A stretch of 64,000 nt of DNA from Kofleriaceae bacterium (lineage in GTDB: Bacteria > Myxococcota_A > Polyangia > Haliangiales > Haliangiaceae), in assembly GCA_024762925.1 (NCBI GenBank), contig JANTGM010000001.1, positions 1 through 64,000 of the forward strand, read 5' to 3'. Under the pieces are notes generated by a model. The model was not told where the DNA came from. It saw nothing but the letters and a program-made list of their open reading frames with translations, and did no database searches. Shown here piece by piece: positions 1 through 64,000 of this stretch. The translations under genes were made by a program, and so were the position numbers. Each line of letters begins with the position of its first letter. Positions within the stretch are counted from its first letter, which is position 1.

Positions 1-65
1 GCAACGGCCAACACAGAGGTAAAATCTAAGAGTTTTACTGACCAAGCTGCTGAAGTGCTGGCACA

Positions 66-662
66 TTAGTCAAGCCACAGGCTATCGCCAGCGCGACCCT
101 GTTCTGCGAGGTAGTCGACAATCGGTGTGAGTTTTGGCTCGGCGACCTCGGGATTGCTGCCGCCAGTTAGATCGCTTTCGATGAGCGCTGCGACATCTTC
201 CCGCAGTGGTCTGCTTGGTAGAACAACCTCAAGGCCGTGGTTGTCAGCTAGCCGTTGCCGGTAGAACGGGGCCTGCATGGTTGGCATCGTGCCAAGCAAT
301 CCCACCTTCGCATGCGAGTCTTTGGCGAGTGCGTTGCCTGCAACATCTGCGATGTGCAGGAGTGGAATGTCTACAGCGTTGCGGGCCGAGTCGGCAAAAC
401 GGTGCACGGTGTTGCACGCGATAACGAGAAGCTCCGCTCCGGCATTCCGTAGCCTCTTGGCCGAAGCGACTAGTGTTTGTCGGACTGCTTCAAAATCCTG
501 CTTGGTCTTGGCGGTGGTGAGCGGATGAAGATCGAGAGAATCGAGAATCACGCGTGCCGAGTGCCAACCGCCAAGCTCCTTGCGGACTTCGCGATTCATG
601 ATGCGGTAGTAGGCTGCCGACGCCTCCCATCCCCACCCTCCAATGAGTCCGATTGTCTTCAT
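66..662 (-). CDS. Aspartate/glutamate racemase family protein, apparently frameshifted at the C-terminus
   Basis: The 198-aa product starts MKTIGLIGGWGWEASAAYY, the N-terminal strand and loop of the Asp/Glu racemase superfamily, which interconverts L- and D-amino acids with two catalytic cysteines. The first Cys is present in IACNT. The ATG at 662 fits the family N-terminus; an in-frame ATG at 725 would add 21 unrelated residues. The family normally ends with a second active-site motif like GCTE. Here the frame ends at GDSLWLD followed by TAA (66-68), while an alternate frame continues TNVPALQQLGQ to a TAA at 35-37. Deletion of about 5 nt between SLWL and TNVP would explain this and would remove the second catalytic Cys. 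It is either a recent pseudogene or a sequence error. The family call is firm; activity as written is doubtful. Confidence 0.8.
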   Translation of the reverse strand: MKTIGLIGGWGWEASAAYYRIMNREVRKELGGWHSARVILDSLDLHPLTTAKTKQDFEAVRQTLVASAKRLRNAGAELLVIACNTVHRFADSARNAVDIPLLHIADVAGNALAKDSHAKVGLLGTMPTMQAPFYRQRLADNHGLEVVLPSRPLREDVAALIESDLTGGSNPEVAEPKLTPIVDYLAEQGRAGDSLWLD

Positions 663-741
663 GCAGGGGCAGTCTAACCACAACATCACGAGGAGCAATC
701 GCAGTCGTTGACACTCTGCTGGCAATGCGCAAGCGTTGGGT

Positions 742-1164
742 ATGCGTGAGCAAGACGCCGACGGTGAAGAAGAGCCGCTAACCGCGTGGGAGCAACTGGT
801 GGCCGACTCGCTTGTGGATGCTGGGCTGCCGATGTGGGACTACAAGGCGAAGGCCGCGACATTTGCGCAAGGACATCGGGGGCTTCTCGATCTCGATCTG
901 GAGTTCCCCTGTGAGTACCTCAAAGGGCCCGCTCCGCTTAGTTATGTTTGGAAATTGGCTGTGGACGATGGGGTTCGCGTTCATGTCTATGCCGACATAG
1001 ACGGCGGACGGTGTCACCTGGAGTGGGAAGAAGAAACCGAGGATGGCCCACAGAACCAGCCTTTGCACGTGAGCGGATCGTGTGGCAGTGCAGGTTGCGA
1101 GCCTTGCGAGGCCGCAGAACATCTAAGCGCGCAACTCCCAAACCGAAACCCACTGCACTCTTGA
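742..1164 (+). CDS. Hypothetical protein with a C-terminal cysteine cluster
   Basis: A soluble acidic protein of about 140 aa, divergent from the racemase gene. No family recognised. The middle reads as a plausible alpha/beta domain (LSYVWKLAVDDGVRVHVYADID), and the tail carries closely spaced cysteines (GSCGSAGCEPCEAAEH), which could bind metal or form disulfides. ATG at 742 is preferred over an in-frame TTG at 736. No signal peptide or membrane segment is visible. An opposite-strand frame (778-1122) is open but less protein-like. Function unknown. Confidence 0.5.
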   Translation: MREQDADGEEEPLTAWEQLVADSLVDAGLPMWDYKAKAATFAQGHRGLLDLDLEFPCEYLKGPAPLSYVWKLAVDDGVRVHVYADIDGGRCHLEWEEETEDGPQNQPLHVSGSCGSAGCEPCEAAEHLSAQLPNRNPLHS

Positions 1165-1244
1165 ACGCAGTGTGTAGGGGTTGTTCTTAGTGTGCCACCT
1201 TGGGCGGAATCGCGTAGAGCCTGTGTCCGCTCGATGCCTGCCTG

Positions 1245-2327
1245 CTAGGGACTGTCCACGTCAACGAATTCCACTTCTCCTAGCCCCGCAGGAGAGACCG
1301 AAATCGCGAGAAAATGCCTTCCAATACCCTCGTAGCGTTCCGGTAGGGCACCGCCACCGCCCGATACGTAGGCGGGAATACCAGCGTTCTCATACGAGTA
1401 GTACGAGTGAATGTGTCCATAGAGTGTTAGATCAACACGGCCCTCGGCCAGCCGAGCCAGGAGCTTTGCTCCTTCATTGCGGCTTCGGAAAGACGCGTTG
1501 CGGCCTCCAATCGGATCTCGTGGCGGAAAGTGCGTGCCAAAAATGTGCACTCGATCGCGCCCCTCATCGAGCCATTCTTTCAATCGATTATACGTCTTTG
1601 GATCGATCGAAGCGTTTCCGGAGTCTACAAGAGAGAAGTCTACGTCCTTGAATCGAAAGTGTGCAGAGAAACGGCCAAAGAGTTGGTGCCAACGTTGGGG
1701 GGGCTTGCGAACTTCGTGATTGCCCACTGTTGAGAAGATTGGAATTCGCAGATACGCGAGCTGCTCTTCGTAGAGCTCGTATTCCCAGTACTCGCCATCT
1801 TGCACGATGTCGCCGGTGCACAGAACAAAGCGCAAGTCGGGCATGGCGGAGATGGATTGGAATACTTCGTCGACCGTGTTGAGCGCGGTTTGGACGTCAC
1901 CCATTACGGCGAAGCGATACGATTCCGCGGTGTCGTAGTCGCGTGGGGCAATCAAGACCTCAGTGACCTTGGCCTCCTCGAGGCGCACGTCGAATACGCA
2001 TTGCGTCGGATGATCCGTTTGCAGCGAGGGCGTCCAATCTTGCCCCACGCGAAGCTCTGCCCCGGGCATGCAATTGAGAACTGTGAGGTGAAGCTTGGTT
2101 GGGGCGCCGGGCGAGATGTGAAGTTCAAGCACAGGAGCTTGTGCCCACAGAATCATCTCATTTGGTCCCAGTTCTCGGATGGTGGCCTGCCCATCAACCA
2201 CTTGCACGCTGAGCCCTTCGATGGAAGCCACGCCGACGTCCAAATCGAGGTCTGGTCGCTCCTCGCCGGGACGAAGGCATCCGCACAACGTGAGTGCGAG
2301 CAGCGCAAAGGCAACGATCGACCTCAT
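1245..2327 (-). CDS. Calcineurin-like metallophosphoesterase lipoprotein
   Basis: The 360-aa product starts MRSIVAFALLALTLCGC, a lipoprotein signal with Cys in the lipobox, so the enzyme is probably membrane-anchored on the periplasmic side. After an N-terminal beta-rich domain (about 30-135) it carries the dinuclear metallophosphoesterase motifs in order: MGDVQ (Q where many members have H), GDIVQDGE, GNHE, GTHFPP and YGHIHSY. These supply the Asp, Asn and His metal ligands of the calcineurin-like fold. The ATG at 2327 overlaps the stop of the upstream beta-barrel gene (ATGA), so the two are translationally coupled. An in-frame ATG at 2372 would spoil the signal peptide. The physiological substrate cannot be told from sequence. 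Confidence 0.88.
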   Translation of the reverse strand: MRSIVAFALLALTLCGCLRPGEERPDLDLDVGVASIEGLSVQVVDGQATIRELGPNEMILWAQAPVLELHISPGAPTKLHLTVLNCMPGAELRVGQDWTPSLQTDHPTQCVFDVRLEEAKVTEVLIAPRDYDTAESYRFAVMGDVQTALNTVDEVFQSISAMPDLRFVLCTGDIVQDGEYWEYELYEEQLAYLRIPIFSTVGNHEVRKPPQRWHQLFGRFSAHFRFKDVDFSLVDSGNASIDPKTYNRLKEWLDEGRDRVHIFGTHFPPRDPIGGRNASFRSRNEGAKLLARLAEGRVDLTLYGHIHSYYSYENAGIPAYVSGGGGALPERYEGIGRHFLAISVSPAGLGEVEFVDVDSP

Positions 2328-3460
2328 CGGAGTTTCCCCCAACGCGCTTCCAAGGCACCCGAGGCAACCCAAGCCGAGCCCAACTCGGTGGCGAGCCGAA
2401 TCGCAAACCGCCCACCCAGCGGCTGCCGGTGGCGGAGGCCAAGGTGACCCGCAAACCCCGAGCCGCGTCGTTTGCTTGGGCTGAGTCCTCCAGCCAATGT
2501 GTCTCTTCTGTGATCGTAGTAGAACGACGACTCACCTCCGCGGGGAGTCTGCATACCAAATCCGACACGGCCAAGGAGGAGCGTTGCGCCCGTGTTGCTC
2601 GCTCCAGGTGTTTCGAATTGAATCGTCTCATGCCCAAAGCCCACGCTCAGATCCGCAAATGCGCCTGCGAGCCTTGGCCCAAAGTCTCCCAGACTCCATC
2701 TGCCAACAACTGAGGCTTCATAGACACGCGTTGCGAAGCCATCATCGGAGAACGCATGGTGTGTTGCTGCGGACTGAATTCGCACTCGCGTTCCCTTCGG
2801 GCTGGTGTAGAGTGAGTAGCTCGCTTCGATTCTCGCGCGCCAATTGTTGGCGACTGTGGCTGACCAAAGACTGGGGCGGAGTGCAACCTGTGCCCAGCGA
2901 AACTCGGATTCAGCCGTTGCGAAATGTTCGTAGGAAAACTGCGGGTCGTCTACGTGTGCGTATCCAAGTGATGCTGAGATGTTTGGCGGCACTGCGCTCG
3001 AGAGTTTCGTGCCACCAGTTGCGGAACCGTAGACATCTGCAAGCCAGCTAGCTCCGAAGATTCCCAGTCCCGAAACCAAGAGCGGGATGCCCATTTCGCT
3101 CACTCTTCGGTTTGCACCGGTCCAGAATAGCGAGGCTCCACCTGTGATCGCGAGTCCAGCGCCAACGGCAGACGTGAGTAGTAAGCGGTTCCCCGTCTTG
3201 GTGTCGCCTGCGGCATAGTGCCCCGATCCGTGAATGAGCACACCCGGGAAAAGGGCCGCTAGCGTTGCACGTACACGATGCGCGCGCTTGTTGTGTTGAT
3301 CGCGTAGGGCGACTTGAGGAGCCGTTCTTGCCTGTGTCCTGAGCGATGTGTCGGCGCAGAGCACTGGATCTGCGCCCAAAGACGTCGCTGTGCCAGTCTT
3401 GTTGGCAGCAGCCGAAGCGGAGAACGCCGCCAGCACGAGAAAAAACGACAGAGTGCGCAT
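2324..3460 (-). CDS. Predicted outer-membrane beta-barrel protein
   Basis: A 378-aa secreted protein with signal peptide MRTLSFFLVLAAFSASAAA. Residues about 65-155 contain a hydrophobic Gly-rich region beginning FPGVLIHGSGHYAAGDTKTG, resembling the membrane-hairpin segment found before some bacterial barrels. The rest alternates polar and hydrophobic residues with many aromatics, as in beta-barrel strands, though it ends in ARWGKLR rather than a terminal aromatic. It is the first gene of a two-gene unit, its TGA overlapping the start of the metallophosphoesterase lipoprotein. It may be a porin or an outer-membrane partner of that enzyme; no specific family is recognised. Confidence 0.65.
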   Translation of the reverse strand: MRTLSFFLVLAAFSASAAANKTGTATSLGADPVLCADTSLRTQARTAPQVALRDQHNKRAHRVRATLAALFPGVLIHGSGHYAAGDTKTGNRLLLTSAVGAGLAITGGASLFWTGANRRVSEMGIPLLVSGLGIFGASWLADVYGSATGGTKLSSAVPPNISASLGYAHVDDPQFSYEHFATAESEFRWAQVALRPSLWSATVANNWRARIEASYSLYTSPKGTRVRIQSAATHHAFSDDGFATRVYEASVVGRWSLGDFGPRLAGAFADLSVGFGHETIQFETPGASNTGATLLLGRVGFGMQTPRGGESSFYYDHRRDTLAGGLSPSKRRGSGFAGHLGLRHRQPLGGRFAIRLATELGSAWVASGALEARWGKLR

Positions 3461-3472
3461 GGTGGGGGGACT

Positions 3473-3778
3473 TCATACTAGGACTCCTAGCGATCGAGCA
3501 CCAATGCAGAATTTGCAGCGTACTGTGCACGGCTCATTGGCCATCGCTTCGCCAAGTACAGGTGCGCGAACTGGATGGTGTTTTGTCGCATTCGCGATTG
3601 AATGCGCCATCGACAAGACGTCGTTCACCCTTCGATTGCGCCCCGCTTGTGATCTGCCAGTCACGGTGCAACCAGGCGAGACGTCCTGTTGTGTGTAAGC
3701 ATCGGCATACTCCAACGCATCCTCGATGAGCCTGGCCTCAATTGGATCGGCGAAGTCGCCTGGAACAAACGCTTTCAT
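3473..3778 (-). CDS. Possible small hypothetical protein (101 aa)
   Basis: This frame fills the 359-bp space between the barrel gene and the radical SAM gene, on the same strand. It starts MKAFVPGDFADPIEARLIED and ends FCIGARSLGVLV. Codon choice looks compatible with coding and the first 40 residues read like an alpha-helical protein. There is no recognised domain, no signal peptide and no clear ribosome-binding site. The stop lies 12 bp from the barrel start codon, so it could be a coupled small gene between its neighbours or a chance frame. Confidence 0.3.
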   Translation of the reverse strand: MKAFVPGDFADPIEARLIEDALEYADAYTQQDVSPGCTVTGRSQAGRNRRVNDVLSMAHSIANATKHHPVRAPVLGEAMANEPCTVRCKFCIGARSLGVLV

Positions 3779-3819
3779 GCCAGGGGATTGGCAGAGGCAA
3801 ACATCGGCTTGTCGAGTTC

Positions 3820-4854
3820 TCATTTGATGATTGGCAGCGTTTGTCGACGGTTGGTATCTTCTCTCCAGCTGCGTTTCTGAACTTCTTGGTGTGCGTCTTG
3901 GCTTCGCCATGAGTCCAGTCGACTCGCCTGATGCGCATACGCAACGGCACACATCTTTGCGCATGACTTCTCATGGTGAAAGGCCTCTCGAATATCGTCA
4001 AATCCGTAGTGCTCCAACGGCTTTGCAGGAGTTCCGTAGCTTGATTCGCAAAGGTGGACAAGACCATCTTCGCAGATTGTAAAATAGCGCGCTCCCGAAC
4101 GACACTTCCACTCCACAGGGCGGTCGTTGATAAGGGCGAGTTGGAAATCTTCTGAGAGAGCAGATGTGTGACGGTTGAGTGCGCGGATCGCATTGTAGGC
4201 CTCTCTCTCTTCTTGCCCCAACGTGGCGCAAGCGCCGTGGGCATCGCGCACAAGCGAGCACTTTGCATCGAACCCCAATTCGGTCACGCGCTTTGCAACC
4301 AAGACGGCTTCCTTGGGATTGCCAGAGCCGAGCACAGTGTTGACCCGCACGCGAAACCGCGCATACATGGCCAGAGCGCGAAGCTTCGGCATGAGCGGTC
4401 GAAGGCTCTTCATACTCACCTCGTTTGGTTCGATGTTATCGATGCTAATTTGCATCGCAAAGAGCCCAGCTTCGTTTAGCGCAACGATGCGTTCTCGATT
4501 GAGCAAGTAGGCATTGCTATTCATGACAGGTGTCATGCCCTGATCGCGGACGTAGGCCACCAGGGCCGCGATGTTGGGGTGCAATAGGGTTTCTCCGCCT
4601 GTGAGCGTTACGAAGACGGTGTCCAACGCGGCCAGATGCCGCACACGAGCCTTGAGTGTTTCAAGCGGCACAGGCGCTGAGGTCTTGTCGTATTCGTGAC
4701 AGTAGCCGCAGCTCAGGTTACAGCGCCTTATGACCACCATGTGAGCCATGAGCGGGCGATAGGGCTGGGCCACGCACTGGGCGATTGCCTTGGCTACACG
4801 ACCATGGCTGCGAACAAGGCTGGCGCTCTGGCGAAACGACTGTGTGAGTTGCAT
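3820..4854 (-). CDS. Radical SAM protein with a C-terminal Cys-rich (SPASM-like) region
   Basis: The 344-aa product carries the radical SAM signature CNLSCGYC (CxxxCxxC) near residue 60, binding the 4Fe-4S cluster that cleaves S-adenosylmethionine. It is followed by TLTGGETLLHPN (the GGE SAM-binding motif) and a TIM-barrel-like middle. Near the C-terminus, CEDGLVHLCESS and CAKMCAVAYAHQ give further cysteines like the SPASM/twitch auxiliary cluster region of peptide- or cofactor-modifying radical SAM enzymes. Start is taken at 4854 (MQLTQSF); a start at 4890 adds 12 residues. It sits downstream of the sterol desaturase-type gene on the same strand with about 105 bp between. No obvious peptide substrate gene is adjacent, so the reaction is unknown. 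Confidence 0.85.
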   Translation of the reverse strand: MQLTQSFRQSASLVRSHGRVAKAIAQCVAQPYRPLMAHMVVIRRCNLSCGYCHEYDKTSAPVPLETLKARVRHLAALDTVFVTLTGGETLLHPNIAALVAYVRDQGMTPVMNSNAYLLNRERIVALNEAGLFAMQISIDNIEPNEVSMKSLRPLMPKLRALAMYARFRVRVNTVLGSGNPKEAVLVAKRVTELGFDAKCSLVRDAHGACATLGQEEREAYNAIRALNRHTSALSEDFQLALINDRPVEWKCRSGARYFTICEDGLVHLCESSYGTPAKPLEHYGFDDIREAFHHEKSCAKMCAVAYAHQASRLDSWRSQDAHQEVQKRSWREDTNRRQTLPIIK

Positions 4855-4961
4855 AGTCGCGGGTCTTGCCAAGAGCGTGCCCACTTGCAACTAGCGAGAA
4901 ATTGTGGAGCCCGAGCGCCCAAGCGTCGGAACTTCACCAACACGTGTTGAGAGCCAACCGG

Positions 4962-5765
4962 CTACGGGCGCTTGCGAAACGGAAGTGCCAACAGGCTACC
5001 AAGGTGCATGCGAACACTCTGAAACTCAGGCAGCCCGATTGTAAGTGTTGTCTTGCCGTCTTTGGAGACCGCTGTGTACGTGCCAAAGAGCCGGTCCCAC
5101 CAAGGCAGATTGAATCCGTAGTTGCTATTGGTTTCTTCGAGTCGCACGGAGTGATGCACCCGATGCATGTCTGGTGTGACAATGATGAGACGAAGAAGAC
5201 GGTCGAGTCGATTACCGAGAGTCACGTTACCGTGATTGAACATCGCGGCTCCATTGAGAATCACTTCAAAGAGAAGCACTGCCAATGGCGGAGCACCCAG
5301 CGCATACACACTTCCAAGCTTGATTGCCAACGAGATGAGAATTTCTAGCGGATGAAAGCGCAGCGCAGTGCTCACGTCATAGTCGCGGTCTGCATGATGA
5401 ACTTGGTGAAGTCGCCATAGAATCGGTACTCGGTGAAAGACGCGGTGCTGGGTGTAAATCACCAAGTCGAGCGCAATGATGGCAATCACAATGCGCAGCC
5501 CATCAGCTAGCTGCAACTGTTGCAGCAAGCCAAGTTCTTCTTGCGAGGCGTGATGTGCAGCGGCCACTGCGCCAATCGGGGCGAGCAGGCGAACTGCAAC
5601 CGTACCGAGCATCACCAGTGAGAAGTTGGACAACCAGCGCCAGCCTCGTCCTTCGCGCAGGGGCAGTAGGGGACGACCCAGTTCCCAAACAATCATGACC
5701 GCGAGCAGCGAGCCAAAGACCCCCAGACGGAACATGGGTTCATTTTCGAGCAACCAGTGATTCAC
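4962..5765 (-). CDS. Sterol desaturase / fatty acid hydroxylase family protein
   Basis: A 267-aa integral membrane di-iron enzyme. Hydrophobic segments at about 15-30, 48-70 and 88-108 are followed by the histidine clusters that bind two irons: HRVFH, HQVHHAD and HRVHHS, with FNHGN between. This is the ERG3/fatty-acid-hydroxylase superfamily, which introduces double bonds or hydroxyls into sterols, carotenoids or acyl chains using O2. Family members are common in myxobacteria, some of which make sterols, but the substrate cannot be assigned. It is divergently transcribed from the rhodanese lipoprotein gene with only about 29 bp between starts, so promoters must overlap. Confidence 0.9.
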   Translation of the reverse strand: MNHWLLENEPMFRLGVFGSLLAVMIVWELGRPLLPLREGRGWRWLSNFSLVMLGTVAVRLLAPIGAVAAAHHASQEELGLLQQLQLADGLRIVIAIIALDLVIYTQHRVFHRVPILWRLHQVHHADRDYDVSTALRFHPLEILISLAIKLGSVYALGAPPLAVLLFEVILNGAAMFNHGNVTLGNRLDRLLRLIIVTPDMHRVHHSVRLEETNSNYGFNLPWWDRLFGTYTAVSKDGKTTLTIGLPEFQSVRMHLGSLLALPFRKRP

Positions 5766-5794
5766 CTGTCCTCACATTTATGTATCGTTGGCGC

Positions 5795-6178
5795 ATGCGC
5801 AACCTTCTATTAAGCGGCCTTATTATCTTTTCGAGTGCGTTGGTGCTGAGCTGTGCGGACGCTGGTCCTCCGCCGGAGAAAGATGTGATTGTGGAAGCCC
5901 TTGCCGTTCCTGGCAATCTAATCCTCGATGTGCGCTCGGCGGGGGAGTACGCTGGTGGGCATGTCGATGGCGCGATCCATGTGCCGGTGAGTCAAGTGGT
6001 CGATCGCATGCCCACGATTGCTCCCGACAAAGAACAGCAAATTATTGTTTATTGCGCAAAGGGTGTGCGGGCTGAGAAGGCCGAGAAGTCGTTGCGAGCG
6101 ATGGGATACACCAAGATCCTAAACGCCAAGACACCAGGCGCGGTCGCCAAGGCCATGGGCAAGGATCTGGTGAAGTAG
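5795..6178 (+). CDS. Rhodanese-like domain lipoprotein
   Basis: A 127-aa protein with signal MRNLLLSGLIIFSSALVLSC (lipobox Cys20), followed by one rhodanese domain. Family landmarks are LILDVRSAGEYAGGHVDGAIHVP and the active-site loop YCAKGVRA, with catalytic Cys87. Rhodaneses transfer sulfane sulfur (or bind selenium) through a Cys persulfide; a periplasmic lipid-anchored form suggests a role in envelope sulfur chemistry. ATG at 5795 is chosen because the ATG at 5780 adds only YRWR before the signal peptide. It converges on the selenoprotein candidate, with 5 bp between stop codons. Confidence 0.88.
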   Translation: MRNLLLSGLIIFSSALVLSCADAGPPPEKDVIVEALAVPGNLILDVRSAGEYAGGHVDGAIHVPVSQVVDRMPTIAPDKEQQIIVYCAKGVRAEKAEKSLRAMGYTKILNAKTPGAVAKAMGKDLVK

Positions 6179-6183
6179 CTCCG

Positions 6184-6534
6184 CTAGCCGAGCGTCTCGG
6201 TGTAGGCGTCTGCGCTGAAACCAACCAGTAGCGTTTTGCCTCGCCGAATCGTGGGTGCTCGCAGTGTGCCGCTGCGTCCCAACATGACTTTCAAAAGCTC
6301 GTCGTCGTTGGGAGCATCTGTCTTCATCTTGAAGGTGAGGACTTTCTTGCCCCGAGCGACCACGACCGTGGATGCCTCATGGGCCAACGCAAGGGCAGCG
6401 GGACCATCCAGTTTGTCCTTGCTTGCATTTTGCTCTTCTTTGGTTTCGTAGTCGTTTTGCGCGAAAAACTCCCGCGCTTTCTTGCAACTCGTTCAACCGC
6501 CGCGCTGGTAGTACCAGTCAATCTTCTTTGCCAT
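6184..6534 (-). CDS. ArsC-family thioredoxin-fold selenoprotein (UxxC), TGA read as selenocysteine
   Basis: Reading through one in-frame TGA (6493-6495) gives 116 aa: MAKKIDWYYQRGG-U-TSCKKAREFF, then a continuous thioredoxin-like domain to TETLG. ArsC/Spx-family proteins carry the redox motif CxxC at exactly this place (W-Y-Y-x-x-x-G-C-T-S-C-K-K), so the TGA replaces the first catalytic Cys (U14, resolving Cys17). A short stem-loop lies just downstream of the TGA at a bacterial SECIS distance. A conventional start after the TGA (ATG at 6387) would give 67 aa without the active site. 'ArsC family (seleno)protein' is, as I recall, a known family name; a role in thiol/selenol redox or arsenate chemistry is inferred. 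selU at 59.1 kb supports selenium use by the host. Confidence 0.85.
6459..6477 (-). promoter_or_regulatory. Candidate bacterial SECIS stem-loop
   Basis: In the mRNA of the ArsC-like gene, 15 nt after the TGA, GCGCGG pairs with UCGCGC (5 GC pairs plus one G-U) around a 7-nt loop GAGUUUU. The loop starts 22 nt after the TGA with G as its first base. Both the distance and the early loop G fit the usual description of bacterial SECIS elements, which recruit SelB with Sec-tRNA. It also codes for protein, as expected of a bacterial SECIS. Found by eye, not by a scoring program. Confidence 0.65.
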
Positions 6535-6591
6535 GGGAGCGAGGCTACCATGGGGTTTGCGAAGCGTCTTCGCTCAGACTAGGCTCGGGGC

Positions 6592-8187
6592 ATGCGCATA
6601 CTTCTATTCTGTGTACTCGCCCTTAGCATGGTGTTCTCCACGTCCTCCTGCAAGAAGGAGGCGAAAGACAAGGGGACAAGCTCAGAAAAGACCGCGGAGA
6701 AATCATTGGGGGCCTCACGCCCAGTTGCCAAGTCCGATGCGGTGATCGCTACGGTGCAATTGCCAACCGGCGCCAAGATTGAAGGGCTGGCCAAGGCAAT
6801 TGACAATATTCAGCCGGGCGCTTCGGCGGCGATGATTCCCGGTGTTCCGATGGGGCTCGCCCAAACACTGGGCATGGATCTTTCTGGCGCTGATCTTGAT
6901 GCACCGATTTCCGTTGTCATCGTGAATCCAAAGAAGCATGGCAAGCCGCTGGCAATGCTTGTTTCCCCAAAGGACAAGTCCGCGCTCGAAAGTGCCGCCA
7001 AGGCTGCGGGCCTTGCCTATGTTGGCAAGAAGAAGTTGGCGCTCATCGGCGAGGCTGCGGTGGTGGAAAGCGTGCAAGACCTAGCCTTTGCGAATCTCGC
7101 CACTCCGCCTGCAGAAATGGTTGCGCGCATCTACCCAAGTGTCTTGTTGGCGGCGTTTAAAGACGACCTCCACGAAGCGTTTCAGAACATGAACAAATTG
7201 ATGTCCCAGAGCGGTGGAAGCTCTGGCGTGCAAGCGATGATGCTTGCCTACGAGGAGATGGTTGTCGCGATTGGTGACCAGACTGAAGTCATGGAGATGC
7301 GTGTTGGCACAGCAAATGGCGCCTCAGACTTTCTCTTTCGGGTAATTCCCAAAGCGGGAACGACAATGGCTGCTTTGGCCCAAGCGCAAGTTGCTTCACC
7401 CCACGCATTGCTCCCAAAGCTCCCTGCAGCCAGCGGTTCGTTTCTCTTCTCTGGTGATTTGCACGCCGGTGCGGCTCGCCAGCCAATTGTCGACTTCTCA
7501 ATGAAAATCATGAGCGTCATCGTGCCGTCTAAAGACGATGAGATGATGACCAAGTTGCTTGAGACTTGGTTCGATGCATTTGACGGTCGCGTTGCATTCA
7601 GTATGGATATGGACATCTCCAATCCGCAGACGCCAAAATTTGAAGCCACCTATCTAATGGGTTCATCGGACCCAGACAAGATGCGCAAGGGCTGGCGCGA
7701 GATTATGCGCCACATGGCATCGCGAGCGAAGGAGGGCCCAGCTGAGATGATGGGAATGAAGTTCGACATCAAATTTGACGAGAAGGTCTTGGAGGTTGAT
7801 GGTGTCGAAGTGGATCGGTATCAGACCAAGCTAGACCTGTCGGAAATGTCCGAAGGAGATCGAGCAGTCATGGCTGCTGCACAGATGGATCAGCGAATGC
7901 ACATGGCTACCTTCGATGACGTCGCCATCATGTCTCTGTCCGACAACTCGGAGGTGGATGTCAAGTCGGCGATCGAGGCAGCCCGGGGCAAGGCTCCTGG
8001 TTTCAAGCCCACTGGGGCCATTGCCGAGGCGCTTGCACGCAGCAAGTCGCTCAATGAGAGCCTGCTCTTCACAATGGACGTCAGTGCTCTGGCTCCCCAG
8101 TCCATCCCCATGCCTTTTAAAATCGTCTCGCTGGGGTTTGGGCAAGATGGCGGAGCACTCACAATGCGCATGACTGTGCGCAAGTAG
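6592..8187 (+). CDS. Large lipoprotein of unknown function
   Basis: A 531-aa protein with signal MRILLFCVLALSMVFSTSSC (lipobox Cys20) followed by a charged Lys/Glu-rich linker (about 21-50). The remainder is a regular alpha/beta protein without catalytic motifs I recognise; repeated segments such as LAFANLATPPAEMVARIYPS and AAAQMDQRMHMATFDDVAIMS suggest two similar halves. Myxobacteria encode many lipoproteins of this look. It has its own upstream space next to the selenoprotein start (57 bp, divergent). Downstream the intergenic region contains several small hairpins. No function is proposed. Confidence 0.75.
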   Translation: MRILLFCVLALSMVFSTSSCKKEAKDKGTSSEKTAEKSLGASRPVAKSDAVIATVQLPTGAKIEGLAKAIDNIQPGASAAMIPGVPMGLAQTLGMDLSGADLDAPISVVIVNPKKHGKPLAMLVSPKDKSALESAAKAAGLAYVGKKKLALIGEAAVVESVQDLAFANLATPPAEMVARIYPSVLLAAFKDDLHEAFQNMNKLMSQSGGSSGVQAMMLAYEEMVVAIGDQTEVMEMRVGTANGASDFLFRVIPKAGTTMAALAQAQVASPHALLPKLPAASGSFLFSGDLHAGAARQPIVDFSMKIMSVIVPSKDDEMMTKLLETWFDAFDGRVAFSMDMDISNPQTPKFEATYLMGSSDPDKMRKGWREIMRHMASRAKEGPAEMMGMKFDIKFDEKVLEVDGVEVDRYQTKLDLSEMSEGDRAVMAAAQMDQRMHMATFDDVAIMSLSDNSEVDVKSAIEAARGKAPGFKPTGAIAEALARSKSLNESLLFTMDVSALAPQSIPMPFKIVSLGFGQDGGALTMRMTVRK

Positions 8188-8196
8188 CTTCAACAC

Positions 8197-8270
8197 GCGC
8201 CCCAGGGCGCAAGAACTTCGCGATCTGAATTTGCGAAGAATTCTTATTCGCTAGTGCTGCAAGAAGCACT
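8197..8270 (+). terminator. Cluster of three small hairpins after the lipoprotein gene
   Basis: Between 8187 and the next start at 8301 lie three inverted repeats: 8197-8210 (GCGCC/GGCGC), 8216-8238 (CTTCGC/GCGAAG) and 8253-8270 (AGTGCT/AGCACT). The second is followed by the T-rich stretch AATTCTTATTCG. The group probably ends or attenuates transcription between the two genes, but no classic poly-U run is present. Confidence 0.35.
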
Positions 8271-8300
8271 GTCGAATCGGCGCGGGGAGTATCGTTGTTG

Positions 8301-9782
8301 ATGTACGATCAGCGCGAGATGAGGCTCCCTGGAGTACGCTGGGCGCTTTGTGCGCCCCTTTGCATGTCGGCCGCGGTACTGGTCGCCGCGAGCTTGATGG
8401 CTGTGCTGAAGCTCAGTCTCACCTCTCAGATTGTGGCGCTTGTGCTCGTCGCTGCTGGTGTCGGCGGCGTCTGCGCTGTCGTCCCAGTTCGCGTTTCTCC
8501 CTCGATTGCTTCCCTCCTGCAGCATCGTGGGCTGCGACTGCTTGCGATCGTGTTGGCAGTGCTTGCTCTTGGCCACACCCTCCGCCAGGCGGTATTCGTA
8601 GCAAATCCGCAAATCCATGCCGCCAGCGCGCTACCTAGTGATTCGACAAGCCATCTTTGCTTGGCGGCCTATGTGCGAGGTGCCGAGATCAATCGAGACG
8701 GGCTTGCTCCACTTTACGACACCGCAGCCTACGAGAAGTCGACCACGGTTGCTTCTTCGATTGAGGGGATGGCCGACTATTTGGGCGACCCGTTCGTCTA
8801 CCCACCACAAGCACTGCTCCTGCCGCGCCTGGGAATTGCTCTTACGGACAATCTCACCACCATACGTATCGTTTGGTGGGGGCTGTCTGCTCTGCTTTTT
8901 GGAGCGGTTGCGTTGTTGGTTGCCAGGGGCATGAGCGAAGAGTCAAGGGCTATTGCATGGATGTTGGTGCCGTTAGTATGGATTTCGCTTCCCGTGGCCT
9001 ACAACATGGAGTATGGACAGGTGCAGCTGCTGTCGATCGCGACTGCCATGGCCGCGATGTTGGCCTTTCGCCGCAATCACGACGCTCTTGGTGGTGCCTT
9101 GCTTGCGGTCGCGATTGGCTGGAAGATTTTTCCTGGGATTCTCTTTGTGTACCTGCTCGCTCAGGAGCGCTGGAGGGCAATCGCGTCCACGCTTGTGTGG
9201 AGTCTCGTGTTGGCCATAGCCGGGATTCTGGTTGTCGGTCCTAGTGCCTTCTCAGAGTTCTTCTTTGAACACCTTCCGAGACTACTCTCTGGTGAGGCAT
9301 TCGATCGCTTTTATTCCTGGCAGGACGTGACGACGCAGTTTTCCTTGGCGGGGCACTCTCACGTCTTTGGGCTTGGGCTCGCGACGAGCCGTGTTGTTGG
9401 AGCGGTATACACTTTGGGCATTGTCGTATTGGCATTTCTGCTCGGCCGTAGCCGTACCCGCGATACGCCACTTGTGTGGCTAGCCATTCTCAACTTGGCA
9501 GCCATGCAGAGCCCGTTTGCACCTGCAAGTTATCTCGCTGCTAGCGTGGTGTGGCTGCTATCTCTTTGGGTGGCAGAACACTGGGGGTCAACTCGAATGC
9601 TCGTTCTTGGTGGCCTGGCCTGGCTTTGCATTCAGACCGCGCCATTCCTCGATGGCATTCCCGGGCTTTGGAGTCTGACGGCTGTGCACCAAGTATGGGC
9701 TTTACTGGCAACACTCGTCGCAATCGTGGTCTGCGTTCATAGTGGGGTCGCAGCGTCTTTCGCAAGGAGGTACAAGACATGA
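8301..9782 (+). CDS. Polytopic membrane glycosyltransferase, GT87 (DUF2029)-like
   Basis: About 493 aa with 10 or more predicted membrane segments starting near residue 10. Family-like features are a periplasmic loop with DPFVYPPQALLLPRL and the segment YNMEYGQVQLLSIATAMAA, resembling the Y-PP and N-x-Q signatures of GT87 polyprenyl-phosphate sugar transferases such as mycobacterial mannosyltransferases. It would transfer a sugar from a lipid carrier on the outer face of the inner membrane. ATG at 8301 was chosen; in-frame TTG codons lie at 8295 and 8298. Its TGA overlaps the next start (ATGA), making it the first gene of a coupled trio with a GNAT transferase and a carbamoyltransferase, consistent with making or decorating a surface glycan or secondary metabolite. 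Confidence 0.75.
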   Translation: MYDQREMRLPGVRWALCAPLCMSAAVLVAASLMAVLKLSLTSQIVALVLVAAGVGGVCAVVPVRVSPSIASLLQHRGLRLLAIVLAVLALGHTLRQAVFVANPQIHAASALPSDSTSHLCLAAYVRGAEINRDGLAPLYDTAAYEKSTTVASSIEGMADYLGDPFVYPPQALLLPRLGIALTDNLTTIRIVWWGLSALLFGAVALLVARGMSEESRAIAWMLVPLVWISLPVAYNMEYGQVQLLSIATAMAAMLAFRRNHDALGGALLAVAIGWKIFPGILFVYLLAQERWRAIASTLVWSLVLAIAGILVVGPSAFSEFFFEHLPRLLSGEAFDRFYSWQDVTTQFSLAGHSHVFGLGLATSRVVGAVYTLGIVVLAFLLGRSRTRDTPLVWLAILNLAAMQSPFAPASYLAASVVWLLSLWVAEHWGSTRMLVLGGLAWLCIQTAPFLDGIPGLWSLTAVHQVWALLATLVAIVVCVHSGVAASFARRYKT

Positions 9783-10855
9783 TCGAACGACTAGATCGAA
9801 AGCAATTTGCTCGCATCGCCGAAGAGTGGGGCGCAATCGATCCAGATGCGAATCTGTTCGCATCACATGCTTGGATTCGAACGTGGCTTGAGTTTTTTGG
9901 CGACGAGCATCACGTCGTTCTCACCTATCGAGAGGGTGGTGTGCTGCAGGCCGGTGTGGTCTTCCATGCAGAAGACGGCACCTACGATCAGGAACACGAG
10001 CAGTGGCCCTGGCCTTGGGTGGTTGCGCGACCAACGCTGGAAAATCCCTACGAGCCGTTTCTGCGATATCTGCGAAGTCGCCGTGGGGTTCGTCGGGTCA
10101 ACTTCGTTGAGGCCCCTGCATCGGCAAAAACGTGGACCGATGCAAGCCGGGGCTACTTCTGTCTCTCTAACTTCACCAGAAACTCTCGCGCCATCGATGT
10201 TTCGACGACGTTCGCCGAGTACGAGAAGCGCCTAAAAAAGAAGGTGCGAGCAGAACTGCATCGACGTGACCGACACTTTCGCGAAGACCTACCAACGGCA
10301 GAGCTTGTGCGGCACGACGACCCTGTCGAGGAGTTTGCAATCATCTCCGAGGTTGAGCATGACTCTTGGAAAGAGCGGGAGCACACAGCCATCATCTCGT
10401 CGAAGCGCGACAGTGCGTTTTATGCGGCCCTCCTTGCCCTCGACGAACCAGGGTTCTCGCCTAGGCTCTACTCACTTGATGCCGACGCGGGGCACATCGC
10501 CTATGTCATCGGCATTCTCTATCGTGGATGCTTGTATGCGCTAAAGACCTCGTATCAGGACACCTATGCGAAGCTCTCGCCTGGATCGGTACTTTTCTAT
10601 CGCGCTCTGCAGGAGATTTGCGACGAGGAGCCCGATATCAAGACCGTCGAGCTCCTCGGAAACGACGCGCAGTGGAAACGTCACCTCGCCACCTCCAATC
10701 GCGAGCTCTATGACTATCGACTGTTGCGCAACACCCTGCAGAATCGAGCCTATGTTTTTGCGTGGACTCGGATGCGTCCAGCAGTGAAGAACCACCGTGT
10801 TCTTGGCCCCATCTATCAAAACGTGCGGAAACGGCTAACTTCGGATTCAAAATGA
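9779..10855 (+). CDS. GNAT-type acyltransferase (BioF2-like/FemAB-like fold)
   Basis: A 358-aa soluble protein. The N-terminal part (LFASHAWIRTWLEFFGDEHHVVLTYREGG) matches the start of CelD/BcsL-type BioF2-like acetyltransferases (PF13480), and the C-terminal half (AYVIGILYRGCLYALKTSYQDTYAKLSPGSVLFYRALQ) matches their acyl-CoA or aminoacyl-tRNA binding fold; the phrase SPGSVLFYRAL is typical. Such enzymes acylate sugars, peptides or polysaccharide precursors. It is coupled to both neighbours by 4-bp ATGA overlaps, so it likely acts on the same product as the GT87-like enzyme and the carbamoyltransferase. Substrate unknown. Confidence 0.8.
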   Translation: MIERLDRKQFARIAEEWGAIDPDANLFASHAWIRTWLEFFGDEHHVVLTYREGGVLQAGVVFHAEDGTYDQEHEQWPWPWVVARPTLENPYEPFLRYLRSRRGVRRVNFVEAPASAKTWTDASRGYFCLSNFTRNSRAIDVSTTFAEYEKRLKKKVRAELHRRDRHFREDLPTAELVRHDDPVEEFAIISEVEHDSWKEREHTAIISSKRDSAFYAALLALDEPGFSPRLYSLDADAGHIAYVIGILYRGCLYALKTSYQDTYAKLSPGSVLFYRALQEICDEEPDIKTVELLGNDAQWKRHLATSNRELYDYRLLRNTLQNRAYVFAWTRMRPAVKNHRVLGPIYQNVRKRLTSDSK

Positions 10856-12549
10856 ACATTCTCGGCGTTAACTACTATTTTCATGACACCTCAGTTTGCC
10901 TTGTTGTGGATGGGCAACTGGTTGCGGCGATCGAAGAAGAGCGACTGAATCTCGAGAAACACACCACGCGCTTCCCGCGAATGGCGATCGATCGTTGTCT
11001 GGCGATTGGAGGGCTCTCGCATGGAGACATTGAACATATTGCTTTCTCCATCAAGCCCACGCACAACTGGAAACGGAAGCTCGCTTATGGTGCGAAACAC
11101 GGAGCTTCGGGGCGTTCGTTTCTCAAGCGAGAGGTCTCGCGACTCAATAGCAACCAACGAGGTGTTGCCAAGTGGCTACTCGAGGGATGGCCTCGTTTTG
11201 CGCGCAGGCCCAAAATGCACTTTGTTGAGCATCATCTCTCACACGTCGCTGGAAGCTTTCTCGTTTCACCATACAAGGAGGCTGCGCTGCTGGGAATCGA
11301 TGGGGCGGGGGAGTGGGCAACCTCTTTTCTCGGGGTGGGCAAGGGCAGCACCGTAACCTGCTTCAAGGAGAGCTTCTTTCCTCACTCCATAGGCTCTTTC
11401 TACGAAGCCCCAACCGAGTTTTGTGGATTTCGACCAAACTACGATGAGGGAAAAACCATGGGGCTTGCGCCATGTGGTGACGCGAGTCGCTTCTACAATG
11501 TCGTTGCTGACATGATCCAAGTGGAAGGAGATGGCGGAATCCATGTCGACCTCTCGTACTTCGAGTATCAGTACTATGGCCATCGGCGCTGTGGCCAAAA
11601 GTTCTACAATACCTTTGGCCCTCCTAGGGAAAGTACCAAGGACGGCAAGGTGCCCTTTGCGCAGCACCATCTCGACGTGGCGGCCGCATTTCAGAAGGTG
11701 TTAGAAGAGCGTGTTCTCGATATCGCAAGGATTCTTCATCGCAAGACGCAAGCGAAGTACCTTGTGCTCTCGGGCGGCGTGGCACTCAATAGTGTGATGA
11801 ATGGCCGCATCGTCCGAGAAAGCCCGTTTGAGGACATCTATGTCATGCCGGGCGCCGGGGATAATGGCACGTGCATTGGGGCCGCATACTACGTCGCAAA
11901 TACCGTCTTGGGTGCCCCGCGGAGTTTTGTGCACGATGATCCCTATATTGGGCCCGAGTACAGCGATGCGGAAATTCAGAGAGCGATCAGAGCCGCGGGG
12001 TTTGAGGTCTTGAGGTGCGATCCGGTCGCGAAGGGAGCGGAACTTCTCTTAGATGGAAAGATTGTGGCCTGGTACCAGGGGCGCATGGAGTTTGGCCCGC
12101 GTGCGCTTGGCAATCGCTGCATCCTAGCGAATCCAACACTGCCCTCGATGAAGGACCACGTCAACGCACGGGTTAAGCATCGCGAGGCGTTTCGTCCCTT
12201 TGCTCCTAGCGTCATTCAAGAGCAGGCTAGAGAGCTCTTTGACACGGAGGTGGATGCGCCGTTCATGCTTAAGGTTTGCGATGTGAGGCCAGAATACCGC
12301 GACAAGCTGCCTGCGATTACTCATGTTGATGGCACAGCGAGACTGCAAACTGTGCACAAGGAGACCAATCCGAAGTACCACGCGCTCATCTCGGAGCTCG
12401 GTAAAGAGAGCGGCCTCTCAGTGGTTCTCAACACGAGTTTCAACGTCATGGGACAGCCGATTGTCGAATCACCCAAGCAAGCTATTGACTGTTACCTCGG
12501 GACCGGAATTGATGCCTTGATCCTCGGTGACTATTTCCTAGCAAAGTAG
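10852..12549 (+). CDS. Carbamoyltransferase, NodU/CmcH/TobZ family
   Basis: The 565-aa product begins MNILGVNYYFHDTSVCLVVDG, the N-terminal ATPase-fold strand of O-carbamoyltransferases. EHHLSHVAGSF (His127, His128 and His131) is the metal-binding HHxxH region, ALLGIDGAGEW follows, and LSGGVALNS and GRMEFGPRALGNRCILANP are hallmarks of the Kae1-like and C-terminal domains. The enzyme activates carbamoyl phosphate as carbamoyl-adenylate and passes it to a hydroxyl of a sugar, antibiotic or Nod-factor-like glycolipid. ATG at 10852 overlaps the previous stop; a start at 10762 would overlap the GNAT gene by 94 bp. Last gene of the trio; the acceptor is unknown. Confidence 0.92.
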   Translation: MNILGVNYYFHDTSVCLVVDGQLVAAIEEERLNLEKHTTRFPRMAIDRCLAIGGLSHGDIEHIAFSIKPTHNWKRKLAYGAKHGASGRSFLKREVSRLNSNQRGVAKWLLEGWPRFARRPKMHFVEHHLSHVAGSFLVSPYKEAALLGIDGAGEWATSFLGVGKGSTVTCFKESFFPHSIGSFYEAPTEFCGFRPNYDEGKTMGLAPCGDASRFYNVVADMIQVEGDGGIHVDLSYFEYQYYGHRRCGQKFYNTFGPPRESTKDGKVPFAQHHLDVAAAFQKVLEERVLDIARILHRKTQAKYLVLSGGVALNSVMNGRIVRESPFEDIYVMPGAGDNGTCIGAAYYVANTVLGAPRSFVHDDPYIGPEYSDAEIQRAIRAAGFEVLRCDPVAKGAELLLDGKIVAWYQGRMEFGPRALGNRCILANPTLPSMKDHVNARVKHREAFRPFAPSVIQEQARELFDTEVDAPFMLKVCDVRPEYRDKLPAITHVDGTARLQTVHKETNPKYHALISELGKESGLSVVLNTSFNVMGQPIVESPKQAIDCYLGTGIDALILGDYFLAK

Positions 12550-12873
12550 GAGCAACCCAAAAATTGGTCTCCACCTCATACGCTGAGAGAGTAGGCCAGA
12601 GCGCATTTCGACGGGCCTAGTTTCTCGTTCATTGACATTGGTCATCAGAAACGAAGAGAGCTCGTTTGCATACAAGGCGTCCGCAGGTGCCATTAGCGTC
12701 GCCTGGCGAAATGGGTTGGCTTCGTGTTGTGCGATGATCAAAGCTTCGCGGCTGGTCGGTGTCCAGCGCAACGGCGAGAGGTAGACATACCCCTTCCGGG
12801 TAGAACGACGATGTGTGGTTGGTAATGTTCTTACGCTCCATCGCTTTGTAAACCTTCTAATCGCCTTGCGCAC
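12538..12873 (-). CDS. Possible small gene or remnant between carbamoyltransferase and CotH genes
   Basis: The 329-bp space after the carbamoyltransferase gene holds only this weak candidate. One minus frame reads YVYLSPLRWTPTSREALIIA and continues to RPIFGLLLLC with reasonable codon use, overlapping the 3' end of the convergent carbamoyltransferase by 12 bp. A second minus frame (12629-12841) has the better-looking start MERKNITNHTSSFYPEG, just before the first frame becomes protein-like. That pattern would fit a frameshifted remnant. No homologue is recognised. It may be a decayed gene or chance. Confidence 0.25.
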   Translation of the reverse strand: MRKAIRRFTKRWSVRTLPTTHRRSTRKGYVYLSPLRWTPTSREALIIAQHEANPFRQATLMAPADALYANELSSFLMTNVNERETRPVEMRSGLLSQRMRWRPIFGLLLLC

Positions 12874-12878
12874 GCCCG

Positions 12879-14312
12879 CTACGGAAACTGCGAGAGCACG
12901 AACTCGCGGCGGCGATTCACGAAGTCCATCAGGTTGTAGCCCTCTTGGAGGCTAAACGGATGGCGGGTATCGCTCAGGGAATTGCGATATCGTTCGGGTG
13001 TATTGGGATAGTTTGGATCCAGTCCAATGAGCGGTCCAATGAGCGCATCAAACTCACCGATCCAGGCTTGCTGCTTTGCCGTTGTGAGGTGCAGCTCGGC
13101 GACTTCTTTTACGTACTGCATGTACGTGTCGTGAAACTGTGGGACGGAGAGAATTCGATCTGAGAGTGGGATGCTGCCAGCGTCGCCACATTTGGGGGTT
13201 TCGATGGGATAGCGAACCATGCTCTGGTTGCCGCATCCGTAGAGCCCGTAGGTCATGTTTAAGTCCCACGGAATCATTATGAACTTGTCGGTATCGGGGC
13301 GGTGGTAGAGGTAGAAATTGTTGACGCGCCCAAAGTAGCTATCAAAGCTTGAGAGCACGACATTGGTCGCTGCTAGTCTGAGGAAATTGTCCACGTCAAA
13401 GACTTGCTCAATCGCGTCAGCAAACCCTGGGTCGGGGGTGTTGTTTAGCACATCGAGAAACTGAACCAAGTCGGAGTAGTCGTTTTGAAGCGGGTCCTCC
13501 TGGTTTGTCTTAAGAACAATTCCGCACTCCTCATAGCCCTCGTTGCAGCTGTGCGTGTGGTGGTATTGTGTTGGGTCTCCACCCTTCCATTCCAGTCTGC
13601 ACGTGTCCGTCTCGTTTGGAACACATTTGTAGAGGTTGCCCTTGTGGGCATCATTTTCCTCGCCAAAATGCTGGCGAAGAAAGCGCGAGTCGATCTGCTG
13701 ATTCATGGTGTACACGCCGAGGTATGCCTCATCGACACTAACGTTGGCAAAGGCCGCGCGAGCCACAGGAACCCCCATTGCGGCAAACACTCGAGAGCCC
13801 AGTCGTTCGCGCATGTAGCTCGCGTCGAATACGTTGTTGCCCAGATTGAGCCTATCCACCCGCTGAAATCGCTCTCCACCAAACTTGTTGAAGTTGACTT
13901 TTAGGGGCCACTTAGCAGTTGGATTTACTCCGCCAAATGGATCGCCAGCACCGAAGAGTAAAGAGGAGTAGCCTTTCAAACGAACGCCAACGTTGGCCAG
14001 CATCTCGCCGTCATGGGCAAATGCCGATGGGTAGTAACTCTTGGTACGCAACGAATTCCACTCTTGCAACATTGCCAGCCAGTCGCCGTCTGCAAGATCT
14101 AGCTCGATTTCAACAACGTGATCATCGGGCAAGACATCTTCGAAGGTCGCATTCCAATCAGTGGCATCGGGCTCGATCTGACCACCATCGCCTGTGATGT
14201 CAGGCCCCGCATCGGTAGCTGCCATCTCGTCGTCGTCGTCCCCGGCTGAGCAAGCGGCCAGAAGGACAAAACTGAAAATGACGGCAGAACCGCGCAAGGT
14301 ACTCATAGGCAT
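12879..14312 (-). CDS. CotH kinase family lipoprotein
   Basis: A 477-aa protein with signal MSTLRGSAVIFSFVLLAACS (lipobox Cys) and an acidic Asp/Gly/Ala linker to about residue 55. The rest matches secreted CotH-like proteins: LKVNFNKFGGERFQRVDRLNLGNN, MRERLGSRVFAAMGVPVARAAFANV, YLGVYTMNQQIDSRFLRQHFG, KGNLYKC and the active-site-like FIMIPWDLNMTYG. CotH proteins are atypical protein kinases first known from Bacillus spore coats; myxobacteria carry many secreted copies of unclear role. Start codons at 14312 and 14306 (MSTL) are both possible. Several Cys (CVPNETDTC, CNEGYEECG) suggest disulfides outside the cytoplasm. Confidence 0.9.
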   Translation of the reverse strand: MPMSTLRGSAVIFSFVLLAACSAGDDDDEMAATDAGPDITGDGGQIEPDATDWNATFEDVLPDDHVVEIELDLADGDWLAMLQEWNSLRTKSYYPSAFAHDGEMLANVGVRLKGYSSLLFGAGDPFGGVNPTAKWPLKVNFNKFGGERFQRVDRLNLGNNVFDASYMRERLGSRVFAAMGVPVARAAFANVSVDEAYLGVYTMNQQIDSRFLRQHFGEENDAHKGNLYKCVPNETDTCRLEWKGGDPTQYHHTHSCNEGYEECGIVLKTNQEDPLQNDYSDLVQFLDVLNNTPDPGFADAIEQVFDVDNFLRLAATNVVLSSFDSYFGRVNNFYLYHRPDTDKFIMIPWDLNMTYGLYGCGNQSMVRYPIETPKCGDAGSIPLSDRILSVPQFHDTYMQYVKEVAELHLTTAKQQAWIGEFDALIGPLIGLDPNYPNTPERYRNSLSDTRHPFSLQEGYNLMDFVNRRREFVLSQFP

Positions 14313-14516
14313 AGTTTCGTACAGGTTTATCGCCCAGAGGTAGCACTATCTTGATTGCTGACGAGCTACTGGGCTGTCCAAATGTGTCCAGCGATTCCCT
14401 GGCTCACGTAGCCGAGATTTTCCGTGGCATTGTTTCTCTCGGCTGTAGACAGCGTGTAGGTGGTTGTTGCTTGGCGGGTGGTTCGTTCGGTGGCGGCTGC
14501 GAGCGCAACTCGCCCA

Positions 14517-14684
14517 ATGGCGAATCACCAACACCACGATCTGGTCCATGGCTCGCTTGGCAGAATAACGCCTGCCGAGTACGCAGAGGATTTTGAGAAT
14601 AACTCGGAGGAACGCGATCCTTCAGCACACTTCTCATACTGCGAACAAGTGCTCGCGGTGGTCGACTCTCTTGCCCAAGAGTGA
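14517..14684 (+). CDS. Possible 55-aa small protein
   Basis: The 488-bp space between the CotH start (14312) and the Cys-rich lipoprotein stop (14801) contains this plus-strand frame, starting MANHQHHDLVHGSLGRITPA and ending VVDSLAQE before TGA. It is acidic at its end and reads like a small soluble protein. No ribosome-binding site stands out and the start could lie upstream at 14460. Apart from this and the terminator at 14752-14774 I see nothing in the interval. Confidence 0.25.
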   Translation: MANHQHHDLVHGSLGRITPAEYAEDFENNSEERDPSAHFSYCEQVLAVVDSLAQE

Positions 14685-14751
14685 CGCCTGGCAAGGCGAC
14701 GCAGGGAGTGGCAGGTTGAACCCCAGATACTTGCCTAGCCGAAACACAAAA

Positions 14752-14774
14752 CAGCCGGGAACGAATCCCGGCTG
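14752..14774 (-). terminator. Rho-independent terminator of the Cys-rich lipoprotein gene
   Basis: A 9-bp perfect GC-rich stem (CAGCCGGGA / TCCCGGCTG) with loop ACGAA lies 26 bp beyond the stop codon at 14801. In the minus-strand transcript it is followed by TTTTGTGTTT, a U-rich tail, which makes a good intrinsic terminator. In the plus direction the tail CTTGTTGT is weaker. Confidence 0.8.
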
Positions 14775-14800
14775 CTTGTTGTGGTGAGTCGTGAGACCGT

Positions 14801-16309
14801 TTAGCAGGTCTTGTTGCAAAGCTCTTCGGCTTGCTCGACACAGAGGTTGTCCCATGCGTTTGTGCAGCAGAAGTCGTCGGCGTCGCAGACAGTTCCAACG
14901 CAAGAGTCGCTGCAGTCTGCTGCGTTGAGGTTTCCGCCCTCTTCACAAACATCGTGTGCACAGCTAGCGGGCTCTGGGTCGGTTGTATTGCCACCACCAT
15001 TGGAGCCGCTGTTCTCTGCGGTAACAACCCAAGGAAGCTCGCCACAGGTGTCTGAGTACTGGCCACCAGCAGGGGCTTCGCAGACGATTGCTGCAGAAGG
15101 AACGGGGACGTGAACAACAACGTTGTTTCCATACTTGGCTCGGCAACGCTCTTTGACGTCGGCCGCACCAGCAAGAACATCATTGCCAGTTAGGTCGCAG
15201 GTAACAAGCGTCTGTCCAGTGTCACCTGTGTCGGCGAAGTGGCATCCTGCAGGAAGCTCATCGATGCCACTCCAGGTGCCAAGTGGGAAGCCGCGAAGGG
15301 TGGTTTCGCCAGAAGGAAGTGGCTGACGTGGGACAAGTGCAAGAGAGATTTCTTTTGGGTCGGTGATATCGGCAACACCGTCATTGTCGGTATCAACACC
15401 ACAACCACACTGAGCGAGACGTCCACCGGCAACACAAACAGCAGAGTCTGAACGACGCCACTCGGTTTGGAAGAGCTCAAAGGCCTTCATGCAACCGCGG
15501 GTGTAGTTGTCGTGCAATGGGTCGTCTGGATTCTCTGGGTCACCAACAAGTGGCTCGGTCATGCAGCGTTCAGCAAGGTCAGAAGCAGCTCCGTTGGAGT
15601 TGAAGCTAACCTTCATCTTGAGGTTTTCAGAGTTCATCTTCATGCCGGTTGTTCCGGTCACCCAAGAGGCAACATCAGAACCTTCGGGGAATGGAAGCTC
15701 AGGACAAGCAGAGTCGGAGCCATTGCAGATCGCCATTGGCTCGCGGATGTCATTGTGCCAAGAGGTGAAGACACACTGGCCGACGATGGCGTCAGGCTCG
15801 TCTTCAAGTGCGAAGATTTGGTCCTCGGTAAGGTCGATGGTGGATGGGCTTGTGCCGCCGCTACTGTTGTTAAGGCCCAGAAGTGCACGCGCTGGAGCGG
15901 AGCCGCCCTCGGTCTCGGGTGGGGGAACAACAACTGCGAAGTATTCTGTGTACTCTTGGCCGCGATCATCGCGTCCGTTCTGGTTAACTCCTTCAACATC
16001 GGCTGCTGCCCAACGGATGGCGTCTTTCACAAACGCCTGCTGTGAACTCTCAAGCGCATCTGCGCGACGAGCTTCGCAGTGGCCGTAGGCCTTGTCTTCT
16101 CGACATTGGGTTTGTGCGTCGCGGTCACCTGGGAAGGCAGCCGCACACTCAGCGCTAGCAGCGCTACCCGGCGTGTCGCATTTGCCATCGCTGCAGTCGA
16201 CTTCTTGTCGAGCTTCGGTGCCGGTCTCACTGCACGCGGGAGCGAACAAAAGGAGGGAGGCAAAGAGGGAGGTGGATATGAGGGAGGTGAGTGATGGTAA
16301 TTTGTTCAT
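14801..16309 (-). CDS. Cysteine-rich lipoprotein of unknown function
   Basis: A 502-aa protein starting [26 protein letters not shown] (lipobox). It contains over 20 cysteines. A calcium-binding-like motif [15 protein letters not shown] (thrombospondin type-3-like) lies near the middle. The last 60 residues ([20 protein letters not shown] to EELCNKTC) form a Cys-rich module of the kind found repeatedly in myxobacterial secreted proteins ([17 protein letters not shown]). Start at 16309 is chosen for the signal peptide; the frame stays open to 16483. The gene ends in a strong terminator. Probably a disulfide-rich outer-surface protein; no enzymatic motif seen. Confidence 0.8.
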
Positions 16310-16480
16310 GGTGTTGAGTCCGTGTTTGCACAGTGACAGAGCAATGGCTGTGCCATCAAGTTTGCTAGGCGATCGGCTGATATTGGCAGAAGTTTGCACA
16401 GATGATCTGGCTGACAACTCTGCCGCATCATCGTAAGTCCGTAGGATCTGGCGTGCACTACTGTTGATGATGCAACGCAT

Positions 16481-16504
16481 CACTGGCCACAGGAGAAGCC
16501 AGTG
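16481..16504 (-). terminator. Hairpin downstream of the CopD-like gene
   Basis: CACTGGC and GCCAGTG form a 7-bp stem with a 10-nt loop. It lies between the CopD-like gene with its minisatellite and the start of the Cys-rich lipoprotein gene (16309), all on the minus strand. No U-run follows, so termination is uncertain. The remainder of 16310-16571 is presumed leader and promoter of the lipoprotein gene; I see no clear -35/-10 pair. Confidence 0.3.
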
Positions 16505-16571
16505 GCGCCTTTCGACCCTAGTACGGAAGTCGCCGTTTAGAAGTCGCTGTTTTTGACGTTTCCGTTGGTGC

Positions 16572-16707
16572 GTCTAGAAGTTTGCGTTTAGAAGTTTGCG
16601 TTTAGAAGTTTCCGTTTAGAAGTTTGCGTTTAGAAGTTTCCGTTTAGAAGTTTCCGTTTAGAAGTTTTCGTTTAGAAGTTTGCGTTTAGAAGTTTCCGTT
16701 TAGAAGG
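16572..16707. repeat. 14-bp minisatellite overlapping the CopD-like stop codon
   Basis: Nine full copies and one partial copy of a 14-bp unit (GTTTAGAAGTTTSC in plus orientation) run without spacers. The units vary mainly at the base before the last C (G or C, once T). The first copy has GTCT in place of GTTT, and degenerate matches continue back to about 16536. The TAA stop of the CopD-like gene is inside the last, partial copy. The unit is not a multiple of 3 and has a stop in several frames, so it is not coding. Confidence 0.92.
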
Positions 16708-17125
16708 GGCGCGTTGAAGCGAGCACAATAATGCCAAGCGCGACGATCTCTACTGCGGGAATGAGCCAGCCGGGTTCTGCGGTGACATTACCGCGTTTGT
16801 ACTTACCAACTCGCATTCGCTGAAAGCCGTGTAGTCCAATTAGTACAGCAACCAACAAGAGCTTGGCATGCATCCAGCCTTGTCCTTTAAGAGGGGAGGG
16901 CGAGATGCTAAAGAGCATCGCGAGGCCACAGGCAATCACGATGGTCGCACCAATATCCATGGCAATCGCAGTGCCCTTTTCAAGTTCGATGAAGTCTTTG
17001 TAGGCAGCTTCGCTCGCTTTGGCGTGCTGCTTGAGGATGAACGAGAGCCCAACTAGGCCGCCAACCCAGGTCAGCATGCCATAGAGGTGAATCATTCGAA
17101 TCCATTTGAGGGTCTCGTAGTCCAT
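16700..17125 (-). CDS. CopD/HemJ-like membrane protein
   Basis: 141 aa with four predicted membrane helices. It begins MDYETLKWIRMIHLYGMLTW; a His in helix 1 (RMIHLYGMLTWVGGLVGL) and a second conserved-looking His-Lys in GWMHAKLLLVAVLIGLHGFQR resemble the heme- or copper-related four-helix CopD/HemJ superfamily. HemJ oxidises protoporphyrinogen IX in haem synthesis; CopD-type proteins are linked to copper. This one is similar in length to HemJ, but sequence alone does not decide between them. Monocistronic by position, with minisatellites at both its 3' side and upstream (17236-17415). Confidence 0.65.
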   Translation of the reverse strand: MDYETLKWIRMIHLYGMLTWVGGLVGLSFILKQHAKASEAAYKDFIELEKGTAIAMDIGATIVIACGLAMLFSISPSPLKGQGWMHAKLLLVAVLIGLHGFQRMRVGKYKRGNVTAEPGWLIPAVEIVALGIIVLASTRPF

Positions 17126-17235
17126 GGGTGGATGCTAGCCACAGGTGCGCTCTTGCGATAGCGCCGTGGGGGCAAAAGACGCTTCTCGCACCACTTCTGG
17201 ATTGGGCACGTCACCTGAGGCAAGTGGATCGCAAT

Positions 17236-17415
17236 TCACGAGCACGCAATCCGCGAGCACGCAATCCGCGAGCACGCAATCCGCGAGCACGCAATCCGCG
17301 AGCACGCAATTCACGACCACGCAATCCGCGACCACGCAATTCACGACCACGCAATTCACGACCACGCAATCCGCGACCACGCAATCCGCGACCATGCAAT
17401 CCGCGACCATGCAAT
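17236..17415. repeat. 15-bp minisatellite between the CopD-like and amidase genes
   Basis: Twelve contiguous copies of a 15-bp unit (YCRCGASCACGCAAT in plus orientation) occupy most of the 315-bp space between 17125 and 17441. Variant units are ordered: GAGCACG copies first, then GACCACG, then two GACCATG copies, as expected from expansion by slippage or recombination. Because 15 is a multiple of 3, both strands are open (ADCVL-type pentapeptides on minus, ASTQS-type on plus), but no gene start or conserved protein supports coding. Confidence 0.93.
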
Positions 17416-17440
17416 TTTTGGGTGACCCACAGGCTTCATC

Positions 17441-20074
17441 CTATGAGCGCCTGCGTCTTCGAATACCCACGAGCCCTAGCAAGAGAAACCACGGCACCAG
17501 CTCAGAAGGTTCAGGAGTGGCACTGCATCCACACCCAACCGTCGTATCAGAAGTATTCGGAGCGTCAGGATCTTCTACTTCGGGTGGATCGTCAGGCGCT
17601 AAATCCAAGGCTGTTAGCACAGCAGCCATAAGCAGCTCGCGGTTGGCTTCCCCAACAACAGTTTCAAAAGGAAATGCGAGCAGAGCCGACGTGCTTGTTG
17701 CGACCAGAGCTGCACCTCCATCGTCATACTCTAGAAACCTCTGGCCCTTTGCCGTTGGGCTCAGAATGTCCGCTCCTTCGGCCAAATAGCCGTGAACGCC
17801 GTCGTCATCGAAGCGCATCTCTACCAGGGATGTGGGCGCGCCTTGCCCCGGAGTGAGAGCAAAGCTCTGTGCATCGGGTTCAACCGAGTCGACTCCAAGG
17901 GTGTCTCGTAGAAAGGAGGTGGAGGCTTCGGAACCCGCGAAGAGAGTCTCAGCAACATGGCTCCCGCTCATGACCAAAATTCCGCCCGTGGCTGCATACC
18001 GCTGTAGTGTTTCGATGTCGCCTTCTGGCAAGAGGCCTTCGCGAGTTTCGCCGGCCGCCCAAAGTACGAGCGTGTACTCACTCAGCGCCACCCCGCCCGC
18101 CCGAAGGGCCTGCGCGCTGGTGGAGGCGAAGCTGATGCCAGCTGCATCGATGGCTCGGCCGTACCGAGCCACATAGCTATAGTCGTTCATACGGCGTAGG
18201 AACATGCGTTTTACTGTTCCTAGACCAAAATCGCCGAGGTCCTCATTTACGAGCTGCCCAGCATCAAGCCTTGCATAGTCGTTGACGATGAGGACTTGCG
18301 GTCGGCCCTCTTCAGATGCGCGTGCTCCAACGATTGCAGAGGGAAACGACTCGCCACCTTCATTGAGTGCTGTGATGCGAGCAAATCGCGCCACCTGGCC
18401 ATCGATTTCAAACGAGGTGCCAGCAACGTCTTGCCCATCGTCAAATGCGAGTCCATCTTCGCTCAGATAAATCCTGTATCGGGTTGCTGCATCACCGCCA
18501 CCCGCTTCCACGGCGGGAGCTATCCAGTGAAATCGCAGGCTGTCTTCACGTTGTTCAACCGCCACTTGACTAGGCTCATCTGGGGGCAACGTGAGAGCGG
18601 TGCCATCACGGTCTGCGAAGTAGCGGGCAACTCCTTGTGCCATTGCGCGCCCCGCCACACGCCGAAACCGCGGGTCGGCCAGTGCGGCAGCATCTTCAAT
18701 GTTGTCATGAAATGCGATTTCGAAGAGGCCTGCTGGCATCTCGGGATTGTTCGATGGATTAACTTCGCCGAAGTACGCGGCATAGAGCCCGCTTCCAAAC
18801 TCGGGCCATTCGCTATCCCAGCCTTCTTGTAAGTCACCTACGAGTTCATTATGGACGGCGGCAAGCAACTCAACTGAGCCTTCAACCCCGCTGAAGGTAT
18901 CAATCGATCCAAACGAGGTTGGTCCGTATGCGAAGGAGGAGGTGCCACGCGCTGAGCCGTTGTTCGCATTGGTGTGCCATGAAATGTAGACCGCGTCCTC
19001 TCCATCCTCGTGGTCCCAGGCAGCAAAGCGCGAGCGTGCCTGCACGTCGTTCACGAGGACGCTGCTCGGAGCACCAGCTGACTGCAGGTAGTTTAGGGCG
19101 CTGTCCTCAAAGGCAGGCCGCCCACTGGTGACCCCTCCACGCGCCGCTTGGCTCATGCCACCGCCAATGCGGGCGATGTCGGCTGAAAGCGTGGAGCCTT
19201 CGTCCGCACTCTTATTGCTTAACTCAAGGGATCCGAGTTCTTCTGATGAGCCTTTCTTGAAGTAGAAGTTGCCGAGAAACACCCAAGTGTTTCCGTGACG
19301 GCGCTGGTCCACGTGAAAAACGCTGTGCCCTCCGGCATGTCGAACGGTGTACTGTGCATCGCTTGCTCGATCCGGGCCTTGGACGTAGCCAATGTAGACG
19401 TGATAGTTGCCGTCTTCAGGAACATCAAAGGTCCAGCGGACACCAGCACCAGCCTGCCCGCCACTGTCGAAGACTTTCGAGCTACCAGCGCGAAATGGTC
19501 GGTGATCGGCTTCATAGGTCGCTTCGGGTATCGCATAGCCGCGGGGCTCTTCTCGCAGTTGCACGGACCCTATGGTCGAAAACTCTGCGGAGGCGTCATC
19601 GCAGAGCGCCATGTTGGTATTGAGGTCGTTCTCGCGAAGGGTGACGACATAGGCCCCCATGTTGCGTAGGTAGTTTACCAAGTACTGCGTGGCAACTTCG
19701 GTTGAGACTAGGTCCTCGACGATGCTGTGCGTGTTGCCTCGTTGGGTTCGCCAGGCATCGCCAGTCCAGCTCCAGCCGTGACCCGGCGAGACATAGACCG
19801 TCTTGCCCAGTAACGCGCCTTCGGAGAGTGCACGGGCCCGCTGTACGGGCGGGAGACCATCGGCGCCCAAACCGGGAACCTCGCCTTCCTTCCGGAGAAC
19901 TTGGAGCCGTGGAGCCTCGCTGTGTGGACCTTCGAGGCCGCACTTGTCAACGTGCAAAGGCTCGCTCACGACTTGGGCGTTGGCTGTGGATTTGCTCGTA
20001 AGCAGGCACACGAGAAGTGCGAGAACCCACAATCGATTGAGCGAACTCTGTGGCACGGAGGCAAAGAACGACAC
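17441..20074 (-). CDS. Secreted N-acetylmuramoyl-L-alanine amidase-like protein with MYXO-CTERM-like tail
   Basis: 877 aa. A signal peptide (to about residue 34, TANAQ) is followed by an Amidase_3-type zinc hydrolase domain split by an insert: TVYVSPGHG (His99, metal ligand), VTLRENDLN, then a beta-sandwich insertion at about 195-310 (WTFDVPEDGNYHVYIGYVQG, carbohydrate-binding-like), then AVYISWHTNANNG (second metal His) and PAGLFEIAFHDN (catalytic Glu region). A fibronectin-III-like region (about 500-590) and a glutamine-amidotransferase-like or Rossmann region (about 595-800) follow. The C-terminus, GCGCS, a hydrophobic stretch and IRRRRRS, is a MYXO-CTERM-type sorting tail, implying processing and surface anchoring. 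Predicted to cut peptidoglycan stem peptides. The 15-bp minisatellite starts 26 bp after its stop. Confidence 0.85.
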   Translation of the reverse strand: MSFFASVPQSSLNRLWVLALLVCLLTSKSTANAQVVSEPLHVDKCGLEGPHSEAPRLQVLRKEGEVPGLGADGLPPVQRARALSEGALLGKTVYVSPGHGWSWTGDAWRTQRGNTHSIVEDLVSTEVATQYLVNYLRNMGAYVVTLRENDLNTNMALCDDASAEFSTIGSVQLREEPRGYAIPEATYEADHRPFRAGSSKVFDSGGQAGAGVRWTFDVPEDGNYHVYIGYVQGPDRASDAQYTVRHAGGHSVFHVDQRRHGNTWVFLGNFYFKKGSSEELGSLELSNKSADEGSTLSADIARIGGGMSQAARGGVTSGRPAFEDSALNYLQSAGAPSSVLVNDVQARSRFAAWDHEDGEDAVYISWHTNANNGSARGTSSFAYGPTSFGSIDTFSGVEGSVELLAAVHNELVGDLQEGWDSEWPEFGSGLYAAYFGEVNPSNNPEMPAGLFEIAFHDNIEDAAALADPRFRRVAGRAMAQGVARYFADRDGTALTLPPDEPSQVAVEQREDSLRFHWIAPAVEAGGGDAATRYRIYLSEDGLAFDDGQDVAGTSFEIDGQVARFARITALNEGGESFPSAIVGARASEEGRPQVLIVNDYARLDAGQLVNEDLGDFGLGTVKRMFLRRMNDYSYVARYGRAIDAAGISFASTSAQALRAGGVALSEYTLVLWAAGETREGLLPEGDIETLQRYAATGGILVMSGSHVAETLFAGSEASTSFLRDTLGVDSVEPDAQSFALTPGQGAPTSLVEMRFDDDGVHGYLAEGADILSPTAKGQRFLEYDDGGAALVATSTSALLAFPFETVVGEANRELLMAAVLTALDLAPDDPPEVEDPDAPNTSDTTVGCGCSATPEPSELVPWFLLLGLVGIRRRRRS

Positions 20075-20286
20075 GGTAGGAGACTACACGTCAGGGGCGT
20101 CCATAGGCAGAAAATCCCATCGCACCAAGACTCCACCAGGAGGCGAGTTGGAAGCAGTCGAGAATCGGTCGCTCTCAAGTTCTTGTCATGCCAGCCCGTA
20201 CCGAACTTGGCTCGCGTGATACGGACGCTTTCGACACGTGGTACCAAGCGACCCAGAATGCCACCAAGTAGCGCTCCGCCTCTCGC

Positions 20287-21606
20287 CTATTTGAATGGAA
20301 GCGGTGGTGTAACAGCAATCGCATCGGTACCAAATGGCAAGTCCATGCGCTCGATCACCACTCCAGTCTCTTTGTCGATCTGAAGCAGGATGGTCGCGAT
20401 TGTGGCGCCATCGGTACTGATGCCTTCGCGAACCCCATAGAGAGAATCGAGGTCAGAGGTGAGTGCGCTGATATCGTCGCCTTCGGGATCCACCATGTTC
20501 TTGCCATTGCTGAGTGTGCCGTCGGCGCGACTCACACCAAAGAGTTCGCCATCGGAGCCATCCGGAGCCAGGAAGAGGTTGGAATCAAAGTCGAAGGCAA
20601 GTCCGCTGCCGTTCACACTGGTATCGCCCCCCACCAATCCGACTCGGCCGGTATCGAGAGCAATAGTCACAAGTTGCCTGTGTGACTTGCTCCATCCGTA
20701 GAGTTCGTTGGTGTCATAGGAAATTGCGATGTCTGGAATACGCAGTGCTTCTGCCTCGGCGGTAAGAACTTGTCCTATTGGGTTGATCTCGCCTGTGAAT
20801 GGGTTGATCTCCACCAAGTCGCGAGGAAATCCTGCACCCACAGCACCTGCGTTGGAAGTAACACCGTAGATTGTGCCGTCGATGTGGCTTGCTAGGCCGG
20901 TAATCGCATCGTCGAGCTTCGCAATGGGCTCGTAGCTATCGGTCTCGAGATCTACGTAGTACAGGCTGCCATCCACGCCACCGCGTCCATCAGCAACAAA
21001 AAGGCCCGCCTTCATGTAGCCAAACGCCCCTTCGGCGATGGCTTCTCCATTGTCGTTTTCTATCGAGACGTCGGAAAGGGTCCATGGTGCCCCGCCGGGC
21101 GCATTGCAGACGATCGTCGTGTCGCTTTGCACCGAAATGTCGAGGCATGGTGCGGTGCCAATCGTAACGGTAGAATCGCCCGCTTCCAGGTCCAGAAATC
21201 CAGTTCCAACAAGCGAGACCGCTGCGCCCTCATGACTGCCGCGATCGGGGACAACGCTTGTGATCGTGGGCAGCGGATTGTAGGAGTAGGAGTCTGGCAG
21301 GTAGGCAAGCTCACTGCCTGCAACAACGAGCACGTCGACGGCTCCTGCTTCGGCCCCCGCTGGAACTGTGACTTGAAGGCGGCCGTCGCTCAGAAAGGTG
21401 AGGTCTTCGGCTCGTGCGCCATCGATCGTAACTTCAAGCCCCTCGTCGTCGAAGCCTCCACCTGTGAGAACCAGAGAGTTGCCACCGCCGAGTGGTCCTC
21501 GAGTTGGCTCAATCGATTCAATCGTGATGGTTCGATCGCTGGGAGTCTCGCCGCAGCTAAGTGCCAGCGGGAGGGTGGAGATGAGCAAGAGGGCGGAGCG
21601 TCGCAT
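20287..21606 (-). CDS. IPT/TIG-domain lipoprotein with a beta-propeller-like C-terminus
   Basis: 439 aa with signal MRRSALLLISTLPLALSC (lipobox). Two immunoglobulin-like IPT/TIG domains follow: one at about 24-108 (IESIEPTRGPLGGGNSLVLTGGGF) and one at about 110-200 (ITSVVPDRGSHEGAAVSLVGTGF). The rest (about 205-439) repeats blocks such as GLFVADGRGGVDGSLYYVDLET and ITGLASHIDGTIYGVTSNAG, like a six- or seven-bladed propeller. The start at 21606 gives the lipobox; the frame remains open to 21807. The gene is about 210 bp upstream of the amidase gene on the same strand. A surface or outer-membrane adhesion or scaffold role is likely; no catalytic motif seen. Confidence 0.8.
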   Translation of the reverse strand: MRRSALLLISTLPLALSCGETPSDRTITIESIEPTRGPLGGGNSLVLTGGGFDDEGLEVTIDGARAEDLTFLSDGRLQVTVPAGAEAGAVDVLVVAGSELAYLPDSYSYNPLPTITSVVPDRGSHEGAAVSLVGTGFLDLEAGDSTVTIGTAPCLDISVQSDTTIVCNAPGGAPWTLSDVSIENDNGEAIAEGAFGYMKAGLFVADGRGGVDGSLYYVDLETDSYEPIAKLDDAITGLASHIDGTIYGVTSNAGAVGAGFPRDLVEINPFTGEINPIGQVLTAEAEALRIPDIAISYDTNELYGWSKSHRQLVTIALDTGRVGLVGGDTSVNGSGLAFDFDSNLFLAPDGSDGELFGVSRADGTLSNGKNMVDPEGDDISALTSDLDSLYGVREGISTDGATIATILLQIDKETGVVIERMDLPFGTDAIAVTPPLPFK

Positions 21607-21727
21607 GGGCGGCGATAGAGCAACCAGCGTGCCACTGCAGGTAGGGGCTCCGTGTGACCTTAGGAGGAAGACAGCGCAAGATTCGCGCTTGCCCGCAGCT
21701 CCTGCGCGAAGGATGCCTGAGACTCGC

Positions 21728-23050
21728 CTATGGGCAGAGCGCTGCAGCGCTGGCTGGACAGGCTTCAGTTTCGAGCCACGCGACGGTGAGCGCCTCGATC
21801 TCCTCACTGCGGCCTTTGCTCTTTAGCAGGGCCACCAAGTCGCGCATGCGAGCTGCCTTGCCGACATTGGCTTCATAGAATTCTGCAAGCGCCTGATCCA
21901 CGACCTCCACGCCGAGAACTGCTGCCACCTCGCGAAGGTATTGGGCACCCTTTTGATAGGGAGTGCTCGACCACAGTTCGTGATTGATGAGATCGATTTC
22001 GCCACATGTGTCGAGCAAAGCCGTCGTGTTCTCGCCGCTGTTGCAGATGCTCTTTAGTTCGCAATCGTACTGTGGCCACAAATCAACTCCGCTTTCTTCG
22101 AGTGCTCGTGCCGCCATGTATGTGACAATTCCCTCAGACAGTACGAAGTCTTCCCAACAGGCGATGCGAACCCCATTGCCATACCAACCGTGGGCCGCTT
22201 CGTGAGCGTTTGTCTCTTCGTCACTCAGTGAGCCACTTGAGATGTGCCAGAGAGGGTGGTGCTCCATGCCGCCGAAATCGCCGCCGCCCCAATCGGCTGA
22301 CACCGTTCCGACTTTGCTTCCAAACGTGTATGGGCCGTAGGTCGTCTCAAGAAACTCGAAAACATCAACGAGGTTCGTGGTTCCAGCAACCGCTGCGGCC
22401 TCTTGCCCAGGCTCGTACCAGACGCTAACGGCCGTGCCAGCCGGTGTTGTGCCAAGCGCCATTTCTGTGAAGTCTCCAACCGCAATGGCCGGCATGTACG
22501 TGGGGGCCTGGCCGGGAATGCTCTCGGGATAGACAGCGGTGCCTTGAGCACCCGTGACACTCATGGTGAAGGTAGCGCCGTCGGCCGGATCGGGATTGCA
22601 TGGGTAGAGGTTGCCGCAGAATGCTGGCCACAGGAAGGTCACCCCTTGCTCCTCCATCCAGCCATCAAAGTTGTCGTGGCTCGTAAATGCGTAGGTGATC
22701 GTGAGTGTGCGGCTCTCACCTCCTGCAGGCACGCCGATGTTGAGCTGCGCTCCCAGGTCGATGTGCTCAAGTGCGCCGAAATCGTCGGCCACAGTTTCGA
22801 TGACAAGGTTTCCGACGTCCAGGCTCAGGCCCGTGCTGCTCTCGCCCGCAACCGATATCGTGACTGTGCCAGTCTTGGCGGCGAGGTCAATCGCGAGATC
22901 GTAGCTAAGAATATCTCGTAGCCAATTTTCGGAGGCGGCGGGTCGCTCGGCCGCTGGGTCTGGACCCGCATCGAGGTTGGTGCTGGTAGATGGGCTCTTG
23001 TCGCAACCGATGAGGACCAGAGCGCTAAGGGCGAGGTAAAACGAACGCAT
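21728..23050 (-). CDS. M1-family zinc metallopeptidase lipoprotein
   Basis: 440 aa with signal MRSFYLALSALVLIGC (lipobox). An N-terminal beta domain (about 45-215) precedes the gluzincin catalytic region: GGMEHH (260-265, corresponding to the GxMEN exopeptidase motif but altered), NAHEAAHGWYG (HExxH at 283-287) and Glu306 in VLSEGIVTY, giving HExxH-x18-E. The downstream helix ELWSSTPYQKGAQYLREV matches M1 enzymes. GMEHH in place of GAMEN suggests altered N-terminal substrate recognition. Shorter than classical aminopeptidase N. It likely trims peptides outside the cytoplasm. Stop-to-start distance to the esterase gene is 4 bp, same strand, so the esterase and peptidase probably share a transcript. 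Confidence 0.9.
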   Translation of the reverse strand: MRSFYLALSALVLIGCDKSPSTSTNLDAGPDPAAERPAASENWLRDILSYDLAIDLAAKTGTVTISVAGESSTGLSLDVGNLVIETVADDFGALEHIDLGAQLNIGVPAGGESRTLTITYAFTSHDNFDGWMEEQGVTFLWPAFCGNLYPCNPDPADGATFTMSVTGAQGTAVYPESIPGQAPTYMPAIAVGDFTEMALGTTPAGTAVSVWYEPGQEAAAVAGTTNLVDVFEFLETTYGPYTFGSKVGTVSADWGGGDFGGMEHHPLWHISSGSLSDEETNAHEAAHGWYGNGVRIACWEDFVLSEGIVTYMAARALEESGVDLWPQYDCELKSICNSGENTTALLDTCGEIDLINHELWSSTPYQKGAQYLREVAAVLGVEVVDQALAEFYEANVGKAARMRDLVALLKSKGRSEEIEALTVAWLETEACPASAAALCP

Positions 23051-23054
23051 AGGA

Positions 23055-24308
23055 CTAGAGGCTCATGAAGTCTTGCAGAGGGCGAAACACTCGGGCGGCC
23101 CAAGCTGCCTCGTTGTGTGGGGCGTTGGGTTCATGCCAGTGCCAAAGGTCGATGTCATACTGGTAGCCCAGGCCAACAAGCGTGCTCTCCATTTGTCGAG
23201 TCTCGCAGTAGCTGTCACTCGACGTATCATCATCGTCGTTGGTGCCATCGCCATCCGTGTCCGCACAAGTTGTGCCGTTTCCCCCCGAGTCGATGTAGAT
23301 TGCTGTGCTGCGATGTCCCGCCGCCGCGTAACGCGCGATGATGGTATCGGTGCCTTGTCCACTAATAGAGCCCCATCCCAGCGTGCCTGATAGGCTGGCT
23401 GCAAAGTCGTACTGGTCCGGGTAGCGATCGGCAATGTGCAACGAAATCAGGCCGCCCATCGAAGAACCCATCGTTCCGAGTTTTTCCGGCTCGCCATAGT
23501 GGGAGCGCACAAGAGGTCGCACAACATCTTGCACGAAGGCTGCATAGGCATCGCCTTTGCTGGTTTCTCCCATATCATCTGTGTGGCTGTACTCGGCCAG
23601 TCGCTCGGCACCGGCGTTATCAATTCCGACGATTGCAAGTCCTGCTGGAGCATCTACATTGAGTTGCCAGCCACCGAAGGCGGCACCCGGGTCAAAGAGG
23701 TTTTGGCCATCGTGGGCGTAGAGCAGGTGGGTTGCCGTTGCTGCGGGAAGCCACACCCGAACCGTGCGTTCAGAGATGGCGTTGCCAAGGTCGCCAACAG
23801 CAAAGTGTCGTTCCAGGTGGGCGCCGCTGGGAGCGCGCATGCTCATAAGGCCTTGGTCGTCATATTCGTAGGCGCGCGACCATGGGTCGGGCCGGTAGTC
23901 GACGTTGCCGTCTGTGAATTTGTAGCGCGAGCCAGCCGCAGCCTGTAGCACGACCCAATAGAAATCATCCTCCTGCATCATGGAGGTGCCCGCCCAGTCA
24001 TCGTGGTCGCCGGCAACCAGCGGTAGCCCTTCCGTTGAAACCGCAAGGTAGCCACCCTCAACCGCCGCTGGCCATCCACCGGCGCGACTCTGGCTCAGCA
24101 TCGCTGCATCGCGGTCGTTGCGAAGATCCGCAAGCAAGCTCTCCAGGTCTGCCAGCTGAGGCATGGCATCGGGGCCAGCGCCAGGCATAGCGTCGGCACC
24201 CCTTGGAGCCGCATCACTCACAGGGCCAGCATCAAAGGATTTGCCTTCATCGGGACCACAGGCGAATAGGCTGAGAGAAAGCAGGGCGAGGGGCAGGGGC
24301 AAGCGCAT
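23055..24308 (-). CDS. Esterase (alpha/beta hydrolase, esterase-D-like) lipoprotein
   Basis: 417 aa. Signal MRLPLPLALLSLSLFAC (lipobox) and an Asp/Ala/Gly-Pro linker to about 50. Residues about 90-170 resemble the starch-binding-like beta domain found before many esterases (YRPDPWSRAYEYDD), then the hydrolase: LLYAHDGQNLFDP, GIDNAG, the nucleophile elbow GSSMGG (Ser283) and a late His-rich segment (WHWHEPNAPHNEAAW) that supplies the catalytic His. An insert TDGDGTNDDDDTS resembles a Ca-binding thrombospondin type-3 loop. Family members cut feruloyl, acetyl or siderophore esters. It is the first gene of a two-gene unit with the M1 peptidase, suggesting extracellular nutrient digestion. Confidence 0.88.
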   Translation of the reverse strand: MRLPLPLALLSLSLFACGPDEGKSFDAGPVSDAAPRGADAMPGAGPDAMPQLADLESLLADLRNDRDAAMLSQSRAGGWPAAVEGGYLAVSTEGLPLVAGDHDDWAGTSMMQEDDFYWVVLQAAAGSRYKFTDGNVDYRPDPWSRAYEYDDQGLMSMRAPSGAHLERHFAVGDLGNAISERTVRVWLPAATATHLLYAHDGQNLFDPGAAFGGWQLNVDAPAGLAIVGIDNAGAERLAEYSHTDDMGETSKGDAYAAFVQDVVRPLVRSHYGEPEKLGTMGSSMGGLISLHIADRYPDQYDFAASLSGTLGWGSISGQGTDTIIARYAAAGHRSTAIYIDSGGNGTTCADTDGDGTNDDDDTSSDSYCETRQMESTLVGLGYQYDIDLWHWHEPNAPHNEAAWAARVFRPLQDFMSL

Positions 24309-24405
24309 GGGGCGAATGTAGGGAGAGTTGGGTGTGCTTTACAAGCCTCATTTCTGCCGGTCGTGGCTCTGGTGGCGCTGTCCTATCTGCCTGTAGTAAA
24401 AGAGC

Positions 24406-26679
24406 TTGGTGGGGCACGCGAGCAATAGCAGCGAAGAAGCAAAGGCCAAGGGGAGTGTCGGCAAGGGCCTAGCGCGGGTTGATGGGGCAGCCAAGGTGCG
24501 TGGCACAGCTCGCTACGTGGACGATCTCAAGTTTCCGGGCATGCACCACGGCCTCACAAAGCGCTCCGAGGTTCCCCATGGAATTCTCAGGGGCATTCAC
24601 AAGCGCGAAGGGTTCGATTGGTCACAAGTCGTGGTCGTCACGGCTGAAGATATTCCCGGCCGCAACACCATCTTGCTCATCGAAGAGGACCAGCCAGCTC
24701 TGGTTGCCATTGGCGCTCACGTTCGACACGTCGACGAAGCGATTGCGCTCATCGCCGCGCCCACCCGAGCACTGGCTCGTGAGGCACACGGTTTTCTCGA
24801 CCTTGAAATCGAGGAAATTCCCGCTGTCTTTGATTGCGAAGAAGCGCTAAGCGCGGAAGTCAACGTGTATGGCGACGACAACATCCTGAAGACCTATCTC
24901 ATCGAGAAAGGGGATGCCGACATCGAAGAAAAACTCGCATCATGTGATCATGTTGTCGAAGGGCTCTATCGCACCCAGGCGCAAGAGCAGATGTACATCG
25001 AGCCTCAGGGCATGATCGCTTCGTGGGGCGAAGATGGCGTATGCCACATCATCGGATCGATGCAGTGTCCCTTCTACATTCAGAAAGCCATGCGTGCGCT
25101 GTTGGCGTTGGATGATGACAACTTGGTCGTGGAGCAAGCTGTCACGGGCGGTGGCTTTGGCGGCAAAGAAGAGTACCCGTCGATGATCGCAGGCCATGCG
25201 GCCTTGCTCGCTCGCAAGGCGGGTGTGCCGGTCAAGCTCATCTACGAGCGCGACGAAGACATCGCTGCCACCACCAAGCGGCACCCCTCGGTGGTTCGAC
25301 ACAGACTCGGTTTTGATGCGGACGGAACGATACGAGCGATCGATGTCGATGTGATTTTCGATGGGGGCGCCTATCTCACGCTCACTCAGGTCGTTCTCTC
25401 CCGTGGCGTTCTTCACGCAGCTGGGCCCTACAAGTGCGAAAACACCCGCGTGCGCGGTAGGGCCGTGGCCACCAATACGCCACCACATGGAGCGTTTCGC
25501 GGTTTTGGCGCTCCACAGACGACGTTTGCCTACGAGCGGCAAACTCAAAAGGCTGCCGCGCTCTTGGGCATGTCCCCGTTTGAGTTTCGAGAACACAACA
25601 TGCTCAGGGACGGCGACCGCACTGCTACCTCGCAGCTGTTGGAAGGTTCGGTCGGTAGCGAGGACGTCCTCCGCGCCGTGAAGGAAGTAGCCGAAGCGAA
25701 CCCGCTCCCAAAAGACGATCCGGCAACCTCGATTCGTCACGGTCGCGGAGTGGCCTTCTACTTTCATGGCGCCGGCTTTACAGGAAGTGGGGAAGCCAGG
25801 CTTGCAGGACGCGCCACCGTTGCTCTTGCTGAGGATGGCCACTTCGAAGTGCGGTCCTCGTCAACCGATATCGGGCAGGGCGTGCAGACCATGTTTACAC
25901 AAATTGCCGCCACGGGATTGGGTGTCGAGCCTGACGCTGTGCGGGTACCAACGCCAGCAACCGATCGGGTGCCCGATAGTGGTCCCACGGTTGCTTCGCG
26001 GACATGCATGGTCGTAGGCCGAGTTGTGGGCCAGGCTTCGGTAGCGCTAAAAAATCGCATCGAGTCGTGGGCTTCAGAAAATGGATTTGGCGACATGCCG
26101 TTGCGCCAAGCGGCCACCGCGATGGCCAAGGTCGAAGGGGAAATCTCTGAGACTGTGCAATACGCACCTCCGCCGGGAATCGTATGGGACGACGAGACCT
26201 ATACGGGATCCGCGTATCCCTGCTATGGGTGGGCCGCTTGTGTCATCGATGTTCGCGTCGACACTGACACCTATGAGGTGGCGATTGATCGCTGTGTGCA
26301 CGCAGTTGATGTTGGCAAGGCAATCAATCCGGTCGTCGTCAAAGGCCAAATTGAAGGCGGGACTTTGCAGTCACTTGGTTGGGCGCTCTGGGAAGACGTG
26401 ATCTACAAGAACGGTAAGGTTGCGAACGACCGCATGACAAACTGCATTGTGCCGACGTTCTCAGATGCCCCAGAGATGCACACCATCATTGTGGAAGAGC
26501 CGTTTGCAAACGGACCCTATGGTGCCAAGGGCGTCGGTGAAATTCCTATGGACGGGCCTTGTGCTGCCGCGGCTGGCGCTGTGGAGCACGCCCTCTCGAC
26601 CCTTGTGAGTAGCGAGGGCTTTGACGCACTGCCGGTATCCCCCGAAGCGATCCAACGAGCCATGAGGTTAGATTCGTGA
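24406..26679 (+). CDS. Xanthine dehydrogenase-family molybdenum-binding subunit
   Basis: 757 aa large subunit of a molybdenum hydroxylase. Features in order: GKGLARVDGAAKVRGTARYVDD (start of the a/b-hammerhead domain), the Q-containing cofactor motif VTGGGFGGKEEYPSM, AFRGFGAPQTTFAYE, SSSTDIGQGVQTMFTQIAA, and GVGEIPMDGP with the catalytic Glu that activates the Mo-bound hydroxyl. It binds molybdopterin (cytosine dinucleotide) and hydroxylates a purine or other heterocycle or an aldehyde. The first codons are TTG (24406) then GTG (24409); either may be used. The three subunit genes follow in the order Mo, FeS, FAD with 4- and 8-bp overlaps. The substrate cannot be inferred. Confidence 0.93.
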   Translation: MVGHASNSSEEAKAKGSVGKGLARVDGAAKVRGTARYVDDLKFPGMHHGLTKRSEVPHGILRGIHKREGFDWSQVVVVTAEDIPGRNTILLIEEDQPALVAIGAHVRHVDEAIALIAAPTRALAREAHGFLDLEIEEIPAVFDCEEALSAEVNVYGDDNILKTYLIEKGDADIEEKLASCDHVVEGLYRTQAQEQMYIEPQGMIASWGEDGVCHIIGSMQCPFYIQKAMRALLALDDDNLVVEQAVTGGGFGGKEEYPSMIAGHAALLARKAGVPVKLIYERDEDIAATTKRHPSVVRHRLGFDADGTIRAIDVDVIFDGGAYLTLTQVVLSRGVLHAAGPYKCENTRVRGRAVATNTPPHGAFRGFGAPQTTFAYERQTQKAAALLGMSPFEFREHNMLRDGDRTATSQLLEGSVGSEDVLRAVKEVAEANPLPKDDPATSIRHGRGVAFYFHGAGFTGSGEARLAGRATVALAEDGHFEVRSSSTDIGQGVQTMFTQIAATGLGVEPDAVRVPTPATDRVPDSGPTVASRTCMVVGRVVGQASVALKNRIESWASENGFGDMPLRQAATAMAKVEGEISETVQYAPPPGIVWDDETYTGSAYPCYGWAACVIDVRVDTDTYEVAIDRCVHAVDVGKAINPVVVKGQIEGGTLQSLGWALWEDVIYKNGKVANDRMTNCIVPTFSDAPEMHTIIVEEPFANGPYGAKGVGEIPMDGPCAAAAGAVEHALSTLVSSEGFDALPVSPEAIQRAMRLDS

Positions 26680-27149
26680 ACATCGAAGTCACCATTAACG
26701 GCGAGAGCCGAAGTATCGAAACCGAAGGCCATCGGCGTCTTCTCGATGTACTCCGCGAAGAGCTTGGCCTGGTGGGCACCAAAGAAGGGTGCGGCGAGGG
26801 CGAGTGCGGGGCCTGCACTGTGCTCATGGATGGCGAACCGGTGAATTCCTGTCTCGTGCCCGTTGGGCAAATTCAGGGAACACAGCTTACGACCATCGAA
26901 GGCATGGCCGGAAGCGATGGTCTGCACATCATTCAAGACACGCTCGTACGCTACGGCGGAGCGCAGTGTGGGATTTGTACCCCGGGTGTTGCTCTCTGTG
27001 CGAAGTGGGCTGTGGAGAAGGAGCCGGGTGCGAGTAAAGAGCGCCTGCGAGAACTCTTGGCGGGCAACATCTGCCGCTGCACAGGCTATCAAGCCATTGT
27101 GGACGCTGTTGTGGCAGCTCAGAACTCTTCGGAGTCGAGCCATGAGTGA
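26676..27149 (+). CDS. Xanthine dehydrogenase-family 2Fe-2S subunit
   Basis: 157 aa. An N-terminal plant-type ferredoxin domain with CGEGECGACTVLMDG binds the first 2Fe-2S cluster. The C-terminal four-helix domain with QCGICTPG and GNICRCTGY binds the second. It carries electrons from the molybdenum centre to FAD. Start GTG at 26676 overlaps the large-subunit stop by 4 bp, and its end overlaps the FAD-subunit gene by 8 bp. Length matches separate small subunits of bacterial xanthine, CO or aldehyde dehydrogenases. Confidence 0.95.
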   Translation: MNIEVTINGESRSIETEGHRRLLDVLREELGLVGTKEGCGEGECGACTVLMDGEPVNSCLVPVGQIQGTQLTTIEGMAGSDGLHIIQDTLVRYGGAQCGICTPGVALCAKWAVEKEPGASKERLRELLAGNICRCTGYQAIVDAVVAAQNSSESSHE

Positions 27150-27978
27150 GTTTCTCTCGCCAAAGGACTTGCCGGCGGCACTTGCTGCCCGAGCGGCTCA
27201 CCCTGACTACATTCCTGTTGCGGGTGGTACGGATTACATGGTCGCGTCCAAGGATCGGTTACCGCCGCCGGGGATTATAAACCTCTTCGGGCTCGGGGCA
27301 CTTACAGGGGTGACCGACCTAGACGGTGGAGGGGTGCGCATTGGTGCATGCACGACCTACGCAACGCTCCTTGGAGACGCGCGCATCGCCAACACCTTTC
27401 CCCTATTGCGCGACGCATGTCGCGAAGTTGGTGCCTCGCAGATACAGGCGCGTGGCACCCTAGGTGGCAATATCGCTACCTCTTCGCCAGTTGGAGACAG
27501 TCTGCCACCACTGCTTGCTCTGGATGCAGTGATTTGTGTGGCAAGTAGCGCAGGAGAGCGCCGGGTTGCCTACGAAGACTTCTTGGTTGGTTACCGCAAG
27601 ATCGATCTTGCCGCCGATGAGCTGATTGTCGCCATCGAGCTTCCTGCGCCTCACGTGGGTGCGATGCAGCACTGGCGTAAAGTGGGAACCAGGCGCGCGC
27701 AATCGATATCCAAGGTCATGATGGCGGCGGTAGCGCACCTTGATGATGGGCGTATTGCAGACATCCGAATTGCCCTTGGCGCAGTGGCCGATCGAACAGT
27801 CCGAGCCCGGGCAACCGAGGACGCGCTCCGCGGTTCAGCGCCCAGTGAAGAGGCGGCAAAGCGCGCTCGAGAGGCGTTGCGAGGGGAGATAACTCCAATT
27901 GATGATCTGCGCTCCACAGCCGAGTACAGGCTTGGCGTCGCCGAGAACCTTGTGCGTCGCTTCGTGCTGAGTCTGTGA
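27142..27978 (+). CDS. Xanthine dehydrogenase-family FAD-binding subunit
   Basis: 278 aa. VAGGTDYMVASKD is the first FAD pyrophosphate loop of the PCMH/CO-dehydrogenase flavoprotein fold. QARGTLGGNIATSSPVGDSLPPLLALDA is the second FAD loop, strongly conserved in medium subunits. The C-terminal domain runs from about residue 180 (WRKVGTRRAQSISKVMMAA). It passes electrons from the FeS clusters to NAD or another acceptor. ATG at 27142 is inside the end of the FeS-subunit gene; the upstream part of the frame is only the shifted FeS gene. Confidence 0.95.
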   Translation: MSEFLSPKDLPAALAARAAHPDYIPVAGGTDYMVASKDRLPPPGIINLFGLGALTGVTDLDGGGVRIGACTTYATLLGDARIANTFPLLRDACREVGASQIQARGTLGGNIATSSPVGDSLPPLLALDAVICVASSAGERRVAYEDFLVGYRKIDLAADELIVAIELPAPHVGAMQHWRKVGTRRAQSISKVMMAAVAHLDDGRIADIRIALGAVADRTVRARATEDALRGSAPSEEAAKRAREALRGEITPIDDLRSTAEYRLGVAENLVRRFVLSL

Positions 27979-27982
27979 ACCG

Positions 27983-28882
27983 GTGGGCGAGGCCAAGCCA
28001 AAGGTGCGTTGGAAGAAGCGAATTCTCACCGTGGTGGTTTTGGCGGGCATCGTTCTCTTCCTCATGCGCACTAGTGGGTACTTTGACGAGCACTACGGCT
28101 ATCAGCAAGAAACCGCAAAGATTCTCCGCCAGCTCACTAGCGGCACCGAAGGAGCAACCAAAGCGTACGAGGAGTCGTCACTGCTTCTCCGAGAGAGTCG
28201 CCTGCTCGCAAGCTTCGTGGATCGAGCAGAACGGCTCACCAAGACCCTTGGCGCTTTCCAAGCGGTGGAGAGCGTTGAGGACGTCGAGATCCACAACTCC
28301 ATTCGCGGCAAGACTGTACGCGTCGAATACGAGCTGCGTTTCTCAAATGGCATTGTGACACCTGGGGAGATGAGCTACGTGCTTGACAACAAGGGCAAGG
28401 AGCGCCTCTTGGGATACTCCATTCGCGTGCCAATGATGTTAGCCGGTAAGGTTCAGCTGATCGACGCTGAGACCAAGCGAATCGTTGCTCCAGCGGAGGT
28501 CCGAAATCTTCTTATCGAGATTCTCGAAGACACGGCCAAGGGGCTGGGCGATGCGATCTACGACCAAGCGTCGCCACCATTTAAGGAGTCGAGCAGCAAG
28601 TCGCAGTTTCAGAAGACCCTAGCGGGCATTCGCAAAGAACTTGGGCTCTATCAGCATGTTCTCGAATTCACCAAGTCGGATCACAACGCGGGAAAGACGC
28701 GCGCCAAACTCACGGCGATCCTTCAATACGAAAAGGCTCGAACAACCGGAACGTTCGAGTTCATTCGCGTCGAAAACGAAGAGGAGTGGCGGCTCTTGCG
28801 GTTCAAGGTGCTCATACCGGCGCCCCTGTTGCCCGAGCGCCCGACAGGCGGCTCCAGCGCCAAAACGGGCTCTGAGTTGTGA
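27983..28882 (+). CDS. Membrane-anchored hypothetical protein
   Basis: 299 aa starting with GTG 4 bp after the FAD-subunit stop, so probably in the same transcript. A basic N-terminus (KPKVRWKKR) and one hydrophobic helix (ILTVVVLAGIVLFLM, about 14-28) anchor it, leaving a helical then mixed extracellular domain rich in Lys and Glu (EYGYQQ-type coiled segment about 35-95). The C-terminal end ERPTGGSSAKTGSEL is low complexity. No known domain recognised. Linkage to the molybdenum hydroxylase is by position only. Confidence 0.7.
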   Translation: MGEAKPKVRWKKRILTVVVLAGIVLFLMRTSGYFDEHYGYQQETAKILRQLTSGTEGATKAYEESSLLLRESRLLASFVDRAERLTKTLGAFQAVESVEDVEIHNSIRGKTVRVEYELRFSNGIVTPGEMSYVLDNKGKERLLGYSIRVPMMLAGKVQLIDAETKRIVAPAEVRNLLIEILEDTAKGLGDAIYDQASPPFKESSSKSQFQKTLAGIRKELGLYQHVLEFTKSDHNAGKTRAKLTAILQYEKARTTGTFEFIRVENEEEWRLLRFKVLIPAPLLPERPTGGSSAKTGSEL

Positions 28883-28911
28883 GTTGCAGTCGCTCGCTTC
28901 AATGTGGCTCT

Positions 28912-29880
28912 TCAGGAGCTTGCGGCTTTTTGAACGGGCTCTTCGGTCTCCACCACTTTGAGAATCGGCAAGGTGTGCCGGCGACGGCGTTTGTCAGAGT
29001 ACATGGCGGCGTCGGAGCGCTCGAAGAGTTCCGGTAGCGAGTAGCTCATTTGATCATCAACAACGAGGCCAATTGAAATACTCACATGGTGGTCCGAGCC
29101 AGGAACGATGTTCTTGGCCACTCGCTCGCGGATCCTGTGTTTAATCTGCGTTGCCAATGGTTCGCCAACGCTCGGAAGTGCAATCACAAACTCGTCGCCT
29201 CCTAGTCGACCCACAACATCCGTCATGCGCAGACACTCCTTGAGCGTGTTGGCGATTTCGATCAGAACGACGTCACCTGCAGCGTGTCCATAGGTATCGT
29301 TGATGTGTTTGAACCTGTCGGCGTCGATGAGCATTACGCTCAGCGGGTTGCCACCACGATGGCAGCGATCGATCTCGCGCTGCAACGCTTCAATCGTGCC
29401 GCGCCGGTTCAGGCATCCAGTCAGTGGATCGAAGCGCGCCTCTTTGCGCAGCCTCCGGAGCTCTTCTGTGTTCCGCAAGTGCATGCGCACACGAGCCGCC
29501 AATTCGGAACCGTCGATGGGTTTGCAAAGATAGTCGGCGGCGCCACGCTCAAGACAATGAACGCGCTCTTGCACTGTGCCACTGCCTGAGAGAATCAGAA
29601 TCGGTAGATGATTGACGTGGTCAAGATGGCGAATTGCGTCGAGAAGTCCAAAGCCATCAACCTCGGGCATTCGAAGATCAGAGAGAATCAGATCGGGCAG
29701 TGGGCCTGAGCGAAGCTCTTGCAGCGCCTCCTCACCGTTGCTTCTTTCAACCACAGCAAAGCCCTCGAGAGTGAGTCGCTTGCGAATGAACTTGGCAACG
29801 TACGGATCGTCTTCGACGAGCAAGATACTTGGGCGAGAGTTGGTCGCGGTGGCGCTTGCTACTTGGTTTCCCTTGGACAT
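28912..29880 (-). CDS. Response regulator with GGDEF output (diguanylate cyclase)
   Basis: About 322 aa. The receiver domain (about 17-135) has the acidic pocket ILLVEDDPYV, phospho-acceptor Asp in LILSDLRMPEVDG, ILILSGSG and the conserved Lys in YLCKPIDG. A GGDEF domain follows (about 150-310): DPLTGCLNRRG, LIDADRFKHINDTYGHAAGD and the intact active-site motif RLGGDEF. It should make cyclic di-GMP from two GTP when phosphorylated, a PleD/WspR-type arrangement. No RxxD inhibitory-site motif is obvious upstream of GGDEF. Starts at 29883 and 29880 (MSKG) are equivalent. No partner kinase gene is nearby, so it is probably an orphan regulator of a hybrid-kinase network. Confidence 0.93.
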   Translation of the reverse strand: MSKGNQVASATATNSRPSILLVEDDPYVAKFIRKRLTLEGFAVVERSNGEEALQELRSGPLPDLILSDLRMPEVDGFGLLDAIRHLDHVNHLPILILSGSGTVQERVHCLERGAADYLCKPIDGSELAARVRMHLRNTEELRRLRKEARFDPLTGCLNRRGTIEALQREIDRCHRGGNPLSVMLIDADRFKHINDTYGHAAGDVVLIEIANTLKECLRMTDVVGRLGGDEFVIALPSVGEPLATQIKHRIRERVAKNIVPGSDHHVSISIGLVVDDQMSYSLPELFERSDAAMYSDKRRRRHTLPILKVVETEEPVQKAASS

Positions 29881-30036
29881 CACGCTTTCTCTAGCAGCAG
29901 CAATCGTGCCGAGGAATACAGTCTCTAACTCGTTAGAATGTATTGGTGCGAGATCGCAAGACCGATGGGAATTCTGACGAGAGCATTTGGCCTGTTGTCT
30001 TCTTTGACGCCGGTTCGGTGTGCGCAGACGTGGGTC

Positions 30037-30945
30037 TTAGTAGGTGGTTCCCAGTAGCTCAGCAATGTTCTGGCGCAGCTGAAGCGAAGGTTTGGGCGTC
30101 GCTCCTCGGCATGAAGCCACGTAGCTCCCGTAGTGATTCGCCGCCTCCACAATGCTCTGTAGTGGTGCAGACGCCAACAGGCCGGCTACGAGAAGCGCAC
30201 TAAAGGCATCACCTGCTCCAACGTTGTCACCTCCTGGGGTTGCGGGAAACCCAGGGTGTGTGTGGCGCTCGGTTGGCGATTGCAAGATGGCGCCAGATGG
30301 TCCCAAGGTCTTGGCAACAAGGCTCACATTCATATCTTCAAGCAGCCACCTCACAGCATCTGGACATCCATAGGTGTCCTCGAACGTCTTCGCCTCCTGC
30401 TCATTCAACTTGACGACGCTGGCCGCGCGCATGTGTTCCAACACAAGCTCTGGATCAATGCGCCCCCCTCGCAGATTGGGATCGCAAAACCGCATGGCTG
30501 CGGCGGGCAGATAGGGAAGAGCACGACGCCAACTTTCCAGGCCTGCATCGCTCTCCTGTGAAAGCGTGCCAAAACAGAATGCCCGAGTTATTCGTAGGAA
30601 CTCTACTGCCGAGTCGTCGCACTCGATTCGCTGCCAAGCTCCCGGGTGTAGTGTGTAGCGCGGTTCGCCCTCATGGAGTGCAATGCCAACGCGTCCAGTT
30701 GCGAGTTCCGAGTCGGTTTGCAAGCCCCGTACATCCAGTCCACGCGCCAGAAGCTCGTGGCGCGCCTGGTCACCAAGCATGTCGCTTCCAACGCGCGTGA
30801 CCAAGGCGGTGGGCACTCCAATCGCGGCGAGGTGAACAGCAAGATTCGACGGTGCACCGCCGAGACAAGCGCCCGACGGAAAGAGATCCCACAGAACTTC
30901 CCCCCAGCAGAGGGCACTTGGCATGGAGCGCTTGGGCATGGGCAT
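30037..30945 (-). CDS. PfkB-family carbohydrate kinase
   Basis: 302 aa. The ribokinase-type fold is shown by GACLGGAPSNLAVHLAAIG (substrate-binding GG-N motif), TRVGSDMLGDQ and the ATP/anion-hole signature PGGDNVGAGDAFSALLVAGLL, containing the catalytic Asp of GAGDAF. Such enzymes phosphorylate ribose, fructose, adenosine or related sugars; the sequence start LCWGEVLWDLFPSG is typical of fructokinase-like members. It is divergent from, and only 36 bp from, a PRPP synthetase-like gene followed by a Nudix hydrolase, which hints at ribose or nucleoside recycling, but a fructokinase role is equally possible. Confidence 0.88.
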   Translation of the reverse strand: MPMPKRSMPSALCWGEVLWDLFPSGACLGGAPSNLAVHLAAIGVPTALVTRVGSDMLGDQARHELLARGLDVRGLQTDSELATGRVGIALHEGEPRYTLHPGAWQRIECDDSAVEFLRITRAFCFGTLSQESDAGLESWRRALPYLPAAAMRFCDPNLRGGRIDPELVLEHMRAASVVKLNEQEAKTFEDTYGCPDAVRWLLEDMNVSLVAKTLGPSGAILQSPTERHTHPGFPATPGGDNVGAGDAFSALLVAGLLASAPLQSIVEAANHYGSYVASCRGATPKPSLQLRQNIAELLGTTY

Positions 30946-30981
30946 TGATTGTAGCGCCTCGGTCGCTACACTTGGACTATC

Positions 30982-31908
30982 TTGCGTCAGCCTCCACTTC
31001 TATTTGCGTCCCAGAGCTATCAACAACTCGCGGACCGCCTCGCCAAGGAGTCGGACCTTGATGTCGGTGGAATTGAGGCCCGGCAATTCCCTGATGGTGA
31101 GAAGTATCGTCGCATCACGACAAGCTGTCGTGGGCGTGACGTGGTTCTTCTTGGCGGTACCATCTCCGATACCGATACCTTAGCGCTGTACGATATTGCG
31201 TGCGCTGCGGTGTATTACGGAGCTCGCCGTCTTTCGATTCTGCTGCCGTTCTTTGGGTACTCAACGATGGAAAGGGCCACACGCCCAGGCGAAGTTGTCA
31301 CAGCAAAAACTCGTGCACGGCTCTTGTCGTCGATTCCAGCAGCGGCCATGGGGAACGAGATTCTCATGCTCGATTTGCATGTCGAGGGCATCACACACTA
31401 CTTCGAGGGCTCTATGCGTCCTCGGCATGTTTCGGCGCGCCCGCTCATTGCCCACATCGCGCGCGGTTTGGTCGGAGACGACTTTGTGCTCGCATGTACC
31501 GACGCCGGCCGAGCAAAGTGGGTTGAGGCACTGGCAAACGAGTTGGATGTGTCCTGCGCCTTTGCCTACAAGCGACGCCTCAATGGAAGCAACACTGAGG
31601 TTGTGGGTGTCAGCGAGCGCGTCGCAGGCAAGAAGGTCGTCATTTACGACGACATGATTCGCACGGGGTCTTCTCTTATCGGTGCGGCTCAGGCGTATAC
31701 CAATGCAGGTGCCACCGAAGTGGCCGCTGTAACGACTCATGGCGTGTTTCCACAAGACGCCCTTCAGAGTCTCCAAGACACAGGCTTGTTCTCCGCCGTT
31801 GCGTGCACCGACTCGCACCCCAGAGCCACCGAACTCGCAGGTGACTTCTTGCAGGTGCACTCGATATCATCGCTACTCACCAACGCCCTGTCGGAGCAGG
31901 GGATGTAA
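30982..31908 (+). CDS. Ribose-phosphate pyrophosphokinase-like protein
   Basis: 308 aa from a TTG start. It follows the PRPP synthetase plan: [55 protein letters not shown] (flexible loop region), [34 protein letters not shown], and the phosphoribosyl-binding loop [19 protein letters not shown]. The usual HAxQIQGFF and DDMIDTAGT motifs are both altered ([18 protein letters not shown]), so it is a divergent member and may use another nucleotide or sugar phosphate. It makes PRPP from ribose 5-phosphate and ATP in the main family. A Nudix gene starts 7 bp downstream. Confidence 0.8.
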
Positions 31909-31915
31909 GGGGATT

Positions 31916-32449
31916 ATGACTAGGGAAAATGCTGAAGGCGAAGTGCTAGGAGAAGGCAAGTGGCTGCGGCTGCGGAAGGAAGGAACGTGGGAATGGGTGC
32001 AGCGTGTGAACACAACCGGTGTTTGCGGCTTGTATGCGTTTACTGACGCCGACGAGGTTGTCCTGGTCGAACAACCCCGGTCACCGCTGGGGAATGCGCG
32101 CGTGTTGGAGATTCCCGCCGGCCTCGTGGGCGACATCGTTGGCCAAGAAGACGAAGCGATTGAGCTTGCCGCTCAGCGCGAGCTCATTGAGGAGACTGGC
32201 TACGAATCTGGCGCATTGCGGCATATCGTTGAGGTGCCGAGTTGCCCTGGAATCACCGAGGAGACCATCACGCTCTACATTGCGCGCGATCTTGAGAAGG
32301 TTGGGCCAGGCGGAGGTGACGAGAGCGAGGACATCGAGGTGCATCTAGTGCCAATGAAAGAATTTGATTCCTTCATTGCCGCACGGATCAAATCCGGAAC
32401 TTGGATTGACCCAAAGGTCTTCGCGGTTCCCTTCTTTCACGGCCTCTGA
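31916..32449 (+). CDS. Nudix hydrolase, ADP-ribose pyrophosphatase (NudF)-like
   Basis: 177 aa. The Nudix box is present as GLVGDIVGQEDEAIELAAQR followed directly by ELIEETGY, a complete Gx5Ex7REUxEExGU with the metal-binding glutamates. VNTTGVCGLYAFTDADEVVLVEQPR upstream and LEIPAGLVG are typical of the ADP-sugar pyrophosphatase subfamily (substrate-binding strand LEIPAG). ADP-ribose would be cut to AMP and ribose 5-phosphate, the substrate of the preceding PRPP synthetase-like enzyme, so the pair makes biochemical sense as a salvage step. ATG at 31916 chosen; the longer frame from 31739 is the shifted PRPP gene. Confidence 0.9.
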   Translation: MTRENAEGEVLGEGKWLRLRKEGTWEWVQRVNTTGVCGLYAFTDADEVVLVEQPRSPLGNARVLEIPAGLVGDIVGQEDEAIELAAQRELIEETGYESGALRHIVEVPSCPGITEETITLYIARDLEKVGPGGGDESEDIEVHLVPMKEFDSFIAARIKSGTWIDPKVFAVPFFHGL

Positions 32450-32650
32450 AGCTTGCAGACTCCAAAGGTCATGCGAGAGCGCGGGAGTGGCAGAGCAACG
32501 GCACACACACTGCAGAGCGCACACGTGAAGAGCGAGCGCGCAAGAGGATCTCGCTCGCAGAAATTGCTCAGTCCAAAGAGATCAACCAGGCATCCGGAGT
32601 TATCGGGATCGGCGCATAGAAAAATACCAGTCGCGAGATCTTAATCAAAT

Positions 32651-32670
32651 AACACTCGGTTGCTAGTGTT
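32651..32670. promoter_or_regulatory. Inverted repeat just upstream of the HEAT/retron block
   Basis: AACACT and AGTGTT form a 6-bp perfect inverted repeat with an 8-bp spacer, ending 6 bp before the ATG at 32677. It sits where a ribosome-binding site would be expected, and no AGGAGG-like sequence is seen. It could be a repressor operator or an mRNA hairpin that limits translation of the first gene of the retron-associated block. The rest of the 227-bp space (32450-32650) holds no convincing gene. Confidence 0.4.
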
Positions 32671-32676
32671 CACGCG

Positions 32677-35433
32677 ATGGCGAGCAAGATGAGAGTGAAA
32701 CGTCGCGCGACTCGAAGACGCTCATCAAGCGACACACCAGAGCTAACGTTTGCAGACATCGAGCGGGGACTCGAAGGGCGCGCACCCAACTTTGCCGAAC
32801 TCGTTTGTCGCTATGTTCAGCAACCGGATCCACCCGAAAACCGCCCGGAGGAGCCTTCTCTGCGCGAACCAGCGCCACTTGCAGAAGACGCATGGACGCT
32901 ACAGAAACTGCAAATTGCAGTGTCGCCTGCGAGCATGTGGGGCAAGACACCCGACGAGGAGTGGGCGATTCGCCGCGCCTCTTGGCAGTCGCTCATGGCA
33001 GCGCCCTTCGCCCCACCACGCCTGAAGCTTGCGGAAATGATGGTGCGCCTTTACGAGGCAGACGATGCTTGGTCGCGCTCTGCACTTGTGCACATATTCA
33101 GTCAGGCAAAAATCGGTTGGGGACTTTGGAAGGGCATGAAGGACATCTTCAAGCTCGTTGAGGAAAACTACGATGCCGAGATGTTTGGTGTCATTGCGTG
33201 TCGTCTCGACATCTTCCGCGACTCGCCCAACACACGCGAGATTGGCGGAGCAACCACGTCCTACATGCGTCGCCGCGCCTGGCGATTCTTGCGGCTCTTA
33301 GGGCGCGCGATGCCCGAGCAGTTCCCGTTTTTTGCCAGCCAGGTGCTCAGACACTACCCAGAAGATTCCTACTTCTGGAGCAGCTGGGTTGCTAGCCACA
33401 TCTGGAATCAGAAAAGTCCCTGGGGCGGGCCGCCCGACGACGTGAGTAGGCGCTCCTACAACGACTCCTGGAAAGAGTCAGCAGAGCCACTTTTGCGCTT
33501 AATTGAAGACGCTCAAAACGACGAAGTCTGCAAGTTTGCGATTGGATCGCTAAAGGCTGACTTTCCCGATCGGGTGCGAAGCATCGAGAGTGCATGGCTC
33601 GCTCGTATCGCAGGCAAGGGGCTCTCGAATGTCGATGGCTTCATTGTTGAAATACTCGAAGGGTCACCAGAATTTCACCAAAGTACGCTCGCAAAGCTCG
33701 GTCTACACGAGATGGCGGTTGGCTTGCTTGCGAGCCAAAACGACAAAGCGCTTCGCTACGCTATCGACTACTGCAACGCGCACGCACCATCGATCGACCT
33801 CGACACACTGATCGACCTCGCAGAGCGCGGAGGGAAGGCACTCACAACTTTCGTACTTGCCCGCTTGGAGAAGGCATCGCCCAGCGACTTGGGACTTGCC
33901 CGCCTCGTGCGCATGCTCGACATTTCAGCGACCGAGAAGCTCGGCACGGCAAAACTCAAGAAGGGGTACAGCGCCGCTGATATCGACGTGGAAACATATG
34001 TTGCTCTTGCCACCGCAGGCCAACAGGCGTTTCTTGCGCAGTTCTACAAGGACGCCAAGCTGCAGGTGCCCACAAGTCATCTCCGCAGTCTTGTCGAGTC
34101 CGATGATGTGTCCAATCGCGATCGGCGCAATACGCTTCGCGAACTAGCCAAACGCAAGGCGAGTGAGATTGGCATCCAGTGGATTCAGGAGGGCCTCTTC
34201 GATCCGCGCTTTAGCGATGCGATCAGTCTATGGCTCAGAGGCGGCATGCTAAAGGGCGACGAGCTCGACGTGGATTGGCTCAAGGGCTTGGTTGCAAGGC
34301 CCAGTTGGCGTGGCCTTGTCTTGCAGCTTCTTGGCAATACCGATCTGGTAGCGCCGCATCGAATCGGATCGCAGTGGCTGTTGAAAGCGGCGAGGCACTC
34401 CGATTCGAGTGTTGCGGACTTTGCTCACAACTACTTGTTGCACCATTTCTCGCCCATGGATTTTGCCCTTGAGCAAAACTCCGATGATGTCTCTGTTGGC
34501 GTCGACCTAGTCTTTGCGCTGTTGGGTGATGAGCACGAAGCGGCTGTGCGCCGGTTTGCAGCAAGCTACCTTCTCTTGCATCACCCCGTGCTCGGTCCGA
34601 AGCTTGAGGCGAGCCGGTCGCTTGGCATCAAGCCGAAGCTCAAGAGCAAACACTACAGCCTTGAGCGACTGCGCAATCTCATCTTTGATGCGCGACTCGA
34701 CGTTCGCACCTTTGCGACAACCGTTGCACGGACCGAACTAATTGGTTGGAAGCAATCAAGCCTGGCTTACGATATGGCATCGAGCCTCTTTCGGGAGACT
34801 CGGGTTGTTGGCGCTGAGGCTGTGCTCGGCATTGGCGAGGAGAAAAGCGAGAAAGCGCTTGCTCCGCCACTAACGTGGCTCGATTCGGAACGAGCATTTG
34901 CCATGGCCGAGAGCCCAACCAAGGCGACTCGCGAGATTGCGCTCACACTAATTCGTCGCCACTATGGGGCGATTGGAAGCGCGGAGAGACTCGCGTGGCT
35001 CATGGACAGCCCCGACCGAGAAGTGCGGCTCTTTGCCGTGCGTCTTCTCTGGGAAAAACACCGGCCACTCGCAGGGCCCGCTGACGAAGGGCAACAGCGA
35101 TTCGACTCCGACGCGACACTTCGCGAGTTCGTGCGCACGGTGCTCTTTGGGTTGCCACCAGGACGAATGGAAAGGCGCGATGGGGACTCGGGAGCCGAGA
35201 GACCGCTTCCTGCAAGTGTCGCCAAGCGGCACGTCGTCGATGTGGTTCGGGACATGGGGGTCGAGAGCATTGGTTTCGCCAAGATCATCGCACCAGTATT
35301 AGAAGAATTCTTTGCTTCTCGCGCAAAGGGCGAGTGGCACAGCTGCGTGGCGGCGCTTGCGCGTATGCGCGCCGCTCACCCAAGTTTAGAAACATCCCTC
35401 CCCAGTTCTTCCCACGCCCAGGTGGCGGAGTAG
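32677..35433 (+). CDS. HEAT/ARM-repeat protein, retron-associated (918 aa)
   Basis: A soluble alpha-helical protein of 918 aa. The N-terminus is basic and Ser/Arg rich (KMRVKRRATRRRSSS), then helices with many Trp (EEWAIRRASWQSLM, IGWGLWKGMKDIF) up to about 300, then degenerate HEAT/ARM-type helical pairs, clearest at about 560-840 (LLGDEHEAAVRRFAASYLLL; LMDSPDREVRLFAVRLLWEK). No enzymatic motif is visible. It stands 4 bp before the 2172-aa HEAT protein and begins a same-strand run ending in a retron RT. Retrons I know as type XIII carry an ARM-repeat protein, which supports a sensing or scaffold role here. The helical-repeat call is solid; the retron link is inferred from gene order. Confidence 0.75.
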   Translation: MASKMRVKRRATRRRSSSDTPELTFADIERGLEGRAPNFAELVCRYVQQPDPPENRPEEPSLREPAPLAEDAWTLQKLQIAVSPASMWGKTPDEEWAIRRASWQSLMAAPFAPPRLKLAEMMVRLYEADDAWSRSALVHIFSQAKIGWGLWKGMKDIFKLVEENYDAEMFGVIACRLDIFRDSPNTREIGGATTSYMRRRAWRFLRLLGRAMPEQFPFFASQVLRHYPEDSYFWSSWVASHIWNQKSPWGGPPDDVSRRSYNDSWKESAEPLLRLIEDAQNDEVCKFAIGSLKADFPDRVRSIESAWLARIAGKGLSNVDGFIVEILEGSPEFHQSTLAKLGLHEMAVGLLASQNDKALRYAIDYCNAHAPSIDLDTLIDLAERGGKALTTFVLARLEKASPSDLGLARLVRMLDISATEKLGTAKLKKGYSAADIDVETYVALATAGQQAFLAQFYKDAKLQVPTSHLRSLVESDDVSNRDRRNTLRELAKRKASEIGIQWIQEGLFDPRFSDAISLWLRGGMLKGDELDVDWLKGLVARPSWRGLVLQLLGNTDLVAPHRIGSQWLLKAARHSDSSVADFAHNYLLHHFSPMDFALEQNSDDVSVGVDLVFALLGDEHEAAVRRFAASYLLLHHPVLGPKLEASRSLGIKPKLKSKHYSLERLRNLIFDARLDVRTFATTVARTELIGWKQSSLAYDMASSLFRETRVVGAEAVLGIGEEKSEKALAPPLTWLDSERAFAMAESPTKATREIALTLIRRHYGAIGSAERLAWLMDSPDREVRLFAVRLLWEKHRPLAGPADEGQQRFDSDATLREFVRTVLFGLPPGRMERRDGDSGAERPLPASVAKRHVVDVVRDMGVESIGFAKIIAPVLEEFFASRAKGEWHSCVAALARMRAAHPSLETSLPSSSHAQVAE

Positions 35434-35437
35434 CATC

Positions 35438-38400
35438 ATGGCCGCCAATTTTCTACCTCACCTTGAACGCCTCGAAGCTGTTGCAATCTCGCGAGCTGGC
35501 TTGATTGCCATTGGCGGTCGCCGCGACAGTGATGCACCAACCTCCGTTCACGTTGCCACGCTGCCAAAAGTGGACGCTCCTGTGTCTCTGGAAACCGGGG
35601 CACCGATTCTTGCACTGTGCTTCGTGGGGGAAGTCTTGTGTGCGGGCGATAGCACCGGCAAAGTGCACCTTTGGGATGGAGGCAATGGGTGGAAGTCACT
35701 CGGCGCAAAAGAACATCACAAGGGGGCTGTGCGGGCGCTAGTTGCCGTTGGAGATCAACTCGGTAGTGTTGGTGACGACGGCGTGTTTCGGCTGGCGAAG
35801 ATCGGAGCAAAGGGGCTCGGCAAGAGCAGCGAGCGTTCGCTCTCCAAGCGAAGCCTCAGAACCTTGACCTTCGATGAAGGTCTTGGCGCATTGGCTACGG
35901 GCGGCGATGACGGCATCGTGCGATCGTTTGATACCAAGGCCGATAGCGAAGTTCGCGAGATGGACATGGGAGCAGCGGTCACCGCGCTCGCCTTTCTTGG
36001 GGATGGCAGGATTGCATCGGGCTGTGCGGATGGTAGTGTGCGCTTTGCGTTCCTCGAAGGTGCCGCCGAGCCAGAAGACCGGTCCAAAGACACAGCACAT
36101 GATGGTGCGATTCGCGCCCTAATCTACTCGGCCCAACTGCACGATGCTGCCAAGCGACCACTGCCGAGACGGCTTCTGTCCGTCTCCGAAGATGGCGACA
36201 TCAAGGCCTGGCAGGTTGATAGCAAGCGCAAGCCACCTACCATCAAAGTCTCGAAGAAGGCGCTTACGGGCGCAGTTCTGATTCCGGGCAACCCAAGGGC
36301 GAAAGGCGACAAGCGTGGAGGAACGCTCGCAGTTGTCGATCGCAACCGAGTTCTTTCCCTGCTCACCGTGGACGAAGAGGGCAAAGTTTCCAATGCAATT
36401 GGCAGGGTGGAATCCCGATTCGAAGAGCTCGCCGGCCTCATCAAGTCCAGAAAGGATGAGGTTCGCATTGGCGCTTGCAATGAGCTTGGAAAACTCACCG
36501 AAGACGAAGCACGGAAGAAACTCGATTCGGCGCTCCTTGGCGACAACAAGCCTGGCGTGCGGAGAGCAGCAGCAGCAGCGATCGCATCAGGCGATCGACG
36601 TCTGAGTCGGCCCGCACTTCGAGAGGCACTTAGCGATTCCGACCCCAAGGTTCGCGATGCTTCGCTGCGAGCACTCGAGAAGATCGAGCGAGACGCGCCG
36701 GTTGCCGCAGCGCGCGCAGCTCTCCAATCCAGCAAGAGTGACATCCGCATTGCTGGTGTCAGTCGATTGCCCGCTCTTCGCGAGCAATCCTCGCTTGTGC
36801 CTGCGCTTATTGCTGCAACACTCTCGGACGATAGCGAGAAGGTTCGGGCTGCTGCACTCGACGCCCTGTACAAACTTGAGGCCAACGCACCGCTAGACGC
36901 TGCTCGCACTGCGTTGGGCCGCGGTCCCGCCGATGTGCGCCGGGATGTCTTGATTCGAATTGGACAAGGACGCTTGGCTCTTGTGCCCGAGGGCGCTGAA
37001 ATCGTCGAGGGTGCCTTGGACGACGAAGACGAATCTGTGCGTAGCACGGCATTTCTTACATCGATCGCTGCGCGCGCTTCACTCATGGCCAAGGTTCGCG
37101 CGGTCGATGTACACACCAAGAAGGCCGTTGCCGAAATGGAACGTCGTGGGCTCTTCGCGGATGCAAGTGATGCCACAGACCTTGTCGAGTCGGACTTGCG
37201 CCCGCTCTTCGCCGCGATGGCATGCCGTTTCGCAGACACAGCGCTGCGAGCTGCACGCCTGCTTGCAATGCTTGGTGACCCTCGTGCCACTGGCGTATTG
37301 CTGCAACTGAGCCGAGAACCGGAGGCCAGCACTCGTCGCTATGTCGTCGAAGCGCTGATGTCTGCAGCGATGGCTATGCCATCCGATGGCCGCGTCACTG
37401 CACGGCTTCGCTGGCTTGTTGACGATGTTGACGAGACCGTGCGCCAAGCGTCGTTTGACGTCCTGCAGATGCTCGGCGAGGTTGGCGGCGCGAGCGGCGA
37501 GATCGATGTCGCAGCACTTGCTCTTCGAGCTGGCAACGCGGACATTCGCGTGCGCGCTCTGCAGATTCTTGTGAAGTTTGGAGGCTCAGGGCAGTACGCA
37601 AAGATCAAAGAGTCAGCCGAGCGCGCGGATGTCCTGCTTGGCGATGCTCTCGACGATGAGCACGACAAGGTTCGCGGAGAAGCATTTCGCACGTTGTGGA
37701 CGTGGCACAACAAAGACCCAAGGCGCGTGCTTGAGCGGGCTGCTCTTTGCCGGCAACCCGAAGTGCGCCGTCGCGTGGTCAAAGAACTTCCTCACCAAAA
37801 GCCTGAGAAAAACTCTTGGGCCGACGAACTGCTGTTGTCGCTGATTGGCGACCACAATGCCGTTGTCGGAATTGATGCCTACGAGGCTGCAGTCAAGCCA
37901 AAGAATGGTGAGAAGCGGGTTGATGTGCATCAGCAGGCACTGAACTCACCTTGCGCGGTCGTTCGTGTACGAGGCTTGCGCGGGGTTCCAAAGAAGGGTG
38001 CTGATGAGCTCGTTCCTCGCATTGTCGAGCTGGTTCGCGACAAGGAGGCCACGGTGCACATTGCTGCGATCGAGGCTCTCGACAATCTGGCCCCAGCCAA
38101 CGTGGAAGGGTTTGTGGCAGCCTTCGCGAGCATTTTTTACGAGCTACGTGTGCGCGCAATGGAACTGTGTGGCCGTCGCCGAGACGAGCGATGCATCGCA
38201 CCAGCCCAAGAGTTTCTTGCAATTCTCGAGACCGACATCAATCGCCCAAGTGACGAGCTTCGTCACCGGGCGGCAGCCGCCATCGCCGATGTTGGCGCAC
38301 GATCGCTACTGAGCTACTACCAAAGCCTTCTTGAAGATGGGCACCCTGCTGTGCGCGAAATGGCTTCGCGCGGAATGGCGACGGGGGCGGCGCCGGGCGA

Positions 38401-41400
38401 TGAGTCGTTGCTCTCATCCGTCCTTGGCCACGACGATCTGCCTGTTCGCTCGTGGATTGCTGAAGGCCTTGCAAGGCTTGGGGATGCGCGCGCACTTCCG
38501 GTTCTCGCTGGCACGCTTGCACACGATCACCTGCCGATCCGCCGCGGTGCAATCATGGGCTTTGTCGCCCTTGGGCCCGATGGCGTGGGTGGGATTCTCA
38601 AGGGGCTAGACGATAGCGAACGAGTCATACAAGACCTGGTCTTCGCTGTGATTGTTGCGCGTGACCTTGCTCTCAGCCGAGCCGAAGAGGGGCCAGACTT
38701 GCTTCTTTCCGCACTCTCCGCTCAGCACCCCGAGATTCGCTACGCAGCGGCGCAGCTTTTGGAAGTTCGAGGAACGGAGGCACATACCAAGGCGGCAGCA
38801 GGGCTTGTTGGACCGCGGCTTCGCGAGAAGGCGAGCGATATGAAGGATTGGCCGAGCGCCGATGAGCAGGCCAGTCGTTTGGCTGTGCTCGTCGAAGCGC
38901 TGGCAAGTGACCACCCTCTGCATCGCTATGCGGCTACGCAGGTTCTTGCGTTGCGTCCACAGCCGATGGCGTTTTGGCGAGAGTCAAAGCTGCTTCTCGG
39001 CCCCTCAAGCAGGAGCCGCCCGCGCATTCCATTCACAAATTGGGATAGCGAAGAGCGAGCACCGCGCAAGCGGAGCTGGATTCACGAGCTTTTTCGAAAG
39101 GCCTCATCGGGGAGCCCAACGGCAAGCACCGAAACCGAAAGGTTGCTCGAAGTCTTGGGAGCTGTGCCTTCGAGCTCGGCAGAGACCACCTTTGAGGAAT
39201 CGAAACTGGTCTTTGGTACCTATGCAGGGCTTGTGCGCCAAGCGCCGGTCCATGGGGAGTCCGATGAGAGTCACAGGGTTCGTCGCGATTCGGTGCAGCG
39301 CCTTGCGGTGATTGCAGCTAATCCCGCTGTTGGGCGCGAAGCTGTTATGCCTGTTTTGCAGAGCGCACTTAGCGACCCTCACCATATGGTGAGACGCTCG
39401 GCTGTCGCAGCTGTGCGCAGCTTATATCCAGATGGGGCTCTTGAACCACTTCGATTTGAGCTCTCATCAACAGCGAGTGACGTGGGCCGGGGCGGAGTCA
39501 ATGAAGTTGTCTTGCGGGCTAGCGAATCTGCCGAAGCGCTCGCGCTTGCCAAGGAGACCATCAATGCACCCGTCGCCGAGGTACGCCGATACGGTCTCTC
39601 GCAACTGCCACAGCTTTTCGAGACAGGGAGTCTCGAGCCATGGCTTCTGGCCTTGGAGAGTCGGTACTCCGACATTCGAATCAACGTTGTCGATCGGCTT
39701 GTTGACTCTACAGATGAGCGGGTCCTGGTGGCACTGGGTCGGGCGATGGAGAGCGAGCACGAAGACTTGCGATTGCGGGCTGCCTCGGCCTTGGCTGCAC
39801 GCGGTGACATTCGCACGGCTGATGTGCTCACGAGCTTGCTCTTCTCGGAAGACTGGGAGGAGGGTGCAACAGACGCCCTTATCGAGCTGGCGCACGCACG
39901 ACCAAATCCCGAGGCGAAGCGAGTGGCAGCGCTGGCAATCGTGAACCGTTTGGAGAATGACCCCGACGAAACTGCTGATCGCTACGAGTTGTTCTCAGCC
40001 TTGGCTCGAATTGGCGATGCGAGTGCCGCTGAGTTTTTAACCAAGACCATTCTCGATGAGGAGAGCAAAGACGACTCGACAAACGCCCTTCGGATCCTGG
40101 TTCAGTGTCTAACGCAAAGTGACGCTCCAACCACCCGCGATAGCAACGGCGATACGATTCCGACCTTTGACGTGCACGTGGCGCTTCCTGTGGCTCAACA
40201 ACTCAGTGTCGCGAAGGACGCTGCAATCCGCCAGTCGACGGCCGAGCAGCTTCTTCGGTATCTACCTGGTGCTCCTACAGAAGAACTCCTGGATATGCTT
40301 CTGCAGGATCGAGTTGCCGATGTTCGAGTTGCGGCTTGCATGGCATTGTCGTATCGAGCCGAGAATGAGCCCGATGCCAGTGTGGGCGCGCTCAGCTCCG
40401 CACTCAAGGAAGGTCGCCGTGAATTGGTGCTTCCCGCAGCGGAGGGGCTGGCAGCGCGCCAGCAGCCCGAAGCATTCCAACCTCTGCTCCTGGTCTTCAA
40501 GGCCGGCGAACAGCACGAACGTGCCCGAGCTGTCATGGCGATGGGGGCACTCGGAGATAGTCGCGTCTTAGAAGAACTCTTACCGCTCATCGAAGGAGCT
40601 AACGAGCTGGAGCCTGAGGATGCGGAGCTTGTGCCGCCAATCGTCGAATCCCTCGGTCGAATGCTGCCACGGCTCAAGGACACCGTAGCTACCAAGGTGC
40701 GTGGCCTGGTCGAGAATCTGGCTCGCGAGGGTGGGCATGATCTTCGCATTCGTGCGCTTCGAGGATTGCGACATGCTGGCGATGATCGGAGCCTCGCATT
40801 TATTGAAGGTGTTGCAGCTGATTCGCTTGAAGGTAGCGATATTCGGGTGTCGGCGATCAACGAATTGGGTGTGCTCGCAAGACCATCATCGGAAACCGTG
40901 CTTGCGGATATCGTGCGAGAGGGCGGCTACAACACTGGGTACTCAGCATTGGAAGCTCTCAAGAAGATCTTTCCTGAGGACAAGACTCGGACCCAGCTCA
41001 TGGCGCTTCGAAGTGCGGATTCCGATCTTAGTGCGCCAGCGGCAAGCTTCTTGTCGTGGTTTGGAGAAGTCGAGACCTTGATGGACCAGCTAAGTTCGGT
41101 GACCGATCAGGGCATTCGAGCAAGACTTCGCCAGGGGCTCATTCGACGAGAACTTGTCGACACCGCGGCCCTTGAATCGAGTCTCTCCGAAATGCTGGCA
41201 TCCGAGGTTGCTCTCGACCGCGCCGATGCTTCTTGGATTGTTGGAGCCGCCAAGGTCAAGAGCTTGGCCGGCGGGCTGTCCAAGGCGCTTTCACGCGCCG
41301 CCAAGGAGTATTCGAAGGCGTCGACAATGACACAGGAAGAGCAGTGCCTCGAAGCGTGGACTGCGGGCTTGTGGGCATCTCTGCGCACATCTGCGGATGC

Positions 41401-41956
41401 TGACAAGGCCGCTCGTGCTGCGGTGAAAGATGTATCGCTTCCTGCGAATCTGCGCGGCATCGCGACGAGGGTGCTGGCATCGGGCAAGGGGGAACAAAAA
41501 CTCTTCGAGAGTTTACTGACCGATCGCGATGCTGGCGTTCGAGCGACAGCGGCATCAGCCCTGGCTGAGCTGTTTCCCACGAAGGTGGAGGCGGCTATTA
41601 CAAAGACCGTTGTGGCCGATGGCGCCGCGCTTCGCCCGGTTATCAAAGCTGCTCTCGAGGGGGGCTCGGATTTGCTTGCCGACAGCAACACCCGTCGTCT
41701 TGCTACGAGCACCATGATGGGGCAGCGTCGCGTAGAGGACTTCACGAAGGTTGCACAGACGTCGAAAGACAAACCAGCGCGCTTGGCAGCAATAGCCGCC
41801 TTGGGGCGCCTGGGAGGAGGGCAAGCAGAGGAAGCTCTTGCCGGCCTTGTGAAAGAGGAAGCCGAGGCTGATGAAGTCAAAGCCGCAAGCTTCCGCGCAC
41901 TGCGGAGATTGCAGAGGCGTGCAGCCAAACTAGCTAGCTATGAGGAGAGCCGATGA
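35438..41956 (+). CDS. Giant WD40-HEAT repeat protein, retron-associated (2172 aa)
   Basis: The first ~290 residues contain WD40-like beta-propeller repeats, with phrases such as VLCAGDSTGKVHLWDGG, LGSVGDDGVFRLAKIG, ALATGGDDGIVRSFDTK and RIASGCADGSVRFAF. From about residue 320 to the end stretches an uninterrupted solenoid of HEAT (PBS-lyase-like) repeats, e.g. LLGDNKPGVRRAAAAAIASG and SDSDPKVRDASLRALEKIE. Repeats are about 30-40 residues, many ending in Arg/Lys-Ala-Ala-Leu helices. No catalytic site. Such a propeller plus long solenoid is a protein- or nucleic-acid-binding scaffold. It starts 4 bp after the first HEAT gene and overlaps the next start by ATGA. The length is remarkable for a defence-type component. 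Confidence 0.85.
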   Translation: MAANFLPHLERLEAVAISRAGLIAIGGRRDSDAPTSVHVATLPKVDAPVSLETGAPILALCFVGEVLCAGDSTGKVHLWDGGNGWKSLGAKEHHKGAVRALVAVGDQLGSVGDDGVFRLAKIGAKGLGKSSERSLSKRSLRTLTFDEGLGALATGGDDGIVRSFDTKADSEVREMDMGAAVTALAFLGDGRIASGCADGSVRFAFLEGAAEPEDRSKDTAHDGAIRALIYSAQLHDAAKRPLPRRLLSVSEDGDIKAWQVDSKRKPPTIKVSKKALTGAVLIPGNPRAKGDKRGGTLAVVDRNRVLSLLTVDEEGKVSNAIGRVESRFEELAGLIKSRKDEVRIGACNELGKLTEDEARKKLDSALLGDNKPGVRRAAAAAIASGDRRLSRPALREALSDSDPKVRDASLRALEKIERDAPVAAARAALQSSKSDIRIAGVSRLPALREQSSLVPALIAATLSDDSEKVRAAALDALYKLEANAPLDAARTALGRGPADVRRDVLIRIGQGRLALVPEGAEIVEGALDDEDESVRSTAFLTSIAARASLMAKVRAVDVHTKKAVAEMERRGLFADASDATDLVESDLRPLFAAMACRFADTALRAARLLAMLGDPRATGVLLQLSREPEASTRRYVVEALMSAAMAMPSDGRVTARLRWLVDDVDETVRQASFDVLQMLGEVGGASGEIDVAALALRAGNADIRVRALQILVKFGGSGQYAKIKESAERADVLLGDALDDEHDKVRGEAFRTLWTWHNKDPRRVLERAALCRQPEVRRRVVKELPHQKPEKNSWADELLLSLIGDHNAVVGIDAYEAAVKPKNGEKRVDVHQQALNSPCAVVRVRGLRGVPKKGADELVPRIVELVRDKEATVHIAAIEALDNLAPANVEGFVAAFASIFYELRVRAMELCGRRRDERCIAPAQEFLAILETDINRPSDELRHRAAAAIADVGARSLLSYYQSLLEDGHPAVREMASRGMATGAAPGDESLLSSVLGHDDLPVRSWIAEGLARLGDARALPVLAGTLAHDHLPIRRGAIMGFVALGPDGVGGILKGLDDSERVIQDLVFAVIVARDLALSRAEEGPDLLLSALSAQHPEIRYAAAQLLEVRGTEAHTKAAAGLVGPRLREKASDMKDWPSADEQASRLAVLVEALASDHPLHRYAATQVLALRPQPMAFWRESKLLLGPSSRSRPRIPFTNWDSEERAPRKRSWIHELFRKASSGSPTASTETERLLEVLGAVPSSSAETTFEESKLVFGTYAGLVRQAPVHGESDESHRVRRDSVQRLAVIAANPAVGREAVMPVLQSALSDPHHMVRRSAVAAVRSLYPDGALEPLRFELSSTASDVGRGGVNEVVLRASESAEALALAKETINAPVAEVRRYGLSQLPQLFETGSLEPWLLALESRYSDIRINVVDRLVDSTDERVLVALGRAMESEHEDLRLRAASALAARGDIRTADVLTSLLFSEDWEEGATDALIELAHARPNPEAKRVAALAIVNRLENDPDETADRYELFSALARIGDASAAEFLTKTILDEESKDDSTNALRILVQCLTQSDAPTTRDSNGDTIPTFDVHVALPVAQQLSVAKDAAIRQSTAEQLLRYLPGAPTEELLDMLLQDRVADVRVAACMALSYRAENEPDASVGALSSALKEGRRELVLPAAEGLAARQQPEAFQPLLLVFKAGEQHERARAVMAMGALGDSRVLEELLPLIEGANELEPEDAELVPPIVESLGRMLPRLKDTVATKVRGLVENLAREGGHDLRIRALRGLRHAGDDRSLAFIEGVAADSLEGSDIRVSAINELGVLARPSSETVLADIVREGGYNTGYSALEALKKIFPEDKTRTQLMALRSADSDLSAPAASFLSWFGEVETLMDQLSSVTDQGIRARLRQGLIRRELVDTAALESSLSEMLASEVALDRADASWIVGAAKVKSLAGGLSKALSRAAKEYSKASTMTQEEQCLEAWTAGLWASLRTSADADKAARAAVKDVSLPANLRGIATRVLASGKGEQKLFESLLTDRDAGVRATAASALAELFPTKVEAAITKTVVADGAALRPVIKAALEGGSDLLADSNTRRLATSTMMGQRRVEDFTKVAQTSKDKPARLAAIAALGRLGGGQAEEALAGLVKEEAEADEVKAASFRALRRLQRRAAKLASYEESR

Positions 41957-43776
41957 GCGACTCGTTATCGCGACCTGAGTTTGCGCCGGTCACCGTGCGC
42001 TACTCAAAAGCCGCCCGTCCCGAGAAGAGCGGAGATGCGTTGAGCCTTACGCTCTTCACCGATGGCCTTCGCGCTGGGGCTAAGGCAGACCTGGAACTGA
42101 AGGAGCCAGCCGTTGTCCGTGATGCAATGCTCACGATGGCCGACATCCTGGCGAGTGATCTTCGCTTCAAAGCCACCGATCGTTCGGACTACCTGGCTTA
42201 CTTGCTCAAGCAGGGGCAGCGCGCCACAAAAGAACTCTGGGATGCTCAACAGAGTTTCTTGCAGCGGAGGTACGCCGAGGAAGCTGCTGAAGAGGCGCCA
42301 CTCGATCCGCTCCTCACGGTGTCCGATGACGAGATTGGCCTTGAAGTCTTCTCTGCAGATGAATCTGCCTACGCTCGTCTCACGCTTCGCTCTGGCGAAG
42401 CCTACAAAGCAAAGAAGACTGCTCCTGGCACAACACACATCGACTTGATCTCAGCTGTGGGCGGTATTACCGAGCTGCGATCGTATCGATCCGCAAAACT
42501 GTGCTTTGAGCCATCTGCGTCCGATGGTGACACTCGTGACATCCAGGTGCCGTATCGATGGGTTCGCGCGCTAGGGCAGATGCAGGCAGCTTCCACATTG
42601 CCAGCTACCGAGTTTGAAGTCGCACCAATCGACCTCTATAACTTGCTCTTCACACTGCGCACACAACGTGCCAAGAAGTCTCCCCGAGCTTTGCGCTACG
42701 AACTTGTGCCGGGGCAGGCACCCAGAATTGTTCTGGAGCCATGGGAACTCGTTATTGAGGGAAGCGGCGCTCCGTACGAGGGAAACCGACCCGCAGTAGT
42801 GAGAACTTGGGGTCGTCGTCGGCTGAGCTTACTTGCGCGAATCTTGCCGCACTGCAAGTCGGTTCGAATTCGTCTAGCAGGAGCAGGGATGCCAGCGTTC
42901 TACATCTTTGATCTTGGCGTTGCTACGTTGACCTTGGCTCTCTCTGGCTGGACCGATAGTGGCTGGGCGGGAATCGCGACGTTTGATCTTTTTGGTGGTG
43001 ATGCCGATGCCAAGCTGGCTAAGAAAATCGAAGCATCGCTAAGCAAGGAGCCAAAGACGCTCAAGACGTTAACTGCCGAGCTCAAATCCGACCAGACCAC
43101 GGTGCGAAACGCCCTCTTGTCGCGAATGCAGACCGGCGATATCGTTCATGAACTTGGAGATGGTCGATTCCACCATCGCCCGCTCTTCGATTCGCCTATC
43201 GATGTCGAAAACGTGCGCTATCGCGATGAGAATGAGGAGGCCGCTCATCGGCTTCTTGCGGTGAATGGCCAAGTGCGGATCACAACGGTGCATGACCTTG
43301 GCGGTGAAGGCGTTCGTATCGAGGGTGAAATCGAGGACAAACAAGCACACCGAACATTTCTTACATCTTTCACGATTGATCGCGAAGGACGAACCGTGGA
43401 TGCAAGCTGCACGAGCCCGCAATTTCGCAGGGCAGGGCTGCGCGAAGGGCCAACCGTGCCCATGATCGCATTGCGGCTGCAATACGCCCGAGAGCGTGCA
43501 GAACTTGAGCGGGCGCGCGGTACAGAGGCTGGGCGCAAACTCATTCGAGCGGAAACGCGTATGCTGATTCGTCGTGACAAGGACGAACTCACACTCATGC
43601 GCGTATCGCTAAACGACAAGAAGGTCATTGTTCGGTGGGGCCCAGAGCCCGACAACATGCGCATGACACAGCAAGTCTTTAGTAGTTCGGACGAAGCTCG
43701 CGACGACTATTTTGGACGTCTATCGAGCTGCGCAGAGCGTGGCTTCATCGACGCGAGTGCAGCGGAGGCAATGTAG
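41953..43776 (+). CDS. Winged-helix / degenerate SWIM / WGR-like protein, retron-associated
   Basis: 607 aa. An N-terminal mixed region of unknown fold is followed by a winged-helix-like segment at about 355-412 (LKTLTAELKSDQTTVRNALL ... GDGRFHHRPLF). Residues about 440-515 follow the SWIM domain outline (VRIEGEIEDKQ ... TFLTSFTIDREGRTVDASC, then PQFRRAGLREGP, then MIALRLQYARE), but the CxC...CxH zinc ligands are mostly gone: CTS at 486-488 and GPTVP at 499-503. The C-terminus (about 545-600) is WGR-like: VIVRWGPEP, QQVFSSSDEARDDYFGRL, RGFIDA. Winged-helix plus SWIM proteins are the known companion of ARM proteins in type XIII retrons as I recall them. Coupled (ATGA) to the giant HEAT gene; the msr-msd RNA starts 132 bp after its stop. 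Confidence 0.78.
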   Translation: MSDSLSRPEFAPVTVRYSKAARPEKSGDALSLTLFTDGLRAGAKADLELKEPAVVRDAMLTMADILASDLRFKATDRSDYLAYLLKQGQRATKELWDAQQSFLQRRYAEEAAEEAPLDPLLTVSDDEIGLEVFSADESAYARLTLRSGEAYKAKKTAPGTTHIDLISAVGGITELRSYRSAKLCFEPSASDGDTRDIQVPYRWVRALGQMQAASTLPATEFEVAPIDLYNLLFTLRTQRAKKSPRALRYELVPGQAPRIVLEPWELVIEGSGAPYEGNRPAVVRTWGRRRLSLLARILPHCKSVRIRLAGAGMPAFYIFDLGVATLTLALSGWTDSGWAGIATFDLFGGDADAKLAKKIEASLSKEPKTLKTLTAELKSDQTTVRNALLSRMQTGDIVHELGDGRFHHRPLFDSPIDVENVRYRDENEEAAHRLLAVNGQVRITTVHDLGGEGVRIEGEIEDKQAHRTFLTSFTIDREGRTVDASCTSPQFRRAGLREGPTVPMIALRLQYARERAELERARGTEAGRKLIRAETRMLIRRDKDELTLMRVSLNDKKVIVRWGPEPDNMRMTQQVFSSSDEARDDYFGRLSSCAERGFIDASAAEAM

Positions 43777-43839
43777 TCGTGAGGCAATGTGATCGTGAGG
43801 CGAGGCAATGTGATCGTGAGGCAAGGCAATGTGATCTTG
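43767..43839. repeat. Short tandem repeat at the stop codon of the winged-helix gene
   Basis: Three copies of a 21-bp unit beginning GGCAATGTGATCGTGAGG start at 43783, 43804 and 43825 (the last truncated). A shorter 16-bp copy at 43767 contains the TAG stop of the preceding gene. The repeat lies between that gene and the retron RNA. No protein or structured RNA is suggested. Confidence 0.75.
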
Positions 43840-43908
43840 TTGTGCCGATTGATGCCGAGAAACATGGACAAAGAGGAGGCAGCCACGTAGCGTCTTTTTA
43901 AGATTTCA

Positions 43909-44148
43909 GGAGAAGGGACTGGACAGAGTTAGCCATAGAGCGGCGTAGCGCCGTTTAGGTATCGTCTTCGGACATTCGCCACAAGGTAAGCTATTCATGG
44001 TGTATCTCCCCCTAGGGGGTACCTGCACCGCGCATAGCTGGACCAACCTCACAACCGCGGTTTATGCGCAGTGCAGGTACCCCCTAGGGGGGATACACCG
44101 GTGAGCCTACCGTGTCCCGTGTAGGATAGTAGCTTCAGTCCCTTCTCC
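43909..44148 (+). ncRNA. Retron msr-msd non-coding RNA
   Basis: The ends pair as the retron a1/a2 inverted repeat: GGAGAAGGGACTG at 43909-43921 and CAGTCCCTTCTCC at 44136-44148, 13 bp perfect. GTTAGCC follows a1; its G at 43932 fits the priming guanosine of the conserved UAGC-type msr sequence. The msr then has hairpins CGGCG-TAG-CGCCG (43941-43953) and GTC-TTCG-GAC (43964-43973, UUCG tetraloop). The msd is a long hairpin (43999-44099). The RT gene starts 30 bp after a2. In retrons the RT copies the msd from the 2'-OH of the branch G to give msDNA, an RNA-DNA hybrid; the product here should be a little over 100 nt, exact ends unknown. Confidence 0.9.
43999..44099 (+). repeat. msd inverted repeat (36-bp hairpin)
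   Basis: Left arm 43999-44036 and right arm 44063-44099 pair along 36 bp, broken only by a one-base bulge (T44007) and one C-A mismatch near the tip; the loop is 26 nt (44037-44062). Each arm contains the 12-bp palindrome CCCCCTAGGGGG, so the single-stranded DNA product could also fold locally. This is the template of the msDNA stem. Confidence 0.92.
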
Positions 44149-44178
44149 AACTTTTCAAGACGCGCGGCCGCAGATCGT

Positions 44179-45543
44179 ATGACAGGCAGCGCAAACGACA
44201 AATCAGACAACGTACTTGGACGGGTAGCACCTGGCGAACCTGTCCAGTGGGCTGCAATCGCCGAAGCCGGTGGCATCTATTCGTGGGTGAACTCCGAGCT
44301 CGATAGGCTTGGCCTCATTGACGATGTCGATACCACGACGCTCTCTGCAAAAGAGCGCAAGGCGTATCGCGCACGACGAGATGAGGAGCGGCGAGTTCGG
44401 CGACTTCTCAAGAAAGCTGCTTGGGCTAGCTACAAGACCAGCCACATTGTGCATGTGGGGCGAGGCGTCTTCTATCACGACACCGTTGACGTCGACAGGT
44501 TCGACATCGAAGATCCAACAGCACGCTTAGAAGCGAACAGTACACCGCCACTCCGCGACGCAAACAAACTAGCCGAAGCGCTGGGACTCAGCATTTCGAA
44601 GCTTCGGTGGTTGTCCTTCAATCGCGAGGTTGATACGGGCTCACACTACCATTTCTGGACCGTGCCAAAACGCGATGGTGGCCGTCGGTTGATCAGTGCC
44701 CCAAAGCCGGATCTCAAGGCAGCACAAACTTGGATCGCTAGGAATATTACTGAGCACCTGCCGATTCACGGTGCTGCTCATGGCTTTGTTCCAGGGCGAA
44801 GTACCGTGACCAACGCAGCGGTTCACGCAGGCGCGACCATCGTTTTCAAGTTCGACATTCGAGACTTCTATCCCTCGGTAACCGTCAATCGAGTTAAGGG
44901 GCTGCTGCGCAAGGCGGGCTACGGCGAGCAGGTTGCAACCCTAATGGCGCTCCTGTGTACGGAGTTTCCCCGCGAGGAACTCATGTTGCGTGGCGAGCGA
45001 TACTACGTAGCAACTGGGCCACGTGGATTGCCGCAAGGTGCTCCCACAAGTCCTTCCATCACCAACGCATTGGCCATGCGTCTCGATTGCCGTCTGGCGG
45101 GTTTGGCCAAGTCGCTAAAGCTTCGCTACAGCCGGTATGCAGACGATTTGACATTCAGCTGGCATGGCGGAGCCACGGATGCGCCCGTGAAGCGAATCAA
45201 AACGTCGGTGGCCAAGATTGTCGCAAACGAGGGATTCGAGATTAAGGAATCCAAGACCCGCATCTTGCGTCACGGCCGTCGCCAACGCGTAACTGGGTTG
45301 GTCGTCAACAAGACTGAGAGCGGAGAGGCTGCTCGCGTACCGAGGTTCAAAATGCGTGAGTTGCGAGTCGCCCTCCACAAGCTCGAGCGCGGAGAGCCAA
45401 CTGTAGAGAGTATTGAGCAGCTTCGCGGATGGGCGGCGTACGTTTACATGACTGACAAGAGCCGCGGTGGAAAAATGCTGGAGCGGTTGGCAAAGGTTGC
45501 CCCAGCCACATCAGAGGCAAGTCCAAAAGGAGAAGAGCGATGA
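44179..45543 (+). CDS. Retron reverse transcriptase
   Basis: 454 aa. Residues 1-110 are an extension of the kind seen in myxobacterial retron RTs (KERKAYRARRDEERRVRRLL, AWASYKTSHIVHVGRGVFYHD). RT motifs: VPKRDGGRRLISAPKPDL, HGFVPGRSTVTNAAVHAGA (with the retron-specific NAxxH at 212-216), catalytic FKFDIRDFYPSV, GLPQGAPTSPSITNALA, the YADD box (320-323) in RYSRYADDLTFS, ESKTRI, and RVTGLVVN with the VTG motif (371-373) that recognises the msr. All catalytic Asp residues are present. It starts 30 bp after the msr-msd RNA, and its TGA overlaps the WGR gene (ATGA). It makes msDNA and, by analogy, controls the accessory proteins. Confidence 0.96.
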   Translation: MTGSANDKSDNVLGRVAPGEPVQWAAIAEAGGIYSWVNSELDRLGLIDDVDTTTLSAKERKAYRARRDEERRVRRLLKKAAWASYKTSHIVHVGRGVFYHDTVDVDRFDIEDPTARLEANSTPPLRDANKLAEALGLSISKLRWLSFNREVDTGSHYHFWTVPKRDGGRRLISAPKPDLKAAQTWIARNITEHLPIHGAAHGFVPGRSTVTNAAVHAGATIVFKFDIRDFYPSVTVNRVKGLLRKAGYGEQVATLMALLCTEFPREELMLRGERYYVATGPRGLPQGAPTSPSITNALAMRLDCRLAGLAKSLKLRYSRYADDLTFSWHGGATDAPVKRIKTSVAKIVANEGFEIKESKTRILRHGRRQRVTGLVVNKTESGEAARVPRFKMRELRVALHKLERGEPTVESIEQLRGWAAYVYMTDKSRGGKMLERLAKVAPATSEASPKGEER

Positions 45544-45989
45544 GTGATTGGACCGTGGAACTAGAATTCAATGACGGCTCCTCGAAGAAGTTCTGGCGGG
45601 CTCGCACCGATGGCAGTGACTTCATCGTTAACTATGGCCGCATTGGCACCGATGGGCAGAGCAAGACCAAGGGCATGGGCAGTGCCGATAAGGCGAACGC
45701 AGAGCTTGAGAAGGTTGCCAACCAAAAGCGCAAGAAGGGCTACGACGACGTTGAAGGCAGCGCGACGCCGGACGCTGGACCAACCGTGAACGCTGTCCCC
45801 GAGGTAAAGAACAAGAAGGGCAAGTACAAAGTTAAGCGGGCGGGCCAGACCATCGTGGTTGAGATCGAAACCGATGGAGCCAGCATCGAAACCGAGATCG
45901 AAGAGACGCACGCCAGTCCTGAAGCTGCGGCAGCGAGCTACGACAGGATTGTCGAGTCCCTTCTCGCCTCGGGATACAAGAAAGCGTAG
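45540..45989 (+). CDS. Small double-WGR-domain protein, retron-associated
   Basis: 149 aa. Residues 3-70 are a clear WGR domain: VELEFNDGSSKKFWRARTDG, NYGRIGTDGQSKTK (Y in place of W), then ADKANAELEKVANQKRKKGY. Residues about 92-149 look like a second, degenerate WGR copy without the WGR signature (KYKVKRAGQTIVVEIETDGA, SPEAAAASYDRIVESLLASGY). WGR domains bind nucleic acid ends next to PARP catalytic domains and occur in MolR-type proteins. The gene overlaps the RT stop by 4 bp, so it is translated with the RT; a role in binding msDNA or target nucleic acid is inferred. The WGR-like tail of the 607-aa protein makes three WGR-type modules in the locus. Confidence 0.82.
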   Translation: MSDWTVELEFNDGSSKKFWRARTDGSDFIVNYGRIGTDGQSKTKGMGSADKANAELEKVANQKRKKGYDDVEGSATPDAGPTVNAVPEVKNKKGKYKVKRAGQTIVVEIETDGASIETEIEETHASPEAAAASYDRIVESLLASGYKKA

Positions 45990-46026
45990 GGCGAAGCCGT
46001 CGCTCGATCGGTAGCGAGTGATGGCC

Positions 46027-46056
46027 GCGTCCTAGAGCATGGCGTCCTAGAGCATG
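46027..46056. repeat. Tandem duplication of 15 bp at the stop codon of a lipoprotein gene
   Basis: GCGTCCTAGAGCATG occurs twice in a row (46027-46041, 46042-46056) plus a 5-bp partial third copy. The second copy contains the TAG stop (CTA on plus, 46047-46049) of the lipoprotein gene, and the first copy carries a spare stop beyond it. Confidence 0.8.
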
Positions 46057-46760
46057 GCGTCAACGCCAGCGTCTGCGATGCCCGCATCGACTATCCCTGC
46101 ATCAAACTCGGGTGTCTCGTCGGGGCATGCGGCGATAGGCTCTGGCAAGTCGTCGCCCAGCGTTCCATCGGGCACGCGGATGGCACCAAACGTTGAATTG
46201 TCGATAGGAATCGGGGCACCACCGACGTTGGCGACACCATTAACGATGCCACAGTAGAAGTCGTCGGCTTGAAGAGTTCCAAGAAGCTGAAGCTCGCCGT
46301 CAATCTCTGACCCACTGAGCGTATTTGCTCCGCCAGCGATGATGATGCTCTCGATGTTCGCTTCAAAGCCGCACTCTTCATTTACCTCAATGCCAGATTC
46401 AACGTGTGGGTCGCCAACGGGCTGGCCAACGGTGCACTGATCTTCCTGAGTGCAGAGCGCCTGAAACGAGAGAGAGAGCAGTGCTGGATCTACCGTGAGG
46501 TCTAACTCCGTTGTCACGATGAGTTCGAGCAAAGCATCCTGTGCAACAACTGGAGAGAGAGCCAAGTAGTATTCGCCACCGATTGCGGGAATCTCACCAC
46601 CATTACAACCTCCGGCTATGACTTGCTTACCAGCGTCGACAACGCGGTTGTCGAAGTCGCTAAAGAGCTTGCCTGGGTCGACGCAGCTCGTCACTGAGAC
46701 AGCAGCACCACCGAGGAGAACAATGACCGTTCCGAGCAGACTCTTGCGGCTAGGCATCAT
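46047..46760 (-). CDS. Hypothetical lipoprotein with Asp-Ala-Gly-rich tail
   Basis: About 237 aa. The signal region MPSRKSLLGTVIVLLGGAAVSVTSC ends in a lipobox Cys. The body is a beta-rich domain with paired cysteines (ALCTQEDQC, DDFYC) and ends in an acidic low-complexity tail of FDAGIVDAGIADAGVDAML. Starts at 46760 and 46757 are both plausible; the frame opens at 46778. Convergent with the WGR gene (57 bp) and divergent from the FadL-like gene. No family recognised. Confidence 0.7.
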   Translation of the reverse strand: MMPSRKSLLGTVIVLLGGAAVSVTSCVDPGKLFSDFDNRVVDAGKQVIAGGCNGGEIPAIGGEYYLALSPVVAQDALLELIVTTELDLTVDPALLSLSFQALCTQEDQCTVGQPVGDPHVESGIEVNEECGFEANIESIIIAGGANTLSGSEIDGELQLLGTLQADDFYCGIVNGVANVGGAPIPIDNSTFGAIRVPDGTLGDDLPEPIAACPDETPEFDAGIVDAGIADAGVDAML

Positions 46761-46864
46761 GGTATAAGAGTAAAGCAAAAACGACGGAACAAGGTGAGAA
46801 TCGATACCTTTAAGTGCTCGGTGCGTTTCTTTGCTCAGTTTGAATTATCCACGGAATTGATGAC

Positions 46865-48298
46865 ATGCAAAAAGCTCTTGGCGGTCTATTGGGATTGACA
46901 GTGGTTGCGGCGGGCGCGAGTTCGTCCTATGCCGGCGGATTCGCTTCGGCGCGCTTTGGCGGGGAACATGGAAACCCGGTCACAGACAATGCCACGGCCG
47001 TGTACTACAACCCAGCGGGTTTGGCGTTGGGCACGGGAACTCGCATCTTTGCCGAGGGCGTGTTGGCCTATCGCGCCGCCGAATACGAACGCCCCGAAGG
47101 AGCCATCAACAATCTCGCTGATGGCGAGGGGGGAACACCGCTTGATGCAGTGAGCGCGAACTCGGGAACAGCGTCTGTAGGCAATGTCATTGCGTCCCCG
47201 TTTCTCGGTGTCGCCAGTGATCTCGGTGTGCCAAACCTCGGAGTTGGCTTAGCGTTTTTTGCGCCATTTGGCGGCCAGGCATCGTGGGACAAGAACGACG
47301 CCTACAAAGACGATACGAACTACCCTGGTGCCTACGACGGCGTGCAGCGCTGGGCGACGATGGATGGAACCATCAGGGCTCTCTATTTTAGCGGCGCAGC
47401 TTCGTATCGCCTTCCCGACATTGGGCTGAGTTTTGGTGCGTCAGTGAGTGCAGTGTCCCAGTCTGTAAACACGATTCGTGCTCGCACAGCACTGGGCAAC
47501 GATGACTTGGTTGCCGCCGATGGAAACCTCGTTGAGGGGCGCAGTCATGTTGATGTTTTTGGGGTCTCGGTTGCAGCTGGACTTGGAGTTATCTGGGATG
47601 CAACGGACGCACTCCGCGTTGGTGCAAGCTATCAAAGTCAGCCGGGATTTGGTGAGCAGAGCTTGGAGGGCGATCTCAACTTCAAGTTTGGCAATAGCAC
47701 CTCCGACACTACAGCCATCAACTTCACTCAATCACTTCCCGATGTGGTGCGCTTCGGTTTGAGTTTTCGCGCAAGCAAGCAGCTTGAATTGCGCTTCTCT
47801 GGCGACTACACCCGCTGGTCCGTCATGACAAACCAGTGCTTGATGGATGCAGCAGATCCTGATGCAAACTGCACGCTCAACGAGAATGGTGGCGCCGTCG
47901 ACGAGACGCAATCTGTTATCGTGAATATCGAACGCAACTGGGAGGACACCTTCGGTATGCGCGCTGGCGGTTCATATTGGCTAAACGACGACACTGAGCT
48001 TGCTGGCAGCGTCGCGTTCGACACGAGCGCAGTCCCCGATGAGACAATCGATCCTGCATTCATCGACACCAACAAGGTTATCGGTGTGTTTGGCAGCCGC
48101 TTTCGTCTCGCCGATTCGATGTTGCTCAATGTGAGCTACACCCATGTGTACTACCTCACACGCGAGGTGGATCCGCGCGAGCGCGATGCTGACGGAAACG
48201 AGATTGGCTTCTCGGCCCCCTCTGCCACGCCCGATCACGCCGGAAAGTACACCCAAAATATCGGTGTTCTAAACCTTGGCATGGAATACCAGTTCTAG
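46865..48298 (+). CDS. FadL/OmpP1/TodX-family outer membrane transport protein
   Basis: 477 aa. Signal peptide MQKALGGLLGLTVVAAGASSSYA is followed by the family N-terminus GGFASARFGGEHGNPVTDNA and VYYNPAGLAL (the NPA-G motif at the plug). The rest is a predicted 14-strand barrel with alternating residues and ends in YQF, the usual C-terminal aromatic for BAM recognition. FadL-like channels carry long-chain fatty acids and other hydrophobic compounds across the outer membrane by lateral diffusion. Single gene with its own upstream space. Confidence 0.93.
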   Translation: MQKALGGLLGLTVVAAGASSSYAGGFASARFGGEHGNPVTDNATAVYYNPAGLALGTGTRIFAEGVLAYRAAEYERPEGAINNLADGEGGTPLDAVSANSGTASVGNVIASPFLGVASDLGVPNLGVGLAFFAPFGGQASWDKNDAYKDDTNYPGAYDGVQRWATMDGTIRALYFSGAASYRLPDIGLSFGASVSAVSQSVNTIRARTALGNDDLVAADGNLVEGRSHVDVFGVSVAAGLGVIWDATDALRVGASYQSQPGFGEQSLEGDLNFKFGNSTSDTTAINFTQSLPDVVRFGLSFRASKQLELRFSGDYTRWSVMTNQCLMDAADPDANCTLNENGGAVDETQSVIVNIERNWEDTFGMRAGGSYWLNDDTELAGSVAFDTSAVPDETIDPAFIDTNKVIGVFGSRFRLADSMLLNVSYTHVYYLTREVDPRERDADGNEIGFSAPSATPDHAGKYTQNIGVLNLGMEYQF

Positions 48299-48374
48299 GT
48301 GTTTCACTTAGCGACCGAGTGCTTAGAGCAAGACCCTGAGGTCTAGGGGCGAATTCATAGCGCTTACCGCGCTC

Positions 48375-49535
48375 ATGATGTCCCTGGTGGCCATGGCGAT
48401 TGATGCCATGCTGCCAGCGCTGGGAGCGATCGGAACAGACCTGAATGTTGTCAACGAGAACGACACGCAGCTCGTTGTTTCCGCAATTTTCTTAGGGCTG
48501 GCCGTGGCCCAACTCGTCTTCGGACCGCTCGCAGACAGCTGGGGACGGCGTCCGGCGGTGCACTTGGGATTTGGGCTTTTTCTCTCGGGTTCTGCAGTCT
48601 CTCTCTTTGCGCCAACATTTGAGCTAATGCTCTTTGGCCGGTTCTTGCAGGGAATTGGCGCTGCTGGCCCAAAGATCGTCTCGGTTGCCATCGTGCGCGA
48701 TCAGTTCAAGGGGCCCGTGATGGCGCGCATCATGTCGACCATCATGGCGGTCTTCATCGTGGTGCCAGCGCTCGCACCCGCCGCAGGGCAAGCGGTACTC
48801 GTCGTGGCCGAGTGGCGAGCCATCTTTGGTTTGCTGCTCACCCAAGGCGCAGTGGCATGGCTGTGGTTTGCTCTGCGTCAGCGAGAAACCCTCGCAGCAG
48901 AGGACCGCATGCCTCTCTCGATCGAGCGGATCAAACAGGCAGTGTATGAGACCTGCCGAAACCGCATCGCGCTCGGATTCACCCTGGCTGCGGGAATCGT
49001 CTTTGGTGCCTTCTTAGGCTACCTAACGTCGGCCCAGCAGATCTTCCAAGGACAGTACGGCGTTGGCGAGGCATTCCCGTTCTACTTTGGTGCCCTTGCC
49101 TTGGTGCTTGGCGCCGCATCAATCGTGAATGCGAAGATGGTGGTGCGAGTCGGAATGCTGACGATGTCTCTTCGCGCGCTGCGAGGATTGGTCTCGGTTT
49201 CTGCGATTTTTTCTGTCGTCGCAACCACTCTTGATGGTCAGCCTTCGCTCTGGCTCTTCATGGTTTTTCTGGCGACCGCTTTCTTCTGCATAGGCATGCT
49301 CTTCGGAAACTTCAATGCCCTCGCGATGGAACCGCTGGGGCACATTGCGGGAACCGCCGCAGCAGTGATTGCTTCTCTGTCCACCTTCATCTCGCTTGGT
49401 CTGGCATCCGTGATTGGGCGCGCCTACGATGGAACCATACTGCCACTCGTCTATGGATTCGTCGCCCTCAGCGTCGTCGCCCTGGTGATGGTTCAGTGGC
49501 TCGCACCTGCTGTGGCGCCCCAAACCGCTTCCTAG
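48375..49535 (+). CDS. MFS multidrug transporter, Bcr/CflA-like
   Basis: 386 aa from the first ATG with 11-12 predicted helices. Family signatures: MSLVAMAIDAMLPALGAIGTDL in TM1, the motif-A loop GPLADSWGRRPA after TM2, GRFLQGIGAAG in TM4 and LAPAAGQ in TM5. It exports drugs or small molecules by proton antiport. The reading frame is open back to 48327 and encodes GEFIALTAL directly before the ATG, a stretch that also matches the family TM1, so the true start is probably further upstream. Only CTG (48336) is available in frame, or the start (GTG at 48319) lies in another frame beyond a small indel. Confidence 0.9.
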   Translation: MMSLVAMAIDAMLPALGAIGTDLNVVNENDTQLVVSAIFLGLAVAQLVFGPLADSWGRRPAVHLGFGLFLSGSAVSLFAPTFELMLFGRFLQGIGAAGPKIVSVAIVRDQFKGPVMARIMSTIMAVFIVVPALAPAAGQAVLVVAEWRAIFGLLLTQGAVAWLWFALRQRETLAAEDRMPLSIERIKQAVYETCRNRIALGFTLAAGIVFGAFLGYLTSAQQIFQGQYGVGEAFPFYFGALALVLGAASIVNAKMVVRVGMLTMSLRALRGLVSVSAIFSVVATTLDGQPSLWLFMVFLATAFFCIGMLFGNFNALAMEPLGHIAGTAAAVIASLSTFISLGLASVIGRAYDGTILPLVYGFVALSVVALVMVQWLAPAVAPQTAS

Positions 49536-49658
49536 TTTCTAGCTGGCTCCTGTCAATTTTGACGGTGAAGCACCCCTGGTCCTGTCCGAAATTTCCACAT
49601 TTCAGCAGGTTGCGTCTCGCTTCGGCCCGGTCTGTGGCTTGCAATTCTCTTCGCTGCC

Positions 49659-51650
49659 ATGAGTGCACTTGCCCAGTCGATTCGCTCCCCGTATTCCCGC
49701 CTCGACGAGGTGCGCCGGCGGCTAGAGAGCTTTGCCACGCTCTGTGAGCAAGCGGTCGTGGTGGCGGCTGATGGGGAAGTCGAAAAGCTCTTCGAGATTG
49801 GATTCGCAGCACGTCAGTTGCGGCACAGCATTTCAACCAGCCAGGACATGGCAAGAGTCCTCGACCCCGAAGCCGATGACTTGGTCGGGCTCGCCGACTC
49901 ACTGCGTGCATCGCAGCGTGCTCAGGAGGGTGACCAGCTCCTCCGCCAGCTCCACGAGCGAGCATTGCCGGAAGACGCGGCGCTTCTTGCAGATCCCATT
50001 GGCATCGTGGCGCTCGTGGAGTCGCTCTTGCCGACGACCTGGGACTTCAATGAGGACCTTGTGATTCTCTTTGGCAATGGTCTCGATGCGCCAGCTGATG
50101 TATTGGGCAGGATTGGGCAAAAGCGCATTTGTGTCTACCTCCCCGAAGGGCAAGATGCCGAGCACTACCCCAAAGATGTGCAGGTTATTCGCTCGCAAGA
50201 CAAGCTGTATGAGGCCTTGTCTGCTTGGTCTCCCAGGCAACCTAAGCGGATCGTCTCGAGAAGTCTGCCCGATTGTGGAGTCACAGTAGCCGAGCAACGC
50301 GACCTTATCGAGGCGGCAAACCTCTACCTCGGATATGTGCGTGTGGATCGCAATACCACCAGCGCGTTTGCCGATACCTGGCTCGAGCAGGGGATTGCAA
50401 ATCTTGCCAAGACCGTGAGTTGTCCGTCGGTTGCGAATTTTTCTGAAGACTTTGTGGGCAAGCCTATGGTCATTGTCGCGCCTGGTCCGTCACTCAGTAA
50501 GAACATTGAGGCCCTGCACAAGATTAAGGGCAAGGCGATTATCTGTACGTTTAGCCACACCCTGTCGGCTCTCGCGGCAGAAGGAGTCGATCCGGATCTA
50601 GTGCTAACGGTCGATTCGAACTCTCTACAATACCATTTTAAGAAGTTTCCTATGGAGCGTGTCGAGGCGATGGTGAGCGGGGTAACGGTGCACCCCGATC
50701 TGTTGGAGATGCCAGCAAAGCGCCAAATCACGATGGGGGCCAATGGTGCGTTTGATGTGTGGATTGGCGAGCTTCTCGGCGAGGAGTTGCTCGTTCCGGC
50801 AGGCGGTTCGGTCGCAACCACAGCGCTCGCGCTAGGGCTCAAGTGGAAGTGCGATCCAATCATGTTCATGGGCCTGGACCTCTCATTTCCTGATGGCAAG
50901 TACTACGTGAGCACAAGCTGTGATGGCAACTTGAAGGTACACACCAGCGAAGCTGGCGAACTGATCATGGATGGTTGGAGTGAGGATTGCCAAGAGATGC
51001 GAAAGCGTGGCGGCCCCATTAGTGCGGATGTGCAGAAACCCTTTACGCTGCGTGGGTACTACGGAGGTGAAGTGGCTACCACGCAGATGTTTTGGCTCTT
51101 TCACGATTGGTTCGAGAAGAAGGCTGCGGAGGTTGGCGAGAGCACGCGACTTATCAATTGCACCGAGGGTGGCTCTTACATTGAAGGCATGGAACACATC
51201 TCGATGGAGGAGGCTTATGCGGCTCACATCGAGAAGGCGCCCGCTCTTTCCGTTGGCGACATTCTTGACGCGCGTATTGCCAAGCGGGATCCACAACGTC
51301 GTGAGAAGGCCACAAAGGGGATTGAGACAATTGTCGCAAGTGTTGAGCGCTGTCTCTCGCTTGTTGGACGGTGCTCAAAGACAGCCCAGCGTGTCGAAGA
51401 TGGGGAGGCGTCTGTGGACTCACTTGCGGACTTGGAGACCGAACTTGTGCGGGCACTGCGCTCGATTCGCTTCATGAGCGGCAGCAAGCAACGGCAGATC
51501 GCGTTGGCATATGAGCGAGCACACGCAGCCGAGGAACTCTCAGAACTCCTGGCTGCCTCCCAAGACCTCTACGGCGAAATACGGGCCGCAGCAAAGCAGG
51601 TCCTGGCGCCTCTTCAAGAGGTGCTCAGCGTGATTCGCTGTCAAAACTGA
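49659..51650 (+). CDS. DUF115 / motility accessory factor (Maf)-like glycosyltransferase
   Basis: 663 aa. The central domain (about 250-480) matches the 6-hydroxymethylpterin-pyrophosphokinase MptE-like fold of DUF115: KPMVIVAPGPSLSKNIEALH, FSHTLSALAAEGVDPDLVLT, PAGGSVATTALALGLKWKCD, FMGLDLSFPDGKYY and NCTEGGSYIEGMEHISMEE. Maf proteins with this domain transfer nonulosonic acids such as pseudaminic acid onto flagellins. Helical N- and C-terminal regions flank it. It leads a run of genes for a pseudaminic-acid-like sugar (pseG, pseI and cytidylyltransferase homologues), so transfer of that sugar to a surface protein or glycan is a good inference. No flagellin gene is in the window. Confidence 0.85.
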   Translation: MSALAQSIRSPYSRLDEVRRRLESFATLCEQAVVVAADGEVEKLFEIGFAARQLRHSISTSQDMARVLDPEADDLVGLADSLRASQRAQEGDQLLRQLHERALPEDAALLADPIGIVALVESLLPTTWDFNEDLVILFGNGLDAPADVLGRIGQKRICVYLPEGQDAEHYPKDVQVIRSQDKLYEALSAWSPRQPKRIVSRSLPDCGVTVAEQRDLIEAANLYLGYVRVDRNTTSAFADTWLEQGIANLAKTVSCPSVANFSEDFVGKPMVIVAPGPSLSKNIEALHKIKGKAIICTFSHTLSALAAEGVDPDLVLTVDSNSLQYHFKKFPMERVEAMVSGVTVHPDLLEMPAKRQITMGANGAFDVWIGELLGEELLVPAGGSVATTALALGLKWKCDPIMFMGLDLSFPDGKYYVSTSCDGNLKVHTSEAGELIMDGWSEDCQEMRKRGGPISADVQKPFTLRGYYGGEVATTQMFWLFHDWFEKKAAEVGESTRLINCTEGGSYIEGMEHISMEEAYAAHIEKAPALSVGDILDARIAKRDPQRREKATKGIETIVASVERCLSLVGRCSKTAQRVEDGEASVDSLADLETELVRALRSIRFMSGSKQRQIALAYERAHAAEELSELLAASQDLYGEIRAAAKQVLAPLQEVLSVIRCQN

Positions 51651-51665
51651 CAGAGGACTTGCCTG

Positions 51666-51709
51666 TAGGTATTGGACAAACACCTAGAAAGACTCCAGTG
51701 AAACACTGG
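51666..51709 (+). promoter_or_regulatory. Two small hairpins between the Maf-like and methylase genes
   Basis: TAGGT/ACCTA (51666-51686) and CCAGTG/CACTGG with loop AAA (51695-51709) lie in the 112-bp gap, the only sizeable break at the head of the glycan operon. They could be an attenuator or mRNA-stability element. A Shine-Dalgarno-like AGGA (TTAGGAAGAGGA) precedes the ATG at 51763. Confidence 0.35.
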
Positions 51710-51762
51710 CACGAAGCTAGCAAAGATACATGGAATAGGGCTTTAGGAAGAGGACGAAGACA

Positions 51763-52398
51763 ATGGCACAAACAGCACAACTAGACGCATGGACCGGAAA
51801 TTTTGGAGACGAGTACATCAAGCGATGTACTGCCAGTGAGGAAGCAATTCGCAATCGCGCAAAAGCGTGGGCCGATATGATGCGACCAATCGAGGCTGCC
51901 ACACCAAGGAGTATCTTAGAGGTTGGGTGCAACATCGGAATCAATCAGCGGGCGCTTCGAAGACTCTTTGATGCGGAGCTTTTTGCGGTGGAGCCAAATC
52001 CTACAGCGCGCAGTGTCGTCTTGGCCGACGAGGTTCTCGATAGTGAACATCTCCGATCAGCTAGTGCGCTAGATCTCCCGTTCGAAGACCAGAGCATGGA
52101 CATGTGCTTCACCTCGGGAGTCTTGATTCATATCTCACCTGACGATCTCATGCAGGCATGCTCAGAAATGTACCGAGTTAGTAGTCGGTACATTCTCTGT
52201 GCTGAGTATTTCTCGCGAGATCCTCAGGAGAGTACGTATCGTGGCCAGGATGGGCTTTTGTTCAAGCGTGACTTCGGTAGCTATTGGCTCGACAATTTCG
52301 ATTTGGCGCCCATTGCACATGGGTTTCACTGGCGCCGCACCACCGGAATCGACGATGTTACGTGGTGGCTCTTCGAGAAGAAACTCACGGCTCACTAG
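51763..52398 (+). CDS. Pseudaminic acid biosynthesis-associated methylase-like SAM methyltransferase
   Basis: 211 aa. The N-terminal phrase DAWTGNFGDEYIKRC and the length match the methylase family found beside pse genes. The SAM-binding motif I is SILEVGCNIGINQRAL, followed by the acidic residue in LFAVEPN and FTSGVLIHISPDDLMQACSEMYRVSS. It likely methylates a sugar-nucleotide or the finished glycan in this operon. It lies 8 bp before the pseG-like start, so co-transcribed. Confidence 0.85.
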   Translation: MAQTAQLDAWTGNFGDEYIKRCTASEEAIRNRAKAWADMMRPIEAATPRSILEVGCNIGINQRALRRLFDAELFAVEPNPTARSVVLADEVLDSEHLRSASALDLPFEDQSMDMCFTSGVLIHISPDDLMQACSEMYRVSSRYILCAEYFSRDPQESTYRGQDGLLFKRDFGSYWLDNFDLAPIAHGFHWRRTTGIDDVTWWLFEKKLTAH

Positions 52399-52406
52399 GA
52401 CGAGCT

Positions 52407-53432
52407 ATGGGAGTTGCGTCGCTCATACTGCGCGCCAACGCCTCAGAAGAAATCGGGGCAGGGCACGTCATGCGCCTTATCGCTTTGGCGCAGGGAGCAC
52501 GACGCGAGGGTTGTGAAGCACACTTCGTCCTAGGCGGTGACCCAGATTTCTGCGCACCCAAGGTTGTAGATGCAGGCTTCTCCATCACCGCCTGTGGTGA
52601 GCCTGCGGGCAGTGCAAGTGACTCGAAGGCAATGCAACGGATTGCTCACGACAGAGACGCCATCGCGGTTGTTGTTGATGGCTACGACTTTAAGGCGCCG
52701 TATGTTGCTTCGCTGGCAAAGTCGTGGCGCACGGTGGTGATCGATGATCTCGCCAACGGGCATATTCCGGCACACTTGGTGGTCAACCCCAACTATGGGG
52801 CGGAGCACTTGGCCTACTCAGTGCCAACTGGGACACGGGTTCTCGCTGGCAGCAACTTTGCTCTTTTGCGATCCGAATTTGTCGGCTCTCCACGACCCAC
52901 CCGCTCTGTTGCTGAAAAGCCACGTCTCGTACTCACCTTTGGTGGCAGTGACCCTGTGAATGCAACAACTCGCATGGTCCGAGTCCTTGGAACTCTGCAG
53001 GATCCGCCACCCATTCGCATCATTATCGGCGCGGGATTCCGAGAGGCCGGGGAGCTTTCTGCTTGCATTGAAGCAAGTGGCCTGTTGGTTGAGGTTGTGA
53101 GAGACCCGAGCGACATGGCAGCTTGTCTTTCCTGGGGAAATCTCGCAATCAGTGCCGCAGGAGGCACTCTTTGGGAACTTTCCTATCTTCGACTCGCTGT
53201 GGCGACATTCTCGATCGTCGACAACCAAGAGGAAACAGCCCGATCTCTCGCCGAACGTCGCATGGTTTTTGGCGGGCAGCGCCTCGAGGGGCTCAGTGAC
53301 TCGGAACTCGCGGTTGTATTGGAGAAATTTCTGCATGATGCCGATACACGAGATGCCTATGCGGCGCGATATCACACATTGATTGATGGTCTCGGAGCTC
53401 AGCGGGTGGTGGGCGAGATTCTTTCGACATGA
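52407..53432 (+). CDS. pseG: UDP-2,4-diacetamido-2,4,6-trideoxy-beta-L-altropyranose hydrolase (PseG-like)
   Basis: 341 aa of the GT-B-type PseG/SpsG family. RANASEEIGAGHVMRLIALAQ contains the conserved GxGHxxR motif with the catalytic His. Other family matches are VVDGYDFKAPYVASLA, VVIDDLANGHIPAHLVVNPN, LVLTFGGSDPVNATTRMV and AISAAGGTLWELSYLRLA (the nucleotide-binding GGxT-E segment). It removes UDP before condensation by PseI. ATG at 52407 is chosen; the frame opens inside the methylase gene. The downstream FAD gene starts 10 bp later. Confidence 0.88.
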   Translation: MGVASLILRANASEEIGAGHVMRLIALAQGARREGCEAHFVLGGDPDFCAPKVVDAGFSITACGEPAGSASDSKAMQRIAHDRDAIAVVVDGYDFKAPYVASLAKSWRTVVIDDLANGHIPAHLVVNPNYGAEHLAYSVPTGTRVLAGSNFALLRSEFVGSPRPTRSVAEKPRLVLTFGGSDPVNATTRMVRVLGTLQDPPPIRIIIGAGFREAGELSACIEASGLLVEVVRDPSDMAACLSWGNLAISAAGGTLWELSYLRLAVATFSIVDNQEETARSLAERRMVFGGQRLEGLSDSELAVVLEKFLHDADTRDAYAARYHTLIDGLGAQRVVGEILST

Positions 53433-53442
53433 GAGGCAAGAC

Positions 53443-54801
53443 ATGGTGAAGGCTGAGGAGACAATTGTTGTTGGAGGCGGTTTCGCAGGACTTGTGGCTG
53501 CGTACCTACTTGCCGAACAGGGGCGCTCTGTCACGGTTGTTAGCCGTGCTCGGCTCGGTGGCATTGCGGGGGGGATTTCCTGGCGCGCTTTCTCGTTGGA
53601 CCTGGGATGTCACATCTTTGGCAACAGCGACGACCGCACAACGGAAGTGCTGCTCGCTCTGCTCGATAACAACGTCCTGCCTGTACACATGCGATTCGCT
53701 TCGCACTTTGGGGGTCAGCGGCTGGAGGGGTTTGAGATTCCCGACCTCGCTGCTGTTGCCGACTCTGGGCAGATGATTCTTGAGATTGCGAAGGCTGCCT
53801 CGATTCAACACAAGCCAGCGCAGAACCTGGAAGAACTGCTAGTTCAGCGTTTTGGTCCGAGTGCTGCCTCCGCGGCAGCTGGAGCCTTCAGGAAGATCTA
53901 TCGAACCGATCCAAGGAACGTGGCACCACAAGCCATCGCGGCAACGTGCTTCAAACGCATTCGGGTTGTCGAAGATGAGGTCGCTCGCATCCTCAAGCAG
54001 TCTCCGGCGATGGATGCAGTGATTGCTGCCGGCTCCCAAGATGACCCGATGCAGTTTTATCGAGACTGCGAGAGGGCGCCATATCGCGCCTTTTATCCCG
54101 CGAACGATGGCATGGCAGGATTTGTCAAGAGCGCGAGGCGCGTGCTTGATTCGATGGGAGTGCACTTTGTCGTTGGCGACGCGATTGAAGAAGTCCTCCT
54201 TGGTGAGCGCGTCTCTGTCCGGACCTCAAAACAGTTGTACACGGCGGACTCGTGCGTTTGGACGGCCGGCATGGAAGCGCTTGAGAGAACACTTCTGGGA
54301 AGCAGCACGTTACAAGGTACGAGCTACGGAGTGCCAATGGCGCTCTACTACTATGATATCGACCCGGCTCACGCAGGACCGTACTCCTACGCAAACAACT
54401 TTGATTCGGATGATTTGGTCTTCCGCGCTGCACTTCCAAGTAGCTATGGACAAGGCACCAATTGTCCCAAGGGGCGAGCGTATCTTTGCTGCGAAGTTCC
54501 AACCGACTTGGACTCCGAGGTCTTTGCTCACCCTGACGACTTTGCAGACAAGGTCTGGCATGAGGCGCGTGCTCTCGGAGTTGTCACGGGCTCCTACGAA
54601 TACTTCCGAACGCTAACCGCCCCCGTTTCGTACAAAGTTCCCTTGGCGCACTATGACGAGGTCGCGACGCCAATTCGCGAACAACTCGCAGGCGAGGAGC
54701 GGCTGGCGATCACCGACGAGTGGGCATTTACCAAGAACGGCATCATTGGCGATGTAGAGCGCCATATAGGCGCATTGGCTGCAATCAGGAGAGCTGCATG
54801 A
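53443..54801 (+). CDS. FAD-dependent oxidoreductase, protoporphyrinogen-oxidase/UDP-galactopyranose-mutase-like
   Basis: 452 aa. The N-terminal dinucleotide fold is TIVVGGGFAGLVAAYLLAEQG with SVTVVSRARLGGIAGG, the GxGxxG and FAD diphosphate contacts, followed by LDLGCHIFG. The middle resembles flavin amine-oxidase-like sugar enzymes (YPANDGMAGFVKSARRVLDSMG), and the C-terminus has the second FAD contact near WAFTKNGIIGDVERHIG. Its setting in a sugar-nucleotide operon suggests oxidation, reduction or isomerisation of a glycan precursor rather than haem synthesis; this is inference. Its TGA overlaps the next start (ATGA). Confidence 0.8.
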   Translation: MVKAEETIVVGGGFAGLVAAYLLAEQGRSVTVVSRARLGGIAGGISWRAFSLDLGCHIFGNSDDRTTEVLLALLDNNVLPVHMRFASHFGGQRLEGFEIPDLAAVADSGQMILEIAKAASIQHKPAQNLEELLVQRFGPSAASAAAGAFRKIYRTDPRNVAPQAIAATCFKRIRVVEDEVARILKQSPAMDAVIAAGSQDDPMQFYRDCERAPYRAFYPANDGMAGFVKSARRVLDSMGVHFVVGDAIEEVLLGERVSVRTSKQLYTADSCVWTAGMEALERTLLGSSTLQGTSYGVPMALYYYDIDPAHAGPYSYANNFDSDDLVFRAALPSSYGQGTNCPKGRAYLCCEVPTDLDSEVFAHPDDFADKVWHEARALGVVTGSYEYFRTLTAPVSYKVPLAHYDEVATPIREQLAGEERLAITDEWAFTKNGIIGDVERHIGALAAIRRAA

Positions 54802-55700
54802 GCGAGAAAGAATACGACATTGTACGACAGGATGAGTATGGGTTTCGCCGCCTGAGTCCGGTTCCCAGCAATTCCGCAATCGAGGAGTTTTATGACGAGC
54901 AGTATTACGACTTGGTTCAGGAGGGCAAGCGTGGACCCGATATCGGTCGATTAATGAAAGGTGGGGCGCCTGCCGAAGAGCAGCGATCGTGGCAAGAGGC
55001 AACGCTGTACGCCGACGTCTGCGATTCGCTAGCAAGACATGCACCCGGCAAGAGAGTGCTAGAAGTTGGATGCGGAACCGGCGACCTTCTATTGCACCTA
55101 CGCGACTTAGACCATGAGGTTAGCGGCGTTGAAATCGCCAAAGCGGCCGCAGAGTTTGCCAGTGCACGAGACCTATCCGTGCACCACGGCTCCTTTGAGG
55201 ACTACGCACAACAAGACGGCATGCAAGAGAGTCTGGATGCCGTCCTACTCATGAATGTGCTTGAGCAGACCCGCGATCCAATTGACGTCATTCGCAGCTG
55301 CGAGCGTGTTCTCGCCCCAGGTGGTGCTCTCATCATTCGGTCGGGAAACGAGTTCAACGCCTTGCAACAGGCGGCCTGTGAGTCGCTTCAGAAACGCCAG
55401 TGGTGGGTCTCAACTCCGGACCAGATCAATTACTTTAGCTTTGACTCTCTTTCAAGTCTTCTAGAAGGCGAGGGGTTTGAAGTGGCTGATTCCCGTTCCG
55501 ACTTCCCAATGGAAATGTTCTTACTCATGGGATACGACTACATCGATACTCCTGACGTCGGTAAAGAGTGTCACGAGCGCCGGGTGAAGTTTGAGATGTC
55601 TCTCTCGCCCGAGACTAGGCGGCATATCTACCGCTCCTTCGCCGCTGCCGGAATTGGGCGTTGCGTCTTTCTCGTGGCTACGAAAAAGGCCCGGTTGTGA
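54798..55700 (+). CDS. SAM-dependent methyltransferase (class I)
   Basis: 300 aa. An N-terminal segment with YDEQYYDLVQEGKRG matches glycan-associated methyltransferases (the Y-Yxx motif before the SAM domain). The Rossmann SAM-binding motif is RVLEVGCGTGDLLLHL, then the acidic VSGVEIAKAAAEFA, and DAVLLMNVLEQTRDPIDVIRS, VLAPGGALIIR. The C-terminal part with WWVSTPDQINYFSFDSLSSLLEGEG fits sugar or polyketide O-methyltransferases. Coupled by overlaps to the FAD gene (ATGA) and to the WbqC-like gene (GTGA). Confidence 0.88.
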   Translation: MSEKEYDIVRQDEYGFRRLSPVPSNSAIEEFYDEQYYDLVQEGKRGPDIGRLMKGGAPAEEQRSWQEATLYADVCDSLARHAPGKRVLEVGCGTGDLLLHLRDLDHEVSGVEIAKAAAEFASARDLSVHHGSFEDYAQQDGMQESLDAVLLMNVLEQTRDPIDVIRSCERVLAPGGALIIRSGNEFNALQQAACESLQKRQWWVSTPDQINYFSFDSLSSLLEGEGFEVADSRSDFPMEMFLLMGYDYIDTPDVGKECHERRVKFEMSLSPETRRHIYRSFAAAGIGRCVFLVATKKARL

Positions 55701-56446
55701 ACGTTGCGATCATGCAGCCAACCTATTTGCCTTGGTGTGGCTACTTCGACTTAATCGACCAGGTCGACTTCTTTGTCTTTCTCGACGACGTAGCGTTCCA
55801 GCGACGATCTTGGCAACAGCGCAATCGCATCGTGCGTGCTGAGGGCCTCTCATGGCTTACATTGCCAGTGAAGTCGAAGGGCTTGCGTGGGCAGCGCATA
55901 TGCGACGTTGAACTCAGTGATGTAGGTGCTTTGGCAAAGCATGCACGAACATTGGCCACTGTCTACGCCGATAGCTCCTACCTTGAAGCACTGCTCTGGG
56001 AATACGAGTTGGTAGCCGAGTCGGTCGGAACTTCTCTTAGTATGCTCAATATAGGGCTCATCGAGGCTATGTGCAAAGCTCTCGACATTCGCACGCCCTG
56101 GGCTCTGGCCTCAGAACTCGGTGTCGGTGCTCATCGTGGAGAACACCTTGCGAGAATCTGCCAAGCGCTAGGCGCCTCTGAGTATCTGACACCTCCAGGC
56201 TCGGTGGACTATCTACTTGAGGACATCGCGAGCTTTGATCGCCGCGGTATCGAAGTACGAGTTCAGCAATACGAGCACCCAACGTATCCGCAGGGCAGAA
56301 CATCGTTCTGCTCACACGCGTCGGCGTTTGACTTGCTTGCCCGAAGTGGTCCCAATTCGGGATCCATTCTTCGGCGAGGCAGACGTGAGAGCCTTCCTCT
56401 CACCAAGGCATACGCTACAAACGAACAACTGAAAGCAACAGCATGA
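55697..56446 (+). CDS. WbqC-like family protein
   Basis: 249 aa from a GTG start that overlaps the methyltransferase stop (GTGA). The sequence begins NVAIMQPTYLPWCGYFDLID and continues VDFFVFLDDVAFQRRSWQQRNRI and LSWLTLPVKSKGLRGQRICDVEL, all typical of WbqC proteins, found in O-antigen and surface polysaccharide clusters and thought to act in sugar modification; biochemical role poorly defined. Late motifs: YLTPPGSVDYLLEDIASFDRRGIEV and FCSHASAFDLLARSGP. Overlaps pseI by 4 bp. Confidence 0.92.
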   Translation: MNVAIMQPTYLPWCGYFDLIDQVDFFVFLDDVAFQRRSWQQRNRIVRAEGLSWLTLPVKSKGLRGQRICDVELSDVGALAKHARTLATVYADSSYLEALLWEYELVAESVGTSLSMLNIGLIEAMCKALDIRTPWALASELGVGAHRGEHLARICQALGASEYLTPPGSVDYLLEDIASFDRRGIEVRVQQYEHPTYPQGRTSFCSHASAFDLLARSGPNSGSILRRGRRESLPLTKAYATNEQLKATA

Positions 56447-57498
56447 AGAACATCGATGTCACAATTGGGAACCGCGCAGTAGGGCCGGGGCATGAGCCCT
56501 TCGTTATTGCCGAGATGTCTGCGAATCATCTTGGCAGCCTCGAACGTGCAATGCAGATCGTGGAAGCAGCTGCCAAGGCAGGAGCCCACGCACTCAAACT
56601 GCAAACGTATACCGCCGACACGATAACCATTGAATCGGACCGGGAAGAGTTTCAGATTCAGGGGGGACTCTGGGACGGAGAAAGCCTGCATGGGCTCTAC
56701 CAAAAGGCTTTCACCCCGTGGGAGTGGCACGCGCCGATTTTTGCGCGAGCAGCGGAACTGGGAATGCTGGCTTTTAGCTCACCTTTTGATCTGAGCGCTG
56801 TGGAGTACCTAGAAGCGCTTGATGTACCTGCCTACAAGATTGCCTCTTTTGAGCTTGTTGATCATGGACTCATTGCAGCCTGCGCGCAGACCGGCAAGCC
56901 CTTGATTATGTCGACCGGGCTAGCATCACCAGAGGAAATCAAAGAGGCCGTTGCCGTAGCTCAAGCCCATGGCGAAGGCGGGGTTGTAGTCTTGCACTGC
57001 CTCAGCGGCTATCCGACTCCTCCATCAGAATTTAACCTACGACGATTGGAGGCGCTGCGAGAACTCACCGGCGTTGCGGTTGGCATCTCAGACCATTCGC
57101 TGGGCGCAACGATTCCAATTGCCGCGACAGCACTCGGCGCATGCGTGATTGAAAAGCACCTAACTCTGCGGCGTGCGGATGGAGGGCCAGATGGCGCTTT
57201 CAGCCTGGAACCCAAGGAGTTGGCAGAGTTGGTCGCTGGGGCCCGGACGATATGGCAGGCTATGGGCACAGGCGAGGCGAGCCGCGCAAAGAGCGAATCG
57301 GCAAGCAAACGATATCGCCGGTCGCTTTACGTTGTACGCGACATTGCTGTAGGAGAGCCACTAACAGCGGAGAATGTGCGCTCCATACGCCCAAGCCTTG
57401 GCCTCGCGCCCAAATACCTACCAGACGTCTTGGGAAAGCGAGCAAGCCGTGCACTGGAGAAGGGTACACCTCTAGCGTGGGAGCTCGTCGCTGCATGA
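56443..57498 (+). CDS. pseI: Pseudaminic acid synthase (PseI/NeuB family)
   Basis: 351 aa. The TIM barrel carries PFVIAEMSANHLGSLERAMQ, LKLQTYTADTIT, FSSPFDLSAVEYLEALDVPA, YKIASFE and VVLHCLSGYPTPPSEFNL, with GVAVGISDHSLG and VIEKHLTLRRADGGPDGAFS. A C-terminal SAF (antifreeze-like) domain is at about 290-351 (RSLYVVRDIAVGEPLTAENV). It condenses a 2,4-diacetamido-6-deoxy sugar with phosphoenolpyruvate to give a nine-carbon nonulosonic acid. NANHLG-type residues favour the PseI group over NeuB, but legionaminic acid synthase cannot be fully excluded. ATGA overlaps on both sides. Confidence 0.9.
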   Translation: MKNIDVTIGNRAVGPGHEPFVIAEMSANHLGSLERAMQIVEAAAKAGAHALKLQTYTADTITIESDREEFQIQGGLWDGESLHGLYQKAFTPWEWHAPIFARAAELGMLAFSSPFDLSAVEYLEALDVPAYKIASFELVDHGLIAACAQTGKPLIMSTGLASPEEIKEAVAVAQAHGEGGVVVLHCLSGYPTPPSEFNLRRLEALRELTGVAVGISDHSLGATIPIAATALGACVIEKHLTLRRADGGPDGAFSLEPKELAELVAGARTIWQAMGTGEASRAKSESASKRYRRSLYVVRDIAVGEPLTAENVRSIRPSLGLAPKYLPDVLGKRASRALEKGTPLAWELVAA

Positions 57499-58253
57499 AC
57501 GTCGCAGTCATCATTCAGGCTCGCATGGGCTCTTCTCGTCTGCCTGGTAAAGTTCTTAGGCGTGCTTGCGGAAAGAGCCTGCTAGCCCACCTGGTAGAAC
57601 GCTTGCGCAGTGAACCCGTCGGCGAGATCGTGGTGGCAACCACTGTGGCGCCAGCTGACGAGGCAATCGTTCAAGAGTGCGCGCGCCTGAATGTCAGAGT
57701 TGTGCGCGGGAGTGAAGAAGATGTGCTCTCTCGATATTTGCTCGCGGCCTCCGAAGTGAATGCCGAGCGAATCTTCCGAATCACCGCTGATTGCCCGCTT
57801 CTTGAACCGATGCTCTTACCCGCCATGCTCGACGAGTTGGAAAGCGGCAAACTCGATTATCTGACAAACTCACCAGAGGAAGGGCTGCCATTAGGACAGA
57901 GCGTGGAGGTCTTTTCCCGTGAGGCCCTTGAGCTCGCAGGTCGAATGGCAACCGAGCGCTATCAGCGCGAGCACGTGACCCCCTACCTCTACGAAGAGGC
58001 GACGCGTTGTCGATCGGCACAAATCGGCTGGCCTGCCGCAATGAAGCGAAGTTGGCCGGATGACCTGGCACATCACCGGTGGACCGTCGATACGCCTGAG
58101 GACTTGGTTCTCGTCACACGAATCATCGAGGCGCTCTATCGCCCAGATAGGGTCTTTGGCATTCAGGAGGTGCTCGATCTACTCGCGACACACCCCGATT
58201 GGTCGTCCATCAATGCGGACATTCGCCAAAAGACCTTTCTCGAAGTTGGCTAG
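57495..58253 (+). CDS. Nonulosonic acid cytidylyltransferase (SpsF/PseF-like)
   Basis: 252 aa. It starts MNVAVIIQARMGSSRLPGKV, the CTP-binding loop of the SpsF/acylneuraminate-cytidylyltransferase family, with LLAHLVERLR, VVRGSEEDVLSRYLLAA, FRITADCPLLEPML (metal-binding Asp) and HHRWTVDTPEDLVLVTRII. It should activate the sugar as a CMP derivative for the Maf-like transferase. Last gene of the operon; the stop lies 2 bp from the convergent stop of the LPMO-like gene. pseB, pseC and pseH homologues are not seen in the window. Confidence 0.88.
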   Translation: MNVAVIIQARMGSSRLPGKVLRRACGKSLLAHLVERLRSEPVGEIVVATTVAPADEAIVQECARLNVRVVRGSEEDVLSRYLLAASEVNAERIFRITADCPLLEPMLLPAMLDELESGKLDYLTNSPEEGLPLGQSVEVFSREALELAGRMATERYQREHVTPYLYEEATRCRSAQIGWPAAMKRSWPDDLAHHRWTVDTPEDLVLVTRIIEALYRPDRVFGIQEVLDLLATHPDWSSINADIRQKTFLEVG

Positions 58254-58255
58254 GT

Positions 58256-58996
58256 CTAGGCTTCGCGACGTCGGCGAAGCGCAAGCAAGGCTCCAAGGAG
58301 CGCCAAGAGCCCAAAAGGCGAGCTGCCACTACCAGTTTGGCAACCGCTACCGCTTGGTGCAGGATCTGTCCCTGGATCCTCGTCACCTGCGTCGGGCGAA
58401 CCAGGGTTGGCTCCCGCATCTGCAACGCCTGCACCCGCATCCGGAGCATCGGGGTCGGCGCCAGAGAGCGTGATGTCAGCGCAGGTGTAATAGGTTGAGC
58501 GGTTCACAGGATCGGCGACAGGGTCAGCTGTGTTGCCATCCATCATTTGAATGAGTTGAAGCGTGCAGGTATCGCAGTTGACGTTGGGAAGCGGAACATC
58601 AATTTCCCAGATGGAACCACCACCCGTGTTGCCAATGTTTCCAGCAGGGTCCTCAATGTCTACGAGGATGTTGGAGTTGAAGTCCTCAAGGTCGGCTCCA
58701 TCGTAGTCAATTGCCACTCGGTAACGTCCAGCATGGGCGATGTACTCATCGAAGCGCACTGTGACGGTTCCACCAGCAGTCAAGGTTGTCACTCTCGCTG
58801 CGTTGCGATCCGGGTCACTGCGATCTCCCTCCACATTGCAAAGGCGGTTACTCTCCCCAACGCCACACGGGCAAGCCTTGTTGTCATTATCCATTCCTCG
58901 CGGATATCGAGGCATGGGTGAGAGCATCTCGATGTGAGCCAAGGCCGTTGAGCTCAGCATGCCCAAGAAGAGAACCGTAAGAATTGCAGTGCGCAT
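58256..58996 (-). CDS. LPMO-like secreted protein with MYXO-CTERM tail
   Basis: 246 aa. Signal MRTAILTVLFLGMLSSTALA is predicted to be cut just before His21 (HIEMLSPMPRYPRGM), placing a His at the mature N-terminus as in the copper histidine brace of lytic polysaccharide monooxygenases. Paired Cys (ACPCGVGESNRLC; NCDTCTLQL), WEIDVPLPNVNC and STYYTCADITLSG fit this fold, including a late Tyr/Cys region typical of LPMO-like proteins. I recall an NCBI family 'SCE4755 family polysaccharide monooxygenase-like' with this look. The tail has an Asp-Ala-Gly/Pro linker, GCQTGSG, a hydrophobic helix and LRRRREA, a MYXO-CTERM anchor. Enzyme activity is inferred only. Confidence 0.75.
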   Translation of the reverse strand: MRTAILTVLFLGMLSSTALAHIEMLSPMPRYPRGMDNDNKACPCGVGESNRLCNVEGDRSDPDRNAARVTTLTAGGTVTVRFDEYIAHAGRYRVAIDYDGADLEDFNSNILVDIEDPAGNIGNTGGGSIWEIDVPLPNVNCDTCTLQLIQMMDGNTADPVADPVNRSTYYTCADITLSGADPDAPDAGAGVADAGANPGSPDAGDEDPGTDPAPSGSGCQTGSGSSPFGLLALLGALLALRRRREA

Positions 58997-59085
58997 GTAC
59001 CATTGAGAGTACGCCGAAGGGCTTGTGGCTGTCTATCCGCTTCTCCTTGAGGTTTTGGGCCGCTTTGCGGTAGACCGGGGCGGCG

Positions 59086-60168
59086 ATGAAGAGGATCGGC
59101 GCAGATGCCCTTAAATTGGGCGGTTACGATGAGATCATCGATGTACGAGCTCCTTTGGAGTTTGCCGAGGACCACGTGCCTGGGGCGATTAACTTGCCCG
59201 TCCTAAGTGACGAGGAGCGCGTACTCGTTGGCACCATCTACAAGCAAGAGTCGGTTTTTGAGGCTCGGAAGGTCGGGGCTTCGTTTGTGAGCGCAAACCT
59301 CTCTCGGTACTTGGCCGGTGAGCTTCGAGACCGGCCTGGTGGCTACAAACCGCTCATCTACTGTTGGCGTGGCGGTCAGCGCTCCCGGTCCATGGCTACC
59401 GTCTTCACCGAAGTGGGGTGGCCCGTGACACTACTTGAGGGTGGTTACAAGGCCTTTCGTGGTCGGGTGCTTTCCGACCTCAGTGTACTACCTAGGCGTT
59501 TTACCTATCGCGTGTTAGCGGGGCTAACGGGCACCGGCAAGACCAAGATCCTAAAGGACCTCGAGGCTCGTGGTGAGCAGGTGCTCGATCTAGAAGGACT
59601 TGCCAACCACCAAGGCTCCTTGCTTGGCGAACCCGAGGGTGGCCAGAACATGACCCAGAAGCGCTTCGAGTCGCGCCTGTGGCATGTACTATCGGGATTT
59701 GATCCCGCAAAGCCGGTCTGGACTGAGGCCGAGAGTTCGAAGATCGGACAGGTGTTTTGTCCCAAAGCGCTGCTTCACATGTTGCGCGCCAGTGTGCGCA
59801 TTGAAGTTGAAGTGCCAATGCAGGATCGGGTGGCGTATTTGCACGCCAACTACGCAGGGTGGGAGCAGCGTAGCGAGATCTTGATGGGCAAGCTCAAGTG
59901 GCTCAACCGCCGCCATGGGCAGGCGGAGATTGATGTTTGGGGCCAGCTTGCTCACTCAGGGCAATGGCAGCAGCTTGTGCAGCGCCTCCTTGAGGTGCAT
60001 TACGACCCCGCCTATCGCGCCGCGTTGCAGAAGAATGCCCTCGGCCCTGTGCGAACGATTCAAACCGATGCACTGCTTGAAGACGGTTGCTCTCGTGCCG
60101 CGGACACATTGCTCACCATGGATTTCGGGCTCTTGGCGCCGATTCTAGAGGAGCGATCGAAGTTGTGA
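59086..60168 (+). CDS. selU: tRNA 2-selenouridine synthase (SelU/MnmH/YbbB)
   Basis: 360 aa. The N-terminal rhodanese domain (about 8-130) has YDEIIDVRAPLEFAEDHVPGAI and the catalytic loop YCWRGGQRS (Cys93). The C-terminal P-loop domain has VLAGLTGTGKTKILKDLE (about 143-160), followed by LDLEGLANHQGSLLGEPEGG and WTEAESSKIGQV, strongly conserved in MnmH. The enzyme geranylates and then exchanges sulfur for selenium at the wobble 2-thiouridine of Lys, Glu and Gln tRNAs, using selenophosphate from SelD. Its presence means the host makes selenophosphate, supporting the selenoprotein call at 6.2-6.5 kb. Stop precedes the HMA lipoprotein by about 58 bp. Confidence 0.95.
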   Translation: MKRIGADALKLGGYDEIIDVRAPLEFAEDHVPGAINLPVLSDEERVLVGTIYKQESVFEARKVGASFVSANLSRYLAGELRDRPGGYKPLIYCWRGGQRSRSMATVFTEVGWPVTLLEGGYKAFRGRVLSDLSVLPRRFTYRVLAGLTGTGKTKILKDLEARGEQVLDLEGLANHQGSLLGEPEGGQNMTQKRFESRLWHVLSGFDPAKPVWTEAESSKIGQVFCPKALLHMLRASVRIEVEVPMQDRVAYLHANYAGWEQRSEILMGKLKWLNRRHGQAEIDVWGQLAHSGQWQQLVQRLLEVHYDPAYRAALQKNALGPVRTIQTDALLEDGCSRAADTLLTMDFGLLAPILEERSKL

Positions 60169-60226
60169 GCCATCAGCCGCACATCTGTGCGTGAACTTTG
60201 GGCCCCAGCTGTGGTACGCGTGTGCC

Positions 60227-60757
60227 ATGAAGCGACTCAGCCTCCTCATTCCTCTATGCGCCACCATCTTGCTCGCCCAAGCTTGCGAAAAAGACAAGAG
60301 CGAAGACTCAATGCCAGCAGAGGCGTCAGCCAAAGAGATTGCAAGCCCAACGTTGGTCGCGGCAAGCAAGCCCGCTGCTGATTCCGATGAGGCAAGCTGC
60401 GCTGGTGCCGACTCTGCGGGTGGCGAGCATAGTGGTGCGGACTGCATGAAAAAGTCTGCCGAGATGGCCGCTGAGGGCGATGGCATGGGATGTAGTCAGT
60501 GGGATGACGCAGCGGACAAGGTTGCCAAGCGAGACGTGCCCGCCGACTCTGATTGGAATGTACTCTCGGTCACTGGCATGAGCTGTGGTGGATGCGAGCG
60601 ACGAATCATTGCCAATGTTGGCGAACTCGATGGTGTCGTTAGTGTGGAAGCTGATGCCGAACTAGGAAAAGTTCGGGTTGCGATTGCGAAAGGCAATACA
60701 ACTGCAGGTGATGCCGCCAAGGCAAAAATCCTCGAGCTCGGCTATCAGATTCAGTAG
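60227..60757 (+). CDS. Lipoprotein with heavy-metal-associated (HMA) domain
   Basis: 176 aa. The signal MKRLSLLIPLCATILLAQAC gives a lipobox Cys20. A low-complexity Ala/Ser/Asp region with extra cysteines follows (about 21-105). The C-terminal HMA domain (about 110-176) contains the metal-binding motif GMSCGGCERR and the fold's VSVEADAELGKVRVAI and KILELGYQI. HMA domains bind Cu(I), Zn(II), Hg(II) or similar with two Cys. It is probably a periplasmic metal-binding or chaperone protein. ATG at 60227 chosen over 60191. Confidence 0.85.
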   Translation: MKRLSLLIPLCATILLAQACEKDKSEDSMPAEASAKEIASPTLVAASKPAADSDEASCAGADSAGGEHSGADCMKKSAEMAAEGDGMGCSQWDDAADKVAKRDVPADSDWNVLSVTGMSCGGCERRIIANVGELDGVVSVEADAELGKVRVAIAKGNTTAGDAAKAKILELGYQIQ

Positions 60758-60840
60758 CTTCGCCGATGCCAGGCGGTGGGCGCACATTCGCGCCCTCGTA
60801 CTGGCTTTCATGGACCGAAAGAAGCAGGGAGCCTGCCTGC

Positions 60841-60864
60841 CTATCTAGCGTCCGCTAGAGATAG
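60841..60864. terminator. Hairpin between convergent HMA lipoprotein and sulfatase-like genes
   Basis: CTAGCG/CGCTAG with flanking CTAT/ATAG forms a compact stem that contains the stop codon of the sulfatase-like gene. No U-run follows on either side, so a termination role is uncertain; it may stabilise the 3' ends of the converging transcripts. Confidence 0.3.
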
Positions 60865-63122
60865 CCAAGCGCTTCCATTTGCTTTCGGGTCTCAGCGTCC
60901 ATGTTGGCGTCTTGGGCCTGAAATCGCCTGCTGCCGCCAACGCCCTTGAGGCGCTGCAGTTTTGCCGGATTGGCCATCCCCTCGCCAAGGTAAACTTCAC
61001 ACAGACGACCGGCGAGTTCAGCATCCGCTCGGCGATCTTTCTTCTCGGGGTCCTCAGACTTCATGTAGAAGAGGTACTTCCAGCCCTTATTCTTGCTGAT
61101 TTCGAGTTTCCAATCGCCAACGTGAACGGATCGCTTGCCGTTGTCGGAATGCGAAAGTGCATAGCGCGGCTCCTGCTCGAGTGAGCCGTGCAACATAGGC
61201 AAAAAGGATGTGCCTTCGATGCCATTCATGGGGGGTAATCCCATTGCTTCGAGCACTGTTGGTGCGATGTCGACGTGCTCGGTGATGTCATCGACAAGCG
61301 TCGCTTCGGGAAATAGCGGTGGGTAGTGAATCATGAGCGGCGCTTGAATCATTTCCTCAAATAGCGTCCAGCCGTGTCCAAACTGGCCGTGATCGTAAAT
61401 CTCTTCGCCGTGATCGTTGGTGACGATGACGATGGTGTCCTCAAGTTTGCCAAGCTCGGTGAGCTTGTCGAGAAAGCCGCCCACGTGCTCATCTTGGTAG
61501 GTAATCTCACCGTGGTAGAGCGCTTGAATCCAAGCCACATCATCTGCACTTGGTTTGAGTACCTTGTCGTTGATCTTTTTCTGGTCCTCGCGAGTGAAGG
61601 AGTCACCAATGGGACCGCTGTAGTTCTTCTTGTAGTAGCGGCTCCAGTACTTTTTGGGCACAGCATAGGTTGTGTGTGGATCGATGGTTTGGATGTAGAG
61701 GAAGAAGGGTTCATCGCCATTGTCCTCAACCCATTTGCCTGCGCGCTTGTACATTGCTTCGCCATGCGCTTCCTCTTCATAGAAGACTCCGAAGCCATCC
61801 CATCCGCGCTCAAAACCAAACTTCTCGCTAACAACTGGATTCGAGGTGAACCCCTGCGTCTTGATTCCTTGCTTCTGCAGGTGCTCGGAGATGAGGCCGA
61901 TGTTTGGCGGGACCATCGACTCGGGTTTGGTGGCTGTGTGCGTTGCAGGGTAGAGGCTCGAGAACATCGTCAGCATGGAGGGCTTGGTCCAGTTGGCGTT
62001 GTTGTATGCGCGAGTGAAGGTCGTGGCTTTCTTGGCAAAGGCGTCGAGCTTTGGCGTGTAGATGCCGTTTTTCGCTTTGAAGGCCTCAAACTGATCGGAC
62101 CGCGTTGTGTCCATGACCACCAGAACGAGGTTCTTTGCCTTCTTCGCGGTAGCAATGCTGTCCTGTGTGTCTTTGACCGGAGCAACAAAAAGTCCTGGCT
62201 CACCCCATGCGCCACCTTTGCCCGCACCCTCAGTAGCAAACTCGATCCGAACGGCCTTTCCTGCCAATTCTGAAAGGTCAACCTTCGCGCTTTGCCACTC
62301 ACTAGTGCTTGTTGCTCGAAATAGCTCTTTGGGATCGCCTTTGATTCCCTGCACGCGAACGATGTAGTCCTGTGGGGTCTTGGAGCCGTAGTCAAAGATG
62401 AGGGTTGCCTTCTCGGGGACTTGAAGATAGTAGGAATAACTCTGAGCGCCAGGAGCCAGCAGCGAGCGACGCAAGCGCTTGCCAATTTTAACGGGCCCCG
62501 CGTGCTCAACAACAAGCGGGGCTTCTTTGCCTGCCTCACCAGCAAGCCAAAGCCAATCCACCTCGAGCTTCTCGGCTTTGTGGGCCAGCTTGAACTTCTT
62601 GCGGCCGAGGCCAAGCTCAGGCAGCGGCAGGCGATGTACGCCCCAATCCGCGCCCACCGTTACTTCGCCAATGCTGGTCTTGCCTGCAGAGATTGTGAGC
62701 GGCTGGGAACCACTTGTGGAGCGAGCCCGAATAACGAGTTCTTTTGGCGTGGTGACAAGGAACGTGTTGAGCAATCCTGTGCTCGCAAGGCTGGCGGCGC
62801 TCACAGATTTGTCATCGGATGCCGACCAACCACTCTCCCATCCACCGCGTGTGTACTTGCTCTGATCACCAGTACCGAAGTCGATGAACGGGCCACCAAA
62901 GCGAAGTTCTGCCCGGCTCTGCTCCTCCAAGAGGCTTCGAAACAGCTGGTAGCCATCGCGAACGTCCGGAATCTTGGGCTCAGCTTTGGCGTTGTTCTTT
63001 GCTGTGCCGGATGATGTATCAGCAACCGCTTTTGGGCTGCTCTTGTCACCAGAGTTCTCCTTGCCACAGCTGGCGAGGAGCAAGAACATGGCTAGACTGG
63101 CGAACTTCGAAACACGCTGCAT
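60855..63122 (-). CDS. Sulfatase/alkaline-phosphatase-superfamily lipoprotein with Thr at the nucleophile site
   Basis: 755 aa. Signal MQRVSKFASLAMFLLLASC (lipobox Cys19). Residues about 50-330 form a beta-rich N-terminal domain. The sulfatase fold begins NLVLVVMDTTRSD (metal-binding Asp pair). The nucleophile region is NNANWTKPSMLTMFSSLYPATH: where sulfatases have Cys/Ser-x-P-S-R for formylglycine, this has Thr379-Lys-Pro-Ser-Met. IVVTNDHGEEIYDHGQFGHGW supplies the second Asp-His metal site. A Thr nucleophile is known from phosphoglycerol and phosphoethanolamine transferases of the same superfamily. So this may be a phosphodiesterase or transferase rather than a sulfatase. The ORF extends upstream to 63377 through a low-complexity Ala stretch that is the shadow of the poly-Gly gene; the start at 63122 gives the lipobox. 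Confidence 0.88.
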   Translation of the reverse strand: MQRVSKFASLAMFLLLASCGKENSGDKSSPKAVADTSSGTAKNNAKAEPKIPDVRDGYQLFRSLLEEQSRAELRFGGPFIDFGTGDQSKYTRGGWESGWSASDDKSVSAASLASTGLLNTFLVTTPKELVIRARSTSGSQPLTISAGKTSIGEVTVGADWGVHRLPLPELGLGRKKFKLAHKAEKLEVDWLWLAGEAGKEAPLVVEHAGPVKIGKRLRRSLLAPGAQSYSYYLQVPEKATLIFDYGSKTPQDYIVRVQGIKGDPKELFRATSTSEWQSAKVDLSELAGKAVRIEFATEGAGKGGAWGEPGLFVAPVKDTQDSIATAKKAKNLVLVVMDTTRSDQFEAFKAKNGIYTPKLDAFAKKATTFTRAYNNANWTKPSMLTMFSSLYPATHTATKPESMVPPNIGLISEHLQKQGIKTQGFTSNPVVSEKFGFERGWDGFGVFYEEEAHGEAMYKRAGKWVEDNGDEPFFLYIQTIDPHTTYAVPKKYWSRYYKKNYSGPIGDSFTREDQKKINDKVLKPSADDVAWIQALYHGEITYQDEHVGGFLDKLTELGKLEDTIVIVTNDHGEEIYDHGQFGHGWTLFEEMIQAPLMIHYPPLFPEATLVDDITEHVDIAPTVLEAMGLPPMNGIEGTSFLPMLHGSLEQEPRYALSHSDNGKRSVHVGDWKLEISKNKGWKYLFYMKSEDPEKKDRRADAELAGRLCEVYLGEGMANPAKLQRLKGVGGSRRFQAQDANMDAETRKQMEALGYL

Positions 63123-63201
63123 GCAGCGAGGGTAGGGGCTCGCCAGCGATCCGTCGAGAATTTCGCGGATTTTCGCGAGCCGCCTGTGCGCGGGTGCCGC
63201 G

Positions 63202-63426
<225 letters not shown>

Positions 63427-63597
63427 TGCAGGAGTTTACCTCAAGCCAGGAGTCTGCAGGGCGCCTGGGGTGATTCCCACTCGCTTTCGAGCATAGAGAT
63501 CACACCAGTTTGCGAACACACCTAGAGCTGACGTTTGTCTTTGAGAGCGAGAGCGCTCCGTGAGATTGATCCCCGAAGCCAACTCGCTGTGGATGTT

Positions 63598-63626
63598 CCC
63601 TGAGGCGTTTAAGCAGCGCCTCAGGG
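63598..63626 (-). terminator. Strong hairpin downstream of the partial isomerase gene
   Basis: CCCTGAGGCG and CGCCTCAGGG form a perfect 10-bp stem with a 9-nt loop, 22 bp past the stop codon at 63649. There is no clear U-run after it in the minus direction, so it may be a rho-dependent end or an mRNA 3'-end stabiliser. The remaining space to the poly-Gly gene (63427-63597) holds no convincing gene. Confidence 0.5.
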
Positions 63627-63648
63627 TGTCGGCCATTAAGCGCGAACG

Positions 63649-64000
63649 CTAGAGAGGGCCGCAATCCTCAAAGCGATTGTTGCCGGCAAACCAAGCGTAC
63701 TCACTCAAGTCCAGAATTGCTGCTTCTGATTGTTCACTCACCGATGGATCTGAGAGGTAGTCGTGCATGTCATCTACGAAGGGCCAGAAGTCTTTGCTGT
63801 ACCGAGTAATCACCACACCATCAACGATGTACTTATTGGCGAGCGCGAGCCAGTTGAGCTCTCCAGGGCCAGGAACAGAGACGTTCTTTACGTTCTGCAC
63901 ATCTTTGAGAAACTCTGAAGCCTTCGAAAGTGGCAGGTCGACAAAGAGCTCGGGGTAGCTGCCCACAATTCCACGATGGGCCGAGAGGTAGTCGTCGTCG
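63649..64000 (-). CDS. C-terminal part of a fatty acid cis/trans isomerase-like protein (gene runs off the window)
   Basis: The frame is open to the window edge and ends at a stop at 63649, giving about 116 residues. It begins DDDYLSAHRGIVGSYPELFVDLPLSK and contains RYSKDFWPFVDDMHDYL, which resembles the C-terminal end of periplasmic c-type-cytochrome fatty acid cis/trans isomerases (Cti), which convert cis to trans acyl chains in membranes under solvent stress. The haem-binding motif would lie upstream, outside the window, so the assignment rests on a short region. The GTG at 63966 is internal, not the start. Confidence 0.55.
   Translation of the reverse strand, partial: DDDYLSAHRGIVGSYPELFVDLPLSKASEFLKDVQNVKNVSVPGPGELNWLALANKYIVDGVVITRYSKDFWPFVDDMHDYLSDPSVSEQSEAAILDLSEYAWFAGNNRFEDCGPL

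What the first reader, a model, noticed from the sequence alone, without database searches (positions are those of the whole stretch)
32677..45989. Retron locus with two HEAT solenoids, a winged-helix/degenerate-SWIM protein, msr-msd, RT and a WGR protein
Five same-strand genes and one structured RNA form a tightly packed block: HEAT (918 aa), WD40-HEAT (2172 aa), winged-helix/SWIM/WGR-like (607 aa), msr-msd RNA, RT, double-WGR protein. Gene gaps are 4 bp or ATGA overlaps on both sides of the RNA. The ARM/HEAT + winged-helix-SWIM + RT pairing fits what I recall as type XIII retrons. A second, giant WD40-HEAT protein and a WGR protein coupled to the RT are additions I do not recall from that type. 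An anti-phage role, with msDNA as sensor and HEAT proteins as scaffold or effector, is inferred.
Basis: partly seen in the sequence, partly recalled or inferred. Interest (0 to 1): 0.9.

Follow-up and report, generated by a model that had tools for sequence, protein, structure and literature searches.

The report
Type XIII retron with clamp-like protein
This myxobacterial locus is a real retron (an enzyme that turns a small RNA into DNA, often for virus defence) of an already catalogued type, but one of its proteins is predicted to be shaped like the sliding ring that holds DNA polymerases on DNA, and in many relatives the retron's RNA genes lie far from the enzyme, often in several copies.

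Summary
Observation confirmed: five tightly coupled same-strand genes and one structured RNA (43909-44148). It is a type XIII retron. PADLOC's XIII models match RT, both HEAT proteins (the 2172-aa one end to end) and the SWIM protein, so the giant is not an addition to the type. HEAT1, giant, SWIM and RT stay together in 22 of 22 relatives with enough contig, on one RT clade (100/100). The small WGR gene is clade-specific; elsewhere WGR is fused to the HEAT protein. The SWIM zinc ligands are lost in the window's clade.

Beyond the finding: (1) residues 44-335 of the SWIM protein are predicted to be a complete PCNA-like sliding clamp (Z 16.7, 2.5 A over 211 residues), with weak, register-matching profile support. 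(2) In 12 of 15 relatives whose RT operon lacks the adjacent RNA, covarying msr-msd RNAs lie elsewhere in the genome, one to six copies, some at syntenic loci in two species; 0 of 13 genomes with the adjacent RNA have extras. This fits, and may explain, the RT-less msr-msd repeats of Nannocystis Ne160. (3) A DNA ligase-WGR gene sits beside some related retrons. Antiphage function is inferred, untested.

The parts
32677..35433 (+). HEAT1, 918-aa alpha-solenoid protein (PADLOC HEAT-ARM_XIII PDLC02921; also homologous to the HEAT part of the WGR_XIII fusion protein)
   Evidence: 784 bits, residues 22-906 of the protein; 104 bits to WGR_XIII positions 237-597
35438..41956 (+). Giant 2172-aa WD40 (N-terminal) + HEAT protein (PADLOC HEAT-ARM_XIII PDLC02919)
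   Evidence: 1241 bits, end to end
41953..43776 (+). 607-aa 'SWIM_XIII' protein: predicted PCNA-like clamp (44-335), winged helix (~353-408), zinc-less SWIM (~485-510), WGR-like C-terminus (534-595)
43909..43921 (+). a1 arm of the retron RNA (GGAGAAGGGACTG)
   Evidence: covaries with a2
43909..44148 (+). msr-msd RNA; GTTAGCC at 43928-43934 (predicted branch G 43932 by homology to Ec86, inferred); msd stem 43981-43992/44104-44115 and long hairpin 43998-44040/44058-44100
44136..44148 (+). a2 arm (CAGTCCCTTCTCC)
44179..45543 (+). Retron reverse transcriptase, 454 aa, RT_XIII; NAxxH, YADD and VTG motifs present
   Evidence: (best PDB match Ec86 RT, E 9e-40)
45540..45989 (+). 149-aa WGR protein; WGR at residues 1-68, second half uncertain

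Best explanation
A type XIII retron of a 'long-operon' sub-type inherited widely in Myxococcota. SHOWN by sequence: a retron RT with its motifs; an adjacent RNA with the a1/a2 stem, TTAGC branch context and msd hairpin of retrons under strong structural selection; and obligate co-inheritance of HEAT1, the giant WD40-HEAT protein and the SWIM protein with the RT. PREDICTED by structure: the SWIM protein is built on a PCNA-like sliding clamp followed by winged helix, SWIM (zinc lost here) and WGR-like modules. INFERRED: the RT primes on the branch G and copies the msd into msDNA. The msDNA/RT particle is held in a complex with the clamp-like/WGR DNA-end-binding proteins and with the two solenoids, which act as scaffold and output. 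Replication intermediates, nicks or ends made by an invading phage, or tampering with the msDNA, release or re-target the complex and stop the cell or the phage. The DNA-end/clamp parts would be the sensor arm. No catalytic effector was recognised, so the killing step is unknown.
For: PADLOC type XIII matches for RT, HEAT1, giant and SWIM, weak for WGR. RNA structure and covariation. RT motifs and Ec86 RT as best solved match. HEAT1-giant-SWIM-RT order in 22/22 testable loci and a 33-row RT clade supported 100/100. PCNA fold: Foldseek E 3.7e-8, VIA Z 16.7, rmsd 2.5 A, 211 residues over PCNA 1..245. Profile alignment in the same register and including the PCNA C-terminal motif, score 25.2 against shuffled mean 14.9 and max 22.5; repeated with a set that excludes the window's long-operon relatives, 24.9. 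WGR = PARP2-type DNA-end domain. DNA ligase-WGR beside related retrons.
Against: No experiment. The clamp model rests on 5 sequences (mean pLDDT 70.8), and hhalign probability to PCNA is only 1.6%; the window-clade-only profile gave no significant score (20.0; 1/30 shuffles reached it). Pfam found no PCNA match. No PIP-box is conserved in the partner proteins. WGR is a common domain in this genome (11 matches), so its presence is weak evidence. Vertical inheritance and lack of a recognisable toxin would also fit a non-defence role.
Confidence: 0.6

Rival explanations
1. Two unrelated neighbours: a HEAT/SWIM gene cluster beside an independent retron RT + RNA.
For: A 402-bp spacer separates the two halves in the window, and HEAT proteins are common partners of many systems.
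Against: In many relatives SWIM and RT overlap or nearly abut (L124-L134, L139-L143); HEAT1 is never seen without RT_XIII where testable (22/22); PADLOC's XIII definition groups them.
Confidence: 0.02
2. The complex is a housekeeping DNA-repair or genome-surveillance device (clamp, WGR, BRCT and ligase partners around an msDNA), not primarily an antiphage system.
For: Clamp-like fold; WGR; BRCT in the giant of the L139 branch; ATP-dependent DNA ligase-WGR beside eight relatives in the window's family and three loci of another branch; msr-msd genes kept at syntenic loci; myxobacterial retrons described as vertically inherited (PMC6868368).
Against: Patchy distribution: 66 of 379 Myxococcota genomes have RT_XIII at E<=1e-90. 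Tested retrons of other types act in phage defence.
Confidence: 0.25
3. The clamp-like match is an artefact of tandem beta-beta-beta-beta-alpha (WGR-like) modules that resemble a clamp after circular permutation.
For: The WGR model itself weakly hits DnaN/beta clamps; the SWIM protein has WGR-like modules at its C-terminus.
Against: The match covers a whole PCNA chain end to end at rmsd 2.5 A and Z 16.7, with hundreds of PCNA chains and no WGR proteins among the best rows; profile alignment gives the same register.
Confidence: 0.15
4. The distant msr-msd copies in relatives are retrotransposed or decaying debris rather than working templates.
For: Published interpretation of the Nannocystis exedens repeats as possible retrotransposition (Lampson & Rice 1997; Lampson 2002, both cited in PMC6868368).
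Against: Copies are full length with private, mutually complementary a1/a2 arms that debris of msDNA would lack; 95.5% of pair cells standard, 575 double-change cells, 0/500 shuffles; four of the five G281 copies have syntenic counterparts in G362, and in two of these pairs the stem sequences differ widely while staying complementary; they occur where the operon has no adjacent RNA (12/15 against 0/13, Fisher p 1.5e-5).
Confidence: 0.15

Closest known systems
Retron type XIII (PADLOC XIII models; classification of Mestre et al. 2020, recalled, paper not held)
   Same: RT_XIII, SWIM_XIII and two HEAT-ARM_XIII models match strongly over nearly the whole protein; msr-msd upstream of the RT.
   Different: WGR is a separate 149-aa protein instead of the N-terminus of a ~1000-aa WGR-HEAT protein; the SWIM zinc ligands are lost. 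The clamp-like fold and the distant RNA copies in relatives are not in the PADLOC model names, and no held paper describes them.
Retron-Nex1 (Ne160) of Nannocystis exedens (PMC6868368 citing Lampson & Rice 1997)
   Same: Several msr-msd repeats without an RT within a kilobase, as in the long-operon relatives here.
   Different: The window's own genome has a single, adjacent RNA.
PCNA / 9-1-1 sliding clamps
   Same: Whole-chain fold match of residues 44-335.
   Different: About 10% identity, no Pfam match, fused to winged helix + SWIM + WGR-like modules; ring formation unknown.
PARP-type WGR domains and bacterial WGR proteins (PDB 2ra8)
   Same: WGR1 matches 2ra8 at 1.0 A and PARP2 WGR bound to DNA ends.
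   Different: No PARP catalytic domain in the locus.

Membership tests
Retron | Retron RT with NAxxH, YxDD and VTG motifs | tested here: met
   best solved relative Ec86 RT E 9e-40
Retron | Adjacent msr-msd RNA with a1/a2 pairing, TTAGC branch context and msd hairpin | tested here: met
   branch residue itself inferred
Retron | Makes RT-DNA (msDNA) | not testable with these tools
   needs RT-DNA sequencing
Retron type XIII | RT in the XIII clade | tested here: met
   PADLOC RT_XIII 485 bits, next RT model 303; tree
Retron type XIII | HEAT/ARM partner protein(s) | tested here: met
   PDLC02921 784 bits; PDLC02919 1241 bits
Retron type XIII | SWIM_XIII partner | tested here: met
   476 bits over residues 13-514
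Retron type XIII | WGR_XIII partner | tested here: inconclusive
   WGR protein only 16.5 bits; HEAT1 matches the HEAT part at 104 bits: the fusion appears as two genes here
SWIM zinc finger | CxC...CxH zinc ligands | tested here: not met
   CTS...PTVP in window; intact in relatives such as L045-L053 and L124-L134 (except L133)
PCNA-like sliding clamp (fold) | Two-domain clamp fold | tested here: met
   Z 16.7, rmsd 2.5 A, 211 aligned, on a predicted model
PCNA-like sliding clamp (family) | Significant sequence-family match | tested here: inconclusive
   no Pfam PCNA match; hhalign P 0.03, Prob 1.6%, same register, above 30/30 shuffles for the full set
PCNA-like sliding clamp (family) | Ring around DNA, processivity or recruitment function | not testable with these tools
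   no multimer prediction or assay
Antiphage defence system | Protects against phage | not testable with these tools
   inferred from retrons in general

The most novel reading that the evidence does not exclude
Type XIII retrons are clamp-based DNA-surveillance machines: the 'SWIM' protein is a PCNA-like clamp fused to DNA-binding modules, working with WGR, BRCT and ligase partners. In a large branch of them one RT operon serves a dispersed, vertically inherited family of separate msr-msd genes with different hairpins, a multi-template retron, which would explain the RT-less msr-msd repeats seen in Nannocystis since 1997.
Probability: 0.5. Interest if true: 0.85.

Novelty: new variant of a known kind. 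Interest (0 to 1): 0.66.

Why it matters
No held paper describes a mechanism for type XIII retrons, and no effector domain was recognised in this operon. A PCNA-like clamp gives the first structural clue to what such a system touches: DNA at replication or repair sites. Distant, multi-copy msr-msd genes would break the rule that a retron RT works on the RNA beside it, would offer natural multi-template retrons, and would give a testable answer to an old puzzle about repeats in Nannocystis.

Tried and rejected
Rfam at gathering threshold found no RNA in the window: the family is absent or too divergent, so a covariance model was built here. Consensus promoter and terminator scans were no better than shuffles. 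PIP-boxes: one match each in the HEAT1 of window and L136, at different places, not conserved. HHalign to PCNA with the long-operon-clade profile alone was not significant (20.0, 1/30 shuffles). Solved-structure sequence search with the SWIM profile gave nothing (E 0.32). No literature was held for type XIII biology, and none joining retrons with clamps; the main classification paper (NAR 2020) is not held. First idea that relatives with overlapping SWIM-RT genes have lost the RNA: rejected for 12 of 15, as copies lie elsewhere. G175, G250 and G369 gave no RNA hit; their RNAs may be too divergent for the model or absent. tRNA-associated integration of distant copies: no tRNA genes near them. 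Whether the distant copies are strictly intergenic was not systematically tested.

Full report
WHAT IS THERE. Five + strand genes run from 32677 to 45989 with a 4-bp gap and two ATGA overlaps, and one spacer of 402 bp between the third and fourth genes. Pfam gives HEAT repeats (barely in the first gene, strongly in the second), WD40 at the start of the second, RVT_1 in the fourth and WGR in the fifth. PADLOC gives type XIII models for four of the five with strong scores: HEAT-ARM_XIII PDLC02921 784 bits, HEAT-ARM_XIII PDLC02919 1241 bits end to end, SWIM_XIII 476 bits, RT_XIII 485 bits against 303 for the next RT model; the small WGR protein reaches WGR_XIII only weakly. The RT carries NAxxH, YADD and VTG, and its best solved relative is the Ec86 retron RT. 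So the locus is a type XIII retron, and the 2172-aa protein is already part of the catalogued type.

THE RNA. In the spacer lies an RNA with complementary ends a1 (43909-43921) and a2 (44136-44148), GTTAGCC just inside a1, a conserved small stem, and a long msd hairpin. Its folding energy is 12 standard deviations below shuffles. Sixteen homologous RNAs from relatives were aligned. On them 97.3% of pair cells are standard pairs, 228 cells show changes on both sides, and no shuffle reaches any of the five measures. The long hairpin stem is almost free in sequence but always complementary, while its loop (GCTGGACCAACC...) and its base (GGTAGGCT/AGCCTACC) hardly vary. Rfam has no match.

DO THE GENES BELONG TOGETHER. 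RT_XIII and HEAT1 models were searched in 379 Myxococcota genomes and about 70 loci were read. Wherever HEAT1 lies on a contig long enough, the order HEAT1-giant-SWIM-RT follows: 22 of 22 cases by my count; the remaining strong HEAT1 hits lie too close to a contig end (contig lengths). On a maximum-likelihood RT tree these loci form one clade of 33 rows (100/100). Other RT_XIII branches have SWIM-RT with one HEAT protein whose N-terminus is a WGR domain (L037: WGR_XIII 927 bits). Window HEAT1 is homologous to the HEAT part of that fusion, so the 149-aa WGR protein is best read as the split-off WGR, not as a foreign addition. The separate WGR gene is found in 13 of the 17 loci of the window's sub-clade and in no other long-operon locus.

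SWIM LIGANDS. The CxC...CxH ligands are intact in nearly all relatives but lost in the same way (CTS...PTVP) in nine loci including the window, and independently in L161. On the SWIM tree the nine form one clade with modest support (81/94).

A CLAMP FOLD. The AlphaFold model of the SWIM protein, from five sequences, has mean pLDDT 70.8 with mostly 70-90 across the relevant part. Foldseek's leading matches are PCNA (E 3.7e-8). VIA-align gives Z 16.7, 2.5 A over 211 residues, model 45..335 on PCNA 1..245, and also the Rad9-Rad1-Hus1 clamp. A profile without the window's long-operon relatives gave 24.9, the long-operon profile alone 20.0 (not significant). I take the clamp-like fold as likely (about 0.8), ring formation as untested. 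It is followed by a winged helix, the degenerate SWIM and a WGR-like module.

OTHER DNA-BREAK PARTS. All eight loci of the neighbouring sub-clade (L045-L049, L051-L053), and L036, L038 and L039 on another branch, carry an ATP-dependent DNA ligase nearby; the one annotated in detail has a C-terminal WGR. Ligases with this OB domain occur in only 11 of 189 sampled genomes. The window genome has one at the end of another contig. In the L139 branch the giant has a BRCT domain where others have WD40.

DISTANT RNA GENES. In many long-operon relatives SWIM and RT overlap or nearly abut and leave no room for the RNA. Whole-genome searches with the covariance model found the RNAs elsewhere: two copies after the RT (L133), one before and two after (L138), three before HEAT1 (L130), or on other contigs or far away: six in G362, five in G281, two each in G170, G207 and G400, and one 100 kb away on the operon's own contig in G217. 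No system gene lies in the stretches fetched around them (about 6 kb each side where the contig allows). As a set they fold as well as the adjacent ones: 95.5% standard pairs, 575 double-change cells, 0/500 shuffles; every a1/a2 pair counted covaries (that alignment was fitted to the model, which favours the structure somewhat). Four of the five G281 copies have syntenic counterparts in G362. In two of those pairs the hairpin stems differ widely but remain complementary, while a1/a2 and flanks stay alike. Of 15 genomes whose operon lacks the adjacent RNA, 12 have distant copies; of 13 with it, none has extras (Fisher p 1.5e-5; genomes are related, so the p-value is optimistic). Of 33 genomes with the RNA among 379, 32 have RT_XIII and the other has the operon cut at a contig end. 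The RT tree suggests the adjacent RNA is ancestral, since outgroup branches also have it between SWIM and RT. A review notes that Retron-Nex1 (Ne160) of Nannocystis has several msr-msd repeats with no RT within a kilobase (PMC6868368). My data offer an explanation for that kind of arrangement, but I could not test Nannocystis itself.

MECHANISM. Most likely the RT makes msDNA from the adjacent RNA and the RNP sits in a large complex with the clamp-like/WGR DNA-end proteins and the two solenoids. A DNA-replication or DNA-break cue from phage infection would be the trigger. The order of events, trigger and output are inferred. A repair or surveillance role without phage is the main rival.

VERDICT. 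The locus is a sound, well-conserved member of a known retron type with a clade-specific gene set. The clamp-like fold and the distant, multi-copy RNA genes in relatives are what lift it above ordinary.

Noticed in passing
L211-L215 (G281), L218, L219, L221, L224-L226 (G362), L204-L210, L216, L217, L220, L222, L223: Full-length msr-msd RNA genes far from any RT operon gene, one to six per genome, several at syntenic loci in two species with re-drawn but complementary hairpin stems.
   Followed up: partly
L138:12680-12945, 14430-14698, 14727-14987; L133:15388-15647, 15690-15955; L130:16262-17381 (-): Tandem msr-msd copies around a single type XIII operon: before and after the RT, or upstream of HEAT1.
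   Followed up: partly
window 41953-43776, residues 44-335: PCNA-like sliding-clamp fold predicted in the 'SWIM' protein of a type XIII retron.
   Followed up: partly
L045:4997-6496, L049:2585-4102 and similar; L036, L038, L039: ATP-dependent DNA ligase next to type XIII retrons of two branches (C-terminal WGR where checked).
   Followed up: partly
L139:7074-13760 (-): Giant HEAT protein of a related retron with a BRCT domain in place of WD40.
   Followed up: no
window 43777-43836: Three near-identical ~20-nt direct repeats (GAGGC..GGCAATGTGATC) between the SWIM stop codon and the RNA; not seen in the corresponding spacer of L002.
   Followed up: no
window 30982-32449: PRPP-synthetase-like gene followed by a NUDIX-like ORF directly upstream of the operon; probably unrelated metabolism genes.
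   Followed up: no
window genome G000 (11 matches on 10 contigs): Many WGR-domain matches in this genome, so a lone WGR gene is weak evidence of partnership.
   Followed up: no
L045-L053 versus L133/L138: RT tree and SWIM tree disagree on where the zinc-keeping loci sit, hinting at gene exchange inside the operon or weak resolution.
   Followed up: no
L161 (G100): Second, independent loss of the SWIM zinc ligands in another branch.
   Followed up: no
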